The notes beneath the pieces are model-generated. The model ran no database searches. It saw only the letters and a list, made by a program, of their open reading frames with translations, and was not told the DNA's origin. 64,000 bases of DNA from Lachnospiraceae bacterium (GTDB taxonomy: Bacteria; Bacillota; Clostridia; Lachnospirales; Lachnospiraceae), in NCBI GenBank assembly GCA_017634975.1, contig JAGBMJ010000138.1, forward strand, positions 1 through 64,000. Reading direction: 5' to 3'. Positions 1 to 64,000 of the stretch are shown here, piece by piece. The translations under genes were made by a program, and so were the position numbers. How positions within the stretch are numbered: the stretch's first letter is position 1; every line of letters begins with the position of its first letter.

Positions 1-1
1 G

Positions 2-163
2 ACAATTGAAATAATGCATGATTACATGGAAAAGCAGGGTTATGTTCTTGATATCTCCGATAAAAGACTGCATCATGAGATATATCTGAGTGATGCCAGA
101 AAAGTTGCCCCTGAGAAACTGAAGACTGTGATCCGGCATCCAATCAGAAAGAAAGATACTTGA
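2..163 (+). CDS. GyrI-like small-molecule-binding domain protein, C-terminal end (partial)
   Basis: The reading frame is open from the window edge to a TGA at 161-163 and encodes the last 53 residues. The segment around HHEIYLSDARKVAPEKLKT resembles the end of the GyrI-like (SOUL/AraC effector-binding) fold, where a glutamate and the EIYLSDP-type strand close the binding pocket. GyrI-like domains bind small hydrophobic or cationic ligands, alone or fused to a MerR or AraC DNA-binding part. The N-terminus lies outside the window, so which form this is cannot be told. Family assignment rests on motif resemblance only. Confidence 0.6.
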   Translation, partial: TIEIMHDYMEKQGYVLDISDKRLHHEIYLSDARKVAPEKLKTVIRHPIRKKDT

Positions 164-232
164 CATAGCGGCGTAGTGTATGTGGATAATGTGATTCCGA
201 TACTATACTACGGAGGACTGGATAAGGAGGGG

Positions 233-244
233 AGGTGATCACCT
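233..244. repeat. 12-bp perfect palindrome
   Basis: AGGTGATCACCT reads the same on both strands. It sits in the 166-nt gap between the GyrI-like gene and the MobC-like gene, directly after an AAGGAGG-like purine run that has no open frame behind it. It may be an operator or part of a decayed leader. Confidence 0.35.
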
Positions 245-282
245 TGAGAGGATCGTAAAAAATATTGGTAACTATTAACACA

Positions 283-305
283 GGCATCCTCAGGGGTGTC
301 TTTTT
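283..305 (+). terminator. Possible intrinsic terminator or attenuator
   Basis: A short stem, GGCATCC against GGGTGTC with two G-T pairs and a small loop, is followed by five T residues at 301-305. It lies 25 nt before the start of the MobC-like gene. It could end upstream transcription or attenuate entry into the mobilisation gene. The stem is short, so support is modest. Confidence 0.35.
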
Positions 306-329
306 CATTTTATGAAGGAGAGAGAAGAA

Positions 330-677
330 ATGTTTAATCAAGAATATTTTCCGTGTAACAGACAGATCCATATTAAGCTTTCGGACGAAGAATTAAAAAT
401 GATCCGGGACAGGATGGATCGAATAGGGTTCAAGAACATGAGTGCATATATCAGAAAAATGGCAATCGATGGATATTGCATCAATGTAGATTTTACTGCA
501 ATTTATGAGCTTGCCAAGATGATGTGCGTCGATAGCAGAAACATCAATCAGATTACAAAAGCAGCTAATACCTATGGCTGGGTTGATGAAAAAGTCATCG
601 CTGATATGAAAGCTGAGCATGAGAAAGTTCTGGAAACGGTAAAAGAGTATTTTGATAAATTGCTTGAAATCATGTGA
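330..677 (+). CDS. MobC-like plasmid mobilisation / relaxosome accessory protein
   Basis: A 115-residue protein whose first half (RQIHIKLSDEELKMIRDRM, then MSAYIRKMAIDGY) fits the ribbon-helix-helix fold of MobC relaxosome proteins. These bind oriT and help the relaxase nick DNA during conjugative mobilisation. The ATG at 330 is chosen because AAGGAG at 315-320 is well spaced from it; the in-frame ATG at 312 would sit inside that site. A relaxase normally follows mobC, but none is seen here, so the module is probably a non-functional remnant of an integrative mobilisable element. Confidence 0.75.
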   Translation: MFNQEYFPCNRQIHIKLSDEELKMIRDRMDRIGFKNMSAYIRKMAIDGYCINVDFTAIYELAKMMCVDSRNINQITKAANTYGWVDEKVIADMKAEHEKVLETVKEYFDKLLEIM

Positions 678-859
678 CTACGGAAAAATGGTTTGATCCT
701 GAAATACGGGCTGGCGTTGAAAAGGAGGTGGGTGCTGGAGAAGCTGATGGCGAATGTCTGACTGTTGTGTATAGCAGAGTTATTATGAAGCATTTGTCTG
801 GGTATCACAGATTATCGAAGGATTATCGAAGACAACATAAAAATAATGACGCGGCATGA
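674..859 (+). CDS. Short unrecognised ORF overlapping the mobC stop, probably a remnant
   Basis: A 61-codon frame opens with GTG at 674 and overlaps the mobC stop codon. No family is recognised and no ribosome-binding site precedes the GTG. It occupies the place where a relaxase gene is expected. The sequence may be a short leftover from deletion of that gene, or simply a chance frame. Low confidence that it is translated. Confidence 0.2.
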   Translation: MTTEKWFDPEIRAGVEKEVGAGEADGECLTVVYSRVIMKHLSGYHRLSKDYRRQHKNNDAA

Positions 860-869
860 CGAAATAGGA

Positions 870-898
870 TTGACAGGATAGTGGTTCCTGCATATACT
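870..898 (+). promoter_or_regulatory. Sigma-A type promoter
   Basis: TTGACA at 870-875 and TATACT at 893-898 are separated by 17 bp. They lie just upstream of the coiled-coil/HTH gene starting at 934. Confidence 0.65.
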
Positions 899-933
899 AT
901 TGTCATAATAGAAATGACAGGGGGCGGCTGCTC

Positions 934-1242
934 ATGAAGAAGATAACGACACTTGAAGAGGCCTTGAAACGAATCGAGAAACTGAAAAAAGAAAATGCAG
1001 AACTTAAGGAAGCAAATGCTGATCTGAAAGAGGAACTTGAATACTTCAAAAAGAGAAAGGCTTGCGGCAGGCAGAGACACAATGCCAAATGGATGGCCAT
1101 CTACAATGATTTTGTTATTTGTCATGAGCAGGGCATGACCATGGTGGAGATTGCAAAACGCAACGGAATCAGCGAGAGGAGTATCTATCGGTACAAGGCT
1201 TATTATGACGAGATGCAGAAAAAGAAGAAGGGGAAATCTTGA
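934..1242 (+). CDS. Coiled-coil plus helix-turn-helix DNA-binding protein
   Basis: A 102-residue basic protein. Residues about 1-48 are a charged heptad-like coiled coil rich in K, E and L. Residues about 65-95 (HEQGMTMVEIAKRNGISERSIYR split across the helices) form a resolvase/Hin-type helix-turn-helix. Small proteins of this shape accompany integrative elements in clostridia and probably bind DNA as dimers through the coiled coil. It has its own promoter, and its ATG lies about 10 nt after a G-rich ribosome site near 919. Its exact role (excision control or regulation) is not shown by the sequence. Confidence 0.65.
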   Translation: MKKITTLEEALKRIEKLKKENAELKEANADLKEELEYFKKRKACGRQRHNAKWMAIYNDFVICHEQGMTMVEIAKRNGISERSIYRYKAYYDEMQKKKKGKS

Positions 1243-1271
1243 GGTGGAATTTTTTCGCCGCAAAATCTAAA

Positions 1272-1289
1272 GTGGTCGAATTCGACTAC
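1272..1289. promoter_or_regulatory. 18-bp near-perfect palindrome, candidate operator
   Basis: The site is centred on GTCGAATTCGAC and has one mismatched pair near each end. It shares the GTCG...CGAC core with the inverted repeat at 1321-1349, and both lie upstream of the ORF6N gene. Two related dyads in one leader suggest a DNA-binding protein with two sites, perhaps the ORF6N product itself or the HTH protein just upstream. Confidence 0.45.
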
Positions 1290-1320
1290 TTAACAGAAGA
1301 GCGTAGATGAAAAAGACATA

Positions 1321-1349
1321 ACTTGAGGTCGTAAATTTCGACCTCAAGT
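1321..1349. promoter_or_regulatory. 11-bp perfect inverted repeat, candidate operator
   Basis: ACTTGAGGTCG and its exact reverse complement flank a 7-nt centre (TAAATTT). The repeat ends a few bases before the GGAGG ribosome site of the gene at 1366. No T-run follows, so it looks like a protein-binding dyad or an mRNA hairpin near the ribosome site rather than a terminator. Confidence 0.5.
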
Positions 1350-1365
1350 ATAGACGGAGGAGTAT

Positions 1366-1737
1366 ATGGCAGATAAGAAGAGAACAGAATTGGTTAGCGC
1401 CGAGATTGGTACGATAGAAGTTACTGAGGAGCTCTTAAGGGAGAAACTATATGAGATTCGCGGCGTTAAGGTCATGTTAGATGCAGATTTGGCTGAAATA
1501 TATGGATATACTACCAAGGCGTTTAATCAGCAGATAAAGAATAATCTTGAGAAATTTGATGATGATTTTATGTTTGAACTTTCTGATGAAGAGGTTGAAG
1601 ATTTGCGGTCAAAAAATTTGACCGCAAATCTAAGCTCAAAAAGCAGATATAATCCACATGTGTTTACAGAACAGGGGTTATATATGCTAATGACGGTTCT
1701 GAGAGGAGAGTTAGCCATAAAACAAAGTAAAAGATGA
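1366..1737 (+). CDS. ORF6N-domain protein, N-terminal half of a split gene
   Basis: Residues about 20-115 show the ORF6N (KilA-N related) DNA-binding domain of phage antirepressor-like proteins: RGVKVMLDADLAEIYGYTTK, then FNQQI and the FTEQGLYMLMTVLRGELA segment. It begins at an ATG preceded by GGAGG. The frame stops at 1735-1737, where family members continue for about seven more residues and then into the coiled-coil part. The next frame begins with ATG at 1734, so the two halves overlap as ATGA. A deletion at the QSK/RMKDY junction is the likely cause. Reinitiation could still give two polypeptides. Confidence 0.7.
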   Translation: MADKKRTELVSAEIGTIEVTEELLREKLYEIRGVKVMLDADLAEIYGYTTKAFNQQIKNNLEKFDDDFMFELSDEEVEDLRSKNLTANLSSKSRYNPHVFTEQGLYMLMTVLRGELAIKQSKR

Positions 1738-2399
1738 AAGACTATATCATTGGCAGTAAAGGACTTATCGGACAAAGGGAAGTTATACAACTCTCCTTAC
1801 AGACGATTGAGAATACCGCCGAGATCAGTAAACTTCGAATGGATATAGGATCCGTTGAGAAACAGATGTCTGACGTTATGGATCAGCTTAATGACGTGGT
1901 TACAAAGTCAGAGCTTGCAGATATGATGAACAGTTTTGTCAGTGACGAGGATAACGGCTGGCTTTTGTATAATACAAAATACTGCAGTGCCGATGTAGCT
2001 TATTCATCTATATACAGTCAGGCGAAAAAATCTGTATATGTGATCGATAACTACATAGGGTTGCGAACACTTGTGATGCTTAAAAATGTTCCGTCAGGAG
2101 TAGATATTAAGCTGTTCAGTGATAATGTTGGCAGTGGAAAACTCCACAATGTGGAATATAACGATTTTCTACGAGAGTATCCGGGGCTAAGAATAACTAT
2201 GCAGCACACGGGGGGTGTATTTCACGATCGCTTTATCGTGCTGGATTATGGGACGAAGGATGAACGAGTATTTCTCTGCGGAGCTTCGTCAAAGGATGCC
2301 GGTGCCAGGATAACAACTATAGTGGAAGATTTCGGGGTTCAGAAATATGATCCGATTATTAAGAAATTGCTTAAAAATGCGGTTCTTGTATTACCGTAG
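1734..2399 (+). CDS. C-terminal half of split ORF6N protein (coiled coil plus PLD-like domain)
   Basis: A 221-residue frame starting inside the stop of the ORF6N half (ATGA overlap). Residues about 20-60 form a coiled coil. Residues about 75-215 resemble the phospholipase-D-like C-terminal domain often fused to ORF6N: repeated YSSIYSQAKKSVYVIDNYI, then FHDRFIVLDYG and CGASSKDAG, which match an HxK/R...D and GASS pattern of the PLD fold. Only one such motif is present, so activity would need a dimer or may be absent. The initial MKDYIIG segment normally lies mid-protein, which shows that this is a separated half and not a true N-terminus. Confidence 0.65.
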   Translation: MKDYIIGSKGLIGQREVIQLSLQTIENTAEISKLRMDIGSVEKQMSDVMDQLNDVVTKSELADMMNSFVSDEDNGWLLYNTKYCSADVAYSSIYSQAKKSVYVIDNYIGLRTLVMLKNVPSGVDIKLFSDNVGSGKLHNVEYNDFLREYPGLRITMQHTGGVFHDRFIVLDYGTKDERVFLCGASSKDAGARITTIVEDFGVQKYDPIIKKLLKNAVLVLP

Positions 2400-2411
2400 G
2401 AAAGGAGATTC

Positions 2412-2936
2412 ATGAACAGGGATAAGATCAAATGCTACATCTACACCCGCGTATCAACAGCCATCCAGGTGGATGGATACAGCCTTGATGCACAGCGGGA
2501 AACGATGCGGAAATATGCGGATTTTCAGAATATGGAGATTGTGCGGGAATACAGTGATGAAGGACACTCCGGAAAGAATATCTGGGGACGCCAGGAGTTT
2601 GTCCGGATGTTAAATGACATAGAAGATGGTAAGGACGAGGTCAGCTTCGTCCTTGTTTTTAAATTGTCACGATTTGGCAGGAATGCGGCGGATGTGCTCA
2701 GCTCCCTGCAGCTGATGCAGGATTACGGTGTGAATCTGATCTGTGTAGAGGATAATATCGATAGTTCCAAGGAAGCTGGAAAACTTTTGATCTCAATTAT
2801 AGCTGCCGTGGCAGAAATGGAACGCGAGAACATCCGTGTACAGACCCGTGGCCGGGCGTATGCAGAAAGCCTGGGAAGGAAAATGGAACGGCGGATTTGC
2901 CCCTTACGGATACGCCCTTGAGAGTGGTGAGTTTGC
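2412..2936 (+). pseudogene. Large serine recombinase, frameshifted and truncated
   Basis: The first 145 or so codons are a good serine-recombinase catalytic domain: YTRVSTAIQ with catalytic Ser about residue 15, then FKLSRFGRN and ISIIAAVAEMERENIR. Near 2846 the frame changes: the expected AGRMQKAxEGKWNGGFAPYGYAL segment continues in the frame of 2836-3024, so a one-base insertion lies between codons for VQT and AGRM. Homology stops soon after (about 2936), so the DNA-binding and zinc-ribbon parts are missing. It is preceded by AAAGGAG. Recombinases of this kind integrate and excise mobilisable elements, so this element can probably no longer move by itself. Confidence 0.8.
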
Positions 2937-3070
2937 CCTTGGAAAAGTTGCCAACGCACGAAGTCGTGAGCCTTTTGCAGCGAGTGAGCAACACCCGTCC
3001 GAAAGCCATTACTCTGGATGTTGAGATGGAGGATTATTACAGAATAAAAGGGGACAGGACGAATGATTGA
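2930..3070 (+). pseudogene. Unrecognised coding remnant
   Basis: An open frame downstream of the broken recombinase reads ...PLEKLPTHEVVSLLQRV... and ends in DRTND with TGA at 3068-3070. It has no start or ribosome site of its own. It overlaps the ATG of the XRE fragment by an arrangement typical of translationally coupled genes, so it is probably the tail of a lost gene. The family is not recognised. Confidence 0.35.
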
Positions 3071-3142
3071 AAGTAAAACTATAATCGATATGGAGAAGAC
3101 CGGAAACAACCTCCGAAAATATGCATATGAGAATGGATATAT
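3063..3142 (+). pseudogene. XRE-type regulator, N-terminal fragment
   Basis: From the ATG at 3063 the frame reads MIESKTIIDMEKTGNN and LRKYAYENGY, the usual beginning of a small Lachnospiraceae-type XRE helix-turn-helix protein (IDMxxTGxNI/LRxxxxExGY). The similarity is lost near 3142, where GNAT-derived sequence begins in another frame. This looks like a recombination joint between two genes. Confidence 0.5.
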
Positions 3143-3454
3143 TTTGCATTTGATGAGGATGATAATATCGTTGGCATCATCGATCTTCGTCATGAATTAA
3201 ATGATTTCCTTAAGGATTTTGGTAACAGCGGTTACAGTGTAAGACCATCGCAGCGTCGAAAAGGGTACGCGACGGAAATGTTAACACTTATTCTGGAACG
3301 GGCACATCAAGTTGGAATGGATAAACTCCAGCTTTCGGTAGAACGTTCAAATGAAGCGTCTGTAAAGACGATCACAAAAAACGGCGGAGAGTATGAAAGA
3401 AGTTTTACCTTTGAGGGCGAAGAGGCGGATGTGTACATGATTAACATAGTTTAG
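3143..3454 (+). pseudogene. GNAT acetyltransferase, 5'-truncated copy
   Basis: About 100 codons of a GNAT N-acetyltransferase end at TAG 3452-3454. The acetyl-CoA site motif SVRPSQRRKGYAT and the C-terminal FTFEGEEADVYMI are intact, but the N-terminal third and any start codon are missing. It closely resembles the gene at 14617-15027 in both protein and DNA, so one is probably a duplicate of the other or both came with related elements. Not expected to be translated as a functional enzyme. Confidence 0.7.
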
Positions 3455-3478
3455 ATTAAAAAACATATTAAATTGAAC

Positions 3479-3506
3479 TTGACACAGATTCGGGACTTGG
3501 TATAAT
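3479..3506 (+). promoter_or_regulatory. Sigma-A type promoter for the first DUF4143 ATPase
   Basis: TTGACA at 3479-3484 and TATAAT at 3501-3506 are separated by 16 bp. Transcription would begin near 3513, about 60 nt before the ATPase start. Confidence 0.75.
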
Positions 3507-3573
3507 AAAGTTAAAATAATATAGACTTTAAATTAAACTAACATTTCGGCTGTTCCAACTTATGGAGGCGTAT

Positions 3574-4800
3574 ATGGAATATATCAGTAGAGAACTGGAA
3601 CGAAAGTTTATGGCGATGAATCAAGCTTTCAAAGCAGTTATGGTTACAGGGGCCAGACAGGTGGGCAAATCAACCATGCTTAAAAAACTGGCTGAAGGAG
3701 AAGAACGAACCTATGTTAATCTGGATAACTCCAGAGACCGGGAATTGGCAAAAAGTGATCCCGGTCTTTTTTTTCAGGTATATAAACCCCCTATTCTGAT
3801 AGATGAAGCTCAGAAAGCGCCGGAGCTGTTTGAGTATATTAAGATTTTATGTGATGAATCAGATCGGATGGGGCTGTTTTGGCTGACCGGATCAGAGAGT
3901 AAAAAGCTTTTAAAGGGAGCGCAGGATTCTCTTGCAGGAAGAATCTGTATACTGAAAATGTATAGCCTGTCTCAGAGGGAAAAAGCAGGAAAGAGCGAAC
4001 TAGGAGAGATGGAGTTTTCCTACAATTCACTGATACAAAGAAGTAGTGAATTTGCGGAGAATAATCTGCCGAAAGTATATAAGCATATATGGGAAGGCGG
4101 AATGCCGGGGACCGTTGGAATGACCGGTGAGCAGCGAATGGAGTATTATGAGTCTTATATAGAAACATACCTTATGCGCGATGCGGTTGATGATAACGGC
4201 ATCAGTGACACAGAGGGGTTCAGAAAAGTGCTTAGAGCCAGTGCATCCTTTACGGGAAATTTGGTTAATTATTCTGACATAGCCCAGGCGGGCAATGTAT
4301 CTGTACCCACAGCAAAAGAATGGATAAAAATACTGCAGTCCATGGGAATCATTTATCTTCTGGAACCCTTTTCAAATAATGAGTTAAAACGCATGGTCAA
4401 AACTCCGAAACTGTACTTCTGTGATACGGGACTGTGCGCGTATCTTTCCATGTGGACGAGCATGGAAACGCTGATGAACGGTGCGGCCAGCGGACATTTT
4501 TATGAAAACTACGTTGTTTCTGAATTCTTGAGAATGTATGCCTGCTCAAAGAATAAAACAAACATGACTTTTTACAGGGATACAAATCAAAAAGAGATTG
4601 ATATCGTTTTGGAGGAAAATGGGAAACTTCATCCGCTGGAAATAAAAAAGAGCAGTAATCCGGAGAAAAGAGCGATCAGTTCGTTTCATCTACTTGAAAA
4701 GAGTTCACTAAAGATTGGTGAAGGCGGGATAATATGTATGGCTGCAAAACCGTTTCCGCTGGATGAAAACAATAATATTATTCCATGCAATATAATATAA
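3574..4800 (+). CDS. AAA-family ATPase with DUF4143 (first of two paralogues)
   Basis: A 408-residue protein. Walker A is GARQVGKS at residues 26-33, Walker B ILIDE at 74-78, and LTGS near 104-107 fits sensor 1. The C-terminal DUF4143 region ends in KEIDIVLEENGKLHPLEIKKS, a D...ExK pattern of the PD-(D/E)XK nuclease fold. Start at 3574 is preferred over 3562 because GGAGG at 3564-3568 then has normal spacing. The family is common in anaerobes, often mobile, and its function is poorly known; a role in DNA processing or defence is inferred only. A paralogue lies at 9433-10647 on the other side of the phosphate genes. Confidence 0.85.
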   Translation: MEYISRELERKFMAMNQAFKAVMVTGARQVGKSTMLKKLAEGEERTYVNLDNSRDRELAKSDPGLFFQVYKPPILIDEAQKAPELFEYIKILCDESDRMGLFWLTGSESKKLLKGAQDSLAGRICILKMYSLSQREKAGKSELGEMEFSYNSLIQRSSEFAENNLPKVYKHIWEGGMPGTVGMTGEQRMEYYESYIETYLMRDAVDDNGISDTEGFRKVLRASASFTGNLVNYSDIAQAGNVSVPTAKEWIKILQSMGIIYLLEPFSNNELKRMVKTPKLYFCDTGLCAYLSMWTSMETLMNGAASGHFYENYVVSEFLRMYACSKNKTNMTFYRDTNQKEIDIVLEENGKLHPLEIKKSSNPEKRAISSFHLLEKSSLKIGEGGIICMAAKPFPLDENNNIIPCNII

Positions 4801-4857
4801 AAGTTTTACCCAAGGAAAACGACGTCGAGGTCACAACGCTCCTTGAGCGGGTAAGGA

Positions 4858-5146
4858 ATGCTTGAGTACGATATAAGAACTGAGAAGGAGTATGAGTATC
4901 CTTTAAATAGCGTGGCAACTATAATTCCGCACCTCGCCAAGTTTGTTTCGAGGTTATGGCAGATACATTCATATACTATATGCTGAATTTGGAAATGACA
5001 AGTTTTTTGGTCGGACGGAAGTGATGAATATGCTTGAAATTACAGCCTCTCCGGCATCGGAATTGATAAAGAAAATGCTTGAATCAGAACTTATCTGTCA
5101 TATAAAAGGAAAGGGTAAAGGCAAATATCTATTCAAAAGGAAATAA
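4858..5146 (+). pseudogene. Broken gene ending in a winged-helix domain
   Basis: Two adjacent frames carry coding-like sequence. One starts with ATG at 4859 and reads EYDIRTEKEYEYPLNS... until TGA at about 4981. The other continues to TAA 5144-5146 with FGRTEVMNMLEI and SELIKKMLES, then KGKGKYLFK. The latter resembles the C-terminal winged helix found in Fic-family and AlbA_2-type ATP-binding proteins. The pieces are probably remains of one gene with internal deletions. No intact start and ribosome site pair is seen for the winged-helix frame. Confidence 0.45.
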
Positions 5147-5188
5147 CGAAGTGAATAATGTAATGGCATTAAAAGTATTCTATTTACG

Positions 5189-5218
5189 GCTATCCTTGTA
5201 TTGCGGGATAGCTTTTTT
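5189..5218 (+). terminator. Intrinsic terminator
   Basis: GCTATCC (5189-5195) pairs with GGATAGC (5206-5212) and is followed by six T residues at 5213-5218. It separates the eroded region from the phosphate operon. Confidence 0.75.
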
Positions 5219-5225
5219 GAAAAGT

Positions 5226-5280
5226 TTTACATGGAATTTACAATTATGTGATTTGTGTATTTACACTCGTTAGGTATAAT
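5226..5280 (+). promoter_or_regulatory. Candidate Pho box and promoter of phoP
   Basis: TTTACA occurs at 5226-5231 and 5237-5242, an 11-bp pitch, and again at 5260-5265. This fits the TT(A/T/C)ACA direct repeats with about 5-bp gaps bound by PhoP in Bacillus. TATAAT at 5275-5280 is a good -10 box with no strong -35, as expected for an activated promoter. The same 11-bp repeat occurs before the phosphate transporter at 7418-7434. Autoregulation by PhoP is inferred. Confidence 0.65.
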
Positions 5281-5303
5281 GAAGAACAGAAGGGAGGCGT
5301 GAG

Positions 5304-5972
5304 ATGATTTATTGTGTAGAAGATGATGATAGTATTCGTGAATTAATGGTTTATACGCTTCAGGCTTCCGGATTTGAAGCATGCGGATTTGAGGCTGCGT
5401 CCGTTTTTTGGGATACGATGAGAGAGAGGAAGCCGGAATTGGTGATTCTTGATATCATGTTGCCGGGAGAAGACGGTATCAGCATCTTAAAGAAACTAAG
5501 GGCATCTCCGGTAACGGAAGAAATACCGGTCATTATGGCTACTGCGAAAGATAGTGAGTATGACACGGTGATCGGACTGGACAGCGGAGCCGATGACTAT
5601 CTGTCGAAGCCATTTGGGATGATGGAGATGGTGTCCCGGATCAAAGCGGTATTAAGACGCAGCACACCGCAGAAAAGGGAGAAACGGATACAGTGTGGAA
5701 GCATTGTGATTGACGAAGGGAAACATACGGTCACGGTTAATGATAATCATATTTCACTTACGTTGAAAGAATACGAATTACTGAAACTTTTGGCTGAGAA
5801 TAGCGGGCAGGTTTTTACCCGGGATATTCTTCTGTCTTCGGTTTGGGGAGCCGACTTTGTTGGGGAGACCAGGACGGTAGATGTTCATATCGGAACATTG
5901 CGGACAAAGCTGGATGAGTGCGGGGAGATGATAAAGACCGTACGCGGAGTTGGCTATAAGATGGAAGGATAG
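5304..5972 (+). CDS. phoP: PhoP/PhoB-type response regulator
   Basis: A 222-residue OmpR/PhoB-family regulator. The receiver domain covers residues 1-115, with acidic triad DDD at 7-9, phosphorylated Asp50 in LVILDIMLPGEDG and the KPF lysine near residue 100. The winged-helix DNA-binding domain covers about 125-222 (LTLKEYELLKLLAENSGQ, RTVDVHIGTLRTKL). GGGAGG at 5292-5297 sets the ATG. It is followed after 4 nt by its kinase. The phosphate role is inferred from the downstream Na+/Pi transporter with PhoU domain and from shared Pho-box repeats; OmpR-family sequence alone would not prove it. Confidence 0.85.
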   Translation: MIYCVEDDDSIRELMVYTLQASGFEACGFEAASVFWDTMRERKPELVILDIMLPGEDGISILKKLRASPVTEEIPVIMATAKDSEYDTVIGLDSGADDYLSKPFGMMEMVSRIKAVLRRSTPQKREKRIQCGSIVIDEGKHTVTVNDNHISLTLKEYELLKLLAENSGQVFTRDILLSSVWGADFVGETRTVDVHIGTLRTKLDECGEMIKTVRGVGYKMEG

Positions 5973-5976
5973 GAAA

Positions 5977-7338
5977 ATGAACAACAAAATATTTAATGCG
6001 ATATGGATTGTTGCTATAGTGATTTTTCTGGCTTCGCTTGTATTCATTATGAGTGTTTCTTACAGCTATTTTTCCGGGTTACAGCTAAAACAGCTAAAGA
6101 CGGAAGCGGAACTGGCCTCGCAGGGAGTATTCATGTCCGGACTGGATTATCTTAACAGTCTGGAGGCTAAGGATTATCGCATTACGTGGATTAATGAAGA
6201 TGGGACGGTTTTATTTGATAATGAAGTTAATACGAATGAGATGGAAAACCATCTGGAGCGCGAAGAGATAAGAGAAGCAATAGCCGGTGGATATGGTGAG
6301 AGTGTGCGATATTCAAATACATTATCGGAAAGGCAGCTGTACTCGGCCATCCGATTATCAGATGGATCAGTACTTCGTCTTTCGATTGTCCAGATGGCAG
6401 TCTGGACACTGCTTTTTGAATTGGCTCAGCCAATCTGTTTTGTGATCCTGATTGCTTTTGTTCTGTCAATCGTGCTTGCATCAAGGCTTACGAAGCGAAT
6501 ACTGGAACCGATCAACAGCATTGATCCGGATGATCCTATGAGGCATATCAATGAAGAGGAATATAAGGAAATAGCCCCTCTGCTCATACGTATTCAGACT
6601 CAAAACGAACAGCTGAAGCGGGATCAGAAGGAGATAGAGAAGGCTGCCTTGATCAGGCAGGAGTTTACAGCTAACGTGTCGCATGAATTAAAAACGCCGC
6701 TTCATGCCATTTCTGGATATGCTGAACTGCTTGAGAATGAGATGGTGAAAGATGAGGATATTAAACCGTTCGCGAGGAAAATACGGGAGGAATCCACCAG
6801 AATAACGAAACTGGTAGAGGATATCATTGACCTGACCAGACTTGATAATGGAAGAGCAGAAATGAAATGGGAAAGGTGTGATCTCTTCCGCATTGCTGAA
6901 AATGCTATTGACAGTCTGGAGGTTGCAGCATCAGCATTGGATGTGACACTGAGTGTTCAGGGAGCGGATGCTCCAAGCTGGGGAGTGCCAAAGCTGTTAT
7001 ATAGTATCATATATAATCTTTGTGATAATGCCATAAAGTATAATCACGCCGGCGGATGTGTTGAGGTGTTTGTAAAACCGAAAAAAAATGAAACAATAAT
7101 AAGTGTTAAGGATACAGGGATTGGAATTCCGGAAGAAAGCAGGGAACGGATATTTGAGCGTTTCTATCGCGTTGATAAAAGCCGGAGTAAGGAAGTGGGA
7201 GGTACCGGACTCGGACTCTCTATTGTTAAACATGCAGTTTTGATTCACAATGGGGTAATAGAGGTAAAGAGTACGCTGGGAGAAGGGACAGAAATGATTG
7301 TTACCATACCAAAAGAACCGACAGGAAAAATGATCTGA
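5977..7338 (+). CDS. phoR: PhoR-type sensor histidine kinase
   Basis: A 453-residue membrane kinase. One membrane helix lies at about residues 7-30, a short external loop of roughly 100 residues follows, and a second helix lies near 145-170. HisKA carries His236 in VSHELKTP. The ATPase domain has the N box NLCDNAIKYN, G1 DTGIGIP and G2 GGTGLGLSIVKH. There is no obvious PAS domain. The ATG at 5977 is preferred to an upstream in-frame ATG at 5961 or earlier because AGGATAGGAAA precedes it and it begins the membrane helix. It should autophosphorylate and control PhoP. It ends at a double terminator. Confidence 0.85.
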   Translation: MNNKIFNAIWIVAIVIFLASLVFIMSVSYSYFSGLQLKQLKTEAELASQGVFMSGLDYLNSLEAKDYRITWINEDGTVLFDNEVNTNEMENHLEREEIREAIAGGYGESVRYSNTLSERQLYSAIRLSDGSVLRLSIVQMAVWTLLFELAQPICFVILIAFVLSIVLASRLTKRILEPINSIDPDDPMRHINEEEYKEIAPLLIRIQTQNEQLKRDQKEIEKAALIRQEFTANVSHELKTPLHAISGYAELLENEMVKDEDIKPFARKIREESTRITKLVEDIIDLTRLDNGRAEMKWERCDLFRIAENAIDSLEVAASALDVTLSVQGADAPSWGVPKLLYSIIYNLCDNAIKYNHAGGCVEVFVKPKKNETIISVKDTGIGIPEESRERIFERFYRVDKSRSKEVGGTGLGLSIVKHAVLIHNGVIEVKSTLGEGTEMIVTIPKEPTGKMI

Positions 7339-7341
7339 TAT

Positions 7342-7385
7342 ATACTCAATAACGGAAATGATTTCCTTTATTGAGTATTTTTTTT
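7342..7385 (+). terminator. Intrinsic terminator after phoR
   Basis: An 11-bp perfect stem (ATACTCAATAA, 7342-7352, against 7368-7378) with an inner GGAAA/TTTCC stem, followed by a run of T residues to 7385. Confidence 0.85.
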
Positions 7386-7386
7386 C

Positions 7387-7413
7387 GCAGGGGTGTGGCC
7401 CCTGCTTTTTTTT
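7387..7413 (+). terminator. Second intrinsic terminator
   Basis: GCAGGGG pairs with CCCCTGC across a TGTGG loop and is followed by eight T residues (7406-7413). Together with the preceding hairpin it insulates the transporter gene from phoPR. Confidence 0.9.
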
Positions 7414-7417
7414 GAAC

Positions 7418-7447
7418 ATTACATGAATTTTACAAGAGATTGATAAT
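7418..7447 (+). promoter_or_regulatory. Candidate Pho box before the phosphate transporter
   Basis: ATTACA at 7418-7423 and TTTACA at 7429-7434 form direct repeats with the same 5-bp gap and 11-bp pitch as those before phoP. GATAAT at 7442-7447 can serve as a -10, which would place the repeats at about -36 to -20, the position of activating PhoP sites in Bacillus. Confidence 0.6.
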
Positions 7448-7507
7448 GGATTTGATGTTCGGTTGTTACCATTCTTTTGAATACTGAAAAAAGAATGGAG
7501 AGAATGT

Positions 7508-9250
7508 ATGAGTATTTTTGATATCCTCAACCTGACAGGGGGCTTAAGCCTTTTTCTGTTTGGAATGTCATTGATGGGGCAAGCGTTGGAAAGACGTGCC
7601 GGCAACAGGCTGAAATTATTGTTGGGAAAATTAACAACGAATAGGATCACGGGTCTTATAACAGGACTTGGTGTAACTGCGGTGATACAGAGTTCATCAG
7701 CCACTACTGTTATGGTCGTTGGTTTTGTAAATTCCGGATTAATGACATTACGCCAGGCTATAAATGTAATCATGGGAGCAAATGTTGGTACAACAGTAAC
7801 GGCATGGATTCTGAGTCTTTCAGGTATAAGCAGTGACAATGTTTTTGTGAAGCTTTTAAAACCTTCATCCTTTACGCCGATCCTGGCCTTGATCGGAATC
7901 ATTCTATATATGTTTACAAAAGAGTCCAAGAAGCGGGATACAGGAATGATCCTTTTAGGTTTTGCTACGCTGATGTTCGGGATGGAAGCTATGTCCGAGG
8001 CGGTATCGGGGTTACGGGATTTACCAGAGTTTCAGAATTTATTTGTCGCGTTTACAAATCCTGTGCTCGGAGTAATGGCAGGAGCTCTTCTTACAGCGAT
8101 CATTCAATCGAGCTCTGCATCGGTAGGTATACTACAGGCACTTGCATCAACCGGAGCAGTGACATATGGCGCGGCAGTCCCGATCATTATGGGACAGAAT
8201 ATCGGAACCTGTATTACTGCTATCATCTCATCCGTAGGCGCCAATAAAAATGCAAAACGGGCAGCCTTGGTACATCTGAGTTTTAACGTGATAGGAACAG
8301 TTGTCTGGCTGACGGCATTCTGCTTAGTAAAGGCTGTAGTTGTTCCGGATGTGCTTAGAGAGTCAGCAGGTCTGATGGGCATAGCTGTATGTCATTCGGT
8401 TTTTAATATCCTGTGTACGGTTCTGATGCTTCCGCTTGCCGGTGCACTTGAAAGAATGGTAAAATATTTGATCCCTGACGATGAAAAGATTGAACAGACA
8501 GAGGAACTGGATGCCAGGCTGCTGGGAAGTCCGGCCCTTGCACTTGAAAGATGTGGACAGGTGGTGGATCGAATGGCGTGGACAGCTGTGGGAGCAATGA
8601 AGGAAGCATTATCAGTTGTATGTGGGTATGATAAGGAAAAGGGATTACATATCAGGGAAGCGGAAGAGGAGACAGACCATTTGGAGGATATTCTTGGATC
8701 ATATCTGGTGAAGCTGGCATCTACGCAGCTTAGTGAAAATGAAAGTGCGAAAGCCACGGAATATATGAAACTGATCGGTGATTACGAACGTATTGCCGAT
8801 CATGCGGTGAACATCCTTGAATCGGCGGAGGAGATGAAAGATAAAGAAATTGAATTCTCTGATCAGGCAAGAGAAGAGTACAATCTGATAGCAAAAGCTG
8901 TTGAAAAAATAGTGGATCTGTCCTATGTGGCACTAAAAGATGCTGATATTAAATCTGCCCAAAGGACAGAACCGTTAGAGGCGGTTGTGGATGAACTAAA
9001 AGAATCTTTGCGGACGAAACATATCTTGCGTTTGCAGAAAGGGGAGTGTTCTGTGGAAGCAGGATTTGTTTGGTCTGATTTACTGACAAACCTGGAGAGG
9101 GTTGCGGATCATTGTTCAAATATTTCAGGATGTGTTCTGGATTCTGTTTTAAATACAATGAATATCCATCAAAATCAAAGGTTGCTTAGAACTGCAGGAT
9201 ATGAATATATGGAGGAATTGCAGGAATTACGAAAAGAGTACAAGTTATAA
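7508..9250 (+). CDS. Na+/phosphate cotransporter with C-terminal PhoU domain
   Basis: A 580-residue membrane protein of the NptA/YjbB family. Two inverted Na/Pi repeats carry the signature QSSSAT (near residues 60-68) and QSSSAS (near 199-206). The first 320 residues are largely hydrophobic. The rest, about 340-560, is helical and PhoU-like (LEDILGSYLVKLAS, IGDYERIADHAVNI, LERVADHCSNI). It imports phosphate with sodium, and the PhoU part probably senses or limits uptake. GGAGAG at 7497-7502 supports the ATG. Adjacent phoPR and a Pho box point to induction under phosphate starvation. Confidence 0.9.
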   Translation: MSIFDILNLTGGLSLFLFGMSLMGQALERRAGNRLKLLLGKLTTNRITGLITGLGVTAVIQSSSATTVMVVGFVNSGLMTLRQAINVIMGANVGTTVTAWILSLSGISSDNVFVKLLKPSSFTPILALIGIILYMFTKESKKRDTGMILLGFATLMFGMEAMSEAVSGLRDLPEFQNLFVAFTNPVLGVMAGALLTAIIQSSSASVGILQALASTGAVTYGAAVPIIMGQNIGTCITAIISSVGANKNAKRAALVHLSFNVIGTVVWLTAFCLVKAVVVPDVLRESAGLMGIAVCHSVFNILCTVLMLPLAGALERMVKYLIPDDEKIEQTEELDARLLGSPALALERCGQVVDRMAWTAVGAMKEALSVVCGYDKEKGLHIREAEEETDHLEDILGSYLVKLASTQLSENESAKATEYMKLIGDYERIADHAVNILESAEEMKDKEIEFSDQAREEYNLIAKAVEKIVDLSYVALKDADIKSAQRTEPLEAVVDELKESLRTKHILRLQKGECSVEAGFVWSDLLTNLERVADHCSNISGCVLDSVLNTMNIHQNQRLLRTAGYEYMEELQELRKEYKL

Positions 9251-9356
9251 ATGGATATAAAGGATTTATGAGATGAGTCTGAAATATCAGAACAGTTTTC
9301 GGCATAATCTTTTGGCGGCACGCTCGCCCGATTTATCTTGGAAAGATAAGCTGAGA

Positions 9357-9385
9357 TTGACTGAATTCACACAAATTGATATAAT
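9357..9385 (+). promoter_or_regulatory. Sigma-A type promoter for the second DUF4143 ATPase
   Basis: TTGACT at 9357-9362 and TATAAT at 9380-9385 with a 17-bp spacer. Confidence 0.7.
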
Positions 9386-9432
9386 ACAAAAAAAGGAATG
9401 CAAATCCCTAAATGCATAAAAAGGAGCGGCGT

Positions 9433-10647
9433 ATGTATATTAACAGATCTTTGGAAAACAAAGTAGAATACATGGCTGATCACTTCCCGGTTATTCTGGT
9501 ATCGGGGGCAAGACAGGTTGGAAAGACAACTTTACTTAAGAAAATTACGGAAGGCAAAAATGCCATACAGTATGTAACATTAGATCATCCCAGGGTACGT
9601 AGGCTGGCGAAAGAAGATCCGGAACTGTTTCTTCAACAATACAGTGCTCCGGTGATCATTGATGAAATACAATATGCCCCGGAATTATTGCCATTTATAA
9701 AGATTAAGGTTGATGAAAACAGACAGAACGGAATGTACTACCTCACCGGTTCTCAAATGTTTCATATGATGAATAATGTCAGTGAGTCATTGGCCGGAAG
9801 AGTTGGGATATTATCGCTGTTTTCTTTTTCCAGGGCGGAAATCGAGAGCAGGGAAAGCATTCCGTTTCTACCTTCAAAAGTAAAGAATACAGTATCGGAC
9901 GATACTATATCTGATATCTTTGAAAAGATAATGAGAGGCAGTATGCCTCAGCTTGTATGTGATCGCACACTCCTGGCAGATGATTATTACGGATCATATA
10001 TACAGACATATATCGAGAGGGATATCCGAAATCTGGTGAATATAAAGGACGAAGGGAAGTTTACGAAATTCATTTCGTGTTTGGCCGCCAGAACAAGTCA
10101 GGAAGTGAATTTGGCGGATATAGCGAAGGATGTGGAAATCGACAGAAAAACGGCAGACAGCTGGCTTTCCATCCTGGTTACTTCGGGAATTGTGGTATTA
10201 CTTCATCCGTATTCCGGAAATACGATAAAACGGATAATTAAGCGTCCTAAAATGTATTTTATGGATACGGGACTGGCTTGTTATTTAAGTATGTGGAACA
10301 ATGCAAGAGCACTTGAATTATCTGCAATGGCTGGGGCAATGTTTGAGAACTATGTTATTTCCGAGATAATTAAAGGATATGCAAATAACGGAATCGATAT
10401 AAGAAGCAGGCTTAGCTATTATCGTGATAATAATGGAAAAGAAATAGACCTTCTGATAATGGAAAACGGAAAAATATATCCTGTGGAAATAAAGATGAGT
10501 GCTGATCCCGGGAAAAATGCATTGAAAAACTTTTCTGTTTTGTCTTCACTAAATGAGGAGATAGGGGAAGGCGCGGTATTATGCATGACATCAGCAGTGA
10601 TCCCTTTGGATGAGAGTAATAAGATGGTTCCGATTAATGTAATATAG
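9433..10647 (+). CDS. AAA-family ATPase with DUF4143 (second paralogue)
   Basis: A 404-residue paralogue of the protein at 3574-4800 with the same layout: Walker A GARQVGKTT at residues 25-33, Walker B VIIDE at 74-78, a winged-helix-like middle (DIAKDVEIDRKTADSWLSIL) and a C-terminal KEIDLLIMENGKIYPVEIKMS nuclease-fold motif. The ATG at 9433 has AAGGAG at 9421-9426; an ATG at 9412 lies upstream of that site. Both ATPases have their own promoters and no antitoxin-like partner beside them. Biological role unknown; the two copies bracket the phosphate locus. Confidence 0.85.
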   Translation: MYINRSLENKVEYMADHFPVILVSGARQVGKTTLLKKITEGKNAIQYVTLDHPRVRRLAKEDPELFLQQYSAPVIIDEIQYAPELLPFIKIKVDENRQNGMYYLTGSQMFHMMNNVSESLAGRVGILSLFSFSRAEIESRESIPFLPSKVKNTVSDDTISDIFEKIMRGSMPQLVCDRTLLADDYYGSYIQTYIERDIRNLVNIKDEGKFTKFISCLAARTSQEVNLADIAKDVEIDRKTADSWLSILVTSGIVVLLHPYSGNTIKRIIKRPKMYFMDTGLACYLSMWNNARALELSAMAGAMFENYVISEIIKGYANNGIDIRSRLSYYRDNNGKEIDLLIMENGKIYPVEIKMSADPGKNALKNFSVLSSLNEEIGEGAVLCMTSAVIPLDESNKMVPINVI

Positions 10648-10699
10648 TAGGCTTGCCACCTTAAATAATGACTGCCGAGACGGTTGTGAACAGACAGTT

Positions 10700-10767
10700 T
10701 AAGGTTTCATATGGCTTTGGGATTTGAAGAAGCCAATCGAATCATATACTTCAGGAAGGATATTTAG
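10700..10767 (+). pseudogene. GNAT acetyltransferase C-terminal remnant
   Basis: About 20 codons ending in GFEEANRIIYFRKDI and TAG at 10765-10767 match the closing strand of GNAT acetyltransferases (LGFxExxRIVYFRK). No upstream part remains. It lies immediately before an intact GNAT gene and shows that this spot has received more than one such gene. Confidence 0.5.
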
Positions 10768-10770
10768 ACT

Positions 10771-11286
10771 ATGGAAAATATAGTTATCAGAGAAGCAGAA
10801 ATTGATGATGCTGAGGAAATGATCTCATATTTGAACATCGTTGGGGGCGAATCGGATAATCTCATGCATGGACCTGACGGATTTAAAGCGCCGCTCGAAG
10901 CGGTAAAACGACGTATTCAGGCTTCTCATGATGCAGATAACAGTATTATTTTGATCGCCTTGGCAGGAGAAAACATCATAGCCCGGGCTGAACTGAGTGG
11001 CTATCCCGGTGCAAGATTACATCATAATGCCAAGCTTTCCATTTCGGTCAGAAAGGACTTTTGGAATAAGAAAATAGGCACAGCGCTGATGACTAAGATC
11101 ATTGAGCGCGCAAAGGAAATGAACCTGCACAATATAGAGTTGGAAGTTGTAGCCGGAAATACGGCAGCGATTGCACTTTACCATAAAATGGGTTTTTCCG
11201 ATATCGGAACATACAAGGATTTCTGGTTTGCCAATAATGCCTACAGCGATGCCATCATCATGCAGAAATGTTTGAAGGATTGCTGA
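10771..11286 (+). CDS. GNAT-family N-acetyltransferase
   Basis: A 171-residue single-domain GNAT enzyme. The acetyl-CoA-binding motif A is present as LSISVRKDFWNKKIGTALM (Q/RxxGxG/A type, residues about 88-108), followed by LELEVVAGN-like strand and ALYHKMGF, the usual motif B. The substrate cannot be read from the sequence. AGGAAGGA lies 10-15 nt upstream of the ATG. It follows a remnant of another GNAT gene and may be co-transcribed with the ATPase at 9433, though the 123-nt gap makes this uncertain. Confidence 0.85.
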   Translation: MENIVIREAEIDDAEEMISYLNIVGGESDNLMHGPDGFKAPLEAVKRRIQASHDADNSIILIALAGENIIARAELSGYPGARLHHNAKLSISVRKDFWNKKIGTALMTKIIERAKEMNLHNIELEVVAGNTAAIALYHKMGFSDIGTYKDFWFANNAYSDAIIMQKCLKDC

Positions 11287-11442
11287 CTGTAGGAATTCAG
11301 TAAAGATATTCCTTAAAACAAGATCACGCACGTTTCTATGATCCATAGAGCAGATCAAAGAAATTGCTGAAGGGGAACCGTTTGACCTTCAGATGATCTG
11401 TCCGGTAAATAAGGAGCGGATAATTTGTCTTATTCATTACTA

Positions 11443-11967
11443 TTATCCGGGAACCTGTACTTCGCGGTACCTTCCGAAAAGAATCCCATCATCCACATAT
11501 TTGTCAGTCTCTGACACCCACATCGGGAATTGCCCTGTAGCGACGGCAGTCTGTCCGTTCAGCATACCGGTATGAAAAGATAAATGTCTGTACTGACGAA
11601 GTACCAGTTCCATTCTGGTGTAAGGGCAGTTTTCGGGTTTTTCATACAGCATATCGTCGGTAAGAGCATCCAGATAAGCCAGAGTTTTCTTTTCGACTTT
11701 ATCCAGGTATTCCAAAAGCTGTTTGTCGGACAGAACGACTTTTGTCGGATTATCGGGGTTATCCATTCCCTCTTCATGGAAGTCAGGTTCTTCATATACA
11801 TATGGATTGAAAAACCATTTGTCTGCGGAATGAAGAGCGTGATAAGCCCACCTCCAGCATGGAGCGCCACAGCAAAGAGCATCTCTGTCGTAAGCCTGAA
11901 TGGACGTCCTGATGTTTAAGAAGTTCGGGACTATGGTATCCTTGATCACGTTTACTAATTCTCTCAT
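11443..11967 (-). CDS. DinB-superfamily protein
   Basis: A 174-residue protein with the four-helix DinB/YfiT layout. Candidate metal-ligand histidines lie in WAYHALHSADKWF (about residue 43-46) and RQYRHLSFHTGML (about residue 128-133). DinB proteins are metal-binding; some are thiol transferases with bacillithiol or mycothiol, many have no known role. GGAGG is well placed before the ATG on the minus strand. It is divergent from the LysR gene at 12123, and the shared 155-nt spacer holds a large dyad, so both may be controlled by that regulator. Confidence 0.8.
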   Translation of the reverse strand: MRELVNVIKDTIVPNFLNIRTSIQAYDRDALCCGAPCWRWAYHALHSADKWFFNPYVYEEPDFHEEGMDNPDNPTKVVLSDKQLLEYLDKVEKKTLAYLDALTDDMLYEKPENCPYTRMELVLRQYRHLSFHTGMLNGQTAVATGQFPMWVSETDKYVDDGILFGRYREVQVPG

Positions 11968-12038
11968 TTTAATATCCTCCGGTTATGTTTTTTTACTTGA
12001 TTTTGTTTTATCTTTGATCGTATAATATCATCGAAAAC

Positions 12039-12090
12039 GATATCAGTAAAATTGAAATAAATGAATAATATGTTCAGAAATACTGATATC
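12039..12090. promoter_or_regulatory. Widely spaced dyad, candidate LysR-type operator
   Basis: GATATCAGTA (12039-12048) and its exact complement TACTGATATC (12081-12090) are centred 42 bp apart, close to four helical turns. The site lies between the divergent DinB and LysR genes. LysR tetramers bind paired sites in such spacers, so this is a plausible binding pair. A smaller ATCG/CGAT dyad lies beside the left arm (12029-12040). Confidence 0.55.
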
Positions 12091-12122
12091 AAAATACCGG
12101 TTTATAAGCAGAAGGTGATGAT

Positions 12123-13004
12123 ATGACGATCACGCAGTTAGAAACGTTTGTTAAAATTTCGGAAATGAACAGTTTTTCATTGGCTGCAAATGAGCTGGGT
12201 TATGCGCAGTCGACGGTAACGATGCAGATCAAACAGCTTGAGGAAGAACTCGGGTGCGTGCTGTTTGAACGCTTAGGGAAGACCATAGTTTTGACCTCTG
12301 CGGGAGAGCGCCTTGTAGATTATGCAGAGAAGCTTCTTCAGCTGGAACGTGAGATCCATCTTGAAGTACCTGAAGCGGATGAGCCTTTAGGAACACTGAA
12401 GATCGGGGTTTCGGAATCCTTATGCTATAACCGTTTTCCGCAGATCCTGATGGAGTTTAAAAAGCGCTTTCCAAAGGTTGACATAGGGCTTTTGTTCATC
12501 ATGCATGATACATTTCCGGAACTGCTGAAAAAAGGAGAACTTGATCTGGTATATACCCTGAATCCGCCTATCGAAGATGCGAATCTTAAACTGCTGCATA
12601 AACAGCGGGAATTCCTGGGATTTTATGCATGTCCTGGACATGAACTGACAAAAAAGAAAAAGATAAGGGAACGGGATCTGGACAAGGTCCCTATGCTTCT
12701 TACTTCGCATAATTGCAGTTTCAGAAATATGTTCCTAAGTGATATGAAGCAGTATGATCTGAGCCCGGATATTGTGCTGGAGACAAGCAGTAAAGAAGTT
12801 TTGAAAGCCTTTGCGGCAAACGGACACGGCATTGCTTTGATGCCGGAAATGACAGCTGAGTCGGAACTGAAAAGAGGAAATCTTGTTAAATTAAACTGGG
12901 CCGGAGATGATCTTCCTGTTTTTTCACAGGTTTTTGTGCATAAGGATAAGCGTATTACAAGATCCATGGAAGGACTGGTTCAGTTGATCAAAGCTGTAAG
13001 CTGA
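12123..13004 (+). CDS. LysR-family transcriptional regulator
   Basis: A 293-residue regulator. The N-terminal winged helix (residues 1-60) reads TQLETFVKISEMNSFSLAA, then QSTVTMQIKQLEEELG and LFERLGKTIVLT, the standard LysR pattern. The rest is a periplasmic-binding-like effector domain (from about residue 90, LGTLKIGVSESL). The effector is unknown. The gene is divergent from DinB and is followed after 8 nt by the DUF1848 gene, so it probably controls one or both. AAGGTGATGAT serves as ribosome site. Confidence 0.9.
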   Translation: MTITQLETFVKISEMNSFSLAANELGYAQSTVTMQIKQLEEELGCVLFERLGKTIVLTSAGERLVDYAEKLLQLEREIHLEVPEADEPLGTLKIGVSESLCYNRFPQILMEFKKRFPKVDIGLLFIMHDTFPELLKKGELDLVYTLNPPIEDANLKLLHKQREFLGFYACPGHELTKKKKIRERDLDKVPMLLTSHNCSFRNMFLSDMKQYDLSPDIVLETSSKEVLKAFAANGHGIALMPEMTAESELKRGNLVKLNWAGDDLPVFSQVFVHKDKRITRSMEGLVQLIKAVS

Positions 13005-13012
13005 GGAGAAAT

Positions 13013-13939
13013 ATGATCATTAATACAGGACAAAGAACAGATATACCGGCTTTTTACGCAGAATGGTTTTCAAACAGAATAAAAGAAGGTTTTGTCTGTG
13101 TTCGAAATCCTTATAATCCGAATCAGGTGAGCAGGTACCGGCTGGATCCGTCCGTAGTCGATGTGATAGGATTCTGTACAAAGAATCCGGCACCGATGTT
13201 TCCTTATATGGAACTGATTAAGGATTTTGGACAATACTGGTTTGTAACACTCACGCCGTATGGACGGGATATCGAGCCGAATGTTCCGGATAAACATCGT
13301 TTGATAGAGGATTTCAAAAGATTATCCGATACGGTAGGAGTGAATTCTATAGGTTGGAGATATGATCCTATCCTTTTATCGGATAAATATACGTCGGAGT
13401 ATCATTTACATGCTTTCCAACAGATCGCAGAAAGTCTGAAGGGATATACGAAGACTGTGGTTATAAGTTTTATCGATCTGTATCCAAAGGTCAGAAAGAA
13501 TTTTCCGAAGGCAAGAGAAGTTTCTCAGACTGACAGATTAAAGCTCGGACAGGAGATAATAAGGATCGCGACGGGATATGGTATGACCGTTAAGCCGTGT
13601 GCAGAAGGGAATGAACTGGCGGAGTACGGAGCGGATTGCAGCGGATGTATGAAGATCAGTGATTATGAAAAGGCGATCGGTAAAAGACTTACAGCACCAA
13701 AGAAGAAAGGTGCCAGAGCTGAATGCGCCTGTTATCTGGCTTGTGATATTGGAGCGTACAACACTTGCCTGCATCTTTGTAAATATTGTTACGCGAACGC
13801 TGAACCGGCAGTAATATACGCACAGAACAGATTACATGATCCGGCATCACCATTCCTGATCGGAAATTATATGGAAGGTGATAAGATACATGAAGTACCG
13901 CAGGAATCATGGATAGATATGCAGGAGAGTCTGTTTTAG
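13013..13939 (+). CDS. DUF1848 family protein
   Basis: A 308-residue protein matching DUF1848 by its overall form and by a cysteine-rich end: CSGCMK near residue 204, then CACYLACDIGAYNTC and CKYCYANA (about 240-265). The clustered cysteines suggest a metal or Fe-S site. The N-terminal half (VDVIGFCTKNPAPMFPY, WFVTLTPYG) resembles the TIM-barrel of radical SAM-like proteins, but the function is not established. It is 8 nt downstream of the LysR gene, and AGGAGAA lies just before its ATG, so the two form an operon. Confidence 0.8.
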   Translation: MIINTGQRTDIPAFYAEWFSNRIKEGFVCVRNPYNPNQVSRYRLDPSVVDVIGFCTKNPAPMFPYMELIKDFGQYWFVTLTPYGRDIEPNVPDKHRLIEDFKRLSDTVGVNSIGWRYDPILLSDKYTSEYHLHAFQQIAESLKGYTKTVVISFIDLYPKVRKNFPKAREVSQTDRLKLGQEIIRIATGYGMTVKPCAEGNELAEYGADCSGCMKISDYEKAIGKRLTAPKKKGARAECACYLACDIGAYNTCLHLCKYCYANAEPAVIYAQNRLHDPASPFLIGNYMEGDKIHEVPQESWIDMQESLF

Positions 13940-14074
13940 GGATTATGAGAAATGATGGGAGATAACAAATATAAAGAAAGCATTTGTATGTGTTGACGGC
14001 ATAAATGAGTTGAAGTGGAGGTAACCGGATAGGGGTTGATTTAATGTTTCAGATACTGACAGGGAGAAGAATAA

Positions 14075-14575
14075 ATGGAAAAAATAGCATTGATCGAATT
14101 GAATGACTCGTACCTGCCGCAGATAGCAGATTTGTACAGAGAGGCTTTTGCCGGAGAACCGTGGAATGATGACTGGAGTGATACGAAACAGCTGTATGAA
14201 TATATCAGGGATGTATCAACGGCATATAATGCATTGAACTATGGATTGCTGATCGACGGAAAGCTGGCGGGGATATCTCTCGGAAAGATCAGCCATTGGT
14301 GGGAAGGAACAAACTATAATATCGAAGAACTATGTATCTCCCCAACGTATCAGGGACAGGGAATCGGTTCCCGGTTTCTTGCACTAATCGAACAAGGCGT
14401 TCGTGAGAAAGGTCTGGTCGGTATTTTCCTGCAGACAGATAATGATAAGCCATCCTATCATTTTTATCATAAAAATGGATTTCAGGATCTGGATATGCAT
14501 GTAAGTCTGTATAAGAGTGTGAGGAATAAAAATGGATCCCGGGATATTTCGAAAGAGAACTCGGATAAAAGCTGA
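14075..14575 (+). CDS. GNAT-family N-acetyltransferase (aminoglycoside 6'-acetyltransferase-like)
   Basis: A 166-residue GNAT protein. Beginning residues LYREAFAGEPWNDDW resemble the N-terminus of AAC(6')-like acetyltransferases. Motif A is IEELCISPTYQGQGIGSRF (about residues 88-107) and motif B includes YHFYHKNGFQDLD. The substrate is unknown; similarity to drug-modifying enzymes does not show resistance. AGGGAG at 14060 and a nearby ATG set the start. It lies in a run of acetyltransferase genes. Confidence 0.8.
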   Translation: MEKIALIELNDSYLPQIADLYREAFAGEPWNDDWSDTKQLYEYIRDVSTAYNALNYGLLIDGKLAGISLGKISHWWEGTNYNIEELCISPTYQGQGIGSRFLALIEQGVREKGLVGIFLQTDNDKPSYHFYHKNGFQDLDMHVSLYKSVRNKNGSRDISKENSDKS

Positions 14576-14616
14576 TCGCATTTGTTGCGTAAGGCAGCGA
14601 CCACGAATGGAACATT

Positions 14617-15027
14617 TTGGACCGGATGGAATCCTATGACGAGTGGCTGAAATCTGTGACGGATAATACATCACCCGATACCGTAAACCCGTCGTGGGTG
14701 GTAACGGACACCTATTTTGCAATCGATGAAAACGGAAGTATTGTCGGGATCATTGACTTTCGACATGAATTAAACGGTTTCCTCAAGGATTTAGGTAACT
14801 GCGGATACAGTGTCAGGCCATCGCAGCGACGTAAAGGGTATGCAACACGGATGCTGCAACTCATTTTAGAACGTGCCCGTCAAATCGGAATGGATCAACT
14901 TCAGCTTTCGGTAGAACGTTCAAACAAAGCCTCGGTAAAGACAATAACGAAAAACGGCGGAACGTATGAGAGGAGCTTTACCTTTGAAGGGGAAGAAGCT
15001 GATGTATACATGATCCGTTTCGTTTAA
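14617..15027 (+). CDS. GNAT-family acetyltransferase, probably 5'-truncated
   Basis: A 136-residue frame that opens with TTG (first ATG at 14626). Relatives carry about 30-40 further N-terminal residues, and here the frame upstream is closed by TAA at 14590. No ribosome site is visible, so it may be a decayed gene. The core is intact: YFAIDENGSIVGIIDFRHE, the acetyl-CoA motif SVRPSQRRKGYAT, ERSNKASVKTITKNGG and a C-terminal EGEEADVYMI. It closely matches the remnant at 3143-3454. An IS element begins about 80 nt downstream. Confidence 0.65.
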   Translation: MDRMESYDEWLKSVTDNTSPDTVNPSWVVTDTYFAIDENGSIVGIIDFRHELNGFLKDLGNCGYSVRPSQRRKGYATRMLQLILERARQIGMDQLQLSVERSNKASVKTITKNGGTYERSFTFEGEEADVYMIRFV

Positions 15028-15137
15028 AGAAAAAGGAACTTGAAATTATGAGAAGATGATTGAAGCGAGATATTTTTGAGGAACGGTTTGGTCTTGTGTC
15101 AAGATTTAGTACAAAATAAAATGAGAAGTTCTGCCGG

Positions 15138-16007
15138 TTAAGCGGCCGGCAGATGAGATACTCTCTCGTACAGCTTTTCGTATTCGTTAGGAGACATATA
15201 ATCACAGTGGCTATGAATCCTAACGGTATTGTAGTAGGTTTCTATATACTCGAAAACAAGCCTATATGCGTGTGCCTGATTGAGTATTGAAAATCTGTTG
15301 AGCCATTCCCGTTTTATAAGAGCGTGGAAGGATTCGATACAGGCATTGTCATAAGGATAACCTTTGTGTGAGTAACTTCGCTGCATCTTTTCGGTTGCTT
15401 CTCGCCAAGCATTAGAAACATATTGGCTTCCGCGATCGGAATGAATGATAAGAGGTAAATCAGTGTTACGGCAGGCTTTGGCCTTATTAATGGTTTCGAT
15501 GACAGTAGATACCTCCATAGTATCAGCAAGCGTCCAGGCGATGATTTTACGAGCAAATAAGTCCATAATGCAGTTAAGATATACAAATCCGTCTTGCGTC
15601 CAAATGTAGGTAATATCTGTACACCAGACAGCATTAGGACGTTCGGGATTAAACTGTTCGTTAAGGATGTTATGAAGTTCAGTACTAAAATCGGAATCTC
15701 TGGTTGTGGCGGTCCAGGGCTTCAGCCATTGAGCCTTAATGCCCATTTCCCGCATATATTTTCCGACAGTGCGGGTAGATATGGTTTCACCTGAATTACG
15801 AAGCTTGCTGGCGATTTTAGGTGCTCCGTAATTCTGCTTGGAATCATCATAAATTTTCTGGATCTTTTTCTTGACGGTCTCTTTTCTCTGACGAGAAGCT
15901 GAGACTTTACGGTTAAGAAAAGCGTTATATCCAGAACGGGACACACCTAAGAAGTGTAGCATTCCGGAAGTGGAAACACGGTGTCCAGAAATTTTAGCTG
16001 CTTCCAC
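15138..16007 (-). CDS. IS3-family transposase OrfB (DDE integrase core)
   Basis: A 289-residue frame from the internal ATG. The natural product is probably an OrfAB fusion made by -1 frameshifting, because coding similarity runs upstream of this ATG (ERLTEAIYTEVSAKVEAAK) to the orfA end. The N-terminal part has the HTH_21 region (SGHRVSTSGMLHFLGVSRSGY). The integrase core shows the DDE triad: CTDITYI, HSDRGSQY and NACIESFHALIKRE. It cuts and joins the ends of the IS. All catalytic residues are present and no stop interrupts it. Confidence 0.9.
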   Translation of the reverse strand: MEAAKISGHRVSTSGMLHFLGVSRSGYNAFLNRKVSASRQRKETVKKKIQKIYDDSKQNYGAPKIASKLRNSGETISTRTVGKYMREMGIKAQWLKPWTATTRDSDFSTELHNILNEQFNPERPNAVWCTDITYIWTQDGFVYLNCIMDLFARKIIAWTLADTMEVSTVIETINKAKACRNTDLPLIIHSDRGSQYVSNAWREATEKMQRSYSHKGYPYDNACIESFHALIKREWLNRFSILNQAHAYRLVFEYIETYYNTVRIHSHCDYMSPNEYEKLYERVSHLPAA

Positions 16008-16039
16008 TTTTGCAGAAACCTCAGTATAGATGGCTTCTG

Positions 16040-16339
16040 TCAGTCGTTCCCCAGAATGCCGATGGCTTTTTTTAGCACATCGAGAGCGTCTTGGGCATCA
16101 CGCAGTTCGCGTTTGAGACGGGCAATCTCTTTTGCTTCGTCGGAAGCGTAGTTGCCAGAGCCACGAGCAGGGATATCTCCATTGGAATCCCTGAATTGGG
16201 CTTCCCAACGAGCTAAGGTGCTTACACCTATGCCGAGATTCTTGGCACATTGAACCTGGGTAAGATCTGGATGCTCTTTACGGTATGCGATGGCATTCAG
16301 TTTAAACTCTTTGGTGTGTTGTTTGGCTTTACGTGACAT
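16040..16339 (-). CDS. IS3-family transposase OrfA (HTH_Tnp_1)
   Basis: A 99-residue protein with a helix-turn-helix (TQVQCAKNLGIGVSTLARWE) followed by a leucine-zipper-like coil (EIARLKRELRDAQDALDVLKKAIGIL). It binds the IS ends and regulates transposition. Its ATG has GAGGAGG just upstream on the minus strand. Near its end is a run of seven A residues followed by G (plus-strand 16066-16073), a classic slippery sequence at which ribosomes move to the -1 frame to produce OrfAB. Confidence 0.9.
   Translation of the reverse strand: MSRKAKQHTKEFKLNAIAYRKEHPDLTQVQCAKNLGIGVSTLARWEAQFRDSNGDIPARGSGNYASDEAKEIARLKRELRDAQDALDVLKKAIGILGND
16066..16073 (-). promoter_or_regulatory. Programmed -1 frameshift site of the IS
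   Basis: On the minus strand the sequence is AAAAAAAG within the last codons of orfA. Shifting back one base there joins the orfA frame to the open orfB frame, which continues without stop into the catalytic domain. Confidence 0.7.
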
Positions 16340-16443
16340 ATATGAGTTCCTCCTCTGAAAGAATATTATATAACAGTTTTAAGGAGATATCTCATTTTGT
16401 TTTGTACTATTTATATACTAACAGCAGTTTGGGAGAGGACAGT

Positions 16444-17322
16444 ATGCATTTTGTAGAAGCAAAGGGAATACTTAGCGACAATGGCAGCGGCTGTGGTATG
16501 AACATATACCGCGGCTGTTCCCACGGCTGCATATACTGCGACAGTAGAAGCAAATGCTATCGCTTCACACATCCCTTTGAGGATATTGAGGTGAAGAGGA
16601 ATGCGCCGGAGCTTCTGGAAAAGGCGCTTAAGTCGAAACGAAAGAAATGTATGATCGGGACCGGTGCGATGTCGGATCCGTACATGCATTGTGAAGAAGA
16701 ACTTAAGCTGACAAGGGAATGCCTGCAGATCATTCTTAAATATGGTTTCGGTGTTGCGGTTCAGACAAAATCGGACCGGATTCTCAGGGATATCGATCTG
16801 CTATCCGAGATCAACCGTTCGGCCAAATGCGTTGTCCAGATGACACTCACCACTTATGATGATGATCTGTGCCGGATCCTGGAGCCAAACGTGTGCAATA
16901 CAAAGCGTCGTATTGAGGTGCTCGAAAAGATGCGGGATAGGGGGATACCGACCATCGTGTGGCTGACACCGATCCTTCCGTTTATCAACGATACGGAGGA
17001 AAACGTCACTGCGATCCTAAACGAATGTGTCAGAACAGGTGTGAAGGGAGTGATCGATTTCGGCATGGGACTGACACTTAGGGATGGTGACCGGGAATAC
17101 TATTACAAAGCACTGGATCAGCATTTTCCTGGAATGAAAGAGCGCTACATCAGGCACTACGGCAATGCGTATGAACTGCCGAGCCCCAAGGCAAAAGAAT
17201 TGAAGGGGATCTTCCGGAGGATCTGTAAGGAAAACGGGATCATGTCAACGCCGGAGGAGTGTTTCCGCTTTATGAGGGAATTGCCGGATAAGAATCCGCA
17301 GATGAGCATATTTGATCTGTAA
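16444..17322 (+). CDS. Radical SAM protein of the SPL-like group
   Basis: A 292-residue radical SAM enzyme. The cluster motif is CSHGCIYC (residues about 22-29), a CxxxCxxC set, preceded by MNIYRGCSHG. Later segments GTGAMSDPYMHCEE and VQTKSDRILRDIDLL match the spore photoproduct lyase-like (SplB/Rv2578c-type) group. Substrate unknown. The ATG at 16444 is preferred over a far upstream frame that runs into the IS, because GGAGAGGA lies 6-13 nt before it and the conserved part starts there. The IS end lies 34 nt upstream and may have separated the gene from its own promoter. Confidence 0.8.
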   Translation: MHFVEAKGILSDNGSGCGMNIYRGCSHGCIYCDSRSKCYRFTHPFEDIEVKRNAPELLEKALKSKRKKCMIGTGAMSDPYMHCEEELKLTRECLQIILKYGFGVAVQTKSDRILRDIDLLSEINRSAKCVVQMTLTTYDDDLCRILEPNVCNTKRRIEVLEKMRDRGIPTIVWLTPILPFINDTEENVTAILNECVRTGVKGVIDFGMGLTLRDGDREYYYKALDQHFPGMKERYIRHYGNAYELPSPKAKELKGIFRRICKENGIMSTPEECFRFMRELPDKNPQMSIFDL

Positions 17323-17373
17323 GGCATGGGATCGGTAAGACTACAGGGATCGTTCCTCTGATAGAAAAGAAGT

Positions 17374-17409
17374 GTTACTATCACAGCACGAAAGGCTGTG
17401 GATAGTAAC
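17374..17409. repeat. Hairpin in the spacer before the antiporter
   Basis: GTTACTATC plus CAGC pairs with GCTG plus GATAGTAAC, with one bulged G. The stem is about 14 bp with a 7-nt loop and no T-run. It may protect the end of the upstream mRNA or act as a regulatory site. Confidence 0.5.
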
Positions 17410-17438
17410 AAAGAAGTAGGTGTCCGATCAGAATGGAC

Positions 17439-17467
17439 TTGATACAGTGGAGACAGAGTATTAAAAT
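17439..17467 (+). promoter_or_regulatory. Promoter for the antiporter gene
   Basis: TTGATA at 17439-17444 and TAAAAT at 17462-17467 with a 17-bp spacer, 35 nt before the start codon. Confidence 0.55.
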
Positions 17468-17501
17468 ATGGATCATAGTATGAAATTTTGGGGGCAAGAC
17501 C

Positions 17502-19130
17502 ATGAAAGAAGAACGAGAAAAAAAGGCAGAGAAACAGGTCATTGAAAAAACAAAGACGGGACGGATCAGGATTGCCGGCGCTGTGCTGATCCCTTTCTTT
17601 GTGATATGCGGCTATGTGATCGGCGTGAAAGGGATGCAGGTGGAAGAAAGCTTCTGGGCCCTGTTTCCGCCGCTGATCGCCATTGCGCTTGCACTGATCA
17701 CAAAGGAAGTATACAGTTCGCTTTTTGTGGGGATCCTGACGGGAGCCTTGTTCTGGGCGCGGTTTGATCCGGTACAGACCTTAAACCATGTGTTTAAGGA
17801 CGGTTTCATTACAGTGATCGCGGATGCCTGGAATGTGGGGATCCTGCTTTTTCTGGTCATCCTGGGCATGATGGTGCAGCTTATGAACAGGACCGGTGGT
17901 TCCAAGGCTTTCGGACAGTGGGCCGGCAGCCGCATCAAGTCCTCTGTCGGGGCACAGCTGGCCACCATCGGTCTCGGCGTCCTGATCTTTATTGATGATT
18001 ATTTCAACTGCCTGACCGTGGGCTCGGTAATGCGCCCTGTGACAGATAAACAGAAGATCAGCCGAGAAAAGCTGTCCTACCTCATCGATGCTACGGCAGC
18101 ACCGGTATGTATCATTGCGCCCATATCTTCATGGGCTGCAGCGGTTGCCGGATTTGTCGAGGGAGAAAATGGTATGCATATCTTCCTGCAGGCGATCCCT
18201 TATAATTTTTATGCACTGCTCACGATCGCTATGATGATCATGCTGGTGACTATGAAGGTTTCCTACGGCCCTATGGCAGGTTATGAGAAGCAGGCACTTT
18301 TGGAAGCATACTGGAAAGGAGTCGAGGGTCAGACGGAAAGCGGAAACGAAGAGATCAAGGGAAGAGTCTCGGATATGGTCGTTCCTATCGTTCTGCTCAT
18401 CGCATGCTGTACGATCGGCATGATCTACACCGGAGGTTTTTTCGAAGGGGAGAGCTTTATCAATGCCTTTGCCAATTCGGACGCTTCGGTAGGACTGGTA
18501 CTCGGATCGGCTACAGCACTGATCATAACGCTTTTGTTCTATCTGCTGCGGGGGATCATCAGCTTTGAGGATTGTATGACCTGTCTGCCGGAGGGCTTCA
18601 AGCAGATGGTCCCGGCGATTCTGATCCTTACCTTTGCCTGGTCACTGAAGGCTATGACGGATAATCTTGGAGCTGCACAATACGTCTATAACATGGTGAA
18701 CGGCTCGGCAAAGGAGCTTCAGGGATTTCTGCCCTGCATCATCTTTTTGATCGCGATCGGTCTGGCCTTTTCCACCGGTACCAGCTGGGGAACCTTCGGC
18801 ATCCTGATTCCCATTGTGGTAGATTGCTTCCAGAACGTGGATCATACGATGATGATCATCGCTATTTCCGCCTGTATGGCAGGGGCAGTCTGCGGAGACC
18901 ACTGTTCCCCCATTTCGGATACTACGATCATGTCATCCGCCGGGGCGCAGTGCCGCCATATCAACCATGTGGCAACCCAGCTGCCTTACGCATTCACGGC
19001 TGCCGCGATCTCATTTGTGTGCTATCTGATCGCCGGCTTTGTACATAATCCATGGGTTCCGCTGGCGGCAGGTTTGGTATTCATATTTGTTCTTCTTTAT
19101 GTATTAAAACGCAACACAGCCAATACCTGA
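17502..19130 (+). CDS. NhaC-family Na+/H+ antiporter
   Basis: A 542-residue integral membrane protein with about 11-13 hydrophobic segments after a charged cytoplasmic N-terminus. The segments LIFIDDYFNCLTVGSVMRPVTDK, SWAAAVAGFV and CGDHCSPISDTTIMSSAGAQC are typical of NhaC/Na+-H+ exchanger (including MleN-like) proteins. It should exchange sodium for protons or couple an organic acid to that exchange; the exact substrate cannot be told. No partner enzyme (malate or arginine metabolism) adjoins it. It has its own promoter and is followed by a hairpin. Confidence 0.85.
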   Translation: MKEEREKKAEKQVIEKTKTGRIRIAGAVLIPFFVICGYVIGVKGMQVEESFWALFPPLIAIALALITKEVYSSLFVGILTGALFWARFDPVQTLNHVFKDGFITVIADAWNVGILLFLVILGMMVQLMNRTGGSKAFGQWAGSRIKSSVGAQLATIGLGVLIFIDDYFNCLTVGSVMRPVTDKQKISREKLSYLIDATAAPVCIIAPISSWAAAVAGFVEGENGMHIFLQAIPYNFYALLTIAMMIMLVTMKVSYGPMAGYEKQALLEAYWKGVEGQTESGNEEIKGRVSDMVVPIVLLIACCTIGMIYTGGFFEGESFINAFANSDASVGLVLGSATALIITLLFYLLRGIISFEDCMTCLPEGFKQMVPAILILTFAWSLKAMTDNLGAAQYVYNMVNGSAKELQGFLPCIIFLIAIGLAFSTGTSWGTFGILIPIVVDCFQNVDHTMMIIAISACMAGAVCGDHCSPISDTTIMSSAGAQCRHINHVATQLPYAFTAAAISFVCYLIAGFVHNPWVPLAAGLVFIFVLLYVLKRNTANT

Positions 19131-19133
19131 ACA

Positions 19134-19164
19134 GAAAACCACGGGGACGGACCTTGTGGTTTTC
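19134..19164 (+). terminator. Hairpin with GGGACGG core, probable terminator
   Basis: GAAAACCAC (19134-19142) and GTGGTTTTC (19156-19164) form a 9-bp perfect stem directly after the antiporter stop. The loop GGGGACGGACCTT shares its core with the loop at 26458-26470 and with the larger palindromes at 49011 and 61429. Confidence 0.6.
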
Positions 19165-19290
19165 GGGTTATTTCGATGGGATACAGATGGCGAAACTCAA
19201 TCCGGTAGGAAATCGACAAAATGTTGTTTGGATGAACAACAGACGGATTTCCGGACGTTTCGGGAATATGTCTGCTGCAGGGAAAAGGAA

Positions 19291-19782
19291 ATGAAACAGG
19301 GGAAGGATAAAAAGAAGGAAAGATTAAAGAAAGAAAGATTAAAGAAAGTTTTTACTGCGGTGATCCTGCTTACGATTGCTTTTATATGGGGGCATTCCAT
19401 GATGCCGGGAGATCTGTCCGGGGAGGAATCCGGCTTTGTCTACCGTATATTGAGTCCGGTCATGAAACTGTTTTTGCCGGATGCGTGGGTGACTGAGCAT
19501 CTGGTACGAAAAATGGCGCACTTCAGTGAGCACGGAGCACTTGGTGTTGAACTGACGCTATATGCTGCACTTTACAGGGATCTGCAGATCCGGCGTATTG
19601 CGAATATCCTCTACAGTGGGCTGACGGCAGCGTTTATAGACGAAACGATACAGATCTTTTCCGGAAGGGGAGCTGCGATCGCCGATGTATGGATCGACCT
19701 TTCCGGATTTGCAACCGGGCTTTTGATCGTAAGGCTGATCTGTATATGCCGCCAATGTCACCAACAGAAGCCCTGCGTTTGA
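19291..19782 (+). CDS. VanZ-family membrane protein
   Basis: A 163-residue protein. After a very basic start (KKKERLKKERLKK) come about four hydrophobic stretches. The pattern FIWGHSMMPGD, KMAHFSEHGALGVELTLY and DETIQIFSGRGAAIADVWIDLSG matches VanZ, where the histidine and the DExxQ/GRG...D motifs are conserved. VanZ-like proteins are linked to low-level teicoplanin resistance in Tn1546, but chromosomal members have unknown roles. The ATG at 19291 is chosen since homology and the basic N-terminus begin there; the longer frame from 19156 includes non-conserved sequence. Confidence 0.8.
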   Translation: MKQGKDKKKERLKKERLKKVFTAVILLTIAFIWGHSMMPGDLSGEESGFVYRILSPVMKLFLPDAWVTEHLVRKMAHFSEHGALGVELTLYAALYRDLQIRRIANILYSGLTAAFIDETIQIFSGRGAAIADVWIDLSGFATGLLIVRLICICRQCHQQKPCV

Positions 19783-19807
19783 CAGTATCTCTCCTTGGGT
19801 ATAAAAT
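19779..19807 (+). promoter_or_regulatory. Promoter for cysK
   Basis: TTGACA at 19779-19784, overlapping the VanZ stop codon, and TAAAAT at 19802-19807 with a 17-bp spacer. Confidence 0.6.
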
Positions 19808-19841
19808 AAATTGATATGTGACCTTAAGGAGATAAAAAAGA

Positions 19842-20774
19842 ATGATATGTGATAATGTGTTGGAATATATCGGACATACACCGATGGTACGCTTAAACCG
19901 GATGAATGACCCGGATGCAGCGGAAGTACTGGTGAAATATGAGGGATTGAATGTGGGCGGTTCGATCAAGACACGAACCGCTTATAATATGATCAAACAG
20001 GCGATCAAAGACGGCATCATTCACGAGGATACGATCATCGTGGAGCCGACCAGCGGGAATCAGGGGATCGGTCTGGCGTTGATCGGAGCTGTGATGGGTT
20101 ATGAGACCCGTATCATTATGCCGGACAGTGTAAGTGAGGAACGGCGTCTGCTGGTAAGGCACTACGGAGCGCAGGTGATCCTGGTTCATGATGCGGGCGA
20201 TATCGGGGCATGTATCGAAGAATGTTTGCAGACGGCACTTCGTATGGCGAAGGAAGATCCGAGAGTCTATATCCCGCAGCAGTTTGAAAATCCGGCCAAT
20301 CCGAGAGTACACAAGCACCATACCGGACTGGAGATCCTGGAACAGGTGGCGGGCCCTATCCACGGCTTTTGCTCCGGCATCGGTACCGGCGGTACGATCA
20401 GCGGTATCGGCGCAGTGCTCAAGGCACAGTATCCGGACATCGAGATCTGGGCAGTAGAGCCGGAGAATGCAGCAATCCTGGCCGGCGGTAATATTGGCAC
20501 CCATCTGCAGATGGGCATCGGTGACGGCATCATTCCGGCAAACTTAAATCAAAAGATCTACGATGATATCTATATCGTGACAGACGAGGAGGCAATTCGT
20601 ACGGCAAAGGATCTGGCACGTAAAGAAGGACTGATGTGCGGCATCAGTTCCGGAACAAACGTAGCAGCAGCACTTCAGCTGGCCAAGAAACTGGGAAAAG
20701 GAAAGACCGTAGTGACGGTTCTTCCCGATACGGCAGAGCGTTATTTCTCCACGCCGTTATTTGAAAATGACTGA
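19842..20774 (+). CDS. cysK: Cysteine synthase (O-acetylserine sulfhydrylase)
   Basis: A 310-residue PLP enzyme of the CysK/CBS family, full length. Lys43 in GGSIKTR should bind PLP. The TSGNQGIGLA loop binds substrate, GTGGTISG binds the cofactor phosphate, and GISSGTN near residue 268 contacts the pyridine ring. It makes cysteine from O-acetylserine and sulfide. AAGGAG lies 10-12 nt before the ATG. No cysE lies nearby. A cystathionine beta-synthase-like role is possible, but the short form without a regulatory domain favours CysK. Confidence 0.9.
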   Translation: MICDNVLEYIGHTPMVRLNRMNDPDAAEVLVKYEGLNVGGSIKTRTAYNMIKQAIKDGIIHEDTIIVEPTSGNQGIGLALIGAVMGYETRIIMPDSVSEERRLLVRHYGAQVILVHDAGDIGACIEECLQTALRMAKEDPRVYIPQQFENPANPRVHKHHTGLEILEQVAGPIHGFCSGIGTGGTISGIGAVLKAQYPDIEIWAVEPENAAILAGGNIGTHLQMGIGDGIIPANLNQKIYDDIYIVTDEEAIRTAKDLARKEGLMCGISSGTNVAAALQLAKKLGKGKTVVTVLPDTAERYFSTPLFEND

Positions 20775-20796
20775 TCCGGCAGGATAAAATGTATGA

Positions 20797-20825
20797 TTGA
20801 CACATCCGTCATACCACCCTATTAT
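20797..20825 (+). promoter_or_regulatory. Promoter for the GH2 gene
   Basis: TTGACA at 20797-20802 and TATTAT at 20820-20825 with a 17-bp spacer. Confidence 0.7.
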
Positions 20826-20868
20826 GTATAGTAGTGTAAGCGCATACAAACAAGGAAGGGAGTTATGC

Positions 20869-23800
20869 ATGAGAAGGTTGTTTAATGATGGGTGGGAGTT
20901 TTCAAAGCAGAAACCGGGGACGGATATCGATACATTGGCATCGATGCAGTTTGCGAGGATCAATGTACCGCATGACTGGATGATCGGCAATGTGGAGGAT
21001 CTGTATGAAAACTCTGTCGGTTTTTATCGCAAGAAATTTTCTCTGGAGAAAAAAGCGGGTTCCCGCTATGAGATCTATTTTGAGGGTGTCTATATGGACA
21101 GCACCCTGTATGTGAACGGGCTGGAAGCAGGCGTATGGAAATACGGCTATTCCAGTTTTTTCTTTGATATTACCGAACTCCTGAAGGACGGAGAAAATGA
21201 AGTGCTGGTAAAGGTGGTTTATCAGTCACCTAACAGCCGCTGGTACAGCGGGGCCGGGATCTACCGCGATGTGTATTTCATCGAGCATCCCGAGGTACAT
21301 CTGGTAACTGACAGTGTATATATCTCTGCTAAGCCGGCAGCGGAAGAAGGGAAGATCACGCAGGATACGGTATTGGATCAGGAATGGTTTTTAACCATCA
21401 GTGTCGAGCTGGCAAACGGTGCGGCAGACTGCAGATGGAATAAGGGCATTAACGGTCTGGCACAGGTGCCGAACGATACCGGAATCCTCTTTGAAGTTCC
21501 GGAATTGGGACTGTCCTGTGAAACAACTGCAGGTGATGCAACGGCAGAAGTATTGGCAGACCGGACAGTGCGTGTGGAATGGAAGGTGAAAGTCGATGCT
21601 CCAAAGCTGTGGTCTTTGGAAGATCCGAAACTGTATGAATGTGAAGTATCCCTGAAAAACGGGGATGCAAAGAAGGAGCGTTTCGGTTTCCGCAGTTTTA
21701 CGTTTGATACCAATAAGGGATTTTTCTTAAACGGTGTGCATGTAAAGATCAACGGAGTGTGCGAGCATCACGATCTGGGGGCCATCGGGGCGTGCTTTAA
21801 CCGTGCGGCAATGCAGCGCAAGTATGAGATCCTGCGGACGATGGGGATCAACGCGATCCGCACGGCACATAATATGCCGGCGGTGGGACTCCTGGATCTG
21901 GCGGATGAGATGGGCTTTCTGGTCATGGATGAAGCCTTTGATATGTGGGAAGGCTGCAAGACGGAATACGACTACGGCCGTTTCTTTGTGGAATGGCAGG
22001 AGCGGGATGTACGCAGCTGGATCCGGCGTGACCGTAATCATCCGAGTATCTTCTTATGGAGCATCGGAAATGAGATCTACGATACCCACAAGGATGCGCA
22101 TGGACAGGATATCACACGGTATCTGCAAAAGGAAGCAAGGGAGAATGATCCGTATGGGAATGCAGTGATCGGTATGGGATCAAACTATATGCCCTGGGAG
22201 AATACACAGAAGTGTGCGGATATCCTGAAATACGTGGGATACAACTATGCGGAGAAGTTTTACAACGAACATCATGCAGCACATCCCGACTGGTATATCT
22301 TTGGCAGTGAGACAGCCTCTACGGTACAGAGCCGCGGCATCTACCACTTTCCTTATGAGCGGGCGGTACTGGCGGATGATAACTGGCAGTGTTCGGCATT
22401 GGGCAACAGCACCACCAGCTGGGGAGCACCCAATCCGGAGTACTGCGTGATCCAGGAGAGGGATCACGATTTCTCGATGGGGCAGTTTTTGTGGTCGGGC
22501 TTTGATTATATCGGAGAGCCGACGCCGTACCATACCCGCAATTCCTACTTCGGACAGATCGATACCGCGGGCTTCCCGAAGGACAGCTACTATGTCTATA
22601 AGGCGGCGTGGACAAAGGAACCTTTTGTACACGTATTTCCGTATTGGGATTTCAATCCGGGACAGATGGTCGATGTGCGTGTAGTATCGAATGCGCCGGT
22701 GGTGGAACTGCTGGTAAATGGCCGGTCGCTTGGAAAGAAGAATATCGATCATGCGCATGGCACGGTGTTGAGCGGGGATTATCAGACACCGTATGCGCCG
22801 GGAGAGATCACGGCGGTAGCGTATGATGCGGACGGAAACGAAGTGGCCAGACAGACAAGGTATTCGTTTGGAAATGCCAAAGCGCTGGCGACAAAAGTCT
22901 ATAAGCCGGAAAAGAACTATACGGCTGGCTGCGGGGATATGGCATTTATCGAGGTATCGGCAGTGGATGCAGACGGGCATCCTGTGGAAAATGCCTGCAA
23001 TATCGTGAAGGTATCGGTAAACGGTGCAGGCTGGCTGACCGGTCTGGATAACGGTAACTCTGCGGATGAGGAGGAATACAAAGGCTGCGAGAAACGGCTG
23101 TTCTCCGGGAAGATGCTGGTGTGCATTGCGATCGGATCCGAATGCGGAGAGATACGTGTGGATCTGCAAAGTGAAGGTCTGACCGGTGCGGCGTGTACGC
23201 TTCAGGTAACGGAAAAGAAAGAGATCCCGGGCATCTCACTGCTCCCGGAAGTGTTGGATCGTGGGGGGAAAGGGATTGTCTGGCCGCGCAGGATCGAGCT
23301 GCTCTGCGACGGGGACAGACAAATGACGAAAGAGCATCAGGAGGTGCGGATCACGGCAAAGATCGATCCGCCGGAAGCAGCGGAAAAACTTAAACCGGAA
23401 GACCTGATCTGGAAGGCAGTTACCGATGACGGTATCGAGAGCAATATCGCAAAGGTCACAAAGACCGACGGCATGTGTGCTGCCGTAAAGGCTCTGGGGG
23501 ACGGAAATTTCCGGCTGCGTTGTATGACAAAATGCGGATCGGATCCGGTCAAAGTGATCTCGGAGCTGGAATTTACGGCAGCCGGGATCGGTGTGGCTAC
23601 GCTGGATCCGTACCATTATGTTGCCGGCGGTCTGTGGAGCTATGGCGAGGGTGAGATCGGTGTGGGCAATGAGCACGGCGTATCTTCGGCACGAGGGGAA
23701 CGCAGTGTGATCGGATTTGAGAATATTGATTTTGGCGCTTACGGTTCGGATGAGATCACGATCGATATCTTTAATCTCTCGGATGATCCCTTTGATTTTG

Positions 23801-24357
23801 CACTGTGGGAAGGCATCCCGGGACAGCCGGACAGTGAGAAACTTCTGGACGGGCATTACCACAAGAAGTCCATTTGGAATGTATACCAGCCGGAAACCTA
23901 CCGCTTAAGCCGCAGGATGAAAGGGTTGAGCAATCTGTACATTGTGGCAGAGGATAAAGTGCATTTCGGAGGCTTTACGTTTACGGAGTATCAAAAGGCA
24001 TACGAGCGCCTAAATGCCGGGGAATGCGATGAAGTATACGGTGACAGCTATGAGAAAAAGGCGGATCGCATTGCCGGTATCGGAAATAACGTGACCGTCG
24101 AGTTTAAGGATATGGATTTCTGCAGGGAAGCCGTGACCGGACTGAAGATCACCGGCGTGAGTCACATTCCGGTAAATACGATCCATGTGATCTTTGATAA
24201 CGGATCCGAAGAGATCCGTGATATCCTGGAATTTGCACAGGATGGCGGCGAGACGCAGAGCTTTGCAGTAAGCAGCTATTCCGGAAAGGGAACGATCCGG
24301 CTGGTATTCCTGCCGGGCAGCAGTTTTGATCTGATCGCACTGCAGTTTCAGGAGTAG
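20869..24357 (+). CDS. Glycoside hydrolase family 2 (beta-galactosidase type)
   Basis: A 1162-residue GH2 enzyme without signal peptide, so probably cytoplasmic. The order is sugar-binding domain (about 1-180, NVPHDWMIG, WYSGAGIYRDV), immunoglobulin-like domain, TIM barrel (about 285-590), then DUF4982- and Ig-like domains and a long C-terminal region. Glu402 in SIGNEI is the expected acid/base and Glu481 in GSETAS the nucleophile; FLWSGFDYIGEPTPYH closes the active site. The ATG at 20869 follows AAGGAAGGGAG; the frame extends upstream to 20797, but that is the promoter. It should cleave beta-galactosides or related sugars. No transporter or regulator adjoins it. Confidence 0.9.
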   Translation: MRRLFNDGWEFSKQKPGTDIDTLASMQFARINVPHDWMIGNVEDLYENSVGFYRKKFSLEKKAGSRYEIYFEGVYMDSTLYVNGLEAGVWKYGYSSFFFDITELLKDGENEVLVKVVYQSPNSRWYSGAGIYRDVYFIEHPEVHLVTDSVYISAKPAAEEGKITQDTVLDQEWFLTISVELANGAADCRWNKGINGLAQVPNDTGILFEVPELGLSCETTAGDATAEVLADRTVRVEWKVKVDAPKLWSLEDPKLYECEVSLKNGDAKKERFGFRSFTFDTNKGFFLNGVHVKINGVCEHHDLGAIGACFNRAAMQRKYEILRTMGINAIRTAHNMPAVGLLDLADEMGFLVMDEAFDMWEGCKTEYDYGRFFVEWQERDVRSWIRRDRNHPSIFLWSIGNEIYDTHKDAHGQDITRYLQKEARENDPYGNAVIGMGSNYMPWENTQKCADILKYVGYNYAEKFYNEHHAAHPDWYIFGSETASTVQSRGIYHFPYERAVLADDNWQCSALGNSTTSWGAPNPEYCVIQERDHDFSMGQFLWSGFDYIGEPTPYHTRNSYFGQIDTAGFPKDSYYVYKAAWTKEPFVHVFPYWDFNPGQMVDVRVVSNAPVVELLVNGRSLGKKNIDHAHGTVLSGDYQTPYAPGEITAVAYDADGNEVARQTRYSFGNAKALATKVYKPEKNYTAGCGDMAFIEVSAVDADGHPVENACNIVKVSVNGAGWLTGLDNGNSADEEEYKGCEKRLFSGKMLVCIAIGSECGEIRVDLQSEGLTGAACTLQVTEKKEIPGISLLPEVLDRGGKGIVWPRRIELLCDGDRQMTKEHQEVRITAKIDPPEAAEKLKPEDLIWKAVTDDGIESNIAKVTKTDGMCAAVKALGDGNFRLRCMTKCGSDPVKVISELEFTAAGIGVATLDPYHYVAGGLWSYGEGEIGVGNEHGVSSARGERSVIGFENIDFGAYGSDEITIDIFNLSDDPFDFALWEGIPGQPDSEKLLDGHYHKKSIWNVYQPETYRLSRRMKGLSNLYIVAEDKVHFGGFTFTEYQKAYERLNAGECDEVYGDSYEKKADRIAGIGNNVTVEFKDMDFCREAVTGLKITGVSHIPVNTIHVIFDNGSEEIRDILEFAQDGGETQSFAVSSYSGKGTIRLVFLPGSSFDLIALQFQE

Positions 24358-24378
24358 GTTGCATAGCATGATCAGATT

Positions 24379-24407
24379 TTGACAAAATCACGGAAAAAGC
24401 GTATAAT
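24379..24407 (+). promoter_or_regulatory. Promoter for the hydrogenase-chemoreceptor gene
   Basis: TTGACA at 24379-24384 and TATAAT at 24402-24407, 17-bp spacer: a near-consensus promoter. Confidence 0.8.
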
Positions 24408-24447
24408 TTCTATTAATATTTGGTTAAAATTCACATTCGCGATTTGC

Positions 24448-24472
24448 GGCAGAAAGTATAGAACTTTCTGCC
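24448..24472 (+). promoter_or_regulatory. 5'-UTR hairpin
   Basis: GGCAGAAAGT and its exact complement ACTTTCTGCC enclose a 5-nt loop in the leader of the hydrogenase-chemoreceptor mRNA, some 35 nt before its start codon. There is no T-run, so it is more likely an mRNA stability or translation element than a terminator. Confidence 0.5.
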
Positions 24473-24506
24473 CGGCGGATGGGATGTTTTCTTCGGGGGG
24501 TAAGGT

Positions 24507-26438
24507 ATGAGTCTGGTCAGAACAAACGAGAAGTGTATCGGTTGTAACCGCTGCATCCGTGCCTGCAGCAGCATGGGGGCTAATGTGGCCGTGGAAAAGG
24601 GCAGAGGCAATGTCATCGATGTGGATCCTGACAAATGTATTGCCTGTGGGGCGTGTCTGGATGTGTGTGAGCATGATGCCAGAGAGTACATTGATGATGT
24701 GGAGCAGTTTTTCGAAGATCTGAAAAAGGGCGTAAAGATCTCCGTGCTCATTGCGCCGGCCTTTCTGGCAAATTACCCGAAGGAATACGAAGCGTATCTT
24801 GGTATGCTTAAGAAACTGGGGGTGAACCGGTTCATCAGCGTATCTTTTGGGGCGGATATTACCACCTGGGGCTATATCAAATATATCACTGAGAATAAGT
24901 TCTACGGAGGGATCTCGCAGCCTTGTCCTGCCGTAGTCGGCTATATCGAGCGCTATATGCCGGAGCTGTTGCCGAAGCTGATGCCGGTGCAGTCACCGAT
25001 GATGTGTTCGGCGATCTATGCGAAGAAGTATATGAAACTGAACGATAAGCTGGCGTTTATCAGTCCTTGTATCGCAAAGAAAAACGAGATCGACGATCCG
25101 AACAATCAGGGGTATATTTCCTATAATCTGACCTTTAAGCATCTGATCCGCTATCTGCGTTCCCATCCGGTGAGCGGTGCGGCACCTTATAAAGACGAGA
25201 TTGAATACGGTCTGGGGTCGATCTACCCGATGCCAGGTGGTCTGAAGGAGAATGTGTACTGGCTTCTGGGAGAGGATGCCCTGGTGCGCCAGATGGAAGG
25301 CGAGCATCATATGTATGCATACCTTCACAAGAATGCTGCTTTGCTGAAAGGCGGCAAGACACCGTATCTGTTCGTGGATGCGCTCAACTGCACCAACGGC
25401 TGTCTGTACGGACCGGGGACGGAAGTGCGTGCAGATCTGTCGGAAGAGGTCTTTATGACGATCCAAAAGATCAAGGCAGAGAGCAAGAATTCTTCCAAAA
25501 AGTCGGCGTGGGGCCGGGGATTGACACCGAAGAAGCGGCTGGATGCACTGAATAAACAGTTTGCCAATCTGAATCTTAATGATTTTTTACGAAAGTATAC
25601 CGATCGCAGCGCAAAATGCAGACACCGAATCCCGAGCAACCGGGAACTGGAAGAGATCTATACAAAGATGCAGAAAGATACCGCGGAAAAGCGTGCGATC
25701 GATTGCAGCTGCTGCGGATATGAATCCTGTCACGATATGGCGGTAGCCATTTATAACGGCTATAACCACATCCACAACTGCGTGCATTACATCAAGGACC
25801 GTGCGTACGAAGAGAAGGACAAGGCAGTAGCGCTGACGGAAGAGATCACCAGAACGCAGGAGGAAATGCGCGAAAAGAAACTGACGCTGATGGATGAGAT
25901 CTCGGACAATTTCAGCACGCTGAAGGAAACTATTGGTCAGATTGAAGAAACCAGTTCGGATAATGTGAAGCATACGGCAGGAATCTCGGCAGATATGTCG
26001 GATGTGGATGCTTTTGCCAATGAGCTGAAACAGGTACTGAACACGATCGAAAACTGCCTGAATAAGCTGGAAACGAACAATGCGGATGTGATCGCGATCG
26101 CGGCACAGACGAACCTGCTTGCGCTCAATGCTTCGATCGAGGCAGCGCGTGCCGGAGAAGCAGGGCGCGGATTTGCGGTCGTTGCGGAAGAGATCAAAAA
26201 GCTGGCAGAGGGTTCCAAAACGACAGCTGACGACAGCAACTCCAACAATCAGGATATCCGGGAGACGATCGAGCGGCTGATCGAGGAAGCCGGAAAACTG
26301 ACGCAGATCGTAGAGCAGGTGAACGGCAGGGCTTCGACACTGGTGGCCTCTGCCGAGGAGACAACCGCCTCCATCAGCCTGATGAAGGATGTGGCGGAGA
26401 ATGTGGAAACTTCCCTTCGGCAGATCCTGCAGGATTAA
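24507..26438 (+). CDS. Ferredoxin / [FeFe]-hydrogenase / chemoreceptor fusion (putative redox or H2 sensor)
   Basis: A 643-residue soluble protein. Residues 1-60 hold two 4Fe-4S motifs (Cys10, 13, 16, 20 and 44, 47, 50, 54). Residues about 75-370 are the [FeFe]-hydrogenase large-subunit domain: QPCPA with Cys140, SPCIAKK with Cys188, and NCTNGC with Cys295 and Cys299, so all four likely H-cluster ligands are kept, but the proton-transfer Cys of the catalytic TSCCP motif is replaced. Around 395-420 a Cx2Cx4Cx16C motif can bind another cluster. The end (about 450-643) has the chemoreceptor hairpin [30 protein letters not shown]. It probably senses H2 or redox state and signals to CheA/CheW-like partners. 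No such genes are near. Confidence 0.85.
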
Positions 26439-26448
26439 ATGATCAAAA

Positions 26449-26479
26449 GAAAACCATTGGGACGGACCTGATGGTTTTT
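26449..26479 (+). terminator. Terminator with GGGACGG loop
   Basis: GAAAACCAT (26449-26457) pairs with ATGGTTTTT (26471-26479, one G-T pair). The loop TGGGACGGACCTG matches the loop after the antiporter gene almost exactly. Confidence 0.65.
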
Positions 26480-26489
26480 ATGCTTTTAG

Positions 26490-26612
26490 AATAGCGGAGA
26501 ATGCAGATGGTTCCATGCCATAGGAAGACTGTTGCGGCATGAGGACGGCACGCCGCTTTCATATGTCGGAATGTTTGTGGATATTACGGATCGAAAGAAG
26601 CCGATCGTGTAG
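26490..26612 (+). pseudogene. PAS-domain remnant
   Basis: Forty codons with no start codon, ending at TAG 26610-26612, read NSGECRWFHAIGRLLRHEDG and then PLSYVGMFVDITDRKK. This is the last strand and PAC motif of a PAS sensor domain. It is the tail of a lost sensory protein between the hydrogenase-chemoreceptor and ybaK. No other part of that gene is visible. Confidence 0.7.
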
Positions 26613-26660
26613 AAATCATATTTATAGCAGACCAAGATACGTTTGCTATGGGGAGCAGGG

Positions 26661-27137
26661 ATGAAAAAAGAGGAAAAGACCAATGTGATGCGTGTGCTGG
26701 ATGGAAAGAAGATTTCCTATGAGAGCCACAGTTATGAACCGGATGCGACTATGAGCGGAGAGGAGATCGCTGAGCTCCTGGGCGAGGATGCGCAAAAAGT
26801 TTTTAAAACACTGGTGACGCAGGGCAAGAGTGGCGCCTATTATGTGTTTGTGGTCCCGGTGAAAGAGGAACTGGATCTGAAGAAAGCGGCGAAGGCAGCG
26901 GGCGAAAAGGCGATTGCAATGATCAAGCAGAAGGAATTGCTGCCGCTTACCGGATATGTACATGGCGGTTGCTCTCCCATCGGAATGAAAAAAGCATTTC
27001 CGACGTTTCTTCACGAAACGGCTCCCGGTTTTGACCGGATCTTTGTCAGCGCCGGCAAGGTGGGCTTTCAGGTGGAACTCTCACCACAGGATCTGATCGG
27101 GATCGTCCGGTGTCAGGTGGCGGACATCGTGGTTTAA
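26661..27137 (+). CDS. ybaK: Cys-tRNA(Pro) deacylase, YbaK/EbsC family
   Basis: A 158-residue YbaK-domain protein. It removes cysteine wrongly attached to tRNA-Pro. Typical segments are YEPDATMSGEEIAELLGEDAQKVFKTLV, the catalytic-site lysine in VKEELDLKKAAKA and YVHGGCSPIGMKK. The ATG at 26661 has GGGAGCAGGG directly upstream; a longer frame starting with TTG at 26643 would include that site. Its small-domain size fits a stand-alone trans-editing protein. Confidence 0.9.
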   Translation: MKKEEKTNVMRVLDGKKISYESHSYEPDATMSGEEIAELLGEDAQKVFKTLVTQGKSGAYYVFVVPVKEELDLKKAAKAAGEKAIAMIKQKELLPLTGYVHGGCSPIGMKKAFPTFLHETAPGFDRIFVSAGKVGFQVELSPQDLIGIVRCQVADIVV

Positions 27138-27178
27138 CACTTTACAGAAAAAAGATATTATCAAAATGAAAATATCTA

Positions 27179-27207
27179 TTGACAACCCGTGCCACTTGTA
27201 ATACTGT
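27179..27207 (+). promoter_or_regulatory. Promoter for the NAD-salvage genes
   Basis: TTGACA at 27179-27184 and TACTGT at 27202-27207, 17-bp spacer. The -10 box is weak, which leaves room for activation or repression. Confidence 0.5.
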
Positions 27208-27240
27208 AATTGTAGAACAAGAGATACGGAGAAGGAGGAC

Positions 27241-27753
27241 ATGACTATGAAGAAAGCGTTGATCATTGTTGATATGCAAAAGGATTTTGTAACAGGATGC
27301 CTCGGCAGCAAGGAGGCACAGGCTGTGGTAAACGGCATTAAGAAGTATGCCGATGGCTTTGACGGAGATATCTATTTCACCAAGGATACCCATCAGGACA
27401 ACTATCTGGAGACCCAGGAAGGGAAGCGGCTTCCGGTGACACACTGCATCAAGGGCAGCGACGGATGGGAGATCGTAGATGCGCTGAAGGACATTCCTGC
27501 AAAGCAGACCTTTGAAAAGCCGGTCTTTGGCTCGAAGGCACTGGCAGAGACCATTGCAGCGAATAAGTATGATGAGGTGTATCTCTGCGGTGTATGCACC
27601 GGAATCTGTGTACTGAGCAATGCGATCCTGATCAAGGCTTACGATGCAGATGTCAGAGTCGCGGTACTCGGCGAACTGTGCGCCTGTGTGACACCGGATA
27701 CCCACAAGACCGCGCTGGGGGCAATGGCGACGGCACAGATCGATATCATCTGA
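27241..27753 (+). CDS. pncA: Isochorismatase-family amidohydrolase, probable nicotinamidase
   Basis: A 170-residue cysteine hydrolase. The catalytic Asp lies in IIVDMQKDF, a Lys near 80-100 completes the triad, and the nucleophilic Cys lies in CGVCTGICVLSNA. The metal-binding DxH pattern of classical nicotinamidase appears as KDTHQDNY. Nicotinamidase turns nicotinamide into nicotinate. Immediately downstream pncB would convert nicotinate to its mononucleotide, which supports this over other isochorismatase functions. AAGGAGG precedes the ATG at 27241; an ATG two codons later is also possible. Confidence 0.8.
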   Translation: MTMKKALIIVDMQKDFVTGCLGSKEAQAVVNGIKKYADGFDGDIYFTKDTHQDNYLETQEGKRLPVTHCIKGSDGWEIVDALKDIPAKQTFEKPVFGSKALAETIAANKYDEVYLCGVCTGICVLSNAILIKAYDADVRVAVLGELCACVTPDTHKTALGAMATAQIDII

Positions 27754-27835
27754 TAGCAATAAATAAGTTTTAAATATCATATTCAAAATAAGGTGTATTT
27801 CAGCAATTCCATTTCAGAAAGAGAGGGACAATCTT

Positions 27836-29053
27836 ATGAAACTGCAGCCGATCATCGAGAGCCTGTTGGAGACTGACCTGTATAAATTCAGCATGGGTCA
27901 GGCGATTTACCATCAGTTTCCGGACTACAAGACTACATGGACCTTTAAGTGCCGTAACACGGATGTAAAGTTTACCGCGGAAATGATCGAGGAGATCAAG
28001 GAGCAGATCAAGGCCTACTGTGAACTGCGCTTCACGGAGGAGGAACTGGCTTATCTGGATACCATTGAATGGTTTAAGGGATCCTACATCGACTTCCTTC
28101 GTCTGTGGCATCCGCGCTACGAAGATTTTGAGATCACGACCGATGCAGATTGCGGCCTGACCATCGATACCAGAGGCACCTGGCTCAACACTTCTATGTA
28201 CGAGATCCCGACCCTGGCCATCGTCAACGAAGTCTACTTCCGTATGGCATACGATTACAATCATCTGATCGAAAGCTTCAAGGAGCGCCTGGACGCAAAG
28301 TATAATGCCCTGAGGGATGGTAAGTATTACCTGGGTGTATTCTCCGAGTTTGGTCTGCGCAGACGTTTGTCTGCCGAGGCACAGGAACTGGCCGTACAGA
28401 AATTTGCAAGCCTGAATAAAGACTTAAAATGTGCGACCACCTTTGTCGGTACTTCCAATGTGTTCCTGGCAAAGAAGTTTGGTGTAAAGCCGGTCGGTAC
28501 TATGGCACACGAATGGATCATGTGTGTCGGCCAGGGCAATCACAAGCACAATCCGGCATACTCCAACTGGTATGCGCTGGATGCGTGGGTAAAGGAATAC
28601 GGCGTATTGAACGGTACCGCACTGACGGATGCCATCACTACAGACTGCTTCCTGAAAGACTTCCAGCTGACCTATTCCACTCTGTTCTCCGGTGTGCGTC
28701 ACGATTCCGGTGATCCGATCGAGTGGGGCGAGAAGATGATCGCGCACTACGAGAAGCTGGGATTGGATCCCAAGACCAAGACCCTACTGTTCTCCGACTC
28801 GCTTGATTTTGAGCGCGCGGACAAAATCTGGAGACACTTCCAGGGACGTGCAAAGGTAGCTTTCGGTATTGGTACCTATCTGGCAAACGATACCGATGTG
28901 GAACCGCTCAACATCGTTATGAAGACCACTGCCTGCAACGGACAGGATGTGGCAAAGATTTCGGATGTGGAAGGCAAGGGAATGTGCAAGAACCCGGCTT
29001 ATGTACACTATCTGAAACGATGCATCCAGTGGCGTATGGAGCACGAAAAATAA
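27836..29053 (+). CDS. pncB: Nicotinate phosphoribosyltransferase
   Basis: A 405-residue PncB protein. LLETDLYKFSMGQAIYHQFPD at the N-terminus, FSEFGLRRRLS and SGVRHDSGDPIEWGEK (with the catalytic histidine phosphorylated in this family) and the phosphate-binding FGIGTYLAND are all present. It joins nicotinate and PRPP to nicotinate mononucleotide, feeding NAD synthesis. The 82-nt gap to the nicotinamidase has no terminator, so both genes probably form one salvage operon. GAGAGGGA lies before the ATG. A strong terminator follows. Confidence 0.93.
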   Translation: MKLQPIIESLLETDLYKFSMGQAIYHQFPDYKTTWTFKCRNTDVKFTAEMIEEIKEQIKAYCELRFTEEELAYLDTIEWFKGSYIDFLRLWHPRYEDFEITTDADCGLTIDTRGTWLNTSMYEIPTLAIVNEVYFRMAYDYNHLIESFKERLDAKYNALRDGKYYLGVFSEFGLRRRLSAEAQELAVQKFASLNKDLKCATTFVGTSNVFLAKKFGVKPVGTMAHEWIMCVGQGNHKHNPAYSNWYALDAWVKEYGVLNGTALTDAITTDCFLKDFQLTYSTLFSGVRHDSGDPIEWGEKMIAHYEKLGLDPKTKTLLFSDSLDFERADKIWRHFQGRAKVAFGIGTYLANDTDVEPLNIVMKTTACNGQDVAKISDVEGKGMCKNPAYVHYLKRCIQWRMEHEK

Positions 29054-29072
29054 AGACAACATAGGGAGAACA

Positions 29073-29120
29073 TAACAACGCACCGCCCCTTGGAAAAGGG
29101 GCGGTGTTGTGTTATATTTT
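29073..29120 (+). terminator. Intrinsic terminator after pncB
   Basis: CACCGCCCCTT (29081-29091) pairs with AAGGGGCGGTG (29096-29106) around a GGAA tetraloop; the flanking AACAAC/GTTGTG bases extend the stem, and a T-rich tail follows. Confidence 0.9.
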
Positions 29121-29155
29121 AAGTATCAAACAATACTTGCAAAGGAATAGAGCCT

Positions 29156-31117
29156 ATGAATAATAAACTGGAAAGTATTGAGTTTAAATATCTGAAGAGT
29201 CTTTCGAATCAGTTCCCGAACATCGCGGCGGCTTCGACCGAGATCATCAACCTGCAGGCGATCATGAACCTGCCGAAGGGGACGGAGCATTTCCTGACGG
29301 ATATTCACGGAGAGTGTGAGCAGTTTAATCACGTGATGAAAAACGGCTCTGGTTCCGTGCGCAGAAAGATCGATGAGGAATTCGGCAATACCCTGAGTGA
29401 AAAGGATAAGCGCTCACTGGCGACACTGATCTACTATCCCAAGGAACGGCTGGCAATCGTGGAAGACGAAGAGGAGTTCCTGGAGGACTGGTATAAGGTG
29501 ACCCTGCACCGGCTGGTAAGGATGCTGACCCGTGTGTCTTCCAAGTATACCCGGTCTAAGGTTAGACGTGCACTGCCGAGGGATTTTGCCTATGTCATTG
29601 AGGAACTGATCACCGAGAAGGAAGAGCTGGAAGATAAGGAAGCGTACTATAACGAGATCATCCATACGATCATCAATATCGGCAGCGCACCGCAGTTCAT
29701 CATCGAACTGAGCGAGCTGATCCAGCGTATGGTCGTAGATCATCTGCATATCGTCGGGGATATCTTTGACCGTGGCAAGGGGCCGCATATCATTCTGGAT
29801 ACCCTGATGCACTATCATTCCCTGGATATCCAGTGGGGCAACCATGACGTGATCTGGATGGGCGCTGCAGCGGGCGATATGACCTGTATCGCTACCGTGA
29901 TCCGTAATTCCGCGCGCTATGGCAATCTGGACACGCTGGAGGAAGGCTACGGGATCAATCTGGTGCCTCTGGCGACCTTTGCCCTGCAGACCTATGCCAA
30001 GACCGATTGCGGCGTGTTTGCCATCAAGTACGACGATGATTACAATACCCGTGACCTGGAACTGGATATGCGGATGCACAAGGCCATTTCCATACTGCAG
30101 TTCAAGCTGGAAGGGGCAACGATCCGCAGAAATCCGGAGTGGAACATGGATAACCGACTGCTTCTGGATAAGATCGATTATGAGAAAAAGACCGTCAAAG
30201 TGGACGGTAAGGAATATGCGATGCGGGATGTGGATTTCCCTACCGTGGATCCGCGTAATCCGTATGCGCTGACCGAAGATGAGCAGCTGGTTATGGAACG
30301 TCTGGTAGCGGCCTTTAAGCACAGCGAGAAGCTGCAAAAGCACGTGAAGTTCCTCTATTCCAAGGGGGCGATGTATAAGGTGCACAACTCCAACCTGCTT
30401 TATCACGGCTGCGTGCCCATGGATGAGAAGGGAAACTTCCGTTCCCAGAGCATCGCGGGCGTGGAGTACAAGGGTAAGGCGCTGTACGATGCGCTGGAGA
30501 TGTATGCGAGAAAGGGCTATTATTCCAAGGATCCCAAGGAGCGGCAGTTTGGCCGGGATATCCTGTATTATATCTGGACCGGTGAGAATTCGCCGGTGTA
30601 CGGTAAGGATAAGATGACCACCTTTGAGCGTTACTTCATCGAAGATAAGGAGACGCACAAGGAAGTAAAGAACCCGTATTACAGCCTTTACAACAATGAG
30701 GATGTGGTCAATTCGATTATGGAAGAATTCGGACTCAGTCCAAAGAATTCTCACATCATCAACGGACACGTGCCGGTAGAAGTGGCAAAGGGCGAGACGC
30801 CGATCAAGTGCGGCGGCAAGCTGCTGGTCATTGATGGCGGCTTTTCCAAGGCCTACCAGGCCAGGACCGGGATCGCGGGCTACACGCTGGTAGCCAATTC
30901 CCATGGTATGTATCTGGTAAGCCACCAGCCGTTCGAGAGCAAAGAGGTGGCTGTGCGTACCGAGGCAGATATCGTCAGTGAGCGTATTCCTGTGGAGATG
31001 GCACCCAGACGTATTATGGTAGCGGATACCGATGTCGGTAAGGAGCTGAAGGAGAGCATCAGTCAGCTGGAGAAGCTGCTGGAGGCATACCGCGAAGGCA
31101 TCATACTCGAAAAATAA
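29156..31117 (+). CDS. fbp: Fructose-1,6-bisphosphatase, class III
   Basis: A 653-residue FBPase of the Firmicutes type III, of usual length. It belongs to the metallophosphatase fold: LTDIHGE, HIVGDIFDRG and WGNHD supply the metal ligands, and NGHVPVE near residue 540 gives the later histidine. It removes the 1-phosphate of fructose bisphosphate for gluconeogenesis. A start at 29156 fits the conserved LESIEFKYLKSLSNQFP beginning. It converges on the phosphoketolase gene and shares a two-way terminator. Both enzymes act on fructose 6-phosphate, which may explain the pairing. Confidence 0.93.
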   Translation: MNNKLESIEFKYLKSLSNQFPNIAAASTEIINLQAIMNLPKGTEHFLTDIHGECEQFNHVMKNGSGSVRRKIDEEFGNTLSEKDKRSLATLIYYPKERLAIVEDEEEFLEDWYKVTLHRLVRMLTRVSSKYTRSKVRRALPRDFAYVIEELITEKEELEDKEAYYNEIIHTIINIGSAPQFIIELSELIQRMVVDHLHIVGDIFDRGKGPHIILDTLMHYHSLDIQWGNHDVIWMGAAAGDMTCIATVIRNSARYGNLDTLEEGYGINLVPLATFALQTYAKTDCGVFAIKYDDDYNTRDLELDMRMHKAISILQFKLEGATIRRNPEWNMDNRLLLDKIDYEKKTVKVDGKEYAMRDVDFPTVDPRNPYALTEDEQLVMERLVAAFKHSEKLQKHVKFLYSKGAMYKVHNSNLLYHGCVPMDEKGNFRSQSIAGVEYKGKALYDALEMYARKGYYSKDPKERQFGRDILYYIWTGENSPVYGKDKMTTFERYFIEDKETHKEVKNPYYSLYNNEDVVNSIMEEFGLSPKNSHIINGHVPVEVAKGETPIKCGGKLLVIDGGFSKAYQARTGIAGYTLVANSHGMYLVSHQPFESKEVAVRTEADIVSERIPVEMAPRRIMVADTDVGKELKESISQLEKLLEAYREGIILEK

Positions 31118-31174
31118 GCGACACCGCATCGAAAAGCGTTGCTGACAAATGCAGTGTCAAGACTGAAATAAAAA

Positions 31175-31206
31175 ACCGGCAGAGTCGAAACTCCGCCGGT
31201 CTTTTT
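31175..31206. terminator. Bidirectional intrinsic terminator
   Basis: ACCGGC...GAG and CTC...GCCGGT form a stem with a short CGAA loop. A T-run follows on the plus strand and an A-run precedes it, so it can end both fbp and the converging phosphoketolase mRNA. Confidence 0.85.
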
Positions 31207-31227
31207 ATTGCTTATCGTAGATCTTAA

Positions 31228-33609
31228 TTAGTTCTGGTCTTCCCACTTCCAGTTTACTACTTCCGGAAGGTCTACGCCGTAGTCAGCGATGTACTGCTTG
31301 TGCTCAACCAGCTTGTCGCTCATCTTCTGATACAGATATGCGCCACGGTTGCCCAGCTGCGGCAGGAACTTCAGAGCGTCCTGTACCAGGTGGAAACGGT
31401 CGATATCGTTCTGTACACGTACATCGAAAGCAGTAGTGATGGTACCTTCTTCTTTGTAACCGCGTACATGCATCAGACGGTTGTTGTGACGACGATAGGT
31501 CAGCTCGTGTACCAGTGTTGCATAGCCGTGGAAGTTGAAGATTACCGGCTTGTTGGTAGTGAACAGCATATCGTACTCTGCATCGGACAGGCCGTGCGGA
31601 TGCTCGGTCTGCGGAACCAGCTTGAACAGGTCAACTACGTTGATGAAACGGATCTTGATGTCCGGCAGTTCCTTACGAAGGATGGATACTGCTGCCAGTG
31701 CTTCCAGAGTCGGGGTCTCACCTGCGCAGGCAAATACGATATCCGGCTCCTGGCCCTGATCGTTGGAAGCCCAATCCCAGATGCTGATACCCTGTGTGCA
31801 GTGCTTAACAGCTTCCGGCATGGACAGCCACTGCGGACGCGGATGCTTGGATGCAATCACAACGTTTACATAGTTGCGGCTCTTCAGGCAGTGATCCATA
31901 GTGGACAGCAGCATGTTGGTGTCTGCCGGCAGGTAGATACGTACCACGTCAGCCTTCTTGTTCGCGATATGATCCATAAAGCCCGGATCCTGATGTGTAA
32001 AGCCGTTGTGGTCCTGCTGCCATACGGTAGAGCACATCAACAGGTTCAGGGAAGCGATTTCCTCTCTCCAAGGCAGCTGGTTGCAAACCTTCAGCCACTT
32101 AGCGTGCTGAGCACCCATGGAGTCGATGATACGGGAGAATGCTTCGTAAGTATTGAAGAAACCGTGACGACCGGTGAGCAGGTAACCTTCCAGCCAGCCT
32201 TCGCACATATGCTCGGAAAGCATGGAGTCCATTACACGGCCGAAGCGGGACAGATGATCGTCCATATCGCTCTGGTCTGCGTTCCAGTCTCTGTTCTCTA
32301 CTTCGAATACGGAAGAGAAGCGGTTGGAGTTGTTCTCATCCGGAGAGAAGATACGGAAGTTCTTAGCTTCCGCGTTCAGCTTGAAGATATCGCGGATGTA
32401 GTTGGAAAGGTTGGAAGTATCCTGGCTTTCCTTTGCACCGTGTGCTTCGGTATCAAATGCATAGTTACGGAAATCAGGGAGACGCAGGTCACGCAGCAGC
32501 TTACCGCCGTTAGCGTGCGGGTTCATACCCAGTCTTGCATCACCGGTCGGGCACAGAGCTTCGATCTCCGGAAGTACGCGGCCGTTCTCGTCGAACAGCT
32601 CTTCCGGCTTGTAGCTGCGCAGCCACTCTTCGAGCATACCCAGGTGCTCCGGCTTGTCCATCATGATAGGTACCTGATGAGCCAGGAAGTTGCCCTCGAT
32701 ACGGTTGCCGTCTACTACCTTCGGACCGGTCCAACCCTTCGGTGTACGCAGAACGATCATCGGCCATACCGGACGGGTAGCGTCGTTGTTCTCACGAGCG
32801 TTCTTCTGGATGGCTTTGATCTTCTCGATCACGATATCCATGGTCTCAGCCATCTTGCGATGCATAGCCATCGGCTCATCGCCTTCTACGAAGTACGGCT
32901 CCCAGCCATTACCGTGGAAGAAATCGGTCAGCTCTTCTTTGGAAAGACGGCCGAAGATGGTCGGGTTAGCAATCTTGTATCCGTTCAGGTGCAGGATCGG
33001 AAGAACCGCACCGTCGCCTACCGGGTTGATGAACTTGTTGCACTGCCAGGAAGTAGCCAGAGGGCCGGTCTCAGCCTCACCGTCACCTACAACAACAGTA
33101 GCGATCAGATCCGGGTTATCAAAGATGGCACCGCAGCCGTGAGCGATGGAGTAACCAAGCTCGCCGCCTTCGTGAATGGAACCCGGAGTTTCCGGTGCAC
33201 AGTGGCTCGGAACGCCGCCCGGGAAAGAGAACTGCTTGAACAGTTTCTGCATACCTTCCTCGTCACGGGAGATATTCGGATAGATCTCGCTGTAAGATCC
33301 GTCAATATAATCATTTGCAATAAAGAAGTTTCCGCCGTGTCCCGGACCGGACAGAAGGATCATGTCCAGATCATAACGCTTGATGGCACGGTTGCAGTGC
33401 AGGAAGATGAAGTTCTGACCGGGAACGGTTCCCCAGTGACCTACGATCTTCTTCTTAACCATATCTGCGGTCAGAGGCTTTTTCAGAAGCGGGTTCTCCA
33501 GCAGGTACAGCTGACCTGCGGACAGATAGTTGGCCGCACGGAAGTACTTGTCCATTCTCTGGATCAGTTCGTCCGTAATGGGGCCTTTTTCGATAATACT
33601 GTTGTCCAT
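31228..33609 (-). CDS. xfp: Xylulose-5-phosphate/fructose-6-phosphate phosphoketolase
   Basis: A 793-residue thiamine diphosphate enzyme of normal length. The cofactor motif is [14 protein letters not shown]; the N-terminal [14 protein letters not shown] and [13 protein letters not shown] segments, and [10 protein letters not shown] and FVDLF-like stretches later, are typical of Xfp. It splits xylulose 5-phosphate or fructose 6-phosphate with phosphate to give acetyl phosphate and a sugar phosphate. In an anaerobe this gives a pentose or bifid-type fermentation route to acetate. GAAAGGA precedes the ATG. The sequence shows strong codon bias, as expected for a highly expressed gene, and this produces a long antisense open frame. 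Confidence 0.95.
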
Positions 33610-33657
33610 GTTTTGTATCCTTTCTTTAAGTAGATATAGAAATAATTAACCTTGCAT

Positions 33658-33687
33658 ATCATACTTCAAAACCATATCTTTTGTCTA
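33658..33687 (-). promoter_or_regulatory. Probable promoter of xfp
   Basis: On the minus strand TAGACA (33682-33687) and TATGAT (33658-33663) are separated by 18 bp, 49 nt before the start codon. Confidence 0.45.
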
Positions 33688-33783
33688 TCGTCATTTTCTC
33701 ATAATATTTCGACAAATTGCACAAATTATTGTGTGTTTTGTTGACAGATTGGATAGCTTTTGTTTCGGCGGGATGAAAAAGAC

Positions 33784-33813
33784 ATGACAGTTACGGGAAA
33801 AAATTGGTATAAT
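33784..33813 (+). promoter_or_regulatory. Promoter of the dipeptidase operon
   Basis: ATGACA at 33784-33789 and TATAAT at 33808-33813 with an 18-bp spacer. The 247-nt spacer to xfp holds these two divergent promoters and nothing else that is recognised. Confidence 0.6.
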
Positions 33814-33856
33814 ACAAAGGATATTTTCGGCGAATTGAACAGTAGGGGATATAGGT

Positions 33857-34516
33857 ATGGCATTGGATTATGAAAAAGAAGCGTTGACGGATACTTCCGG
33901 TTTTGTTTTACTCTCGGATTATGTACCGGGGATTGTGCAGGAGATCCGCTATTTTTCGACCTATAACTTTGTGGGAGACCGGATCGATGGTTATGAGGCA
34001 CCGGTCGCGATCATTACCAAAGAAGCAGCCAGAGCGTTAAAGAGCATCGCCAACCGGGCAAATGTCATGGGGTATCGTCTCAAGGTATTTGATGCATACC
34101 GTCCGGCTATGGCGGTACGGCATTTTGTACTGTGGGGGATCGAAGATCTGGATCAGAAGATGAAACCGTTCTTTTATCCGGATCTGGAAAAACAGGAACT
34201 GTTCCGGCAGGGGTATATCGCCAGCCGGTCCAGCCACAGCAGGGGCAGCACGATCGATCTGACGCTTCTGGATATGAAGACGGGAAAAGAACTGGATATG
34301 GGCAGCCCTTTTGATTACTTCAGTGAGATGTCACATCCGGATTACAAAGGGATCCGTGAGGAGCAGTATGCCAATCGTATGGTGCTGCAGGATCTGATGG
34401 TAAAAGGCGGTTTTGTTCCGATCGACTGTGAATGGTGGCATTTTACGTTGGATAACGAACCCTACCCGGAGACCTATTTTGAGTTTCCGCTGGCGATGGA
34501 TGTGCTTAAGAGATAA
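33857..34516 (+). CDS. D-alanyl-D-alanine dipeptidase (VanX/M15D family)
   Basis: A 219-residue zinc peptidase. SSHSRGSTIDLTL supplies the SxHxxGxAxD zinc-binding motif and CEWWHF the catalytic Glu and third ligand; VFDAYRPAMAVRHF contains the conserved arginine. VanX-type enzymes cleave D-Ala-D-Ala, either in vancomycin resistance or for recycling of cell-wall peptides. No vanH, vanA or vanRS genes are present, so wall turnover is more likely. The next gene starts 3 nt after its stop. Confidence 0.88.
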   Translation: MALDYEKEALTDTSGFVLLSDYVPGIVQEIRYFSTYNFVGDRIDGYEAPVAIITKEAARALKSIANRANVMGYRLKVFDAYRPAMAVRHFVLWGIEDLDQKMKPFFYPDLEKQELFRQGYIASRSSHSRGSTIDLTLLDMKTGKELDMGSPFDYFSEMSHPDYKGIREEQYANRMVLQDLMVKGGFVPIDCEWWHFTLDNEPYPETYFEFPLAMDVLKR

Positions 34517-34519
34517 AAG

Positions 34520-35854
34520 ATGTATACCGAAGACGAAAGCAGACAGATTTCAAAACTGGCAGCACAGGCGATCGCACTGGCAAAGGATAACCTGCTGATC
34601 CATCTGCGTTTCCTGGACCGGGCACTGGCAAAACTGGAAACGGCGGAACGCTGGGGGCTGGAAGGACTGGCGACGGATACGCAGACGCTGTATTACGATC
34701 CCCTTTACGTGCTGCGTTTATACAAAAAAGCGCCGGCAGCTCTGGCGAGAGCCTGTCTTCATAGCCTGCTGCACTGTATTTTTTCGCATGCCTACGGTTA
34801 TGAAAAAATGGATACACAGCGCTGGGATCTGGCGGCGGATATTGCCGTGGAAGCCGTGATCCTGGAGCTGGATCTGGAATCCGTGACATTGGAAAACGAT
34901 GTGGAACTTCCGGGCAAACTGAAAGTCCTGCGGCAGGATGCCGGCGGTCTCACGGCGGATATCCTGTACCGGTATTTTAAGCGCGCAGATTTGCCGAAGC
35001 AGACGATCGCGGATTATCAAAAGAGTTTTGCGAGGGATCTGCATACTTATTGGAAGGCACAGGAGCGCATCGAGATGACGGAAGAAGAGTGGCAGCAGAT
35101 CTCCAGACGGATCCGTGCGGAACTGAAATCTTTTTCCGAAAGCCGCGGTATGGGGGAGACGCTGAAGGAGAGTCTGGACGAATCCACGAGGGAACGTTAT
35201 GACTACCATAGCATCCTGCAGCGGTTCATGGTCATGGGCGAACGGATGGGCGTCAATGAAGAAGAGTATGATTACATCTTTTACACCTATGGCCTGAATA
35301 CATACGGCAATCTGCCGCTGGTGGAACCCCTGGAATACCGCGAAGAGAAGCGCGTGCGGGAATTTGTGATCGCCATTGACACATCGGCATCCTGCAGCGG
35401 CGCGATCGTGAAAGGCTTTCTGCGCAGGACTTTTGAAATGCTCAAAGAAGGGGAGAGTTTTTTTGAGAAGATCAACATTCATATCGTGCAGTGCGACAGC
35501 GAGATCCAGAGTGATAGAAAGATCACAAACCGGGAAGAACTGGAGCACTACCTTACGGACATTTCCCTGCGGGGCTTCGGCGGCACGGATTTCCGGCCCG
35601 TCTTTGCTTATGTGGAGGAATTACTGGAACAGGGAGAGTTTGAGAATCTGAAGGGGCTGATCTATTTTACGGACGGTTTCGGGATCTATCCGTCGCTGCA
35701 GCCACCCTATGATGTGATCTTTGCTTTTCTGAACGAGGACCGTACCCGCGGACCGGTTCCGCCCTGGAGCATGAAAGTCGTACTGGAGGAAGAGGATCTC
35801 GAAGAGAAAACGGAAAAAACGGATACAACATTCGCGATTTCCGATGAAAGTTAA
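34520..35854 (+). CDS. vWA-type putative metallopeptidase (DUF2201)
   Basis: A 444-residue protein. The N-terminal half resembles DUF2201: ACLHSLLHCIFSHAYG has an HxxxH-type metal motif and is followed by WDLAADIAVEAVI. The C-terminal half (about 285-425) is a von Willebrand A-like domain with MIDAS-like IDTSAS and GFGGTDFRP. It lies 3 nt after the dipeptidase gene and 71 nt before a MoxR ATPase. In other bacteria MoxR ATPases pair with vWA proteins (RavA-ViaA, NorQ-NorD) to insert cofactors or remodel complexes. Its target is unknown. The acidic tail EEEDLEEKTEK is probably disordered. Confidence 0.8.
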   Translation: MYTEDESRQISKLAAQAIALAKDNLLIHLRFLDRALAKLETAERWGLEGLATDTQTLYYDPLYVLRLYKKAPAALARACLHSLLHCIFSHAYGYEKMDTQRWDLAADIAVEAVILELDLESVTLENDVELPGKLKVLRQDAGGLTADILYRYFKRADLPKQTIADYQKSFARDLHTYWKAQERIEMTEEEWQQISRRIRAELKSFSESRGMGETLKESLDESTRERYDYHSILQRFMVMGERMGVNEEEYDYIFYTYGLNTYGNLPLVEPLEYREEKRVREFVIAIDTSASCSGAIVKGFLRRTFEMLKEGESFFEKINIHIVQCDSEIQSDRKITNREELEHYLTDISLRGFGGTDFRPVFAYVEELLEQGEFENLKGLIYFTDGFGIYPSLQPPYDVIFAFLNEDRTRGPVPPWSMKVVLEEEDLEEKTEKTDTTFAISDES

Positions 35855-35911
35855 AACAGAATAAGAAATAAAACAGAATAAGAAATAAAACAGAATAAGA
35901 AATAAAACAGA
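35853..35911. repeat. 17-nt tandem repeat, three copies plus a partial
   Basis: AAAACAGAATAAGAAAT occurs three times without change at 35853-35869, 35870-35886 and 35887-35903, followed by a partial AAAACAGA. It fills the gap between the vWA and MoxR genes, starting within the stop codon and ending near the ribosome site AGGAAA. Copy number may vary by slippage and alter the spacing or mRNA structure between the two genes. Confidence 0.9.
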
Positions 35912-35925
35912 CAGGAAATAATAAT

Positions 35926-37443
35926 ATGAACATTTCGCAAGCCAAAGAATTTATACGTAACACCGTACAACTGTATCTGAAGAAAGACGACTACGGCACC
36001 TACCGTATCCCGATCGTGCGGCAGCGTCCGATCTTTTTGCTGGGGGCACCCGGGATCGGAAAGACGGCGATCATGGAACAGATCGCGCAGGAGATGGGGA
36101 TCGCACTGGTGAGTTATTCCATGACCCATCATACCAGACAGTCGGCACTGGGGCTGCCCTTCATCACACGGAAGACATATGGAGAGGAAGAATATTCCGT
36201 TTCGGAATATACGATGAGTGAGATCATCGCGTCCGTCTATGATACGATGGAACGGAGCGGTTTAAAGGAAGGCATTCTCTTTCTGGACGAGATCAACTGC
36301 GTTTCGGAAACCCTGTTCCCCTCGATGCTGCAGTTTTTGCAGTACAAGGTGTTCGGACGGCATGCCGTACCGGAAGGCTGGGTGATCGTGACAGCCGGTA
36401 ACCCGCCGGAATACAACCGTATGGTGCGGGAGTTTGACGTGGTGACCATGGATCGTATGAAACTGCTGGAAGTGGAACCGGATCTGAAGGCATGGCAGCG
36501 CTATGCCGGGGAACGCAGGCTGCACGCGGCAGTCACTTCGTATCTCGAGATACGGCAGGATCATTTCTATGTGATGGAATTGAACGCGAAAGGACGCAGC
36601 TATGTGACGGCCAGGGGGTGGGAAGATCTGTCTGAGATCCTGCTGTTATATGAAGAGGAAAAGCTCAAGATTGACGAAGCACTGATCGGGCAGTATCTGC
36701 ATAATGAAAAAGTGGTCAAGGAATTTGCGGCGTACTATGAGCTGTTTGAGAAATACAAGAGGGATTATCATATCGCGGAGATCTTAAAGGGGAACGCCGA
36801 TGCCAATGCGATCCGGCGTGCGCAGAATGCCAGGTTTGATGAGCGGATCTCCCTGCTCGGTATGCTGGCAGACCGCGTAGAAACGGATATGCAGGAGGTA
36901 CTTGACCGCGCGGATGTGCTCACGGCACTGCAGCCGGTATTGAAAGGGATGAAGGCACAGGCAGAAGGCGGTGCCGATACGGAGTCGTTGACCGGGATCG
37001 CACACAAAGCGCTGGAACACCGCAGACAGCAAAGGAAGAAGCTTTCCGCCGGTGGGGCATTGTCTGAGCAGCAGCGCAGACAGGAGATCCGCACGGAGGC
37101 ATTTCTGGAAGAGATCCTTCACGCGATGAACGGTTCTATGGCATCGGAGGCGAAGGAAAGTTTTGCGGCAGCAGCTGCTCTGTATACGCAGGCGTTGACG
37201 GTTTTGCAGGAGAGTACCGGGCAGGTGCAGGCCGAGCTGAAAGCTTTGTTCGGATTTGCGGAAGAAGCCTTTGCGGAGGGCAATGAGATGATGATCCTGC
37301 TGACGCGACTGACGGTCAGCAAGACGGCTTCCCGTTTCATCGGGCTGTTTGGCAGTGAAGAATATCTGCGGCTTTCCAGTGGCATGATGGTCACGGAGCG
37401 CAGCGGAGCCCTGCGGGAAGAGATCCTGAAGCTGGATCTGTAA
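35926..37443 (+). CDS. MoxR-type AAA+ ATPase
   Basis: A 505-residue AAA+ protein. Walker A is GAPGIGKT (residues 40-47), Walker B LFLDEINCV near 120-128, and sensor 1 VTAGNPPEYN near 155-165, as in MoxR ATPases. From about residue 250 it has a long helical, charged C-terminal region with no recognised domain. It probably remodels a substrate chosen by the vWA partner just upstream. The third gene, 12 nt downstream, is likely part of the same module. Confidence 0.85.
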   Translation: MNISQAKEFIRNTVQLYLKKDDYGTYRIPIVRQRPIFLLGAPGIGKTAIMEQIAQEMGIALVSYSMTHHTRQSALGLPFITRKTYGEEEYSVSEYTMSEIIASVYDTMERSGLKEGILFLDEINCVSETLFPSMLQFLQYKVFGRHAVPEGWVIVTAGNPPEYNRMVREFDVVTMDRMKLLEVEPDLKAWQRYAGERRLHAAVTSYLEIRQDHFYVMELNAKGRSYVTARGWEDLSEILLLYEEEKLKIDEALIGQYLHNEKVVKEFAAYYELFEKYKRDYHIAEILKGNADANAIRRAQNARFDERISLLGMLADRVETDMQEVLDRADVLTALQPVLKGMKAQAEGGADTESLTGIAHKALEHRRQQRKKLSAGGALSEQQRRQEIRTEAFLEEILHAMNGSMASEAKESFAAAAALYTQALTVLQESTGQVQAELKALFGFAEEAFAEGNEMMILLTRLTVSKTASRFIGLFGSEEYLRLSSGMMVTERSGALREEILKLDL

Positions 37444-37455
37444 AATAGAGGTGTT

Positions 37456-38364
37456 ATGAACGAGATCAAAATATCCATTTCCGGCGCAGAGTTGCTTTTC
37501 AACCTGCAGGAGACCAACAATCAAAAAACGACGACTATGACCCGCCTGGACGGTAATATCCCGGAATTGTCCGTTCCTGCCTATGTGACGATCGACGATG
37601 CATCTGTTCCGGTGACCGCGATCGGGCGCAAGGCGCTTATGGGCAATCGCCGCCTGCAGATACTCACTCTGCCGAATACGCTTGCGCAGATCGATGACTG
37701 GGCATTCGCCGGCTGCCGCAGACTGCGGGAAGTGACGATGCCCCGGGGGAAGCTCGGAAAAGGTGTGTTTCAAGATTGCGAAGCGCTGCGGAAAATCCGT
37801 TTTTCGGATGGCGGCACTGAGGATGCGGCGGCGCTGCTTTCGGAAGTGGCCAGACACGATATCGTATATCTGACGGATCTGGCGGCAGTGGGAAGTGCAG
37901 AGTGGTTCCGACAGTGGGATGCATGGCTTTTGCGCTTTTTGGAACAGTCCGATCAGGAGGGGTATTCCGGACAGGTACCCTGCGGGGAGGAAGATTACGG
38001 CACTTCGGATGTGGGTTCCTATGAGAGCGGACGCCGACGCGAAAAAGCAGAACGCTGCTTGTTGCGTCTGATGTATCCGGAAGGGATCGCGGAGGGGCTG
38101 AAGGAGAGGCTGCAGAAGTATATTTCCGATCATACTAAAGGAAGTGCGGAAGGAGAGGAAGCCTGGCAGATGCTCCTTCAGAAGCACCCGGAAGAGAAGG
38201 AATGGTACCGGGCCTTTGCAGAGGCCGGAGGTTTGCATGAACAGAACCGGGATCAGCTGCTGGGATCGATCCCGGAAGAGTATGCCGAGATGAAAGCGTT
38301 CTTTATCAATTACGGGCAGGAGAAGGAAAAGAAGGCAGTTTTTTTTGCCAATCTGGCGTTATGA
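37456..38364 (+). CDS. Leucine-rich (BspA/LRR_5-like) protein of the MoxR module
   Basis: A 302-residue protein with no signal peptide. Residues about 25-115 carry LRR_5-type repeats (VTAIGRKALMGNRRLQILTLP, IDDWAFAGCRRLREVTMP, KGVFQDCEALRKIRF). The rest is helical and charged, without a known domain. BspA-type repeats usually bind proteins on the surface, but here the protein looks cytoplasmic. Position 12 nt after the MoxR gene suggests that it is an adaptor or substrate of the ATPase/vWA pair. RBS AGAGGTG. Confidence 0.65.
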   Translation: MNEIKISISGAELLFNLQETNNQKTTTMTRLDGNIPELSVPAYVTIDDASVPVTAIGRKALMGNRRLQILTLPNTLAQIDDWAFAGCRRLREVTMPRGKLGKGVFQDCEALRKIRFSDGGTEDAAALLSEVARHDIVYLTDLAAVGSAEWFRQWDAWLLRFLEQSDQEGYSGQVPCGEEDYGTSDVGSYESGRRREKAERCLLRLMYPEGIAEGLKERLQKYISDHTKGSAEGEEAWQMLLQKHPEEKEWYRAFAEAGGLHEQNRDQLLGSIPEEYAEMKAFFINYGQEKEKKAVFFANLAL

Positions 38365-38414
38365 TTTTTGGGGATCGTTTTTTGCGATACCAGCATAGAA
38401 TATACAAAAAGTGG

Positions 38415-38443
38415 TTGCACATCCGATGCAGATACGATAAAAT
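38415..38443 (+). promoter_or_regulatory. tRNA promoter
   Basis: TTGCAC at 38415-38420 and TAAAAT at 38438-38443, 17-bp spacer, about 33 nt before the tRNA 5' end. Confidence 0.6.
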
Positions 38444-38476
38444 AAATTGCGTTGACATCCGTTACGGATCGTCATT

Positions 38477-38550
38477 GGGATCATAGCTCAGCTGGGATGA
38501 GCGTCCGCTTGACGTGCGGGAGGTCACAGGTTCGAACCCTGTTGGTCCCA
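38477..38550 (+). tRNA. tRNA-Val (GAC)
   Basis: A complete cloverleaf can be drawn: 7-bp acceptor stem GGGATCA/TGGTCCC, D arm GCTC...GAGC, anticodon stem TCCGC/GCGGG with loop TTGACGT (anticodon GAC), and T arm ACAGG-TTCGAAC-CCTGT. The discriminator base is A at 38550, and CCA is not encoded. The GAC anticodon reads valine GUC/GUU codons. A strong terminator follows at once, so it is a single-gene unit. Confidence 0.92.
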
Positions 38551-38555
38551 CTCTC

Positions 38556-38602
38556 AAAAAAGCCCCGGAAACCTTGCAAAATAAGGCTTCCGGGGCTTTT
38601 TT
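38556..38602 (+). terminator. Intrinsic terminator after tRNA-Val
   Basis: AGCCCCGGAA...CCTT pairs with AAGG...TTCCGGGGCT, followed by six T residues to 38602. Confidence 0.92.
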
Positions 38603-38646
38603 GTATCCTATCGGTGGATTTCTGATGGAAAAGATGAATATGGCAT

Positions 38647-38680
38647 AAGAAAAGAGGCGGAGTGATCCGCCCCTTTTCTT
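38647..38680 (-). terminator. Terminator of the soluble chemoreceptor gene
   Basis: AAGAAAAG...GGCGGA and TCCGCC...CTTTTCTT form a long stem with a GTGA loop. It lies 28 nt after the minus-strand stop and is symmetrical enough to act in both directions. Confidence 0.8.
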
Positions 38681-38707
38681 ATGGACTTTTCAGAGATGTT
38701 AGTATAG

Positions 38708-39541
38708 TTACTTCTTTTTGGAATATTCGGTGATCTCAGAAACCGATCTGGTGATATCGTGGAGGGAGTCGGTTACCTTTTTGGTCTCGGTCGCCTGCAC
38801 GGAAGCAGTATTGTTTACTTCATCCACAGCTTTTTTTACGTTATCTACAGCGGTGATGATGTCATTGAGGGAATCGTTGATCGCCTTGGCGGAGGAACCG
38901 CTCATCTGTGCCAGTTTGCCCATTTCGGATGCGACAACGGCAAAACCCCTGCCGGCCGTCCCGCTGCGGGCAGCTTCGATGGAAGCATTCAGCGCAAGGA
39001 TATTGGAACGGGATGCATTCCCTTCGATCGTATGGATCATATCAAAAGCCTTTTTTACTTCGGCTCTTACCTGATCGGTGGCCTGACGGATCGCCTCGAT
39101 CTTTTCAGCCAGTTCTTCGGCTTCTTTGGAGATCTGATCCAGACTTTCTTTGGAGGCGTTCAGACTTGTATCCAGTGCCTCAACGGATTCCTGTATCTTT
39201 ACATCTTTTTCGAGAGAGTAGGCACAGGCAACAAGACCTACCACTTTTCCGTTTTCGCGTACCGGAGTCAGGATACCTTTGACGGGAACTCCCAGCACCT
39301 GTTTGGGGAGTATGCTTTCGTTTCGCCTGCCGCTTTCCATGACTTCGATCATATTCCGGTGTCCGGGAATGGAACGGTCAAGTTCTCTTCCCAGTTCAAC
39401 AGAAGGCAGTGAAAAACTATCTGCGGGCCAGGTCGCAAGGGCTGTGGTACGGTCACAGAGTGACAGCTGAAAATCCTGACCGATGATATCTTTGAGCATC
39501 GGCAATACCTGTTGGAGTGCATCCAGAATGCTACTTTCCAT
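38708..39541 (-). CDS. Soluble chemoreceptor-like (MCP signalling domain) protein
   Basis: A 277-residue protein with no membrane helix. Residues 1-115 form an unnamed sensor domain ([45 protein letters not shown]-like in feel). Residues about 115-277 form a coiled coil with the receptor tip [33 protein letters not shown]. The short signalling part suggests a cytoplasmic receptor that acts on CheA or another kinase. No che genes are in the window. The minus-strand promoter is TTGAAA-17-TAGAAT. It is one of two soluble receptors here, the other being the hydrogenase fusion at 24507. Confidence 0.85.
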
Positions 39542-39583
39542 ATCGCTACCTTCCTTTCTTTAATACACATACTATTTATGAAA

Positions 39584-39612
39584 ATTCTACAATACAGAAA
39601 AGGATTTTTCAA
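39584..39612 (-). promoter_or_regulatory. Promoter of the soluble chemoreceptor gene
   Basis: On the minus strand TTGAAA (39607-39612) and TAGAAT (39584-39589) are separated by 17 bp. Confidence 0.55.
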
Positions 39613-39667
39613 GTTTTTTTGATAAAAATACATAAAAAACAAAAAAACTGCAAACAACGGCTTGAGA

Positions 39668-39696
39668 TTGACATAACTTTACCATAGTGTTATAGT
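39668..39696 (+). promoter_or_regulatory. Promoter of the MraY-like gene
   Basis: TTGACA at 39668-39673 and TATAGT at 39691-39696 with a 17-bp spacer. Confidence 0.7.
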
Positions 39697-39757
39697 CGCA
39701 TAAGGTATGCGTCCGGAAAATACCGGATGGTACGAATATCATAGGAGAAAAATACTT

Positions 39758-40729
39758 ATGGAAATCGTTTTTACCGGGATCCTGATGGCAGTGATCTCGT
39801 TTGTCGCATCTTTTATCGTATTGAAACTCAATCTTCCGTTTTTGCCGAAGGATGGTGGCAAGACGGCGGTGACACCGGATGGAAAGATCGTGGAGGTCAA
39901 CTCTGCCTCCAGAGGTAAGACTACCGGTGTGGGGCTGCTGTTTACACTGGTATGGTATGTGGTCACGATCGCGGTTTACGGGGCGCTTTGGGGGCTCAAT
40001 GAACAGCTCCTGATCAATGTGGGGCTGTTGTTTGCCATGACGATGGCCGGGTATCTGGATGACCGTGCCAAGGTGCACTGGAGAGATCTGCTCAAGGGGG
40101 AGATCGACCTGGTGATCGCGATCGCCGTCACGGCGGTATACCTATTTTTTAATGATACGGAAGTCTATTTCTTTTCGTGGCATATGACACTGCATCCGGT
40201 TGCTTATGTGGCGCTGGCGATCGTTATGCTCTGGTGCTCCGTGAATGTGACAAACTGCAGCGATGGTGTGGATGGTTTGTGCGGAGGAGTAACGATCGTA
40301 GAGTGCATCGCCTTTTTCCTGATCTTTCCGGATATGCCGAAGGAATACGGCGGTATGGCTTTGGCACTGGCAGGGGCATTGATCGGCTACCTGTTCTTTA
40401 ACTGGTTTCCCAGTTCCCAGTTGATGGGAGATGGCGGTTCCCGGCCGATCGGATTGTTTTTGGGAATGCTTGCGATGCAGAGCAAGCATCCGTTTGCGCT
40501 TCTGCTTATGTCATTTGTCTTTATTTTTGACGGAGGTATCGGGTTACTGAAGGTATTCCTGAAGAGAAGATTGAAAATCGTGATCCTTGAGAAGATCCGA
40601 TATCCATTTCATGATCATCTGCGGAAGAATCTGAACTGGAATGTCCCCAATACTTCGCTGTTTGCGATCGGGGCCGAAGTGGTATGTACGGTCATCTGCG
40701 GAGTACTCATGATGCTGTTTGGGGGCTGA
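39758..40729 (+). CDS. MraY/WecA-family phosphoglycosyl transferase
   Basis: A 323-residue membrane protein with about ten hydrophobic segments. The family motifs are GYLDDRAKV (DD near residue 100, Mg2+ site), NVTNCSDGVDGLCGG and MGDGGSRPIGLFLGM. It should transfer a phospho-sugar from a UDP-sugar to polyprenyl phosphate, starting peptidoglycan or another wall glycan. MraY is usually in the dcw cluster; this solitary gene may be a second MraY or a teichoic-acid starter (TagO type). The ATG at 39758 has TAGGAGAAA upstream; the frame opens earlier, at 39707, without a ribosome site. Confidence 0.82.
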   Translation: MEIVFTGILMAVISFVASFIVLKLNLPFLPKDGGKTAVTPDGKIVEVNSASRGKTTGVGLLFTLVWYVVTIAVYGALWGLNEQLLINVGLLFAMTMAGYLDDRAKVHWRDLLKGEIDLVIAIAVTAVYLFFNDTEVYFFSWHMTLHPVAYVALAIVMLWCSVNVTNCSDGVDGLCGGVTIVECIAFFLIFPDMPKEYGGMALALAGALIGYLFFNWFPSSQLMGDGGSRPIGLFLGMLAMQSKHPFALLLMSFVFIFDGGIGLLKVFLKRRLKIVILEKIRYPFHDHLRKNLNWNVPNTSLFAIGAEVVCTVICGVLMMLFGG

Positions 40730-40824
40730 TCGGAGTTGAATTATTACCTGCGAAATAGTATAATAAATTGTTTGAAACAGCCCGGCGGGGCATACAGATA
40801 TGGGATGAGCGGAGACATCGGACG

Positions 40825-42000
40825 ATGAGAAGCGGAAGATGGAAAGGCGTTCTGGCGGCCGTGGGGGCGGCATTCGGATTATGTGCCTGTGAATTTATGG
40901 GATTGACAACCGGAGAGGAAGACGTAGCAGAGGTTTCCGTGAGTGCGGATGCGATCCGTCTGGAGGAACAGGCACCGGCTGCGATGGGCTTTGATGTGGT
41001 CGGTGATATGGGAGAGATTCACGTGGGCCCGACCGAACCGGAGCCGGAACCGACACCGGAACCGGTATCGGTATCGGAAGATGCTGTGGCAGAAGAGGGC
41101 GTTTCCGGAAACAGTGCTTCGGAGAATATGGCGGCTTATGCCGCAGCGGCAGGATCGTATGACCTGACGGCACTGAAAAAAATGAACTTTACGGAAGAAC
41201 AGATGGCGGAGATTCTGGCGTATTATGACGGGGCAGTTTTTGCCGGAGATTCGGTGCTTTTGGGATTCCGAAATTATGCAGCCAAGAGCTCGGACGGATT
41301 TCTGAAGAGCCTGAAGTTTTTGGCAGCAGGTTCTTTTTCACTGCACAATGCGTTCTGGCCGGTGAGTGACAAGAGCGTGCATCCCCTGTATCAGGGAGAA
41401 CAGCATCCGGTGTGGGAATCCCTGCAGATGATGGAAGCAAAGAAAGCATTTTTGTTTTTCGGTATCAATGATGTGAGCCTGGGTATGGACGAGTCCATTT
41501 CACTGTATCCGCAGCTGATCGATAAGATCAAAGAGCTGTCCCCGGATATTGAGATCACGATCATCAGTGCCACGTATACTTTAAAGGATGCCGGTACCAG
41601 GGGACTGAACAATACCAATCTGGCAGCGTTTAACGAGGCGATCCGGGCAAAGGCGGAAGAGAATGGCTGGGGCTATATCGATATGGCGACCGTGCTTTCT
41701 GACGGGGAGGGCAATCTGGCAGCACAATACTGCAGCGACGGCTTTGTGCATGAGACAGCGGCAGCGTATGAGGTGTGGACGCAGATGCTGATCCGGTATG
41801 CCGCTGATCAGCTGGGATTTGAGACGCCGGGAATGGATGAGATCCTGGTGGCTCCGGAACCGACAGAAGAGGCGGTATCCGAAAAAGAAGCCGCGGAAAG
41901 TAAGGAAGAACCGGAGAGCGTGAACGAAGAAAATGCAGAGGAGGTTCCGGAAGAGACGGAACCGGCAGAAGATACTGCAGAGGAGACTGCGGTGCAATAA
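40825..42000 (+). CDS. SGNH/GDSL-type lipoprotein
   Basis: A 391-residue secreted protein. A signal peptide ends with a lipobox-like LCAC at about residues 18-21, so it is probably lipid-anchored. A Pro/Glu-rich linker follows (EPEPEPTPEP). The SGNH hydrolase domain spans about 125-330: FAGDSVLLGF (Ser), FFGINDVSLG (Asn) and DGFVHETAAAY (Asp/His). The tail is very acidic (EEVPEETEPAED). With the MBOAT and DHHW genes downstream it probably acts in O-acetylation or deacetylation of a wall polymer. The upstream part of the frame (from 40768) is less likely coding. Confidence 0.75.
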   Translation: MRSGRWKGVLAAVGAAFGLCACEFMGLTTGEEDVAEVSVSADAIRLEEQAPAAMGFDVVGDMGEIHVGPTEPEPEPTPEPVSVSEDAVAEEGVSGNSASENMAAYAAAAGSYDLTALKKMNFTEEQMAEILAYYDGAVFAGDSVLLGFRNYAAKSSDGFLKSLKFLAAGSFSLHNAFWPVSDKSVHPLYQGEQHPVWESLQMMEAKKAFLFFGINDVSLGMDESISLYPQLIDKIKELSPDIEITIISATYTLKDAGTRGLNNTNLAAFNEAIRAKAEENGWGYIDMATVLSDGEGNLAAQYCSDGFVHETAAAYEVWTQMLIRYAADQLGFETPGMDEILVAPEPTEEAVSEKEAAESKEEPESVNEENAEEVPEETEPAEDTAEETAVQ

Positions 42001-42040
42001 AAACAGAGTTTTGCATTAGGCAAAACGGGAGGAGAAAACG

Positions 42041-42595
42041 ATGAAAAAGAATATGGTATTGGTATGTGGGCTGGCTGCGGCATCGATGATGCTGTGTCTG
42101 GCAGGATGTGGAGAGCAGAATCTGCCGGCAGGTGGGAATACGACTCCGGCAGCTGCAGCGGCTACGGAAGCTCCGGCACCGACGGAGGAAGCTGCAGGAC
42201 CGGCTTTACTGCCGACCGAGATTTACGAAACGATAAAGACGACATACGAACTGCCGGAGATGTATGAGGCAGATGCCGACTGGCTGATGAACAATTACGG
42301 TATCGATGAGTCGATGCTTTCGGACTACATTTTTGCAGAAGGAAACGAAGTGCATGCGGACCGGGTGATCATCCTGAAGGTTGCGGATGAAGCCAATGTT
42401 CCCGCGATCGAAGAGAAGCTGAACAACGTATTGGGACAGTTATCCTCTCCGGAGATGCTTTCCTATCTGCCGGAGCAGGCGGATATGATCAAGGCAGCTT
42501 CCGTAAAGAAACAGGGAGATGTTCTGTATCTGGTGATCTCGCCGGATGCAGCCGGGATCGAGACGATCATTCAGAACGGTCTGGCAGGAAAATGA
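42041..42595 (+). CDS. DUF4358 lipoprotein
   Basis: A 184-residue lipoprotein with lipobox LAGC at about residues 20-23, then an Ala/Pro/Thr-rich spacer. The mature domain (YETIKTTYELPEMYEADADWL, DYIFAEGNEVHADRVIILKVAD) fits DUF4358, commonly found beside MBOAT genes in Lachnospiraceae. Its function is unknown; location outside the membrane suggests it assists the acetyl-transfer machinery. GGGAGGAG precedes the ATG, and it lies 40 nt after the SGNH gene. Confidence 0.8.
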   Translation: MKKNMVLVCGLAAASMMLCLAGCGEQNLPAGGNTTPAAAAATEAPAPTEEAAGPALLPTEIYETIKTTYELPEMYEADADWLMNNYGIDESMLSDYIFAEGNEVHADRVIILKVADEANVPAIEEKLNNVLGQLSSPEMLSYLPEQADMIKAASVKKQGDVLYLVISPDAAGIETIIQNGLAGK

Positions 42596-42609
42596 GAGAG
42601 TAGCGGTAT

Positions 42610-44019
42610 ATGGTATTCAGCAGTCTGCCGTTTTTGTTTTTCTTTTTACCGGCTTTCCTAATCCTATACTATTTATTTCCCGGCAGGGCGAAAAATTTCG
42701 TCCTGCTGGTTTTCAGTTTGCTCTTTTATGCCTGGGGCGAACCGGTCTATATCCTTCTGATGCTGTTATCGTCCTTTGTGGATTATCTGGACGGAATCCT
42801 GCAGGAAAAGTACGGAACGACACTTCTGCGTAAGCGCATCTTTCTGGCCGGCGCGTTGATCATCAATTTTTCCTTATTGGCATATTTTAAATATGCGGAT
42901 TTTGCAGTGGGGTTCTTTAACCGCGTGACACCATGGTCGGTGGCGCTGCCCGGTGTGGCTTTGCCGGTAGGAATCAGTTTTTACACCTTCCAGACGGTAA
43001 GCTATTCGATTGATGTTTATAAAGGGCGGGTCAAGGTGGAACGCAATTATCTGTCCTATCTGACCTATGTCTCTATGTTTCCGCAGCTGATCGCGGGACC
43101 GATCGTACGGTTTTCTACCGTGCAGGAAGAACTGCACAGGCGGGACGTGAATGAAAGCGGGTTTGTCCGCGGCATGAAACGTTTTCTGCTCGGGCTTCTG
43201 CGCAAAGTGCTGATCGCCAACCAGATCGGTGCATTGTGGGATACGATCCGTGTGGCAGACGGGATTTCGGTTGCTACGGCGTGGCTTGGACTTCTTTGCT
43301 TTACCCTGCAGCTGTATTATGATTTCAGCGCTTACAGTGATATGGCGATCGGTCTGGGATGGATGCTGGGATTTCATTTTCCGGAAAATTTTATCTATCC
43401 GCTGAGTGCTACATCCATTACGGATTTCTGGCACCGCTGGCACATTTCCCTGTCGACATGGTTTCGCGATTATGTTTATATCCCGCTGGGCGGCAATCGT
43501 GTGGGGGTGGCAAAACACCTGCGCAATATGTTCGCCGTGTGGTTCCTGACGGGGTTGTGGCACGGGGCATCGTGGAATTTTGTACTGTGGGGACTCTATC
43601 ACGGCATACTGCTTACTCTGGAAAAATACGTCTGGGGCAAGGGGCTGGCAAAGCTGCCAAAATTCTTTCAGCATCTGTATGCCGTCGTGATCGTGGTATT
43701 CGGTTTCGGAATATTCACGTTTGATGATATGGCAGAGATGGGGAGGTATTTCCCCAAGCTGATCGGGCTGCCGGGCAATGCACTGTTCGGACAGGAGCTG
43801 CTGTGGTATGCGGGTAATTATCTGCCGTTTTTGGTGGTTGCCATCGTATTGGCATTTCCGACCTATCCGTGGTTTCGGAAGAAAATGGAGAAGGCAGATG
43901 TATACCGGAAGAATCTGGCAGCCACGTGCGGCGCGCTTTTGATGCTCGCGCTGTTCATGGTCGCAGTAGCCAGTCTGGTACGCGACACCTACAATCCGTT
44001 TTTGTACTTTAGATTTTAA
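42610..44019 (+). CDS. MBOAT-family O-acyltransferase (AlgI/DltB-like)
   Basis: A 469-residue membrane protein with many hydrophobic helices. SSLPFLFFFLPAFLILYYLFP at the start, YDFSAYSDMAIGLG, ITDFWHRWHISLSTWFRDYVYIPLGGN and the catalytic-site His in TGLWHGASWNF are the normal MBOAT/AlgI markers. It passes acetyl groups across the membrane to an extracellular acceptor, working with the AlgJ-like protein encoded next. It follows the DUF4358 gene after 14 nt. The ribosome site is weak (GAGAGAG), so translational coupling is likely. Confidence 0.9.
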   Translation: MVFSSLPFLFFFLPAFLILYYLFPGRAKNFVLLVFSLLFYAWGEPVYILLMLLSSFVDYLDGILQEKYGTTLLRKRIFLAGALIINFSLLAYFKYADFAVGFFNRVTPWSVALPGVALPVGISFYTFQTVSYSIDVYKGRVKVERNYLSYLTYVSMFPQLIAGPIVRFSTVQEELHRRDVNESGFVRGMKRFLLGLLRKVLIANQIGALWDTIRVADGISVATAWLGLLCFTLQLYYDFSAYSDMAIGLGWMLGFHFPENFIYPLSATSITDFWHRWHISLSTWFRDYVYIPLGGNRVGVAKHLRNMFAVWFLTGLWHGASWNFVLWGLYHGILLTLEKYVWGKGLAKLPKFFQHLYAVVIVVFGFGIFTFDDMAEMGRYFPKLIGLPGNALFGQELLWYAGNYLPFLVVAIVLAFPTYPWFRKKMEKADVYRKNLAATCGALLMLALFMVAVASLVRDTYNPFLYFRF

Positions 44020-44123
44020 AAGAAACCTTGGCTTCTCCCGGGGGGCGGCGTGCCGGCGTGCGTTCCGCACCGGCCGGGACGGGAGGCGGGAACGCTGTCA
44101 GCGAAGCTGATGGATGAGGGGCA

Positions 44124-45350
44124 ATGGAAGATCGAAAACATACTGACAATGAAAAAGAAAAGATTACCATTACCGACCGCGTAGTGGTTTATCTGGTCTG
44201 TGCCATGATCCTGTGCTTCGGCATAGCTTTCTTTGTGACGCCGAAAAAGGAGTTTTCGGAGAGCGAGAACCGGACGCTGGCGAAGGCGCCGGAGTTTACT
44301 TTTGAAAATGTTAAGAGCGGAAGATTTACGGACGGCATCGGTACCTATGCAGCCGATCATTTTCCGATGCGCGACAGTTTTTTGAGTATCATGACCGAGA
44401 CGGAGCGCTTGAGCGGGCGGAAAGAAATCAATGGCGTGTACCTGGCACAGGACGGATCCCTGATCGAAGTATACGATGCGCCGGTCAATACGGAAAAACA
44501 GATCACGCAGTTTGCCAAACTGGCGCAGAACGTAGAAAATGCACAGTGTTATCTGATGCTGGTACCGACGGCGGTAAGCATCTATGAGGACAGACTGCCG
44601 GAGAATTCGCCGGATGCAGCAGCGCAGAAGATTCCGGAAAGTAACCGGCCGACACAGAGGCAGACGATCGACCGGATCTATGCGGCGATGCCGGAGAAGA
44701 TGCATACGATCCAGGTAGCGGATCTCTTAAAGGCAGATGCACAGTGGACATTACAGGCCGGCGGAGAGGATGCAGCGGCCAGACGTTTATACTATTGTAC
44801 CGATCATCACTGGACGACTTACGGTGCTTATGTGGGCTATCAGGAATTTTGTCTGGCAGCCGGATTGGAACCGGAGGCTTTAACAGATTATGCAGCGGAA
44901 GTGGTATCCGAGGATTTCCGAGGAACCATTTATTCCAAATTAAACGATCCGTATTTCGGAACGGATACGATCATTTCATATTCGAATCCGGATTGGAAAC
45001 TTACGGTAGAGTATTCCGATACCAAAGGGGTGACAGATACCATATACAATCCGGAATACTTATCGCAGAAAGATCAGTATTCCTATTTCTTAAACAATAT
45101 CCATCCGATGGTCACCATCACGAATGATGCGGTTTCGGATGGCGCTATTGCGGTGGTCAAGGATAGTTATGCAAACTGCTTTGTACCGTTTCTTCTGAAC
45201 CATTATCATACCGTCTATGTTTTTGACACCCGCTACTACAAGGGCGGCCCGTCAAAATTCATCAATGAGCATCCCGACATTACGGATGTACTCGTTCTCT
45301 ACAATATGAACACCATCGACAACGATAACGGTATCGGGGGCATCTACTGA
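44124..45350 (+). CDS. DHHW-family protein (AlgJ/AlgX-like acetyl transferase partner)
   Basis: A 408-residue protein with one N-terminal membrane helix (residues about 16-38) and an outside domain. FSESENRTLAKAPEFT, YAADHFPMRDSFL, YYCTDHHWTTYGAYVGYQEF (the DHHW signature) and VVKDSYANCFVPFLLNHY are typical. Like AlgJ/AlgX it probably transfers the acetyl group handed over by the MBOAT protein to the polymer. GATGAGGGGC lies before the ATG. The 104-nt GC-rich gap to the MBOAT gene holds a hairpin (about 44049-44073) without T-run. Confidence 0.85.
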   Translation: MEDRKHTDNEKEKITITDRVVVYLVCAMILCFGIAFFVTPKKEFSESENRTLAKAPEFTFENVKSGRFTDGIGTYAADHFPMRDSFLSIMTETERLSGRKEINGVYLAQDGSLIEVYDAPVNTEKQITQFAKLAQNVENAQCYLMLVPTAVSIYEDRLPENSPDAAAQKIPESNRPTQRQTIDRIYAAMPEKMHTIQVADLLKADAQWTLQAGGEDAAARRLYYCTDHHWTTYGAYVGYQEFCLAAGLEPEALTDYAAEVVSEDFRGTIYSKLNDPYFGTDTIISYSNPDWKLTVEYSDTKGVTDTIYNPEYLSQKDQYSYFLNNIHPMVTITNDAVSDGAIAVVKDSYANCFVPFLLNHYHTVYVFDTRYYKGGPSKFINEHPDITDVLVLYNMNTIDNDNGIGGIY

Positions 45351-45371
45351 TCGCCCACTGTTTTTTATTCA

Positions 45372-45401
45372 TTCACACGATGCGGCGTGTAGTTCACACG
45401 A
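45372..45401. repeat. Pair of direct repeats TTCACACGA
   Basis: TTCACACGA occurs at 45372-45380 and 45393-45401, a 21-bp pitch (two helical turns), in the 128-nt spacer before the DUF4173-type gene. It could be a tandem protein-binding site. An ACACG/CGTGT dyad overlaps the first copy. Confidence 0.4.
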
Positions 45402-45478
45402 AAAGCCGACATATCGATCCCGGATCAGGGTACATTCATATCATCAAGTGATCTGTATCTGAAATAAAGGAGAAAACG

Positions 45479-47032
45479 ATGATGAATGAAGAACAGACGA
45501 ATGGAATGGGAGAAGGCTTTCGGCAACCGGTAAACGGATCTTATGCCACGCCGGCAGATGATTCATGGAAACAGATGTTTTCCGCGCAGCCGAATTCGGT
45601 TACTTATACTGTACCAAGATATATGGGCAAGACGGATACCGAAGCCAACAAGCGGATGAGCGAGAATTTTTCGTTCTTTGGGCCGGCAACGGCTATGTAT
45701 GCCATATTCTATGCGATCTGCATGTACAAAAACGATGCGGGGATCGCATTTTTTGCTTTTATTACGGCAACAGCAGTGTTCTTTTATGAAGCGATGCGCC
45801 GGCTGGAAATGGAGGTTAAAAAGGGGAGCGGTTTTTATCTAGCAGGAATGCTTCTGCTGGCAGTATCTACGTTCTGTACGGATGATATGCGGATCATCGT
45901 AATGAATAAAACAGGGATCTTTCTGCTGATGATCAGCCTGCTGTTACGGCAATTCTATAATACTGCCGAATGGGGGCCGGGAAAATATCTGGAGAGCATT
46001 CTGGCGACCATATTCGGTTCGCTGGAGGAACTGAAGCAGCCGTTCCGGGACGGAAAAGCATCTATGAAAAACGGAACGAAGGAAAAGAAGATGCTGGCAT
46101 GGAATGCTCTTCTGGGAGTGCTGGTCGCAATACCGTTTCTTGTAGCGGTAATACTGCTTTTGTCGAGCGCGGATATATTTTTTGAACAGCTGACGAAGAG
46201 CCTTTTTGATAATATGAATGTTTCGGAATCTTCCGGGATGCTATGGAGAACACTGGCGGTATTTTTCGGAAGCTATGCTTTGCTGGTATGTCTGTGCAGA
46301 CATACGATCTGTGAAGAGGTAACAGATAAGCGGACCGGGGAGCCGGTGACTGCGATCACGGCTACCAGCCTGCTGACGTTCGTCTATATCATTTTTTCCG
46401 GAATACAGATCTTCGGATTATTCCTGGGCAAACTGCAGCTGCCGAAAGAGTATACCTATGCGGAATATGCGAAAGAAGGTTTTTATCAGCTGCTGGCAGT
46501 CGGCGTTTTGAATCTGGCCATTGTGCTCATCTGTCTGAAATATGTCCGTGAGAGCAGGGGACTGAAGGCGGTCCTGACGATCATGTCGGTATGTACTTAT
46601 ATTATGATCGCTTCCAGTGCAATGCGTCTGATCATGTATGTACAGGCCTATAATCTTACCTTCTCCCGGGTACTGGGCTTGTGGACGGTGCTCCTGCTGG
46701 CGGTATTGTTTGCCGGCGTGATGATGCAGATCTTCAAAAAAGATTTTCCGCTGTTCCGTTACAGTATGGCGGCGGCGACGATCCTGTATCTGGGTCTGTC
46801 TTTTGCACATCCGGACTATATCATCGCGTCCGTGAATGTGAAGCAGGAGCGGATCGATAATTACTATCTGAGCCGTCTGAGCGCCGATGCCGCGCCGGTG
46901 CTGGTTCCGTATATCCGACAGGAGCCGGATTTCGGGGATCGTTATCTGAACAGCATTGCGCAGTGGAAAGATATGATCGATCCGAGAACCTTTAATGTCT
47001 CCCGTTACCGGGCAGTGAATCTCTTGCCGTGA
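45479..47032 (+). CDS. DUF4153/DUF4173-type polytopic membrane protein
   Basis: A 517-residue protein. About 50 hydrophilic residues precede some 10-12 membrane helices, and the C-terminal 60 residues (NVKQERIDNYYLSRLSADAAPVLVPYI) lie outside the last helix. The arrangement and this tail match the DUF4153/DUF4173 group of clostridial membrane proteins. No function is established. AAAGGAG at 45467-45473 serves either of two adjacent ATG codons (45479, 45482). Confidence 0.7.
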   Translation: MMNEEQTNGMGEGFRQPVNGSYATPADDSWKQMFSAQPNSVTYTVPRYMGKTDTEANKRMSENFSFFGPATAMYAIFYAICMYKNDAGIAFFAFITATAVFFYEAMRRLEMEVKKGSGFYLAGMLLLAVSTFCTDDMRIIVMNKTGIFLLMISLLLRQFYNTAEWGPGKYLESILATIFGSLEELKQPFRDGKASMKNGTKEKKMLAWNALLGVLVAIPFLVAVILLLSSADIFFEQLTKSLFDNMNVSESSGMLWRTLAVFFGSYALLVCLCRHTICEEVTDKRTGEPVTAITATSLLTFVYIIFSGIQIFGLFLGKLQLPKEYTYAEYAKEGFYQLLAVGVLNLAIVLICLKYVRESRGLKAVLTIMSVCTYIMIASSAMRLIMYVQAYNLTFSRVLGLWTVLLLAVLFAGVMMQIFKKDFPLFRYSMAAATILYLGLSFAHPDYIIASVNVKQERIDNYYLSRLSADAAPVLVPYIRQEPDFGDRYLNSIAQWKDMIDPRTFNVSRYRAVNLLP

Positions 47033-47151
47033 GAACGGTCACCTGTCTTAATTTTTCTTATTGTATTGACAGAGATTATCTGGTAATCTGACTCTGTGAC
47101 AGATATACAAAACGTAAGAGATCATAAGACAGGTGCAGAAGGAGATAAGAG

Positions 47152-47646
47152 ATGAGCGAAAACGGGACCGGAGATTTGCAGCCGAAGAAGGTATCCGATT
47201 CCATAACCAAGCAGTTTCATGTTGTGATGCATGAGCATATCAACGGCATCAACCGGCTGTTTGGCGGACAGCTGCTGTCGTGGATCGATGAGATTGCTGC
47301 GATCACGGCGAAACGTCATTGCGGCAGGGATGCGACAACGGTGGCCGTGGATAACCTGCAGTTCAAATCGGGGGCATATTTAAACGATTTGGTGGTACTG
47401 GTGGGCAAGGTGACCTATGTGGGAAATACATCTCTGGAGGTGCGTGTGGATTCCTATGTGGAGACGAATGACGGCACCAGGCATCCGATCAACCGCGCCT
47501 ATTTTGTGATGGTCTGCATGGGGGATAATGACCGGCCGGCAAAGGTGCCGCCGCTGCTGATTGAAAACGATGCGGAGCAGTATGAGTGGGAGAACGGACA
47601 GAAACGCAAAGAACTGCGTGAACAGCGTAAACGCGAAGGATATTAA
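47152..47646 (+). CDS. Hotdog-fold acyl-CoA thioesterase
   Basis: A 164-residue single hotdog domain. HINGINRLFGGQLLSWIDEIAAITAKRH carries the N/D...GG...D pattern of BFIT/YciA-type acyl-CoA hydrolases, and NLQFKSGAYLNDLV and SLEVRVDSYVE the following strands. It hydrolyses acyl-CoA to free acid and CoA; substrate unknown. GGAGATAAGAG precedes the ATG. TTGACA at 47066-47071 may be its -35 box, but a clear -10 is not seen. The aminopeptidase gene follows after 38 nt. Confidence 0.85.
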   Translation: MSENGTGDLQPKKVSDSITKQFHVVMHEHINGINRLFGGQLLSWIDEIAAITAKRHCGRDATTVAVDNLQFKSGAYLNDLVVLVGKVTYVGNTSLEVRVDSYVETNDGTRHPINRAYFVMVCMGDNDRPAKVPPLLIENDAEQYEWENGQKRKELREQRKREGY

Positions 47647-47684
47647 TCACGCTGACGGATGAGGGGATAAGAAGGGAATTATCA

Positions 47685-48998
47685 ATGGATAACAACAAAG
47701 GATTACTGGAATTCTTAGATCGCAGTCCGGTGAATTTTCTTGCGATCGATAATATGCGAAAGGAACTGGAAGAGAAGGGGGCCATCCGGCTTTCGGAGAC
47801 GGATGCATGGAAACTCGCGAAAGGAAAGACTTACTATGTGACGCGGAACGGGTCTGCCCTGATCGCGTTCCGGATCCCGAAAAAAGAACCGATCGGATTT
47901 CAGATCATGGCGAGCCATTGCGATTCGCCGACGTTCCGGATCAAAACGCACCCGGAACTAGAGGTGGAGCAAAAATATGTAAAGCTGAATATCGAGAAGT
48001 ACGGCGGTATGCTCTGCGAGTCCTGGTTTGACCGGCCGCTGTCTGTGGCAGGCAGGGTACTGGTACGTACCGGAGAAGGTATTGAGAGCCGGCTGGTCTG
48101 TGTTGACCGGGATCTGCTGATCATCCCGCGGCTGGCGATCCATATGAACCGTGAGGCAAATGATGGCGTTAAGATCAATGTACAGAAAGATATGCTGCCG
48201 CTCTTTGCGGAAGCCGGGGAAGATGCAAAGGGAGGTTTCCTGCGGCTGATCGCGGAAGCGTGCGATGCAGATCCGGAACAGATCCTGGAGACAGAGTTGT
48301 ATCTGTATAATCGGGAAAAAGGAACGCGATTTGGGCTGAACAACGAGTTTATCGCCAGCGGACGGCTGGATGATCTGCAGTGTGCCTATGCATCCCTGCA
48401 GGGCTTTTTGAATGCAGAAACAGGAAAGAGCATCGCCGTGCACTGTGTGTACGATAATGAAGAAGTGGGAAGCACCACCAAACAGGGGGCGGCATCGACC
48501 TTCCTTTCCGATGTGCTGCACCGTATCAATACGGCATTAGGCGGAACGGAGGAGGATTACCATCGTCTGGTGCGCAGCGGCTTTATGGTATCGGCGGACA
48601 ATGCGCATGCGGTGCATCCCAATTATACGGAAAAGGCGGATCCGACCAATCGACCGTATCTGAACGGAGGTATCGTGATCAAATACAGTGCCAACCAGAA
48701 ATACACCACCGATGCGGTTTCCGGTGCGATCTTCCGGGAACTGTGTCATATGACGGAGGTGCCGGTACAGGAGTTTCATAACCGCTCCGATATGCTCGGA
48801 GGTTCTACGCTTGGTAACATTTCCGGAGCGCAGGTGCCGGTCAATACCGTGGATATCGGTCTGCCTCAGCTGGCGATGCATTCTTCTTATGAAACCGCTG
48901 GGGCAAAAGATACGGAATACCTGATCCGTGTGGCACAGGAATTGTTCTCCACAGCGGTGCAGACCAAAGGCGACGGTAATTACCGGATCCTTGCCTGA
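47685..48998 (+). CDS. M18-family aminopeptidase
   Basis: A 437-residue metallo-aminopeptidase. Metal ligands can be placed in MASHCDSP (His), SGRLDDLQC (Asp), YDNEEVGS (two Glu, one catalytic), SADNAHAVHPN (Asp) and QLAMHSSYE (His). M18 enzymes cut N-terminal acidic or neutral residues and form large dodecamers in the cytoplasm. It is of normal length and is probably co-transcribed with the thioesterase. A large palindrome follows the stop codon and may act as terminator. Confidence 0.92.
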   Translation: MDNNKGLLEFLDRSPVNFLAIDNMRKELEEKGAIRLSETDAWKLAKGKTYYVTRNGSALIAFRIPKKEPIGFQIMASHCDSPTFRIKTHPELEVEQKYVKLNIEKYGGMLCESWFDRPLSVAGRVLVRTGEGIESRLVCVDRDLLIIPRLAIHMNREANDGVKINVQKDMLPLFAEAGEDAKGGFLRLIAEACDADPEQILETELYLYNREKGTRFGLNNEFIASGRLDDLQCAYASLQGFLNAETGKSIAVHCVYDNEEVGSTTKQGAASTFLSDVLHRINTALGGTEEDYHRLVRSGFMVSADNAHAVHPNYTEKADPTNRPYLNGGIVIKYSANQKYTTDAVSGAIFRELCHMTEVPVQEFHNRSDMLGGSTLGNISGAQVPVNTVDIGLPQLAMHSSYETAGAKDTEYLIRVAQELFSTAVQTKGDGNYRILA

Positions 48999-49010
48999 CG
49001 ACCAAGCTTA

Positions 49011-49051
49011 GGGACGGTTCTCCGGCTGAAACTGAGCCGGAGAACCGTCCC
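49011..49051. repeat. 17-bp perfect inverted repeat with GGGACGGTTCT core
   Basis: The left arm 49011-49027 (starting GGGACGGTTCT) and right arm 49035-49051 (ending AGAACCGTCCC) are exact complements around a 7-nt loop. There is no T-run. The same core occurs at 61429-61484 and, shortened, in the loops at 19143 and 26458, so this is a dispersed palindrome family. Confidence 0.85.
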
Positions 49052-49194
49052 TGTGGCTGAGCTATGCGGAAAAAACTTGCTTTTCCATGGTGGATGTTAT
49101 AAACTAGTGCATCAGTGGGGCATTCCGCCCATAAGAGGATAAGCGGCACAGGGGAAGGCCGCAGGTAAGCAAACAATATAAAGGAGTGAAAAAA

Positions 49195-50112
49195 ATGAGC
49201 AAGAGTTTTGATGATCTGATGTCAAAAGTATCGTCCGTAAGCACCAAGAAGGTTTCCGTAGCCTGTGCGCAGGACAGTGCCGTGCTGGAAGCGGTAGATG
49301 TAGCAAAGAAGAAAGGCATCGCAGATGCGATCCTGGTCGGTGACAAGGCAAAGATGGAGTCCATCGCAAAAGAGATGAACATCGATCTGTCCCAGTTTGA
49401 GATCATTGACGAGCCGGATATGATCGCAGCCGCACACAAGGCAGTAGAGCTGGTACACAACGGTAAGGCAGATATGTATATGAAGGGTATTATCGATACC
49501 AAGAATTTCTTAAAGAGCGTGCTGGATAAGGAAGTGGGGCTGCGTACCGACAAAACACTGTCCCACGTATGCGTATTCGAGATCAAAGGACACGAAGGGC
49601 TGCTGTTCCTGACCGATGTGGCATTTATCCCGTATCCGACGCTGGACGATAAGAAGGCGATCATCAACAATACCGTAGAGATCGCACATGCCTGCGGTAT
49701 CGCTGAACCGAAGGTGGCTCCGGTGGCTGCTGTCGAAGTCGTTAACCCGAAGATGCCGGCGACGGTAGAAGCGGACGAACTGACCAAGATGTGTGCAGAA
49801 GGTCAGATCACCGGCTGCGTTGTAGACGGACCGCTGTCTCTGGATCTTGCGATCGATCGTGAGGCTGCAAAGCACAAGGGTGCAGAAGGCCGCAAGATCG
49901 TTGGCGATGCGGATGTGATCCTGTTCCCGGATATTCATGCAGGTAACCTGGTTTACAAGACCTTGACGCATCTGTGTGACTGCAAGAATGGTAACATCAT
50001 GACCGGTACCAAGGCTCCGGTCATCCTGACCAGCCGTTCCGATTCCACCGAAGTAAAGGTGAACTCGCTGGCATTGGCTGCGATCGTTGCAGAGCATTTC
50101 CAGAATGCATAA
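49195..50112 (+). CDS. ptb: Phosphate butyryltransferase
   Basis: A 305-residue member of the PTA/PTB family. ADMYMKGIIDTKNFLKSVLD, LLFLTDVAFIPYP, VVDGPLSLDLAID and DVILFPDIHAGNLVYKTL are family segments. It turns butyryl-CoA and phosphate into butyryl phosphate, which butyrate kinase then uses to make ATP. The ATG at 49195 follows AAGGAGTG; a GTG at 49186 is inside that site. ptb and buk are usually adjacent, but here buk lies about 1.9 kb downstream. A phosphate acetyltransferase-like specificity cannot be ruled out from sequence alone, though the pairing favours butyrate. Confidence 0.88.
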   Translation: MSKSFDDLMSKVSSVSTKKVSVACAQDSAVLEAVDVAKKKGIADAILVGDKAKMESIAKEMNIDLSQFEIIDEPDMIAAAHKAVELVHNGKADMYMKGIIDTKNFLKSVLDKEVGLRTDKTLSHVCVFEIKGHEGLLFLTDVAFIPYPTLDDKKAIINNTVEIAHACGIAEPKVAPVAAVEVVNPKMPATVEADELTKMCAEGQITGCVVDGPLSLDLAIDREAAKHKGAEGRKIVGDADVILFPDIHAGNLVYKTLTHLCDCKNGNIMTGTKAPVILTSRSDSTEVKVNSLALAAIVAEHFQNA

Positions 50113-50132
50113 ATCTAACCGGTAAGGAACTG

Positions 50133-50173
50133 ACAGCCATTTGCGGCAGCAATGCAGTGAATGGCTGTTTTTA
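50133..50173 (+). terminator. Intrinsic terminator after ptb
   Basis: ACAGCCATT (50133-50141) pairs with AATGGCTGT (50160-50168), with an inner TGC/GCA pair, followed by five T residues. It cuts ptb off from the genes downstream. Confidence 0.8.
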
Positions 50174-50193
50174 TAATAAACGATTGTGTTTAT

Positions 50194-50217
50194 TATAAGC
50201 CTCCGGCGGATGCGCAC
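50194..50217. repeat. Dispersed repeat, copy A (inverted relative to 53137-53161)
   Basis: TATAAGCCTCCGGC followed by GGATGCGCAC recurs on the opposite strand at 53137-53161 with one indel/mismatch. The two copies bracket trmL, the membrane protein gene and buk. Confidence 0.65.
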
Positions 50218-50225
50218 TTCTTCAC

Positions 50226-50290
50226 TGCGTTACGCATAGAGATTTTCTAACGGTAAAACCGTAAGAAAATCATCTATCGCGCGTAATGAA
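50226..50290. repeat. Long imperfect hairpin
   Basis: GATTTTCTAACGGT (50241-50254) and ACCGTAAGAAAATC (50258-50271) pair with one mismatch; GTTACGC-ATAGA outside pairs with TCTAT-GCGCGTAA. No T-run follows. It probably belongs to the same small repeat element as copy A just to its left. Confidence 0.55.
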
Positions 50291-50358
50291 AATGTTGCTG
50301 GCGCAAGCATTCTACAAGCAGAACGCAAATAAGACTATCGAAACAGAGAGGGGATGGC

Positions 50359-50856
50359 ATGAATATCGTATTACATCAACCCGAGATCCCGCACAATACC
50401 GGCGCTATCGGGCGTACCTGTGTGGCAACCGGCACCAAACTGCATCTGATCGAACCGCTGGGTTTTCGGCTGACCGAGCAGGCAGTCAAACGCGCCGGGA
50501 TGGATTATTGGGACCAGCTGGACTATGCCCGGTATCTCAATTACGAAGACTTTTTGGAGCGCAATCCCGGGGCAAAGATCTGGTACGCGACCACCAAGGC
50601 AAAGTATTGCTATACCGATGTGGCGTACGGCCCGGAGGACTATATTATGTTCGGCAAGGAGAGTGCCGGCATTCCGGAAGAGATCCTGGTGGATCACGAG
50701 GAGCAGTGCATCCGTATCCCGATGCTGCCGACCATCCGCTCCCTGAATCTGGCCAATTCTGCCAGTATCGTCCTTTATGAGGCACTGAGGCAGCAGGGCT
50801 TTGCCGGGATGGAGCAGGCCGGAGAACTGCATCGTCTGCATTGGAAGGGACAGTGA
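50359..50856 (+). CDS. trmL: tRNA (cytidine(34)-2'-O)-methyltransferase
   Basis: A 165-residue SpoU-type (SPOUT) methyltransferase of TrmL size. NIVLHQPEIPHNTGAIGRTC binds tRNA at the dimer face; FGKESAGIPEEIL and IPMLPTIRSLNLANSASIVLYEAL form the knotted AdoMet site. It methylates the wobble ribose of certain leucine tRNAs. GAGAGGGGATGGC precedes the ATG. A second open frame from 50286 overlaps it in another phase but lacks family features. Confidence 0.92.
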   Translation: MNIVLHQPEIPHNTGAIGRTCVATGTKLHLIEPLGFRLTEQAVKRAGMDYWDQLDYARYLNYEDFLERNPGAKIWYATTKAKYCYTDVAYGPEDYIMFGKESAGIPEEILVDHEEQCIRIPMLPTIRSLNLANSASIVLYEALRQQGFAGMEQAGELHRLHWKGQ

Positions 50857-50993
50857 TACATTCAGAAAACCGAAAAGGCAACCTGCAGTAGCATGTATTT
50901 CAAGCCGGATTGGTAGAAAACCATCCGGCTTTTGCGGTATGATACAGGCAGAATCGTTGTACAGGCAACTGATGAGAAAGCGGGGGAGGGATT

Positions 50994-51899
50994 ATGTCAT
51001 CAAATTTCATAGAAATAGCAAAGATTTCATGTATTATTTTGCCGATCCTTTTTGGATTGCATAAGGTATACCGGATTTTGATCGAAAAGAAGTATCCCAC
51101 GATCATGTTGTATCAGCCGGAGCAGGGGCGGGCCGAAGTAAGACTCTTTCGACTGGGAAAATTCGGCGGTATGAGATATGACGATTATGATTTTTGGGAA
51201 GGAGACGGTGTAGGTAAGTTGTATCAGCCGCAAGAGTTATTGGGGGTGCTGATCCTTACGGTTTTTATAGGACATGTAGTGTCCTTTCTTTTGGATTCGG
51301 ATCTGCATACGATGAAGATTTTGATGTTCGGGTTTGCAGCGGTAATTGATCTGGGGATCTTTGCGTTTGCTGCCACAGGAAGACATCAGGCCTACATAGC
51401 GCTGCGAAAATATATTCGCAATAAAGATGCGCAGCAGGAGCCGATGCCGGAAATGGGCGTTGTATATGATACCAAGCCGGCAGAGGATATGTGCATGGCG
51501 GGATTGGATCGGGAAGGAATGATGGCGCACTTTCCGCTGCTCCCGAAGGAGGAGATCTGGAGGATTTACAGGGAATCCGTAGTCAAAAAGTTTGACCGGT
51601 ATCAGAGAAAGAGAACGACTGCTGCGGTAATACTTGTGATGACGATTGGCGTAGTGATAGCAGGTTTTGCGATCACAAAACAACCGCTCGTTGCAGGTGG
51701 CGGTGTACTGTTTTTGCTCGTAGAAGGGATCATTATGGGAATTTGCGGAGTGGAGTCCTGCCCGTATTGCGGCAAAGGCAGGCGCTCCGGCGAGGATTAT
51801 TGCTGGAATTGTAAGGGCGCAATGACCAAACGTGCGATCATTCTTTTTAAGCAGGAGAATTTCGAAACTCCTGCGGATCAGACACTGCAGGACTTGTAA
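50994..51899 (+). CDS. Membrane protein with C-terminal zinc ribbon, function unknown
   Basis: A 301-residue protein that is not recognised. Hydrophobic segments lie near residues 5-25, 83-102, 108-130, 205-222 and 225-245. The tail holds CPYCGKGRRSGEDYCWNCKG, a CxxC...CxxC zinc ribbon, after the last helix. A charged cytoplasmic loop lies between helices 3 and 4. GGGGGAGGG is a strong ribosome site. It lies between trmL and buk with a 137-nt gap before it and a separate buk promoter after it. A membrane-anchored sensor or scaffold is possible but not shown. Confidence 0.6.
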   Translation: MSSNFIEIAKISCIILPILFGLHKVYRILIEKKYPTIMLYQPEQGRAEVRLFRLGKFGGMRYDDYDFWEGDGVGKLYQPQELLGVLILTVFIGHVVSFLLDSDLHTMKILMFGFAAVIDLGIFAFAATGRHQAYIALRKYIRNKDAQQEPMPEMGVVYDTKPAEDMCMAGLDREGMMAHFPLLPKEEIWRIYRESVVKKFDRYQRKRTTAAVILVMTIGVVIAGFAITKQPLVAGGGVLFLLVEGIIMGICGVESCPYCGKGRRSGEDYCWNCKGAMTKRAIILFKQENFETPADQTLQDL

Positions 51900-51921
51900 A
51901 AAATGCGTTTTTTCTCGGGGC

Positions 51922-51950
51922 TTGGAAAAACTTCGGAAAAGTGATATAGT
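51922..51950 (+). promoter_or_regulatory. Promoter of buk
   Basis: TTGGAA at 51922-51927 and TATAGT at 51945-51950 with a 17-bp spacer, so buk can be transcribed without ptb. Confidence 0.6.
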
Positions 51951-52015
51951 AGTGAGCGTATGAACAGAAGACGGCACGAACGGGCCGGAACCAATTGGAA
52001 AAAGGAGACTTTAAC

Positions 52016-53080
52016 ATGGCAAAGTTATTGATCATCAATCCGGGATCCACATCGACCAAGATCGGTGTGTTCGAGGATGAGGAACTGTTATTTGAAGAGA
52101 CCTTAAGACATTCAACGGAAGAGATCGCGCAGTATGCGACGATCGTGGATCAGAAGGATTTCCGTAAGAAGATCATTATGGATTTTATCGCATCCAAGGG
52201 TGTGAAGGTGGAAGATCTGGCAGCTGTGGTAGGACGCGGCGGTATGCTCAAGCCGATCCCGGGCGGTACCTATCCGGTATCCGACGAGCTGCTGGAGGAT
52301 CTGAAGATCGGTAAGCAGGGGCAGCACGCATCCAATCTGGGCGGTATCCTGGCCAGAGAGATTGCGGACAGCGTAAACATTCCGTCCTTTATCGTAGACC
52401 CCGTGGTTGTTGACGAGCTGCAGCCGCTGGCAAGATACTCCGGTGTACCGGAACTGCCGCGTACCAGTGTGTTCCATGCTCTGAACCAGAAGGCAGTGGC
52501 AAAGCGTTATGCAAAAGAGATCGGTAAGGATTACAAGGATCTGAACCTGATCGTGGTACATATGGGCGGCGGTGTTTCCGTCGGCGCACACAAGGGCGGC
52601 CGTATCATCGACGTGTTCAACGCATTGGACGGCGATGGCGCTTTTTCACCGGAGCGTGCCGGCGCAGTACCTCCGGGGGCACTGGTAAAACTGTGCTTCT
52701 CCGGCAAGTACGATGAGAAGACCATCTATAAGATGCTGGTCGGCAACGGCGGCTTCAATGCTTATCTCGGCACCAATGATGCACGTGTGGTAGAGGAAAA
52801 GATCAAAGAAGGCGATAAGAAAGCGGAAGAAGTATATAACGCTTTCATCTATCAGATCAGCAAGAATATCGGGGCACAGGCTGCGGTATTGGAAGGCAAG
52901 GTAGATCAGATCATCCTGACCGGCGGTATCGCATATTCCAAGCTGGTGGTTGCAGAGTTTACCCGCAAGGTAAGCTGGATCGCGCCTTTGACCGTATATC
53001 CCGGTGAGGATGAATTGCTTGCACTGGCACAGGGGGGCTTACGCGTGCTGAACGGCGAAGAAGAAGCAATGAAGTATTGA
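52016..53080 (+). CDS. buk: Butyrate kinase
   Basis: A 354-residue ASKHA kinase. [18 protein letters not shown] is the N-terminal phosphate-binding signature; [21 protein letters not shown] and [15 protein letters not shown] lie at the active site, and [12 protein letters not shown] binds adenosine. It makes butyrate and ATP from butyryl phosphate. The ATG at 52016 follows AAAAGGAGA; an earlier start at 51995 is less likely. It has its own promoter and is apart from ptb. Branched-chain acid kinase activity is possible in this family. Confidence 0.92.
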
Positions 53081-53103
53081 GGATTGTAAGGATTCATTAG
53101 CAG

Positions 53104-53130
53104 ACCGGCTCTTTACAGGGGCCGGTTTGT
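53104..53130 (+). terminator. Probable terminator after buk
   Basis: ACCGGC pairs with GCCGGT across about 12 nt and is followed by a T-rich stretch TTGTTGT. The T-run is imperfect. Confidence 0.55.
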
Positions 53131-53136
53131 TGTATT

Positions 53137-53161
53137 GTGCGCATTCTGCCGGAGGCTTATA
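53137..53161. repeat. Dispersed repeat, copy B (inverted relative to 50194-50217)
   Basis: The reverse complement reads TATAAGCCTCCGGC then AGAATGCGCAC, nearly the same as copy A. It lies just after the buk terminator. Confidence 0.65.
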
Positions 53162-53270
53162 CTCAGTAACGGAATGATTTTCGTTATTAAGTGTAAATTC
53201 AGGTCTGAGGACAACAGAACCGTCACCCTGTCCTCAGACAATGAAACTGTAGTATACGAGGAGATCAGGT

Positions 53271-54236
53271 ATGGAAGATCGATTGAGCGGAAACCGTATC
53301 ATAGAAGATGCCATCGCAGCCTTGCATGAGAAAGGCGGTGTGCAGGCGCTGGAAAATGTGGCAGAGGCATTTCGGAAACGCATCGAGGAAGGCGCGGATC
53401 TGGTGATCCCGGTCATGCAGCCGGAAGCAGAGGTGAAGAGTATGCGCCCGGGCAGACAAAACAGTAACGGATTGCCGGATCTGCGCCTGCAGCAGATGCA
53501 GGGAGAGGACGGCAAGCGTTGGAACGTTGCATTTACTTCCCTGGAAGAGGCGAACAAGGGGCAGAAGAGTACGACGGTCACGATCCCGATGGAGAATGTG
53601 CTGAAGGGCGCGAAGGACTTTAAGCAGGAAGAAGGGATCGTGATCAATCCGTTCGGGAAGATGTTTCTGTTTTCGAAGGAAATGATCGCCAGGACGCTGG
53701 TGGGAGAGAAGGCAGTGCCGGTGGAAAACAAGATCCTCTTTGATATCGGCGATATCACAAAGATGGATATCGAGTGTATCGTAAACGCTGCCAATTCCAG
53801 TCTGCTGGGGGGCGGCGGTGTGGACGGTGCGATCCACCGGGCTGCTGGGAAGGAATTGCTGGAGGAATGCCGTGAACTGCACGGCTGTAAGACAGGCCAG
53901 GCCAAGATCACCAAGGGATACCGGCTGAAAGCAAAGCATATCATCCATACGGTAGGGCCGGTCTATCATGGGAAAGAGAGTGATGCGCAGCTGCTGGCAG
54001 CGTGCTATCAGAACAGTCTGGAACTGGCAAGGGAGCACGGCATCCACAGTATTGCGTTTCCGGCCATTTCTACCGGGATCTACGGGTATCCGAAAGAAGA
54101 GGCAGCGACCATTGCGCTGGCGGTGGCGGCAGGATGGATCGCGCAGCACAAGGATTACGGAATGGTGATCGTCTTTTCATGTTTTGACCGGGAAACCTAT
54201 GAGATCTACCAGAAGGTGCTCAAAGAGAATCGTTAG
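53271..54236 (+). CDS. SseB-like domain fused to a macro (ADP-ribose-binding) domain
   Basis: A 321-residue protein. Residues about 15-140 resemble the SseB N-terminal domain (DLVIPVMQP, WNVAFTSLEEANKG, EGIVINPFGKMFLFSKEMI). Residues about 155-321 are a MacroD-type macro domain: FDIGDITKMDIECIVNAANSSL, GGGGVDGAIHRAAG, TVGPVYHG and FPAISTGIYGYPKEEA. MacroD enzymes remove ADP-ribose from acidic residues or deacetylate O-acetyl-ADP-ribose. All binding-loop residues appear present. The ribosome site is GAGGAGATCAGGT. The role of the SseB part is unknown. Confidence 0.85.
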   Translation: MEDRLSGNRIIEDAIAALHEKGGVQALENVAEAFRKRIEEGADLVIPVMQPEAEVKSMRPGRQNSNGLPDLRLQQMQGEDGKRWNVAFTSLEEANKGQKSTTVTIPMENVLKGAKDFKQEEGIVINPFGKMFLFSKEMIARTLVGEKAVPVENKILFDIGDITKMDIECIVNAANSSLLGGGGVDGAIHRAAGKELLEECRELHGCKTGQAKITKGYRLKAKHIIHTVGPVYHGKESDAQLLAACYQNSLELAREHGIHSIAFPAISTGIYGYPKEEAATIALAVAAGWIAQHKDYGMVIVFSCFDRETYEIYQKVLKENR

Positions 54237-54254
54237 GTAAGGCTTTCAGAAATA

Positions 54255-54284
54255 TTTGCTTTTTGAGCAGTTTTCTGCTATTAT
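54255..54284 (+). promoter_or_regulatory. Possible promoter of secA
   Basis: TTTGCT at 54255-54260 and TATTAT at 54279-54284 with an 18-bp spacer. The -35 box is weak. Confidence 0.4.
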
Positions 54285-54351
54285 AGTACCTTGCATGGTC
54301 ATGGGCGTATTATGCCCGGACCCAGAAAAAAGAAAGGATGTTTGAAATACC

Positions 54352-56943
54352 ATGGCATCATTGATCGATAAGGTATTTGGTACCCACAGCGAGAGAGAGC
54401 TGAAGCGTATCAAACCCATCGTAGACAAGATTGAATCCCTGCGCCCGCAGATGCAGGCACTGTCGGATGAAGAACTGAAAGCTAAGACCGAAGAATACAA
54501 GAAGCGTTATAAGGACGGAGAGTCCTTGGACAGTCTGCTTCCGGAAGCATTTGCAACCGTACGTGAAGCAGGTAAGCGTGTGCTGAATATGGAGCATTTC
54601 CGTGTGCAGCTGATCGGTGGTATCGTGCTGCATCAGGGACGTATCGCCGAGATGCGTACCGGTGAAGGTAAGACACTGGTTTCCACGCTGCCGGCCTATC
54701 TGAATGCATTGGCAGGAGAGGGCGTTTGTGTCGTTACGGTCAATGATTACCTGGCAAAGCGTGATGCGGAGTGGATGGGACAGATCCACGAATTCCTGGG
54801 CTTGAAAGTCGGCGTGATCTTAAATGATATGAAGCCGGATGAACGCCGTGCCGCCTATAATTGTGATATTACCTATGTTACGAATAACGAGCTTGGTTTT
54901 GACTATCTTCGTGACAACATGGTCATCTATAAAGAGCAGCTGGTATTGCGCGGTCTGCATTATGCCATCATCGATGAAGTCGACTCCGTACTGATCGATG
55001 AAGCACGTACCCCGCTGATCATTTCCGGTCAGAGCGGGAAGGCAACCAAGCTTTATGAGATCTGCGACGTGCTGGCCAAGCAGATGAAGCGCGGTAAGGA
55101 CGAAGAGATGGTTTACAAGCTGGATGCCGTGATGGATTCCATGCTCGGTAACGAGACAGAGGAAGAGGAAGAAACCGGTGATTTCGTCCTGAACGAAAAA
55201 GACAAGAACGTAACGCTTACGTCGAAAGGCGTGGAACGCGTTGAGAAATTCTTCCATATCGACAACCTGGCGGATACGGAAAATAGCGAGATCCAGCATA
55301 ATATGATCCTGGCGCTGCGTGCCAACTACCTGATGTTTAAGGATCAGGATTACGTAGTGGATAATGATCAGGTCATCATCGTAGACTCCTTTACAGGACG
55401 TCTGATGCCGGGACGCCGTTTTTCTGACGGTCTGCATCAGGCGATTGAAGCAAAGGAGCATGTAAAGATCAAGCGTGAGTCTATGACGCTGGCGACGATC
55501 ACGTTCCAGAACTTCTTTAACAAGTTTGAAAAGAAAGCCGGTATGACCGGTACTGCACTGACAGAGGAACAGGAATTCCGTGATATCTACGGTATGGATG
55601 TTATCACGATCCCGACCAACCGTCCGGTACAGCGTATCGATCAGAACGACTGTGTATACAAGACACGCAAGGAAAAACTGCATGAGATCGTGGAGCGTAT
55701 CAAAGAGGCGCACGAAAAAGAGCAGCCGGTCCTGGTGGGTACCATCAATATCGATGCATCCGAGGAACTCAGCCGTATGCTGACCAAGGAAGGCATCAAG
55801 CATAACGTGCTGAATGCGAAGTATCATGAGCAGGAAGCAGAGATCGTAGCGGATGCCGGTATTCACGGCGCGGTAACCATCGCAACCAATATGGCCGGCC
55901 GTGGTACGGATATCAAGCTGGATGAGAAATCGCTGGAGCTGGGCGGTCTGCTTATCATTGGTACGGAGCGTCACGAATCCCGCCGTATCGATAACCAGCT
56001 GCGCGGTCGTGCCGGACGTCAGGGTGACCCGGGTGAATCCGTATTCTATATCTCTCTGGAAGATGATCTGATGCGTCTGTTCGGTTCCGAGAGACTGATC
56101 AATACCTTTAATGCGCTTGGCATTCCGGAAAACCAGAGGATCGAGCATGCGATGCTTTCCAATGCGATCGAGCGTGCACAGAAGCGTATTGAGAATAATA
56201 ACTTCTCCAGACGTAAAAACGTGCTGCAGTATGACCAGGTAATGAACGAGCAGCGTGAAGTTATCTACGGCGAGCGTAAGCGCGTGCTGGATGGCGAGAG
56301 CATGCGTGACGTGGTCTACAAGATGATCACCGATATCGTAGAGGGTGCGGTAGATACCGTGATCGGTGAGGACAGTAATTCCGATAACTGGGATCTGAAT
56401 GAACTGAACAATCTGCTGCTTCCGATCGTACCGATCGAGCCGGTCAGCAAAGAGCGTATCGGTAAGAAAAAGAAGAACGAGCTGATGCAGCAGCTGAAAG
56501 AAGAGGCTGTGAAGCTTTATGAGATGAAAGAAGCCGAGTTCCCGGAGCCGGAGCAGATCCGTGAGGTGGAGCGTGTGATCCTGCTTCGTGTGATCGACCG
56601 GAAGTGGATGAATCACATCGATGATATGGATCAGCTCGAGAAAGCATCCGGTCTGTCCAGTATGGGACAGAAAGATCCGCTTTCCGAGTTCAAGATCAGT
56701 GCCTTTGAAATGTTTAATGCGATGGAGCAGGCAATCCGTGAGGATGCCGTGCGCCTGCTGTTCCATGTCAAGGTAGAGCAGAAGGTGGAGCGTGAGCAGG
56801 TAGCGAAGGTGACCGGTACCAATAAGGACGACTCCGCACAGAAGAAACCGAAGATGCGTGAAGCGGAAAAGGTATACCCGAACGATCCCTGTCCTTGCGG
56901 AAGCGGAAAGAAGTATAAGAACTGCCACATGGGAAGAGACTGA
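54352..56943 (+). CDS. secA: Preprotein translocase ATPase SecA
   Basis: An 863-residue SecA of normal length. Walker A is [10 protein letters not shown] (residues 101-110) and Walker [25 protein letters not shown] and [13 protein letters not shown] are the second helicase lobe, and [13 protein letters not shown] at the end binds zinc and SecB or ribosomes. It drives protein export through SecYEG. AGAAAGGATG precedes the ATG. prfB follows, the usual Firmicutes order. Housekeeping gene with strong codon bias. Confidence 0.97.
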
Positions 56944-56961
56944 CAGAGCTGAAAAAAACGG

Positions 56962-57008
56962 CGGGTGATTTTGTCGTATCCTTCTACGACGGGATCACCC
57001 GTATTTTA
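56962..57008 (+). terminator. Terminator between secA and prfB
   Basis: CGGGTGAT (56962-56969) pairs with ATCACCCG (56994-57001), and an inner GTCGTA/TACGAC stem extends it; a T-rich tail follows. prfB therefore probably has its own promoter or relies on read-through. Confidence 0.75.
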
Positions 57009-57111
57009 TACCAAAGAGATATACTTGATGAGGTGGTGGCCGCAGGCCGGATAGGTGTATCCGGAATAGTCGTTTTTGGATAGGATATACAAGAATTATG
57101 GAGGAACAGAC

Positions 57112-58257
57112 ATGGTTGAATTAGACCAGATGAAACTGGAATTGATGCAGTACAAGGATACCTTAAAAGAAGTAAGGGATTCCTTGGACATCGAAAATAA
57201 GAAGAAGCGCATCGAAGAATTGGATATGGAGATGGCATCACCGGATTTCTGGAGCGATCCGGAGCGTGCCAACAAGCGTTCCAAGGATGCCAAGAATATG
57301 AAGGATACCGTAGAGACCTGTGACCATCTGGCTCAGGCCTTTGAGGATATCCAGACTCTGATCGAGATCGGCAATGAAGAGAATGATACCTCCATGATCG
57401 AAGAGGTGCGCAGTGAACTGGACGATTTCATCAACAAGCTGGATGTGATCCGTCTGCAGACGTTGCTCACCGGTGAGTATGATGCCAACAATGCGATCAT
57501 GCGTATCAATGCCGGAGCAGGTGGTACCGAGAGCTGTGATTGGGCGAGCATACTGTATCGTATGTACAGCCATTGGGTGGATAAGAAGGGCTTTAGCCTG
57601 GAACTGCTGGATATGCAGGACGGTGACGAAGCGGGCATCAAGTCCGTGGACTTCCAGGTAAATGGCGAGAACGCTTACGGGTATTTAAAATCCGAGCAGG
57701 GGGTACATCGTCTGGTGCGTATTTCGCCGTTTAACGCGCAGGGTAAACGTCAGACCTCCTTCGTATCGGTAGACGTAGTACCGGAACTGACGGATGATGC
57801 CGGCATCGAGATCAATCCGGATGACCTGCGGATCGATACCTACCGTTCCAGCGGTGCCGGTGGTCAGCACATCAATAAGACCTCTTCGGCGATCCGTATC
57901 ACACATATACCGACCGGTATCGTGGTACAATGCCAGAACGAGCGCTCCCAGTTCCAGAACAAGGATAAGGCGATGGAGATGCTGCGTGGTAAGCTGCTCG
58001 TGCTGAAGCAGGCAGAAGAAGAAGCAAAGATGAAAGGCATCCAGGGAGATCTGAAATCCATCGAATGGGGCAGTCAGATCCGTTCCTATTTCCTGCAGCC
58101 GTATCAGCTGGTAAACGATCATCGTACAGGTGAAAAGGTAAGTAATGCGGATGCGGTACTGGATGGTGATATCGATCGTTTCATCAACGCTTATCTGAAA
58201 AAGAAGAGTCAGGGTACGCTGCTTGAAGGCGGTGCCGAGGACGATTCGGATATTTAA
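57112..58257 (+). CDS. prfB: Peptide chain release factor 2, without programmed frameshift
   Basis: A 381-residue RF2. SPF in RISPFNAQGKRQTSF is the tripeptide that reads UGA/UAA, and GGQ at residues 250-252 triggers peptide release. The ATG at 57112 follows GGAGGAA. Most bacterial prfB genes have an in-frame TGA near codon 25 that needs a +1 shift; here the same region reads TCC TTG GAC at codons 24-26 with no stop, so RF2 is made from one frame. That removes the classical autoregulation. The rest of the protein is normal. Confidence 0.95.
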   Translation: MVELDQMKLELMQYKDTLKEVRDSLDIENKKKRIEELDMEMASPDFWSDPERANKRSKDAKNMKDTVETCDHLAQAFEDIQTLIEIGNEENDTSMIEEVRSELDDFINKLDVIRLQTLLTGEYDANNAIMRINAGAGGTESCDWASILYRMYSHWVDKKGFSLELLDMQDGDEAGIKSVDFQVNGENAYGYLKSEQGVHRLVRISPFNAQGKRQTSFVSVDVVPELTDDAGIEINPDDLRIDTYRSSGAGGQHINKTSSAIRITHIPTGIVVQCQNERSQFQNKDKAMEMLRGKLLVLKQAEEEAKMKGIQGDLKSIEWGSQIRSYFLQPYQLVNDHRTGEKVSNADAVLDGDIDRFINAYLKKKSQGTLLEGGAEDDSDI

Positions 58258-58262
58258 AACCG

Positions 58263-58288
58263 AAAAGCAGGGGAAACCCCTGCTTTTT
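58263..58288. terminator. Bidirectional terminator
   Basis: AAAAGCAGGGG and CCCCTGCTTTT enclose an AAA loop. It serves prfB on the plus strand and the DUF975 operon on the minus strand, whose stop codon it overlaps. Confidence 0.9.
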
Positions 58289-59015
58289 ATCGTGCTGCAG
58301 CCTGTGCAGTCAGATTCAGATGGAAGCAGGCGAAAGCGGTATTTACATAGGGCATTGCCCAAAGCAGTCCGATCCCACACGGAACGATCGAGAGCAGAAG
58401 GATGGGAATAAAGCTGACCTGCAGATAGAACAGACGCATCTTCTGGCCTTTCATCAGCCATTTGGAAAGACGGATGATCTCGTTGGCGTCCTTTTCCGGA
58501 AAGTCCAGGAGCAGGTAATAGCACTGGGACATATTCAGCCGGAAGAGATAGTAGAACACCATTCCGATGACACCGACCAGTGAAGCAAGCGGGAGCAGGT
58601 AGTGATTGTCGGTGATCGCATACAGTGCAAATACCGCAAAGGACGGGCAGAGATAAAAGATCATCCGGCTGACCAGAAGCACGCCGATCCTGGCGGGCCG
58701 GTCATCCGCAAAGCGGAAACCGCGGAACAGATCGCCGACACCAGCCGGGAAATTACAGCAGACATTCATATAAAAACGGCAAAGACCGAATTTTAAAAGC
58801 TCTGTTAATACTGCAGCAATAAAGGCAAGACCGAAAGCGAGAGCGGAGCGCAGAAATGAAAAATTGCCAACCGTAAGTATGCCACCGTTCAGACCGCCGA
58901 CAATGTATACAAAGAGCAGATACATAAGCTGAGCGGGTACTACCCGCCCATAATTGCCGATCAGAATGCCTCTGGCATTTGCTTTCAGTTCTGTTGAAGT
59001 TTTATAACCGTTCAT
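58287..59015 (-). CDS. DUF975-family membrane protein
   Basis: A 242-residue protein with about six hydrophobic segments. The start STELKANARGILIGNYGRVVPA is the usual beginning of DUF975 proteins, in which KxxAR lies at the membrane edge; GDLFRGFRF and WLMKGQKMRLFYLQ are further family-like stretches. Function unknown, perhaps in envelope stress or export. It starts 5 nt after the stop of the zinc-metallopeptidase-like gene and is the last gene of a minus-strand operon. Confidence 0.8.
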   Translation of the reverse strand: MNGYKTSTELKANARGILIGNYGRVVPAQLMYLLFVYIVGGLNGGILTVGNFSFLRSALAFGLAFIAAVLTELLKFGLCRFYMNVCCNFPAGVGDLFRGFRFADDRPARIGVLLVSRMIFYLCPSFAVFALYAITDNHYLLPLASLVGVIGMVFYYLFRLNMSQCYYLLLDFPEKDANEIIRLSKWLMKGQKMRLFYLQVSFIPILLLSIVPCGIGLLWAMPYVNTAFACFHLNLTAQAAAR

Positions 59016-59020
59016 AAATA

Positions 59021-59560
59021 CTACACAGCCAGATCGATATTGTTTCCTGTGGCTGCTTCCTTCCCAAGTGATTTTTGATTTTTCCCGTAAGGGGTGTCTT
59101 CTTTATAGGCGATCTTGGTAGATGTGAGTCCGCCGGCGCAGTAGGAGCGTCCGCATTCGGGACAAATGGCATATTTCAAAGTCACACTGGCCTGTAATAC
59201 CTTGCCATCCTTTTGTTCTGCCTTATCATAGGCATTTGCAACATGTTCCTGCTCATGTGCGCGTACTTTGGATTCCACGGCATTGGGATTGATCCGTGCC
59301 GCACTCTTAAAGGATACGTTTTCATCCGAACCGTCGACATATTTGCGGTTTTTACAGGTCTGACATTCTTTTTTGCCTGAAGCTTTTGCGATGGGATCGT
59401 CTACGCCGCTTTGCACATCTTTGTCATCAGTATTAACAGGTTTGCCGTCAGTGCCGTACAGCACAGGACGGTATTCCATGCGTGCATTTCCTGCCTGCAT
59501 GGCACCTGCGATGTTTCCGTATGCACTTTGATAGCCAAGCGGCCCGAAAGGATCCATCAT
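59021..59560 (-). CDS. SprA-like putative metallopeptidase with paired CxxC motifs
   Basis: A 179-residue protein with no signal peptide. VRAHEQEHVANAYDKA contains HExxH, and the AHEQxH context matches the SprA-related family. CQTCKNRKYVDGSDE and CPECGRSYCAGG carry CxxC pairs that could bind zinc or form disulfides. The role is unknown. Its ATG overlaps the stop of the upstream DUF4190 gene (ATGA), so both are translationally coupled. Confidence 0.7.
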   Translation of the reverse strand: MMDPFGPLGYQSAYGNIAGAMQAGNARMEYRPVLYGTDGKPVNTDDKDVQSGVDDPIAKASGKKECQTCKNRKYVDGSDENVSFKSAARINPNAVESKVRAHEQEHVANAYDKAEQKDGKVLQASVTLKYAICPECGRSYCAGGLTSTKIAYKEDTPYGKNQKSLGKEAATGNNIDLAV

Positions 59561-60027
59561 AGCGTATCAACCTTTCCGCGTTGCGGCAGATTGTTCAGAA
59601 ATTCCGGAGGCTGATCCGGATTTTCATAGAACTGCTGCATCTGTTCCATATATTCATCAAAGCTGACGCCATACATCTGCTCAAATGTGTCATTCATCAT
59701 GTTTTTCATCTCGGGATCATACGTCATCTCATACATAGTGACGCCGGTGATCGTGATTCCCAGGATCATACTTACTGTTGCGATCGCAGTACTGATCTTT
59801 CCGCTGCTGTCCATTTTCAAATTGCTTCCTTTGGACAGAACCGCAAACAGGATGGCCAGACTCCCGAAAAAGACAGGGATGATGCCGGTCAAAATGGTAA
59901 GTGCCGCGATGATGGCAAATATCAGTGCCAGGATCGTCATACTGTTTGCTACCGGACGAACCGGCATATTCTGATAAAATTGTTGCGGCGGCACGCCTTG
60001 TCCGCCTTGCTGCTCATACTGTTCCAT
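59557..60027 (-). CDS. DUF4190-type small membrane protein
   Basis: A 156-residue protein. A Gln/Pro-rich cytoplasmic start (GGQGVPPQQFYQNMP) precedes two helices (about 30-62 and 80-104) of the DUF4190 kind (FGSLAILFAVLSKGS, STAIATVSMILGI). The acidic tail FEQMYGVSFDEYMEQMQQFYEN lies after the second helix. It is the first gene of the minus-strand operon with the SprA-like and DUF975 proteins. Function unknown. Confidence 0.75.
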   Translation of the reverse strand: MEQYEQQGGQGVPPQQFYQNMPVRPVANSMTILALIFAIIAALTILTGIIPVFFGSLAILFAVLSKGSNLKMDSSGKISTAIATVSMILGITITGVTMYEMTYDPEMKNMMNDTFEQMYGVSFDEYMEQMQQFYENPDQPPEFLNNLPQRGKVDTL

Positions 60028-60094
60028 ACTCTCATTTTAGCACATTTTCCATACAGATAAAAGTGATATTTGTGTGTACAGATACATAAATTTT

Positions 60095-60123
60095 TTGGCA
60101 TATCCGGTAATATATGATACAAT
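60095..60123 (+). promoter_or_regulatory. Promoter of the GH25 gene
   Basis: TTGGCA at 60095-60100 and TACAAT at 60118-60123 with a 17-bp spacer. Confidence 0.65.
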
Positions 60124-60155
60124 GAAGCGGTATACATAAAGAGGGGGACCTGAGT

Positions 60156-61328
60156 TTGGAACCGGGAATGGAGATCCGAGAAGAGCACAAGAAGGAAGAG
60201 GAACAACAGCGTGAGGAGCACGAAAGAGTGCTGCAGAAATACAGGGAACGTAAAAAAAAGAGCAGCCGGCAGAAGCAGAGTTCATTGCTGCTGATGTTGT
60301 ATGGGGCAATTCTTCTGGCTGCGGTGGTGATCACAATCCTGGCAATGCTCCTGCGGGAAGAAAAAAAGGAGCGGGCAAGAGCTGAGGCGGCGCTGGCTCA
60401 GATACAGCAAGAGGAACAGGAGAATCCGAAGCTGTATACCCAGGAGGCACTGGATGATATCGTGGTGCAGATCACGGAGGATGCTGCGGAGGAGCAGAGA
60501 CAGCAGATCCGAGATGAGCTGCGGATGGCACTGGAGGAACCGGGCGCCGGGATGACTACGACCTTGCGCAGTTTTTATTCGGACTATGTCTTTTACCAGA
60601 TACCGGGCGGCTATCGTTTTGTGCCGGTCGAGGAAAGCTATCCGAAAAATGAACTGACCAGAGACCGGCTGGAAAAAGACGAACACGGCTGGTATCAGTA
60701 TGTGGTGGACGGAGAAGTAAAGTCGGTACCGATGCTGGATGTGTCCCAGTTTCAGGGGGAGATCGACTGGCAGGCGGTAGCGGATGCCGGGATCCGGCAT
60801 GCGATGATCCGTTTGGGATACCGCGGGTATGGCAGCGGCAAACTGATGATCGACGAATGCTTTGAAGCCAATGTACAGGGGGCCAGGGAAGCGGGGATCA
60901 AGGTAGGGGTATACTTCTTCTCGCAGGCCATCTCGGATGCAGAAGCGCACGAAGAGGCAGAACTCGTGCTTGAGCAGCTGAAGCCGTACGATATTGATCT
61001 GCCGGTGGCGATCGATGTGGAACCGATCACGACAGATACGGCCAGAGCGGATGCTCTGGATAAGGCTGACCGAACCCGCTATGTGCGTACTTTTCTGGAG
61101 GATATCCGGGCAGCAGGGTACACACCGATGATCTATGGCGGTGTCGTCAGTTTCTTTGAGATGCTGGAGCCGGCGGAGATACAGGATTACCTTGTATGGT
61201 ACGCATTTTACGATAATTATATCTATTATCCCTATCCCGTACAGGGATGGCAGTATTCCGAAAAGGCACACGTACCCGGGGTGACGGGGATCGCGGATAT
61301 GAACATGTGGATACCGCTGGAAGATTAG
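60156..61328 (+). CDS. Membrane-anchored GH25 muramidase (TTG start)
   Basis: A 390-residue protein. A highly charged coiled coil (residues about 5-40) precedes one membrane helix (about 45-67), a second coil, then the GH25 domain (about 190-390). Asp195 in MLDVSQFQGEIDWQ and the Asp/Glu of LPVAIDVEPI are the likely catalytic acids. It should cut the muramic acid-glucosamine bond of peptidoglycan at the cell surface. The TTG at 60156 is chosen because GGGGGA lies 7 nt before it; the ATG at 60168 would be 19 nt away. The tail GITGIADMNMW-like sequence is the usual GH25 end. Confidence 0.85.
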   Translation: MEPGMEIREEHKKEEEQQREEHERVLQKYRERKKKSSRQKQSSLLLMLYGAILLAAVVITILAMLLREEKKERARAEAALAQIQQEEQENPKLYTQEALDDIVVQITEDAAEEQRQQIRDELRMALEEPGAGMTTTLRSFYSDYVFYQIPGGYRFVPVEESYPKNELTRDRLEKDEHGWYQYVVDGEVKSVPMLDVSQFQGEIDWQAVADAGIRHAMIRLGYRGYGSGKLMIDECFEANVQGAREAGIKVGVYFFSQAISDAEAHEEAELVLEQLKPYDIDLPVAIDVEPITTDTARADALDKADRTRYVRTFLEDIRAAGYTPMIYGGVVSFFEMLEPAEIQDYLVWYAFYDNYIYYPYPVQGWQYSEKAHVPGVTGIADMNMWIPLED

Positions 61329-61397
61329 ATGTTTATAGATGAATTGAAAAAAAGCGAAAGTAAAGGCAGGTGACAGGAACCTGTCTTTTTTTATGTA

Positions 61398-61510
61398 CAA
61401 ATTCATGTTTGTCGAGCCGGCGAGCCACGGGGACGGTTCTTGTGGCTAAAGATCTTCGATCTTGTTGCCACAAGAACCGTCCCCATGGCTCACCGATAAA
61501 CATGAATTTG
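61398..61510. repeat. 113-nt nested palindrome with GGGGACGGTTCTTGTGGC arms
   Basis: Three stems share one centre. Outer arms CAAATTCATGTTT (61398-61410) and complement (61498-61510), 13 bp. Middle arms 61429-61446 and 61467-61484, 18 bp exact. Inner AAGATC/GATCTT around TTC (61449-61463). GAGCCAC/ATGGCTC links outer and middle with one mismatch. It fills most of the 298-nt gap between the GH25 gene and the small leader ORF. No coding frame in it is believable. Confidence 0.9.
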
Positions 61511-61521
61511 CAGAATTTATC

Positions 61522-61550
61522 TTGACATTAGATAACAATTCTTGTATATT
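61522..61550 (+). promoter_or_regulatory. Promoter of the GntR operon
   Basis: TTGACA at 61522-61527 and TATATT at 61545-61550 with a 17-bp spacer. Confidence 0.75.
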
Positions 61551-61583
61551 ATGTATTACAACAAGCAATACAAAGAATACAAG
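61541..61583. promoter_or_regulatory. Double dyad operator overlapping the GntR promoter
   Basis: CTTGTAT (61541-61547) and ATACAAG (61577-61583) are exact complements, and TGTATT (61552-61557) with AATACA (61567-61572) form a second pair on exactly the same centre (61562). The site covers the -10 box and start of transcription. It is probably where the YtrA-type GntR protein encoded just downstream represses its own operon. Confidence 0.7.
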
Positions 61584-61626
61584 CGATACAGTTGAGACAA
61601 AGATAGAAATACAGAAAGGTGGCAGT

Positions 61627-61704
61627 ATGGAATTTGCGAGAGTCGGAGCGGGGCAGATCGCGTTGCTGGCAGTGGGAACGATCCTGTGGGAGGTGAGTGC
61701 ATGA
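61627..61704 (+). CDS. 25-residue leader peptide coupled to the GntR gene
   Basis: ATG at 61627 follows AAAGGTGG and opens a 25-codon frame (MEFARVGAGQIALLAVGTIL then WEVSA). It is hydrophobic in the middle and could be a single membrane helix. Its TGA overlaps the ATG of the GntR gene (ATGA), and its last codons contain that gene's ribosome site. This suggests coupled translation. Whether the peptide has a role of its own is unknown. Confidence 0.5.
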   Translation: MEFARVGAGQIALLAVGTILWEVSA

Positions 61705-62063
61705 TCATCCGGATCGATGAATTATCGGATGTGCCGATCTATCAACAGATACGAAACCAGATCGTGATGGGAATCTCCGGAGGAGAGCTGGGCGCCGGGG
61801 AGCAATTGCCGACGGTACGGGCGCTTGCGTTGGAGATGGGGATCAATACCATGACGGTGAGCAAGGCGTATCAGCTGCTCAAGACGGAAGGTTACATTAT
61901 GACCGATCGGAAGAACGGAGCCAGAGTGCGGACAACGATCGATAAACAGGCGAGCATACCGGAGACAAACAAAGCGGAACTGCGTCGGATCGTTTCGGAA
62001 GCACACATATCGGGCGTACCGAAAGAAGAGATCCTTCGGCTGGTGGAAGAGTATTACCGATAA
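61701..62063 (+). CDS. GntR-family regulator, YtrA subfamily
   Basis: A 120-residue protein. The winged helix (residues 1-75) reads PIYQQIRNQIVMGISGGEL, then QLPTVRALALEMGINTMTV and AYQLLKTEGYI, the standard GntR pattern. There is only a short helical tail of about 40 residues, as in YtrA, instead of an effector domain. YtrA proteins repress operons for membrane transporters or envelope stress. The ATG at 61701 follows GGGAGGTGAG. The membrane protein gene follows after 18 nt. Confidence 0.9.
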   Translation: MIIRIDELSDVPIYQQIRNQIVMGISGGELGAGEQLPTVRALALEMGINTMTVSKAYQLLKTEGYIMTDRKNGARVRTTIDKQASIPETNKAELRRIVSEAHISGVPKEEILRLVEEYYR

Positions 62064-62081
62064 CGTATGGAGGGAGAAGAG

Positions 62082-63491
62082 ATGTCACTGTATATGGGAT
62101 GGATCATGTTTCTTTGCATTGTTCCGACATTGCTGATCTGCTTCGGGCAGATCTATCCGAAGAACTGGAAAGAAAAGAAGCTGATCTTTGGTGTAAAGAA
62201 CAGAAAAGAGTTTCAGGAAGGAGAGGCAGAGGAGACGATCAATGGAATCGTAAATAAATATCGCGGGTATGCACGCAGCATTGTTGCGGCCGGATGCGTG
62301 ATCGCCGTGATCCTGTTGCTCCTGCGCAGCATCACATTACAGATCAGCCTGTGGACGGCGTTTATTCTGCTTGCGATCCTGGCGATCAATATTCCCTATA
62401 TGCTTGGCAATAAAGAGATGAAGTCGCTGAAACGCGCTCTGGGCCTTGGTGGGAAAGGAAAAATCAGCTACACGGATCTTTCGAATGCCGGTGCCGTACA
62501 TGCACTTCGTCCGGTGCGGATCTGGATCCCGACGATCTGCAGTGTGGCTTTGGTCCTGCTCGCATTTATTATGGATCGGAAGGCAATCGGGAAAGCAGCG
62601 GTAGCCGGAACCTATATGATGACGATCATCATGGCGACGTATAGCGTATGCAATCTGTTGTTTCTGCTGATGTCCTATGTGTTTGACGGTATGAAAAACG
62701 AAGTGATCTCGGCAGACAGCGATGTGAATGCGAATTATAACCGCGCAAAGAAGAAAAATATGGCAGATATGCTCGTGTGGTATGCTTGGGTGATGTTTGG
62801 GCTGATGGCCTGTCTGTTATTATCCTTTGTATTCATCGATTCCGATCTGCTCTTTATGATCGCCATCGGCATTTATATGGGAATGATCATGCTGGGCGCT
62901 GCGTTGTTTGTGGCGAGAGAGAAAAAGATCGAGGCACGTTATGCAAAAGAAATGACGCTGCTTGCGGACGATGACGACCTGTGGATCGCGGGGACGATCT
63001 ATTATAATCCCAAAGACAAACGGCTGAATGTGGAAAAGCGTATGGGGGTGGGCGCAACCATTAATGTGGCACATCCGGCAGGGAAGGTGCTCTGTGCAGG
63101 GATCGTTCTCTTGATGATATATACGATCCTGACAATCGTCTGGATCGGGCAGATGGAAAGCACGCCCATCCGGCTGCGTGCGGAAGCGGATCAACTGGTC
63201 TGCCATCAGCTCAAAGATGATTACGTGATCCCGTATACCGAGATCCAAAGCATGGAATGGGGAGAGAATATTACGGAGCATTCCCTGAAACGCGTGGCTG
63301 GTGTGGGGATGGAGCAGCTGTTGAAAGGTGATTTTTCCGTCGATGGGAGAAGCGGGTGCAAGGTATTCCTGGCACCGCAGGAAAAGGTGTTTATTAAGAT
63401 CACTACTTTGGACGGGACTGCTTATTATGTCAGCGGGGCGGACGCTGCTGAAACCAGAGAAGCATATGAGCATTTGATGAAGGCCTTATAA
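62082..63491 (+). CDS. DUF5808-type polytopic membrane protein with PH-like tail
   Basis: A 469-residue membrane protein with about eight to ten helices. After a DUF1648-like N-terminal half comes the conserved DDDDLWIAGTIYYNPKDKRL and VEKRMGVGATINVAHP, which matches DUF5808. After a further helix, the last 100 residues (IPYTEIQSMEWGE, FLAPQEKVFIKITTLDGTAYYVSG) resemble a bacterial PH-like domain. Such proteins accompany YtrA-type regulators. Function unknown, probably envelope homeostasis. GGAGGGAG supports the ATG at 62082 rather than 62067. Confidence 0.78.
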   Translation: MSLYMGWIMFLCIVPTLLICFGQIYPKNWKEKKLIFGVKNRKEFQEGEAEETINGIVNKYRGYARSIVAAGCVIAVILLLLRSITLQISLWTAFILLAILAINIPYMLGNKEMKSLKRALGLGGKGKISYTDLSNAGAVHALRPVRIWIPTICSVALVLLAFIMDRKAIGKAAVAGTYMMTIIMATYSVCNLLFLLMSYVFDGMKNEVISADSDVNANYNRAKKKNMADMLVWYAWVMFGLMACLLLSFVFIDSDLLFMIAIGIYMGMIMLGAALFVAREKKIEARYAKEMTLLADDDDLWIAGTIYYNPKDKRLNVEKRMGVGATINVAHPAGKVLCAGIVLLMIYTILTIVWIGQMESTPIRLRAEADQLVCHQLKDDYVIPYTEIQSMEWGENITEHSLKRVAGVGMEQLLKGDFSVDGRSGCKVFLAPQEKVFIKITTLDGTAYYVSGADAAETREAYEHLMKAL

Positions 63492-63505
63492 AATAGAGAT
63501 AAATA

Positions 63506-63564
63506 CCATTCGCCACAGAGATCGTGCAATTCACCACTTTTTCTGCAGAAGCTGCGGCGAATGG
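63506..63564. repeat. 9-bp inverted repeat with a 41-nt interior
   Basis: CCATTCGCC (63506-63514) and GGCGAATGG (63556-63564) are exact complements in the gap after the DUF5808-type gene. The interior includes TTCACC and CTGCAG-rich sequence. It may be a weak terminator region or part of a small repeat element. Confidence 0.45.
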
Positions 63565-63598
63565 ATATAATGTGCGGTGAGCAAAGGAAGGGGGATGT

Positions 63599-63658
63599 AT
63601 GGCGAAGGAGGCAAATGTGTTTTGTGAAGAATTGATGAAAATGGATGGCATGAGTTGA
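63599..63658 (+). CDS. 19-residue mini-ORF of doubtful status
   Basis: ATG at 63599 is preceded by AAGGAAGGGGG and opens a frame of 19 codons (MAKEANVFCEELMKMDGMS). Its stop overlaps the -35 box of the next promoter. TATAAT lies at 63566-63571, but no good -35 matches it. It could be a real leader peptide or the start of a lost regulator gene. Confidence 0.2.
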   Translation: MAKEANVFCEELMKMDGMS

Positions 63659-63683
63659 CAGTTTTGCATAGTTAACATAAAAT
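63655..63683 (+). promoter_or_regulatory. Promoter of the efflux adaptor gene
   Basis: TTGACA at 63655-63660 and TAAAAT at 63678-63683 with a 17-bp spacer. Confidence 0.7.
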
Positions 63684-63736
63684 GTAATATGTTTGGTTAT
63701 CAAAGGATATAAGAATTGTTATAGGAGGAGAAGAAG

Positions 63737-64000
63737 GTGGCAGAAGCAAATGGAAACGCAAAAAAGAAAAAGAAAAAAAAGTTTAAATGGGGCAAACTGA
63801 TCATCATCGTGCTGATCCTGTTTGCCGTGCTCATCGGCCTGGGCAGATGTGCGGCAGGCAAGGCGGCCGGAGCATTTACGCAGGATACGGCGCAGAAAAG
63901 AGATATCCGGACGTATCACAGTTTTACCGGTGTGGTGGAACCGGTCACCGAACAGAATGTACTGGCGGAAGTCACCGGTGTAAAAGTACTGGAAGTACTG
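63737..64000 (+). CDS. Efflux transporter adaptor (HlyD/MacA-like), N-terminal part
   Basis: The gene starts with GTG at 63737, 8 nt after AGGAGG (63723-63728), and runs off the window after 88 codons. A very basic cytoplasmic start (AKKKKKKKFKWGK) is followed by one membrane helix (LIIIVLILFAVLIGLG) and then KRDIRTYHSFTGVVEPVTEQNVLAEVTG, which matches the first strands of membrane-fusion proteins. In Firmicutes such adaptors work with MacB-type ABC transporters, whose genes would be expected beyond the window. Confidence 0.78.
   Translation, partial: MAEANGNAKKKKKKKFKWGKLIIIVLILFAVLIGLGRCAAGKAAGAFTQDTAQKRDIRTYHSFTGVVEPVTEQNVLAEVTGVKVLEVL

Follow-up and report, generated by a model that had tools for sequence, protein, structure and literature searches.

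The window analysed here, a stretch of 64,000 nucleotides from a gut-type Lachnospiraceae bacterium, contains on its + strand (24507-26438) a single open frame of 643 amino acids, a hydrogenase-fold chemoreceptor gene. With somewhat better than even probability its product is a soluble Nar1-like chemoreceptor that would hold a cubane without any HydEFG-made [2Fe] and provide a redox or O2 readout. The receptor is more likely to sense the redox state or O2 than H2 because none of HydE, HydF and HydG was found in its own genome; indeed, all three are reported to be required for HydA maturation and the cubane to come from the general Fe-S machinery (PMC6212873), so that a conserved H-domain in a genome without HydEFG is most simply a cubane-bearing one.

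Architecture and genomic setting of the fusion protein

From the N- to the C-terminus the protein comprises two 4Fe-4S ferredoxin motifs (24531..24680, Fer4_7 in Pfam, residues 9-58, with cysteines 10, 13, 16, 20, 44, 47, 50 and 54), an [FeFe]-hydrogenase H-domain (24738..25415, Fe_hyd_lg_C PF02906, residues 78-303, 106.7 bits against a cut-off of 22.1), a C-terminal Cx2Cx4Cx16C 4Fe-4S motif (25698..25784, FeS PF04060, residues 398-426, with cysteines C400, C403, C408 and C425), whose match is marginal (24.1 bits, cut-off 23), and a coiled-coil MCP hairpin (25797..26435, residues 431-643) with MCPsignal PF00015 over residues 526-640 (81.7 bits, cut-off 34.6). All these features lie on the + strand, and the fusion of ferredoxin, hydrogenase, Fe4S and chemoreceptor parts announced in the original prediction is thus borne out by one frame with the Pfam domains expected. 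The relatives returned by phmmer are solved [FeFe]-hydrogenases for one half of the protein and chemoreceptors for the other, while its listed NCBIfam matches are below cut-off, the best being FeFe_hydrog_B1 with 145 of 450 bits.

Within the H-domain, the L1 motif QPCP (24918..24929, +, residues 138-141, in the context ISQPCPAV) contains the ligand C140 preceded by a proline, P139, at the position of the group A proton-transfer cysteine (C299 in CpI), in keeping with the predicted change from TSCCP to a QPCP form. The L2 motif PCIAKKNE (25065..25088, +, residues 187-194) contains the ligand C188 and K191, the latter aligned with the group A lysine (K358 in CpI), and the L3 motif (25377..25412, +, residues 291-302) contributes the ligands C295 and C299.

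As to the output half, the protein has by Pfam both an MCPsignal domain and the conserved signalling hairpin, whose tip is presumably near E551, as placed by comparison with the Tsr tip motif. Two methylation-like sites at 25935..25958 (+, residues 477-484, EE480/481) and 26346..26369 (+, residues 614-621, EE617/618) are pattern matches located at a similar distance from the tip. Pfam detects no PAS domain, and no 19-residue window of the protein exceeds a mean hydropathy of 1.6, the maximum being 1.28, which agrees with the anticipated lack of membrane helices.

The gene is preceded by a sigma-70-like promoter-like site TTGACA-17-TATAAT (24379..24407, +) with 12/12 consensus matches, such sites not being in excess across the region (2 found, mean of 2.6 in shuffles), and followed by a terminator-like hairpin with a T tail (26449..26479, +; 1 found, mean of 1.8 in shuffles). 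Its neighbours are a glycoside-hydrolase-like ORF, labelled by eye, and a gene with a tRNA-editing domain; no che or hyd gene was noticed when the list of ORFs of 18000-33000 was inspected by eye. Elsewhere in the window are found a SecA protein of 863 amino acids (54352-56943), a tRNA gene (38477-38550), the only Rfam match of the window at the gathering threshold, and two ORFs with no Pfam match at 1e-15 (35926-37443, 505 amino acids, and 62067-63491, 474 amino acids). Operon linkage was rejected as a functional guide: 66 of 76 loci are preceded by an ORF of 140 amino acids or more, and the largest neighbour cluster spans 14 loci and is headed by a response regulator at varying positions. 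At L016, L017 and L078 the fusion is immediately preceded, in the same orientation, by a group B-type gene, of which L013 has a fragment.

The partners expected of a chemoreceptor are encoded on contig C101 of the own genome, which carries CheA (with Hpt, P2, dimerisation, ATPase and CheW domains), CheW, CheC, CheD and CheB, together with a sigma factor, a YcgR-type gene, an FHIPEP (FlhA) gene and an SRP54-type GTPase that, from its position, we take to be FlhF. Furthermore, CheW is present in 42/42 genomes with a verified MCP fusion and in 68/102 other relatives. The chemoreceptor output is therefore supported by the occurrence of Che proteins beside flagellar genes and by the presence of CheW in every verified carrier, and the total lack of a CheA/CheW-like partner, which would have spoken against the predicted output, is not what this genome presents.

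Conservation of the sensor module

The search for relatives, in which the best 80 of 109 loci were kept, returned titles mostly of Lachnospiraceae, many of them rumen MAGs, AC2028, XBB2008 and P6A3 being among those not marked as MAGs. When 103 distinct relatives of 600-710 amino acids were aligned, the choice being made on length and span (the set examined with Pfam overlaps with this one but is not identical), C140, C188, C295, C299, C400, C403, C408 and C425 are kept in 103/103 rows, and Q138, P139, S163, P164, C167, S186, P187, K191, E194, L293, G298 and G302 are likewise invariant. All eight ferredoxin cysteines are kept wherever the row has a letter, the first four in 101/101 such rows.

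The four probable H-cluster cysteines named in the original prediction (140, 188, 295 and 299) indeed coincide in the alignment with the four ligands of the group A-type HydA rows, and the equivalent of CpI K358 is kept in 43/44 rows of the 44-row set. Compared with the group A-type rows, on the other hand, C299 of CpI is replaced by proline, M353 by serine and M497 by leucine; serine and leucine at the last two positions are as reported for the group D protein TamHydS (PMC8163306). The loss of the proton-transfer cysteine, with P139 in all 103 relatives, fits the expectation that turnover is probably weak or absent.

The extra invariant cysteine C167, which the original prediction does not name and which stands in the sequence SPMMC (25005..25007, +), is kept in 103/103 relatives, in 44/44 rows of the wider set and in at least 90% of 21 class-wide rows. 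In its column no cysteine occurs in any aligned group A, B or D-like row and a cysteine occurs in 2/8 of the 570-aa rows ("D-like" and "570-aa" being class names coined in this analysis), whereas L154 and L158, members of the module clade with other outputs, are among the few members without it. The conservation of C167, which might serve a cluster in an otherwise empty pocket, appears to be new here.

Occurrence of the H-cluster maturases

The own genome is a draft of 147 contigs, 99.13% complete and with 7.46% contamination, in which no match to HydF exceeded the cut-off and no match was obtained for HydG at E 1e-3 or for HydE at 1e-40. Of the combination that the original prediction held against itself, absent maturases and misplaced cysteines, this draft presents the former but, judged by the alignment with group A-type rows, not the latter.

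Among 144 relatives, HydF was found over the cut-off in 62, HydE in 62, HydG in 56 and any of the three in 65. Of 44 candidate proteins, each from a different genome, 42 were confirmed to have MCPsignal, the other two being a kinase (G062) and a contig-end fragment (G028). A maturase is present in 11 of these 42 fusion genomes, and 31, the own genome included, have none of HydE, HydF and HydG over the cut-off, as compared with 54 genomes with and 48 without among the other 102 relatives (p = 0.005, kinship ignored). Completeness reaches at least 90% in 24 of the 31 maturase-less fusion genomes and at least 99% in nine, again counting the own genome, one of these nine (G105) having a sub-cut-off HydE match; partial sets occur in G029 (HydE only) and G044 (HydE and HydF only). 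Maturases accompany the fusion in 4/20 genomes within the genus and in 7/22 outside it, where 15/22 are without, and 11/14 carriers outside the family of the window, among the 144 relatives, lack all three. When HydF was searched in the genomes of 44 of the 80 named loci it was present in 18/44 and absent from AC2028, XBB2008 and P6A3. The earlier suggestion that H2 binding may remain is weakened by the failure to find HydE, HydF or HydG in the own genome and in 30 more of the 42. This independence of the fusion from HydEFG appears to be new here.

The wider sample consisted of 393 class-wide genomes of at least 90% completeness, some shared with the 144, in which the maturase searched was HydF. 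The sensor module was found at E 1e-60 or better in 23 of them, and HydF is present in 15/23 carriers and 244/370 others (259/393 overall by the same search); since p = 1, there is no link either way between module and HydF. The frequency of HydF among these carriers is 3/8 inside the family of the window and 12/15 outside it, so that in this sample the lack is concentrated in that family. In 20 of the 23 carrier genomes, 21 proteins were inspected; all five proteins from HydF-negative carriers that were checked with Pfam have both Fe_hyd_lg_C and MCPsignal, one of the five, with an MCP domain of 86.8 bits, being from a one-contig genome (G458).

Selection on the H-domain and maturase status

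The dN/dS values between the window protein and L007, the closest of six pairs tried (both genomes without HydF; most segments of the other pairs saturated), are 0.012 for the H-domain, 0.044 for the linker and C-terminal cluster and 0.094 for the MCP half, so that purifying selection on the H-domain is strong in this one close pair. On the 44-row tree, which includes the kinase G062 and the fragment G028, maturase status changes 10 times (7 of the changes forced by starred branches), the shuffled mean being 10.7 and 184/500 shuffles being as low as the observed value. Using the same 44 rows, no column of residues 1-430 was found to track maturase status, the best column being reached by 13/60 permutations. 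Low dN/dS, scattered maturase status and the lack of a tracking column together indicate that the H-domain is needed and that its sequence is alike with or without HydEFG.

Other H-domain proteins of maturase-less genomes

A second H-domain protein of the own genome is a group B1 [FeFe]-hydrogenase (C64 6565-8058; L001 865-2361) that matches TIGR04105 with 571.9 bits (cut-off 450); this paralogue has an intact TSCCP and no MCP, and belongs to a separate clade. Group B-type proteins occur, among the matches listed, in 88 genomes, and 71 of them, down to approximately 33% identity and with only three either checked against TIGR04105 or closely akin to it, were inspected. Both L1 cysteines are kept in 45/45 of the rows from maturase-less and 26/26 of those from maturase-bearing genomes, one of the former having TSCCN instead of TSCCP. 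The retention of these cysteines in maturase-less genomes implies either that these proteins, too, are without [2Fe] or that there is an undescribed maturation route, with which the chemoreceptor might still sense H2. An extra cysteine of the group B-type proteins (SPMC) was tried and rejected as a mark of maturase-less genomes: it is present in 20/45 maturase-negative and 4/26 maturase-positive rows and follows one sub-group of the sequences.

The TSCCP class of approximately 570 amino acids, assigned by length and match span, is accompanied by maturases in 27 of 30 cases among the matches listed, eight of its proteins having been inspected at the sequence level, and the D-like class in 11 of 14. 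Four H-domain proteins of about 570 amino acids (L163, L164, L166 and L168) have the L1 CC pair together with the C-terminal cluster motif.

Other outputs of the module

The module is fused also to hybrid histidine kinases (L143, L151, L154, L159 and L160), to a histidine kinase that ends at a contig edge (L118) and to c-di-GMP outputs, namely GGDEF-EAL (L144, L145, L152 and L158), GGDEF (L162) and an HD-GYP-type HD domain (L147). According to a quick-search H-domain tree of 70 rows, the module is a single clade (SH-aLRT 100, stem 1.53) separate from group A, group B, the 570-aa TSCCP class and the D-like sequences, and its outputs require 8 changes among MCP, kinase and c-di-GMP. A literature search covering mainly papers outside subscription journals returned no report of maturase-less carriers or c-di-GMP outputs, and no title or abstract opening on H-domain sensors independent of HydEFG or on [FeFe] sensors linked to GGDEF; the wider output range of the module appears to be new here.

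Proposed mechanism and alternative explanations

The protein would be a soluble cytoplasmic chemoreceptor whose N-terminal module of ferredoxin, H-domain and Cx2Cx4Cx16C motif is derived from [FeFe]-hydrogenases and would carry conventional iron-sulphur clusters only, the cluster of the H-domain being probably a [4Fe-4S], with the old [2Fe] pocket perhaps holding something not made by HydEFG and possibly involving C167. The state of the clusters may be altered by ferredoxin electron flow or by O2 damage, and this change would be transmitted through the C-terminal cluster domain to the MCP coiled coil, altering the activity of CheA, so that swimming would follow, in a presumed direction, the internal redox state.

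Points that count against the cubane-only reading are the 11 fusion genomes with a maturase, the presence of HydF in 12/15 class-sample carriers outside the family of the window and the draft state of the own genome. Furthermore, K191 and further pocket residues are invariant or nearly so and look as if the [2Fe] site mattered. The alternative of a genuine H2 sensor, whose complete H-cluster would be matured without HydEFG along an undescribed pathway or with maturases divergent beyond detection, accommodates this, along with the retention of all four ligands, the match of S186 and L293 to the TamHydS pocket, the persistence of both L1 cysteines in the 45 group B-type rows whose genomes have no maturase and the reported H2 turnover by group C/D proteins that lack C299 (PMC8163306, PMC10055695). 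It is nevertheless unlikely, though to be taken seriously, in view of the essentiality reported for all three maturases (PMC6212873), of an own genome with no HydG match even at E 1e-3 and of a receptor whose evolution is indifferent to maturase status. That same indifference bears on a mixed use, in which one protein tolerates both states and is an H2 sensor where HydEFG is present and a cubane-only redox sensor where it is not: the pocket is alike in maturase-positive and maturase-negative sets, maturases do occur in 11/42 fusion genomes and HydF in 15/23 class-sample carriers, and synthetic [2Fe] is reported to insert spontaneously into apo-TamHydS (PMC8163306), but the HydF rate in the class sample equals the background (p = 1) and no column shifts with maturase status, which makes this rather improbable.

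That the maturases are present and were missed in draft assemblies could be argued from the fragmentation of the own genome, the many MAGs among the relatives and the incomplete sets of G029 and G044; it would require, however, the loss of three genes in each of 31 genomes, whereas three non-MAG genomes and a one-contig genome are also without HydF and the same search detected HydF in about two thirds of the class sample, so that we regard it as very unlikely. Scarcely credible is an enzymatically active hydrogenase attached to the chemotaxis array: although the H-domain ligands are kept, the proton-transfer cysteine is a proline in every aligned relative, no maturases were found and a long stem separates the module clade from the catalytic groups.

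Comparison with known systems

The Nar1-like chemoreceptor favoured here is, as a fusion, of a known kind. HydDB (2016) lists C1 as histidine kinase-linked, C2 as chemotactic and C3 as phosphatase-linked, all putative (PMC5037454), and C2 shares with the window protein an H-domain tied to a methyl-accepting chemotaxis output and a proposed sensory role. The likeness rests on the MCP linkage, the clade of the window standing apart from A, B, D-like and 570-aa sequences in our own tree, and the two differ in that H2 sensing is proposed for C2 whereas here 31 of the 42 carriers among the relatives yielded no HydEFG match over the cut-off. The earlier remark that a chemoreceptor output is far less discussed must accordingly be qualified, C2 having been named in 2016, but holds in so far as little was found beyond that: an acetogen survey is reported to have discarded hits by motif check, chiefly [NiFe] 4f and [FeFe] C2 (PMC9431212), and the papers on TmHydS and TamHydS cover a PAS-linked and a PAS-less protein (PMC8163306, PMC10055695, PMC13104023). 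Metagenome studies count group C genes as putative H2 sensors (PMC12578642, PMC6776011). If many MCP-linked members are without [2Fe], the H2-sensor label would be wrong for these and the role of H2 sensing in rumen and gut communities maybe overstated; if instead they have [2Fe], HydEFG-independent assembly of the H-cluster would overturn the accepted maturation scheme.

The HydS proteins of groups C and D have, like the window protein, 2x[4Fe-4S], an H-domain and Cx2Cx4Cx16C, and have lost C299, the proton-transfer cysteine being reported as conserved in neither group (PMC8163306). Unlike them, the window protein has the MCP joined directly, with no PAS domain, a proline at the C299 position and the extra C167. 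In the group D protein TamHydS the C-terminal cluster is reported not to be reduced by H2, and its redox state is argued not to be the signal carrier (PMC13104023), a result that counts against a redox relay in the window protein. The group B1 TIGR04105 paralogue offers a comparison of another sort, being an H-domain protein of the same maturase-less genome.

Nar1 is described as an [FeFe]-hydrogenase homologue without [2Fe]H, having O2-labile clusters and a [2Fe-2S] proposed for the empty pocket, although Nar1 homologues obtained from anaerobic E. coli have also been reported to show hydrogenase activity, a point against its use as a cubane-only precedent (PMC12621388). Like the window protein, Nar1/IOP1/CIAO3 is a hydrogenase homologue with the cubane-site cysteines and no [2Fe] maturases; its clusters are O2-sensitive, as those of the window protein would be, but it is a eukaryotic Fe-S assembly factor and not a signalling fusion (PMC12621388). 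The window protein, moreover, ends in RQILQD, without the Nar1-like C-terminal tryptophan for CIA targeting. We give even chances to the broader proposal that the H-fold without HydEFG-made [2Fe] is a general redox or O2 sensor with swappable outputs, a prokaryotic counterpart of Nar1; if this is true, and taken together with the group B-type proteins, many catalogued "hydrogenases" and "H2 sensors" would be without an H-cluster, or else there would be a second maturation route.
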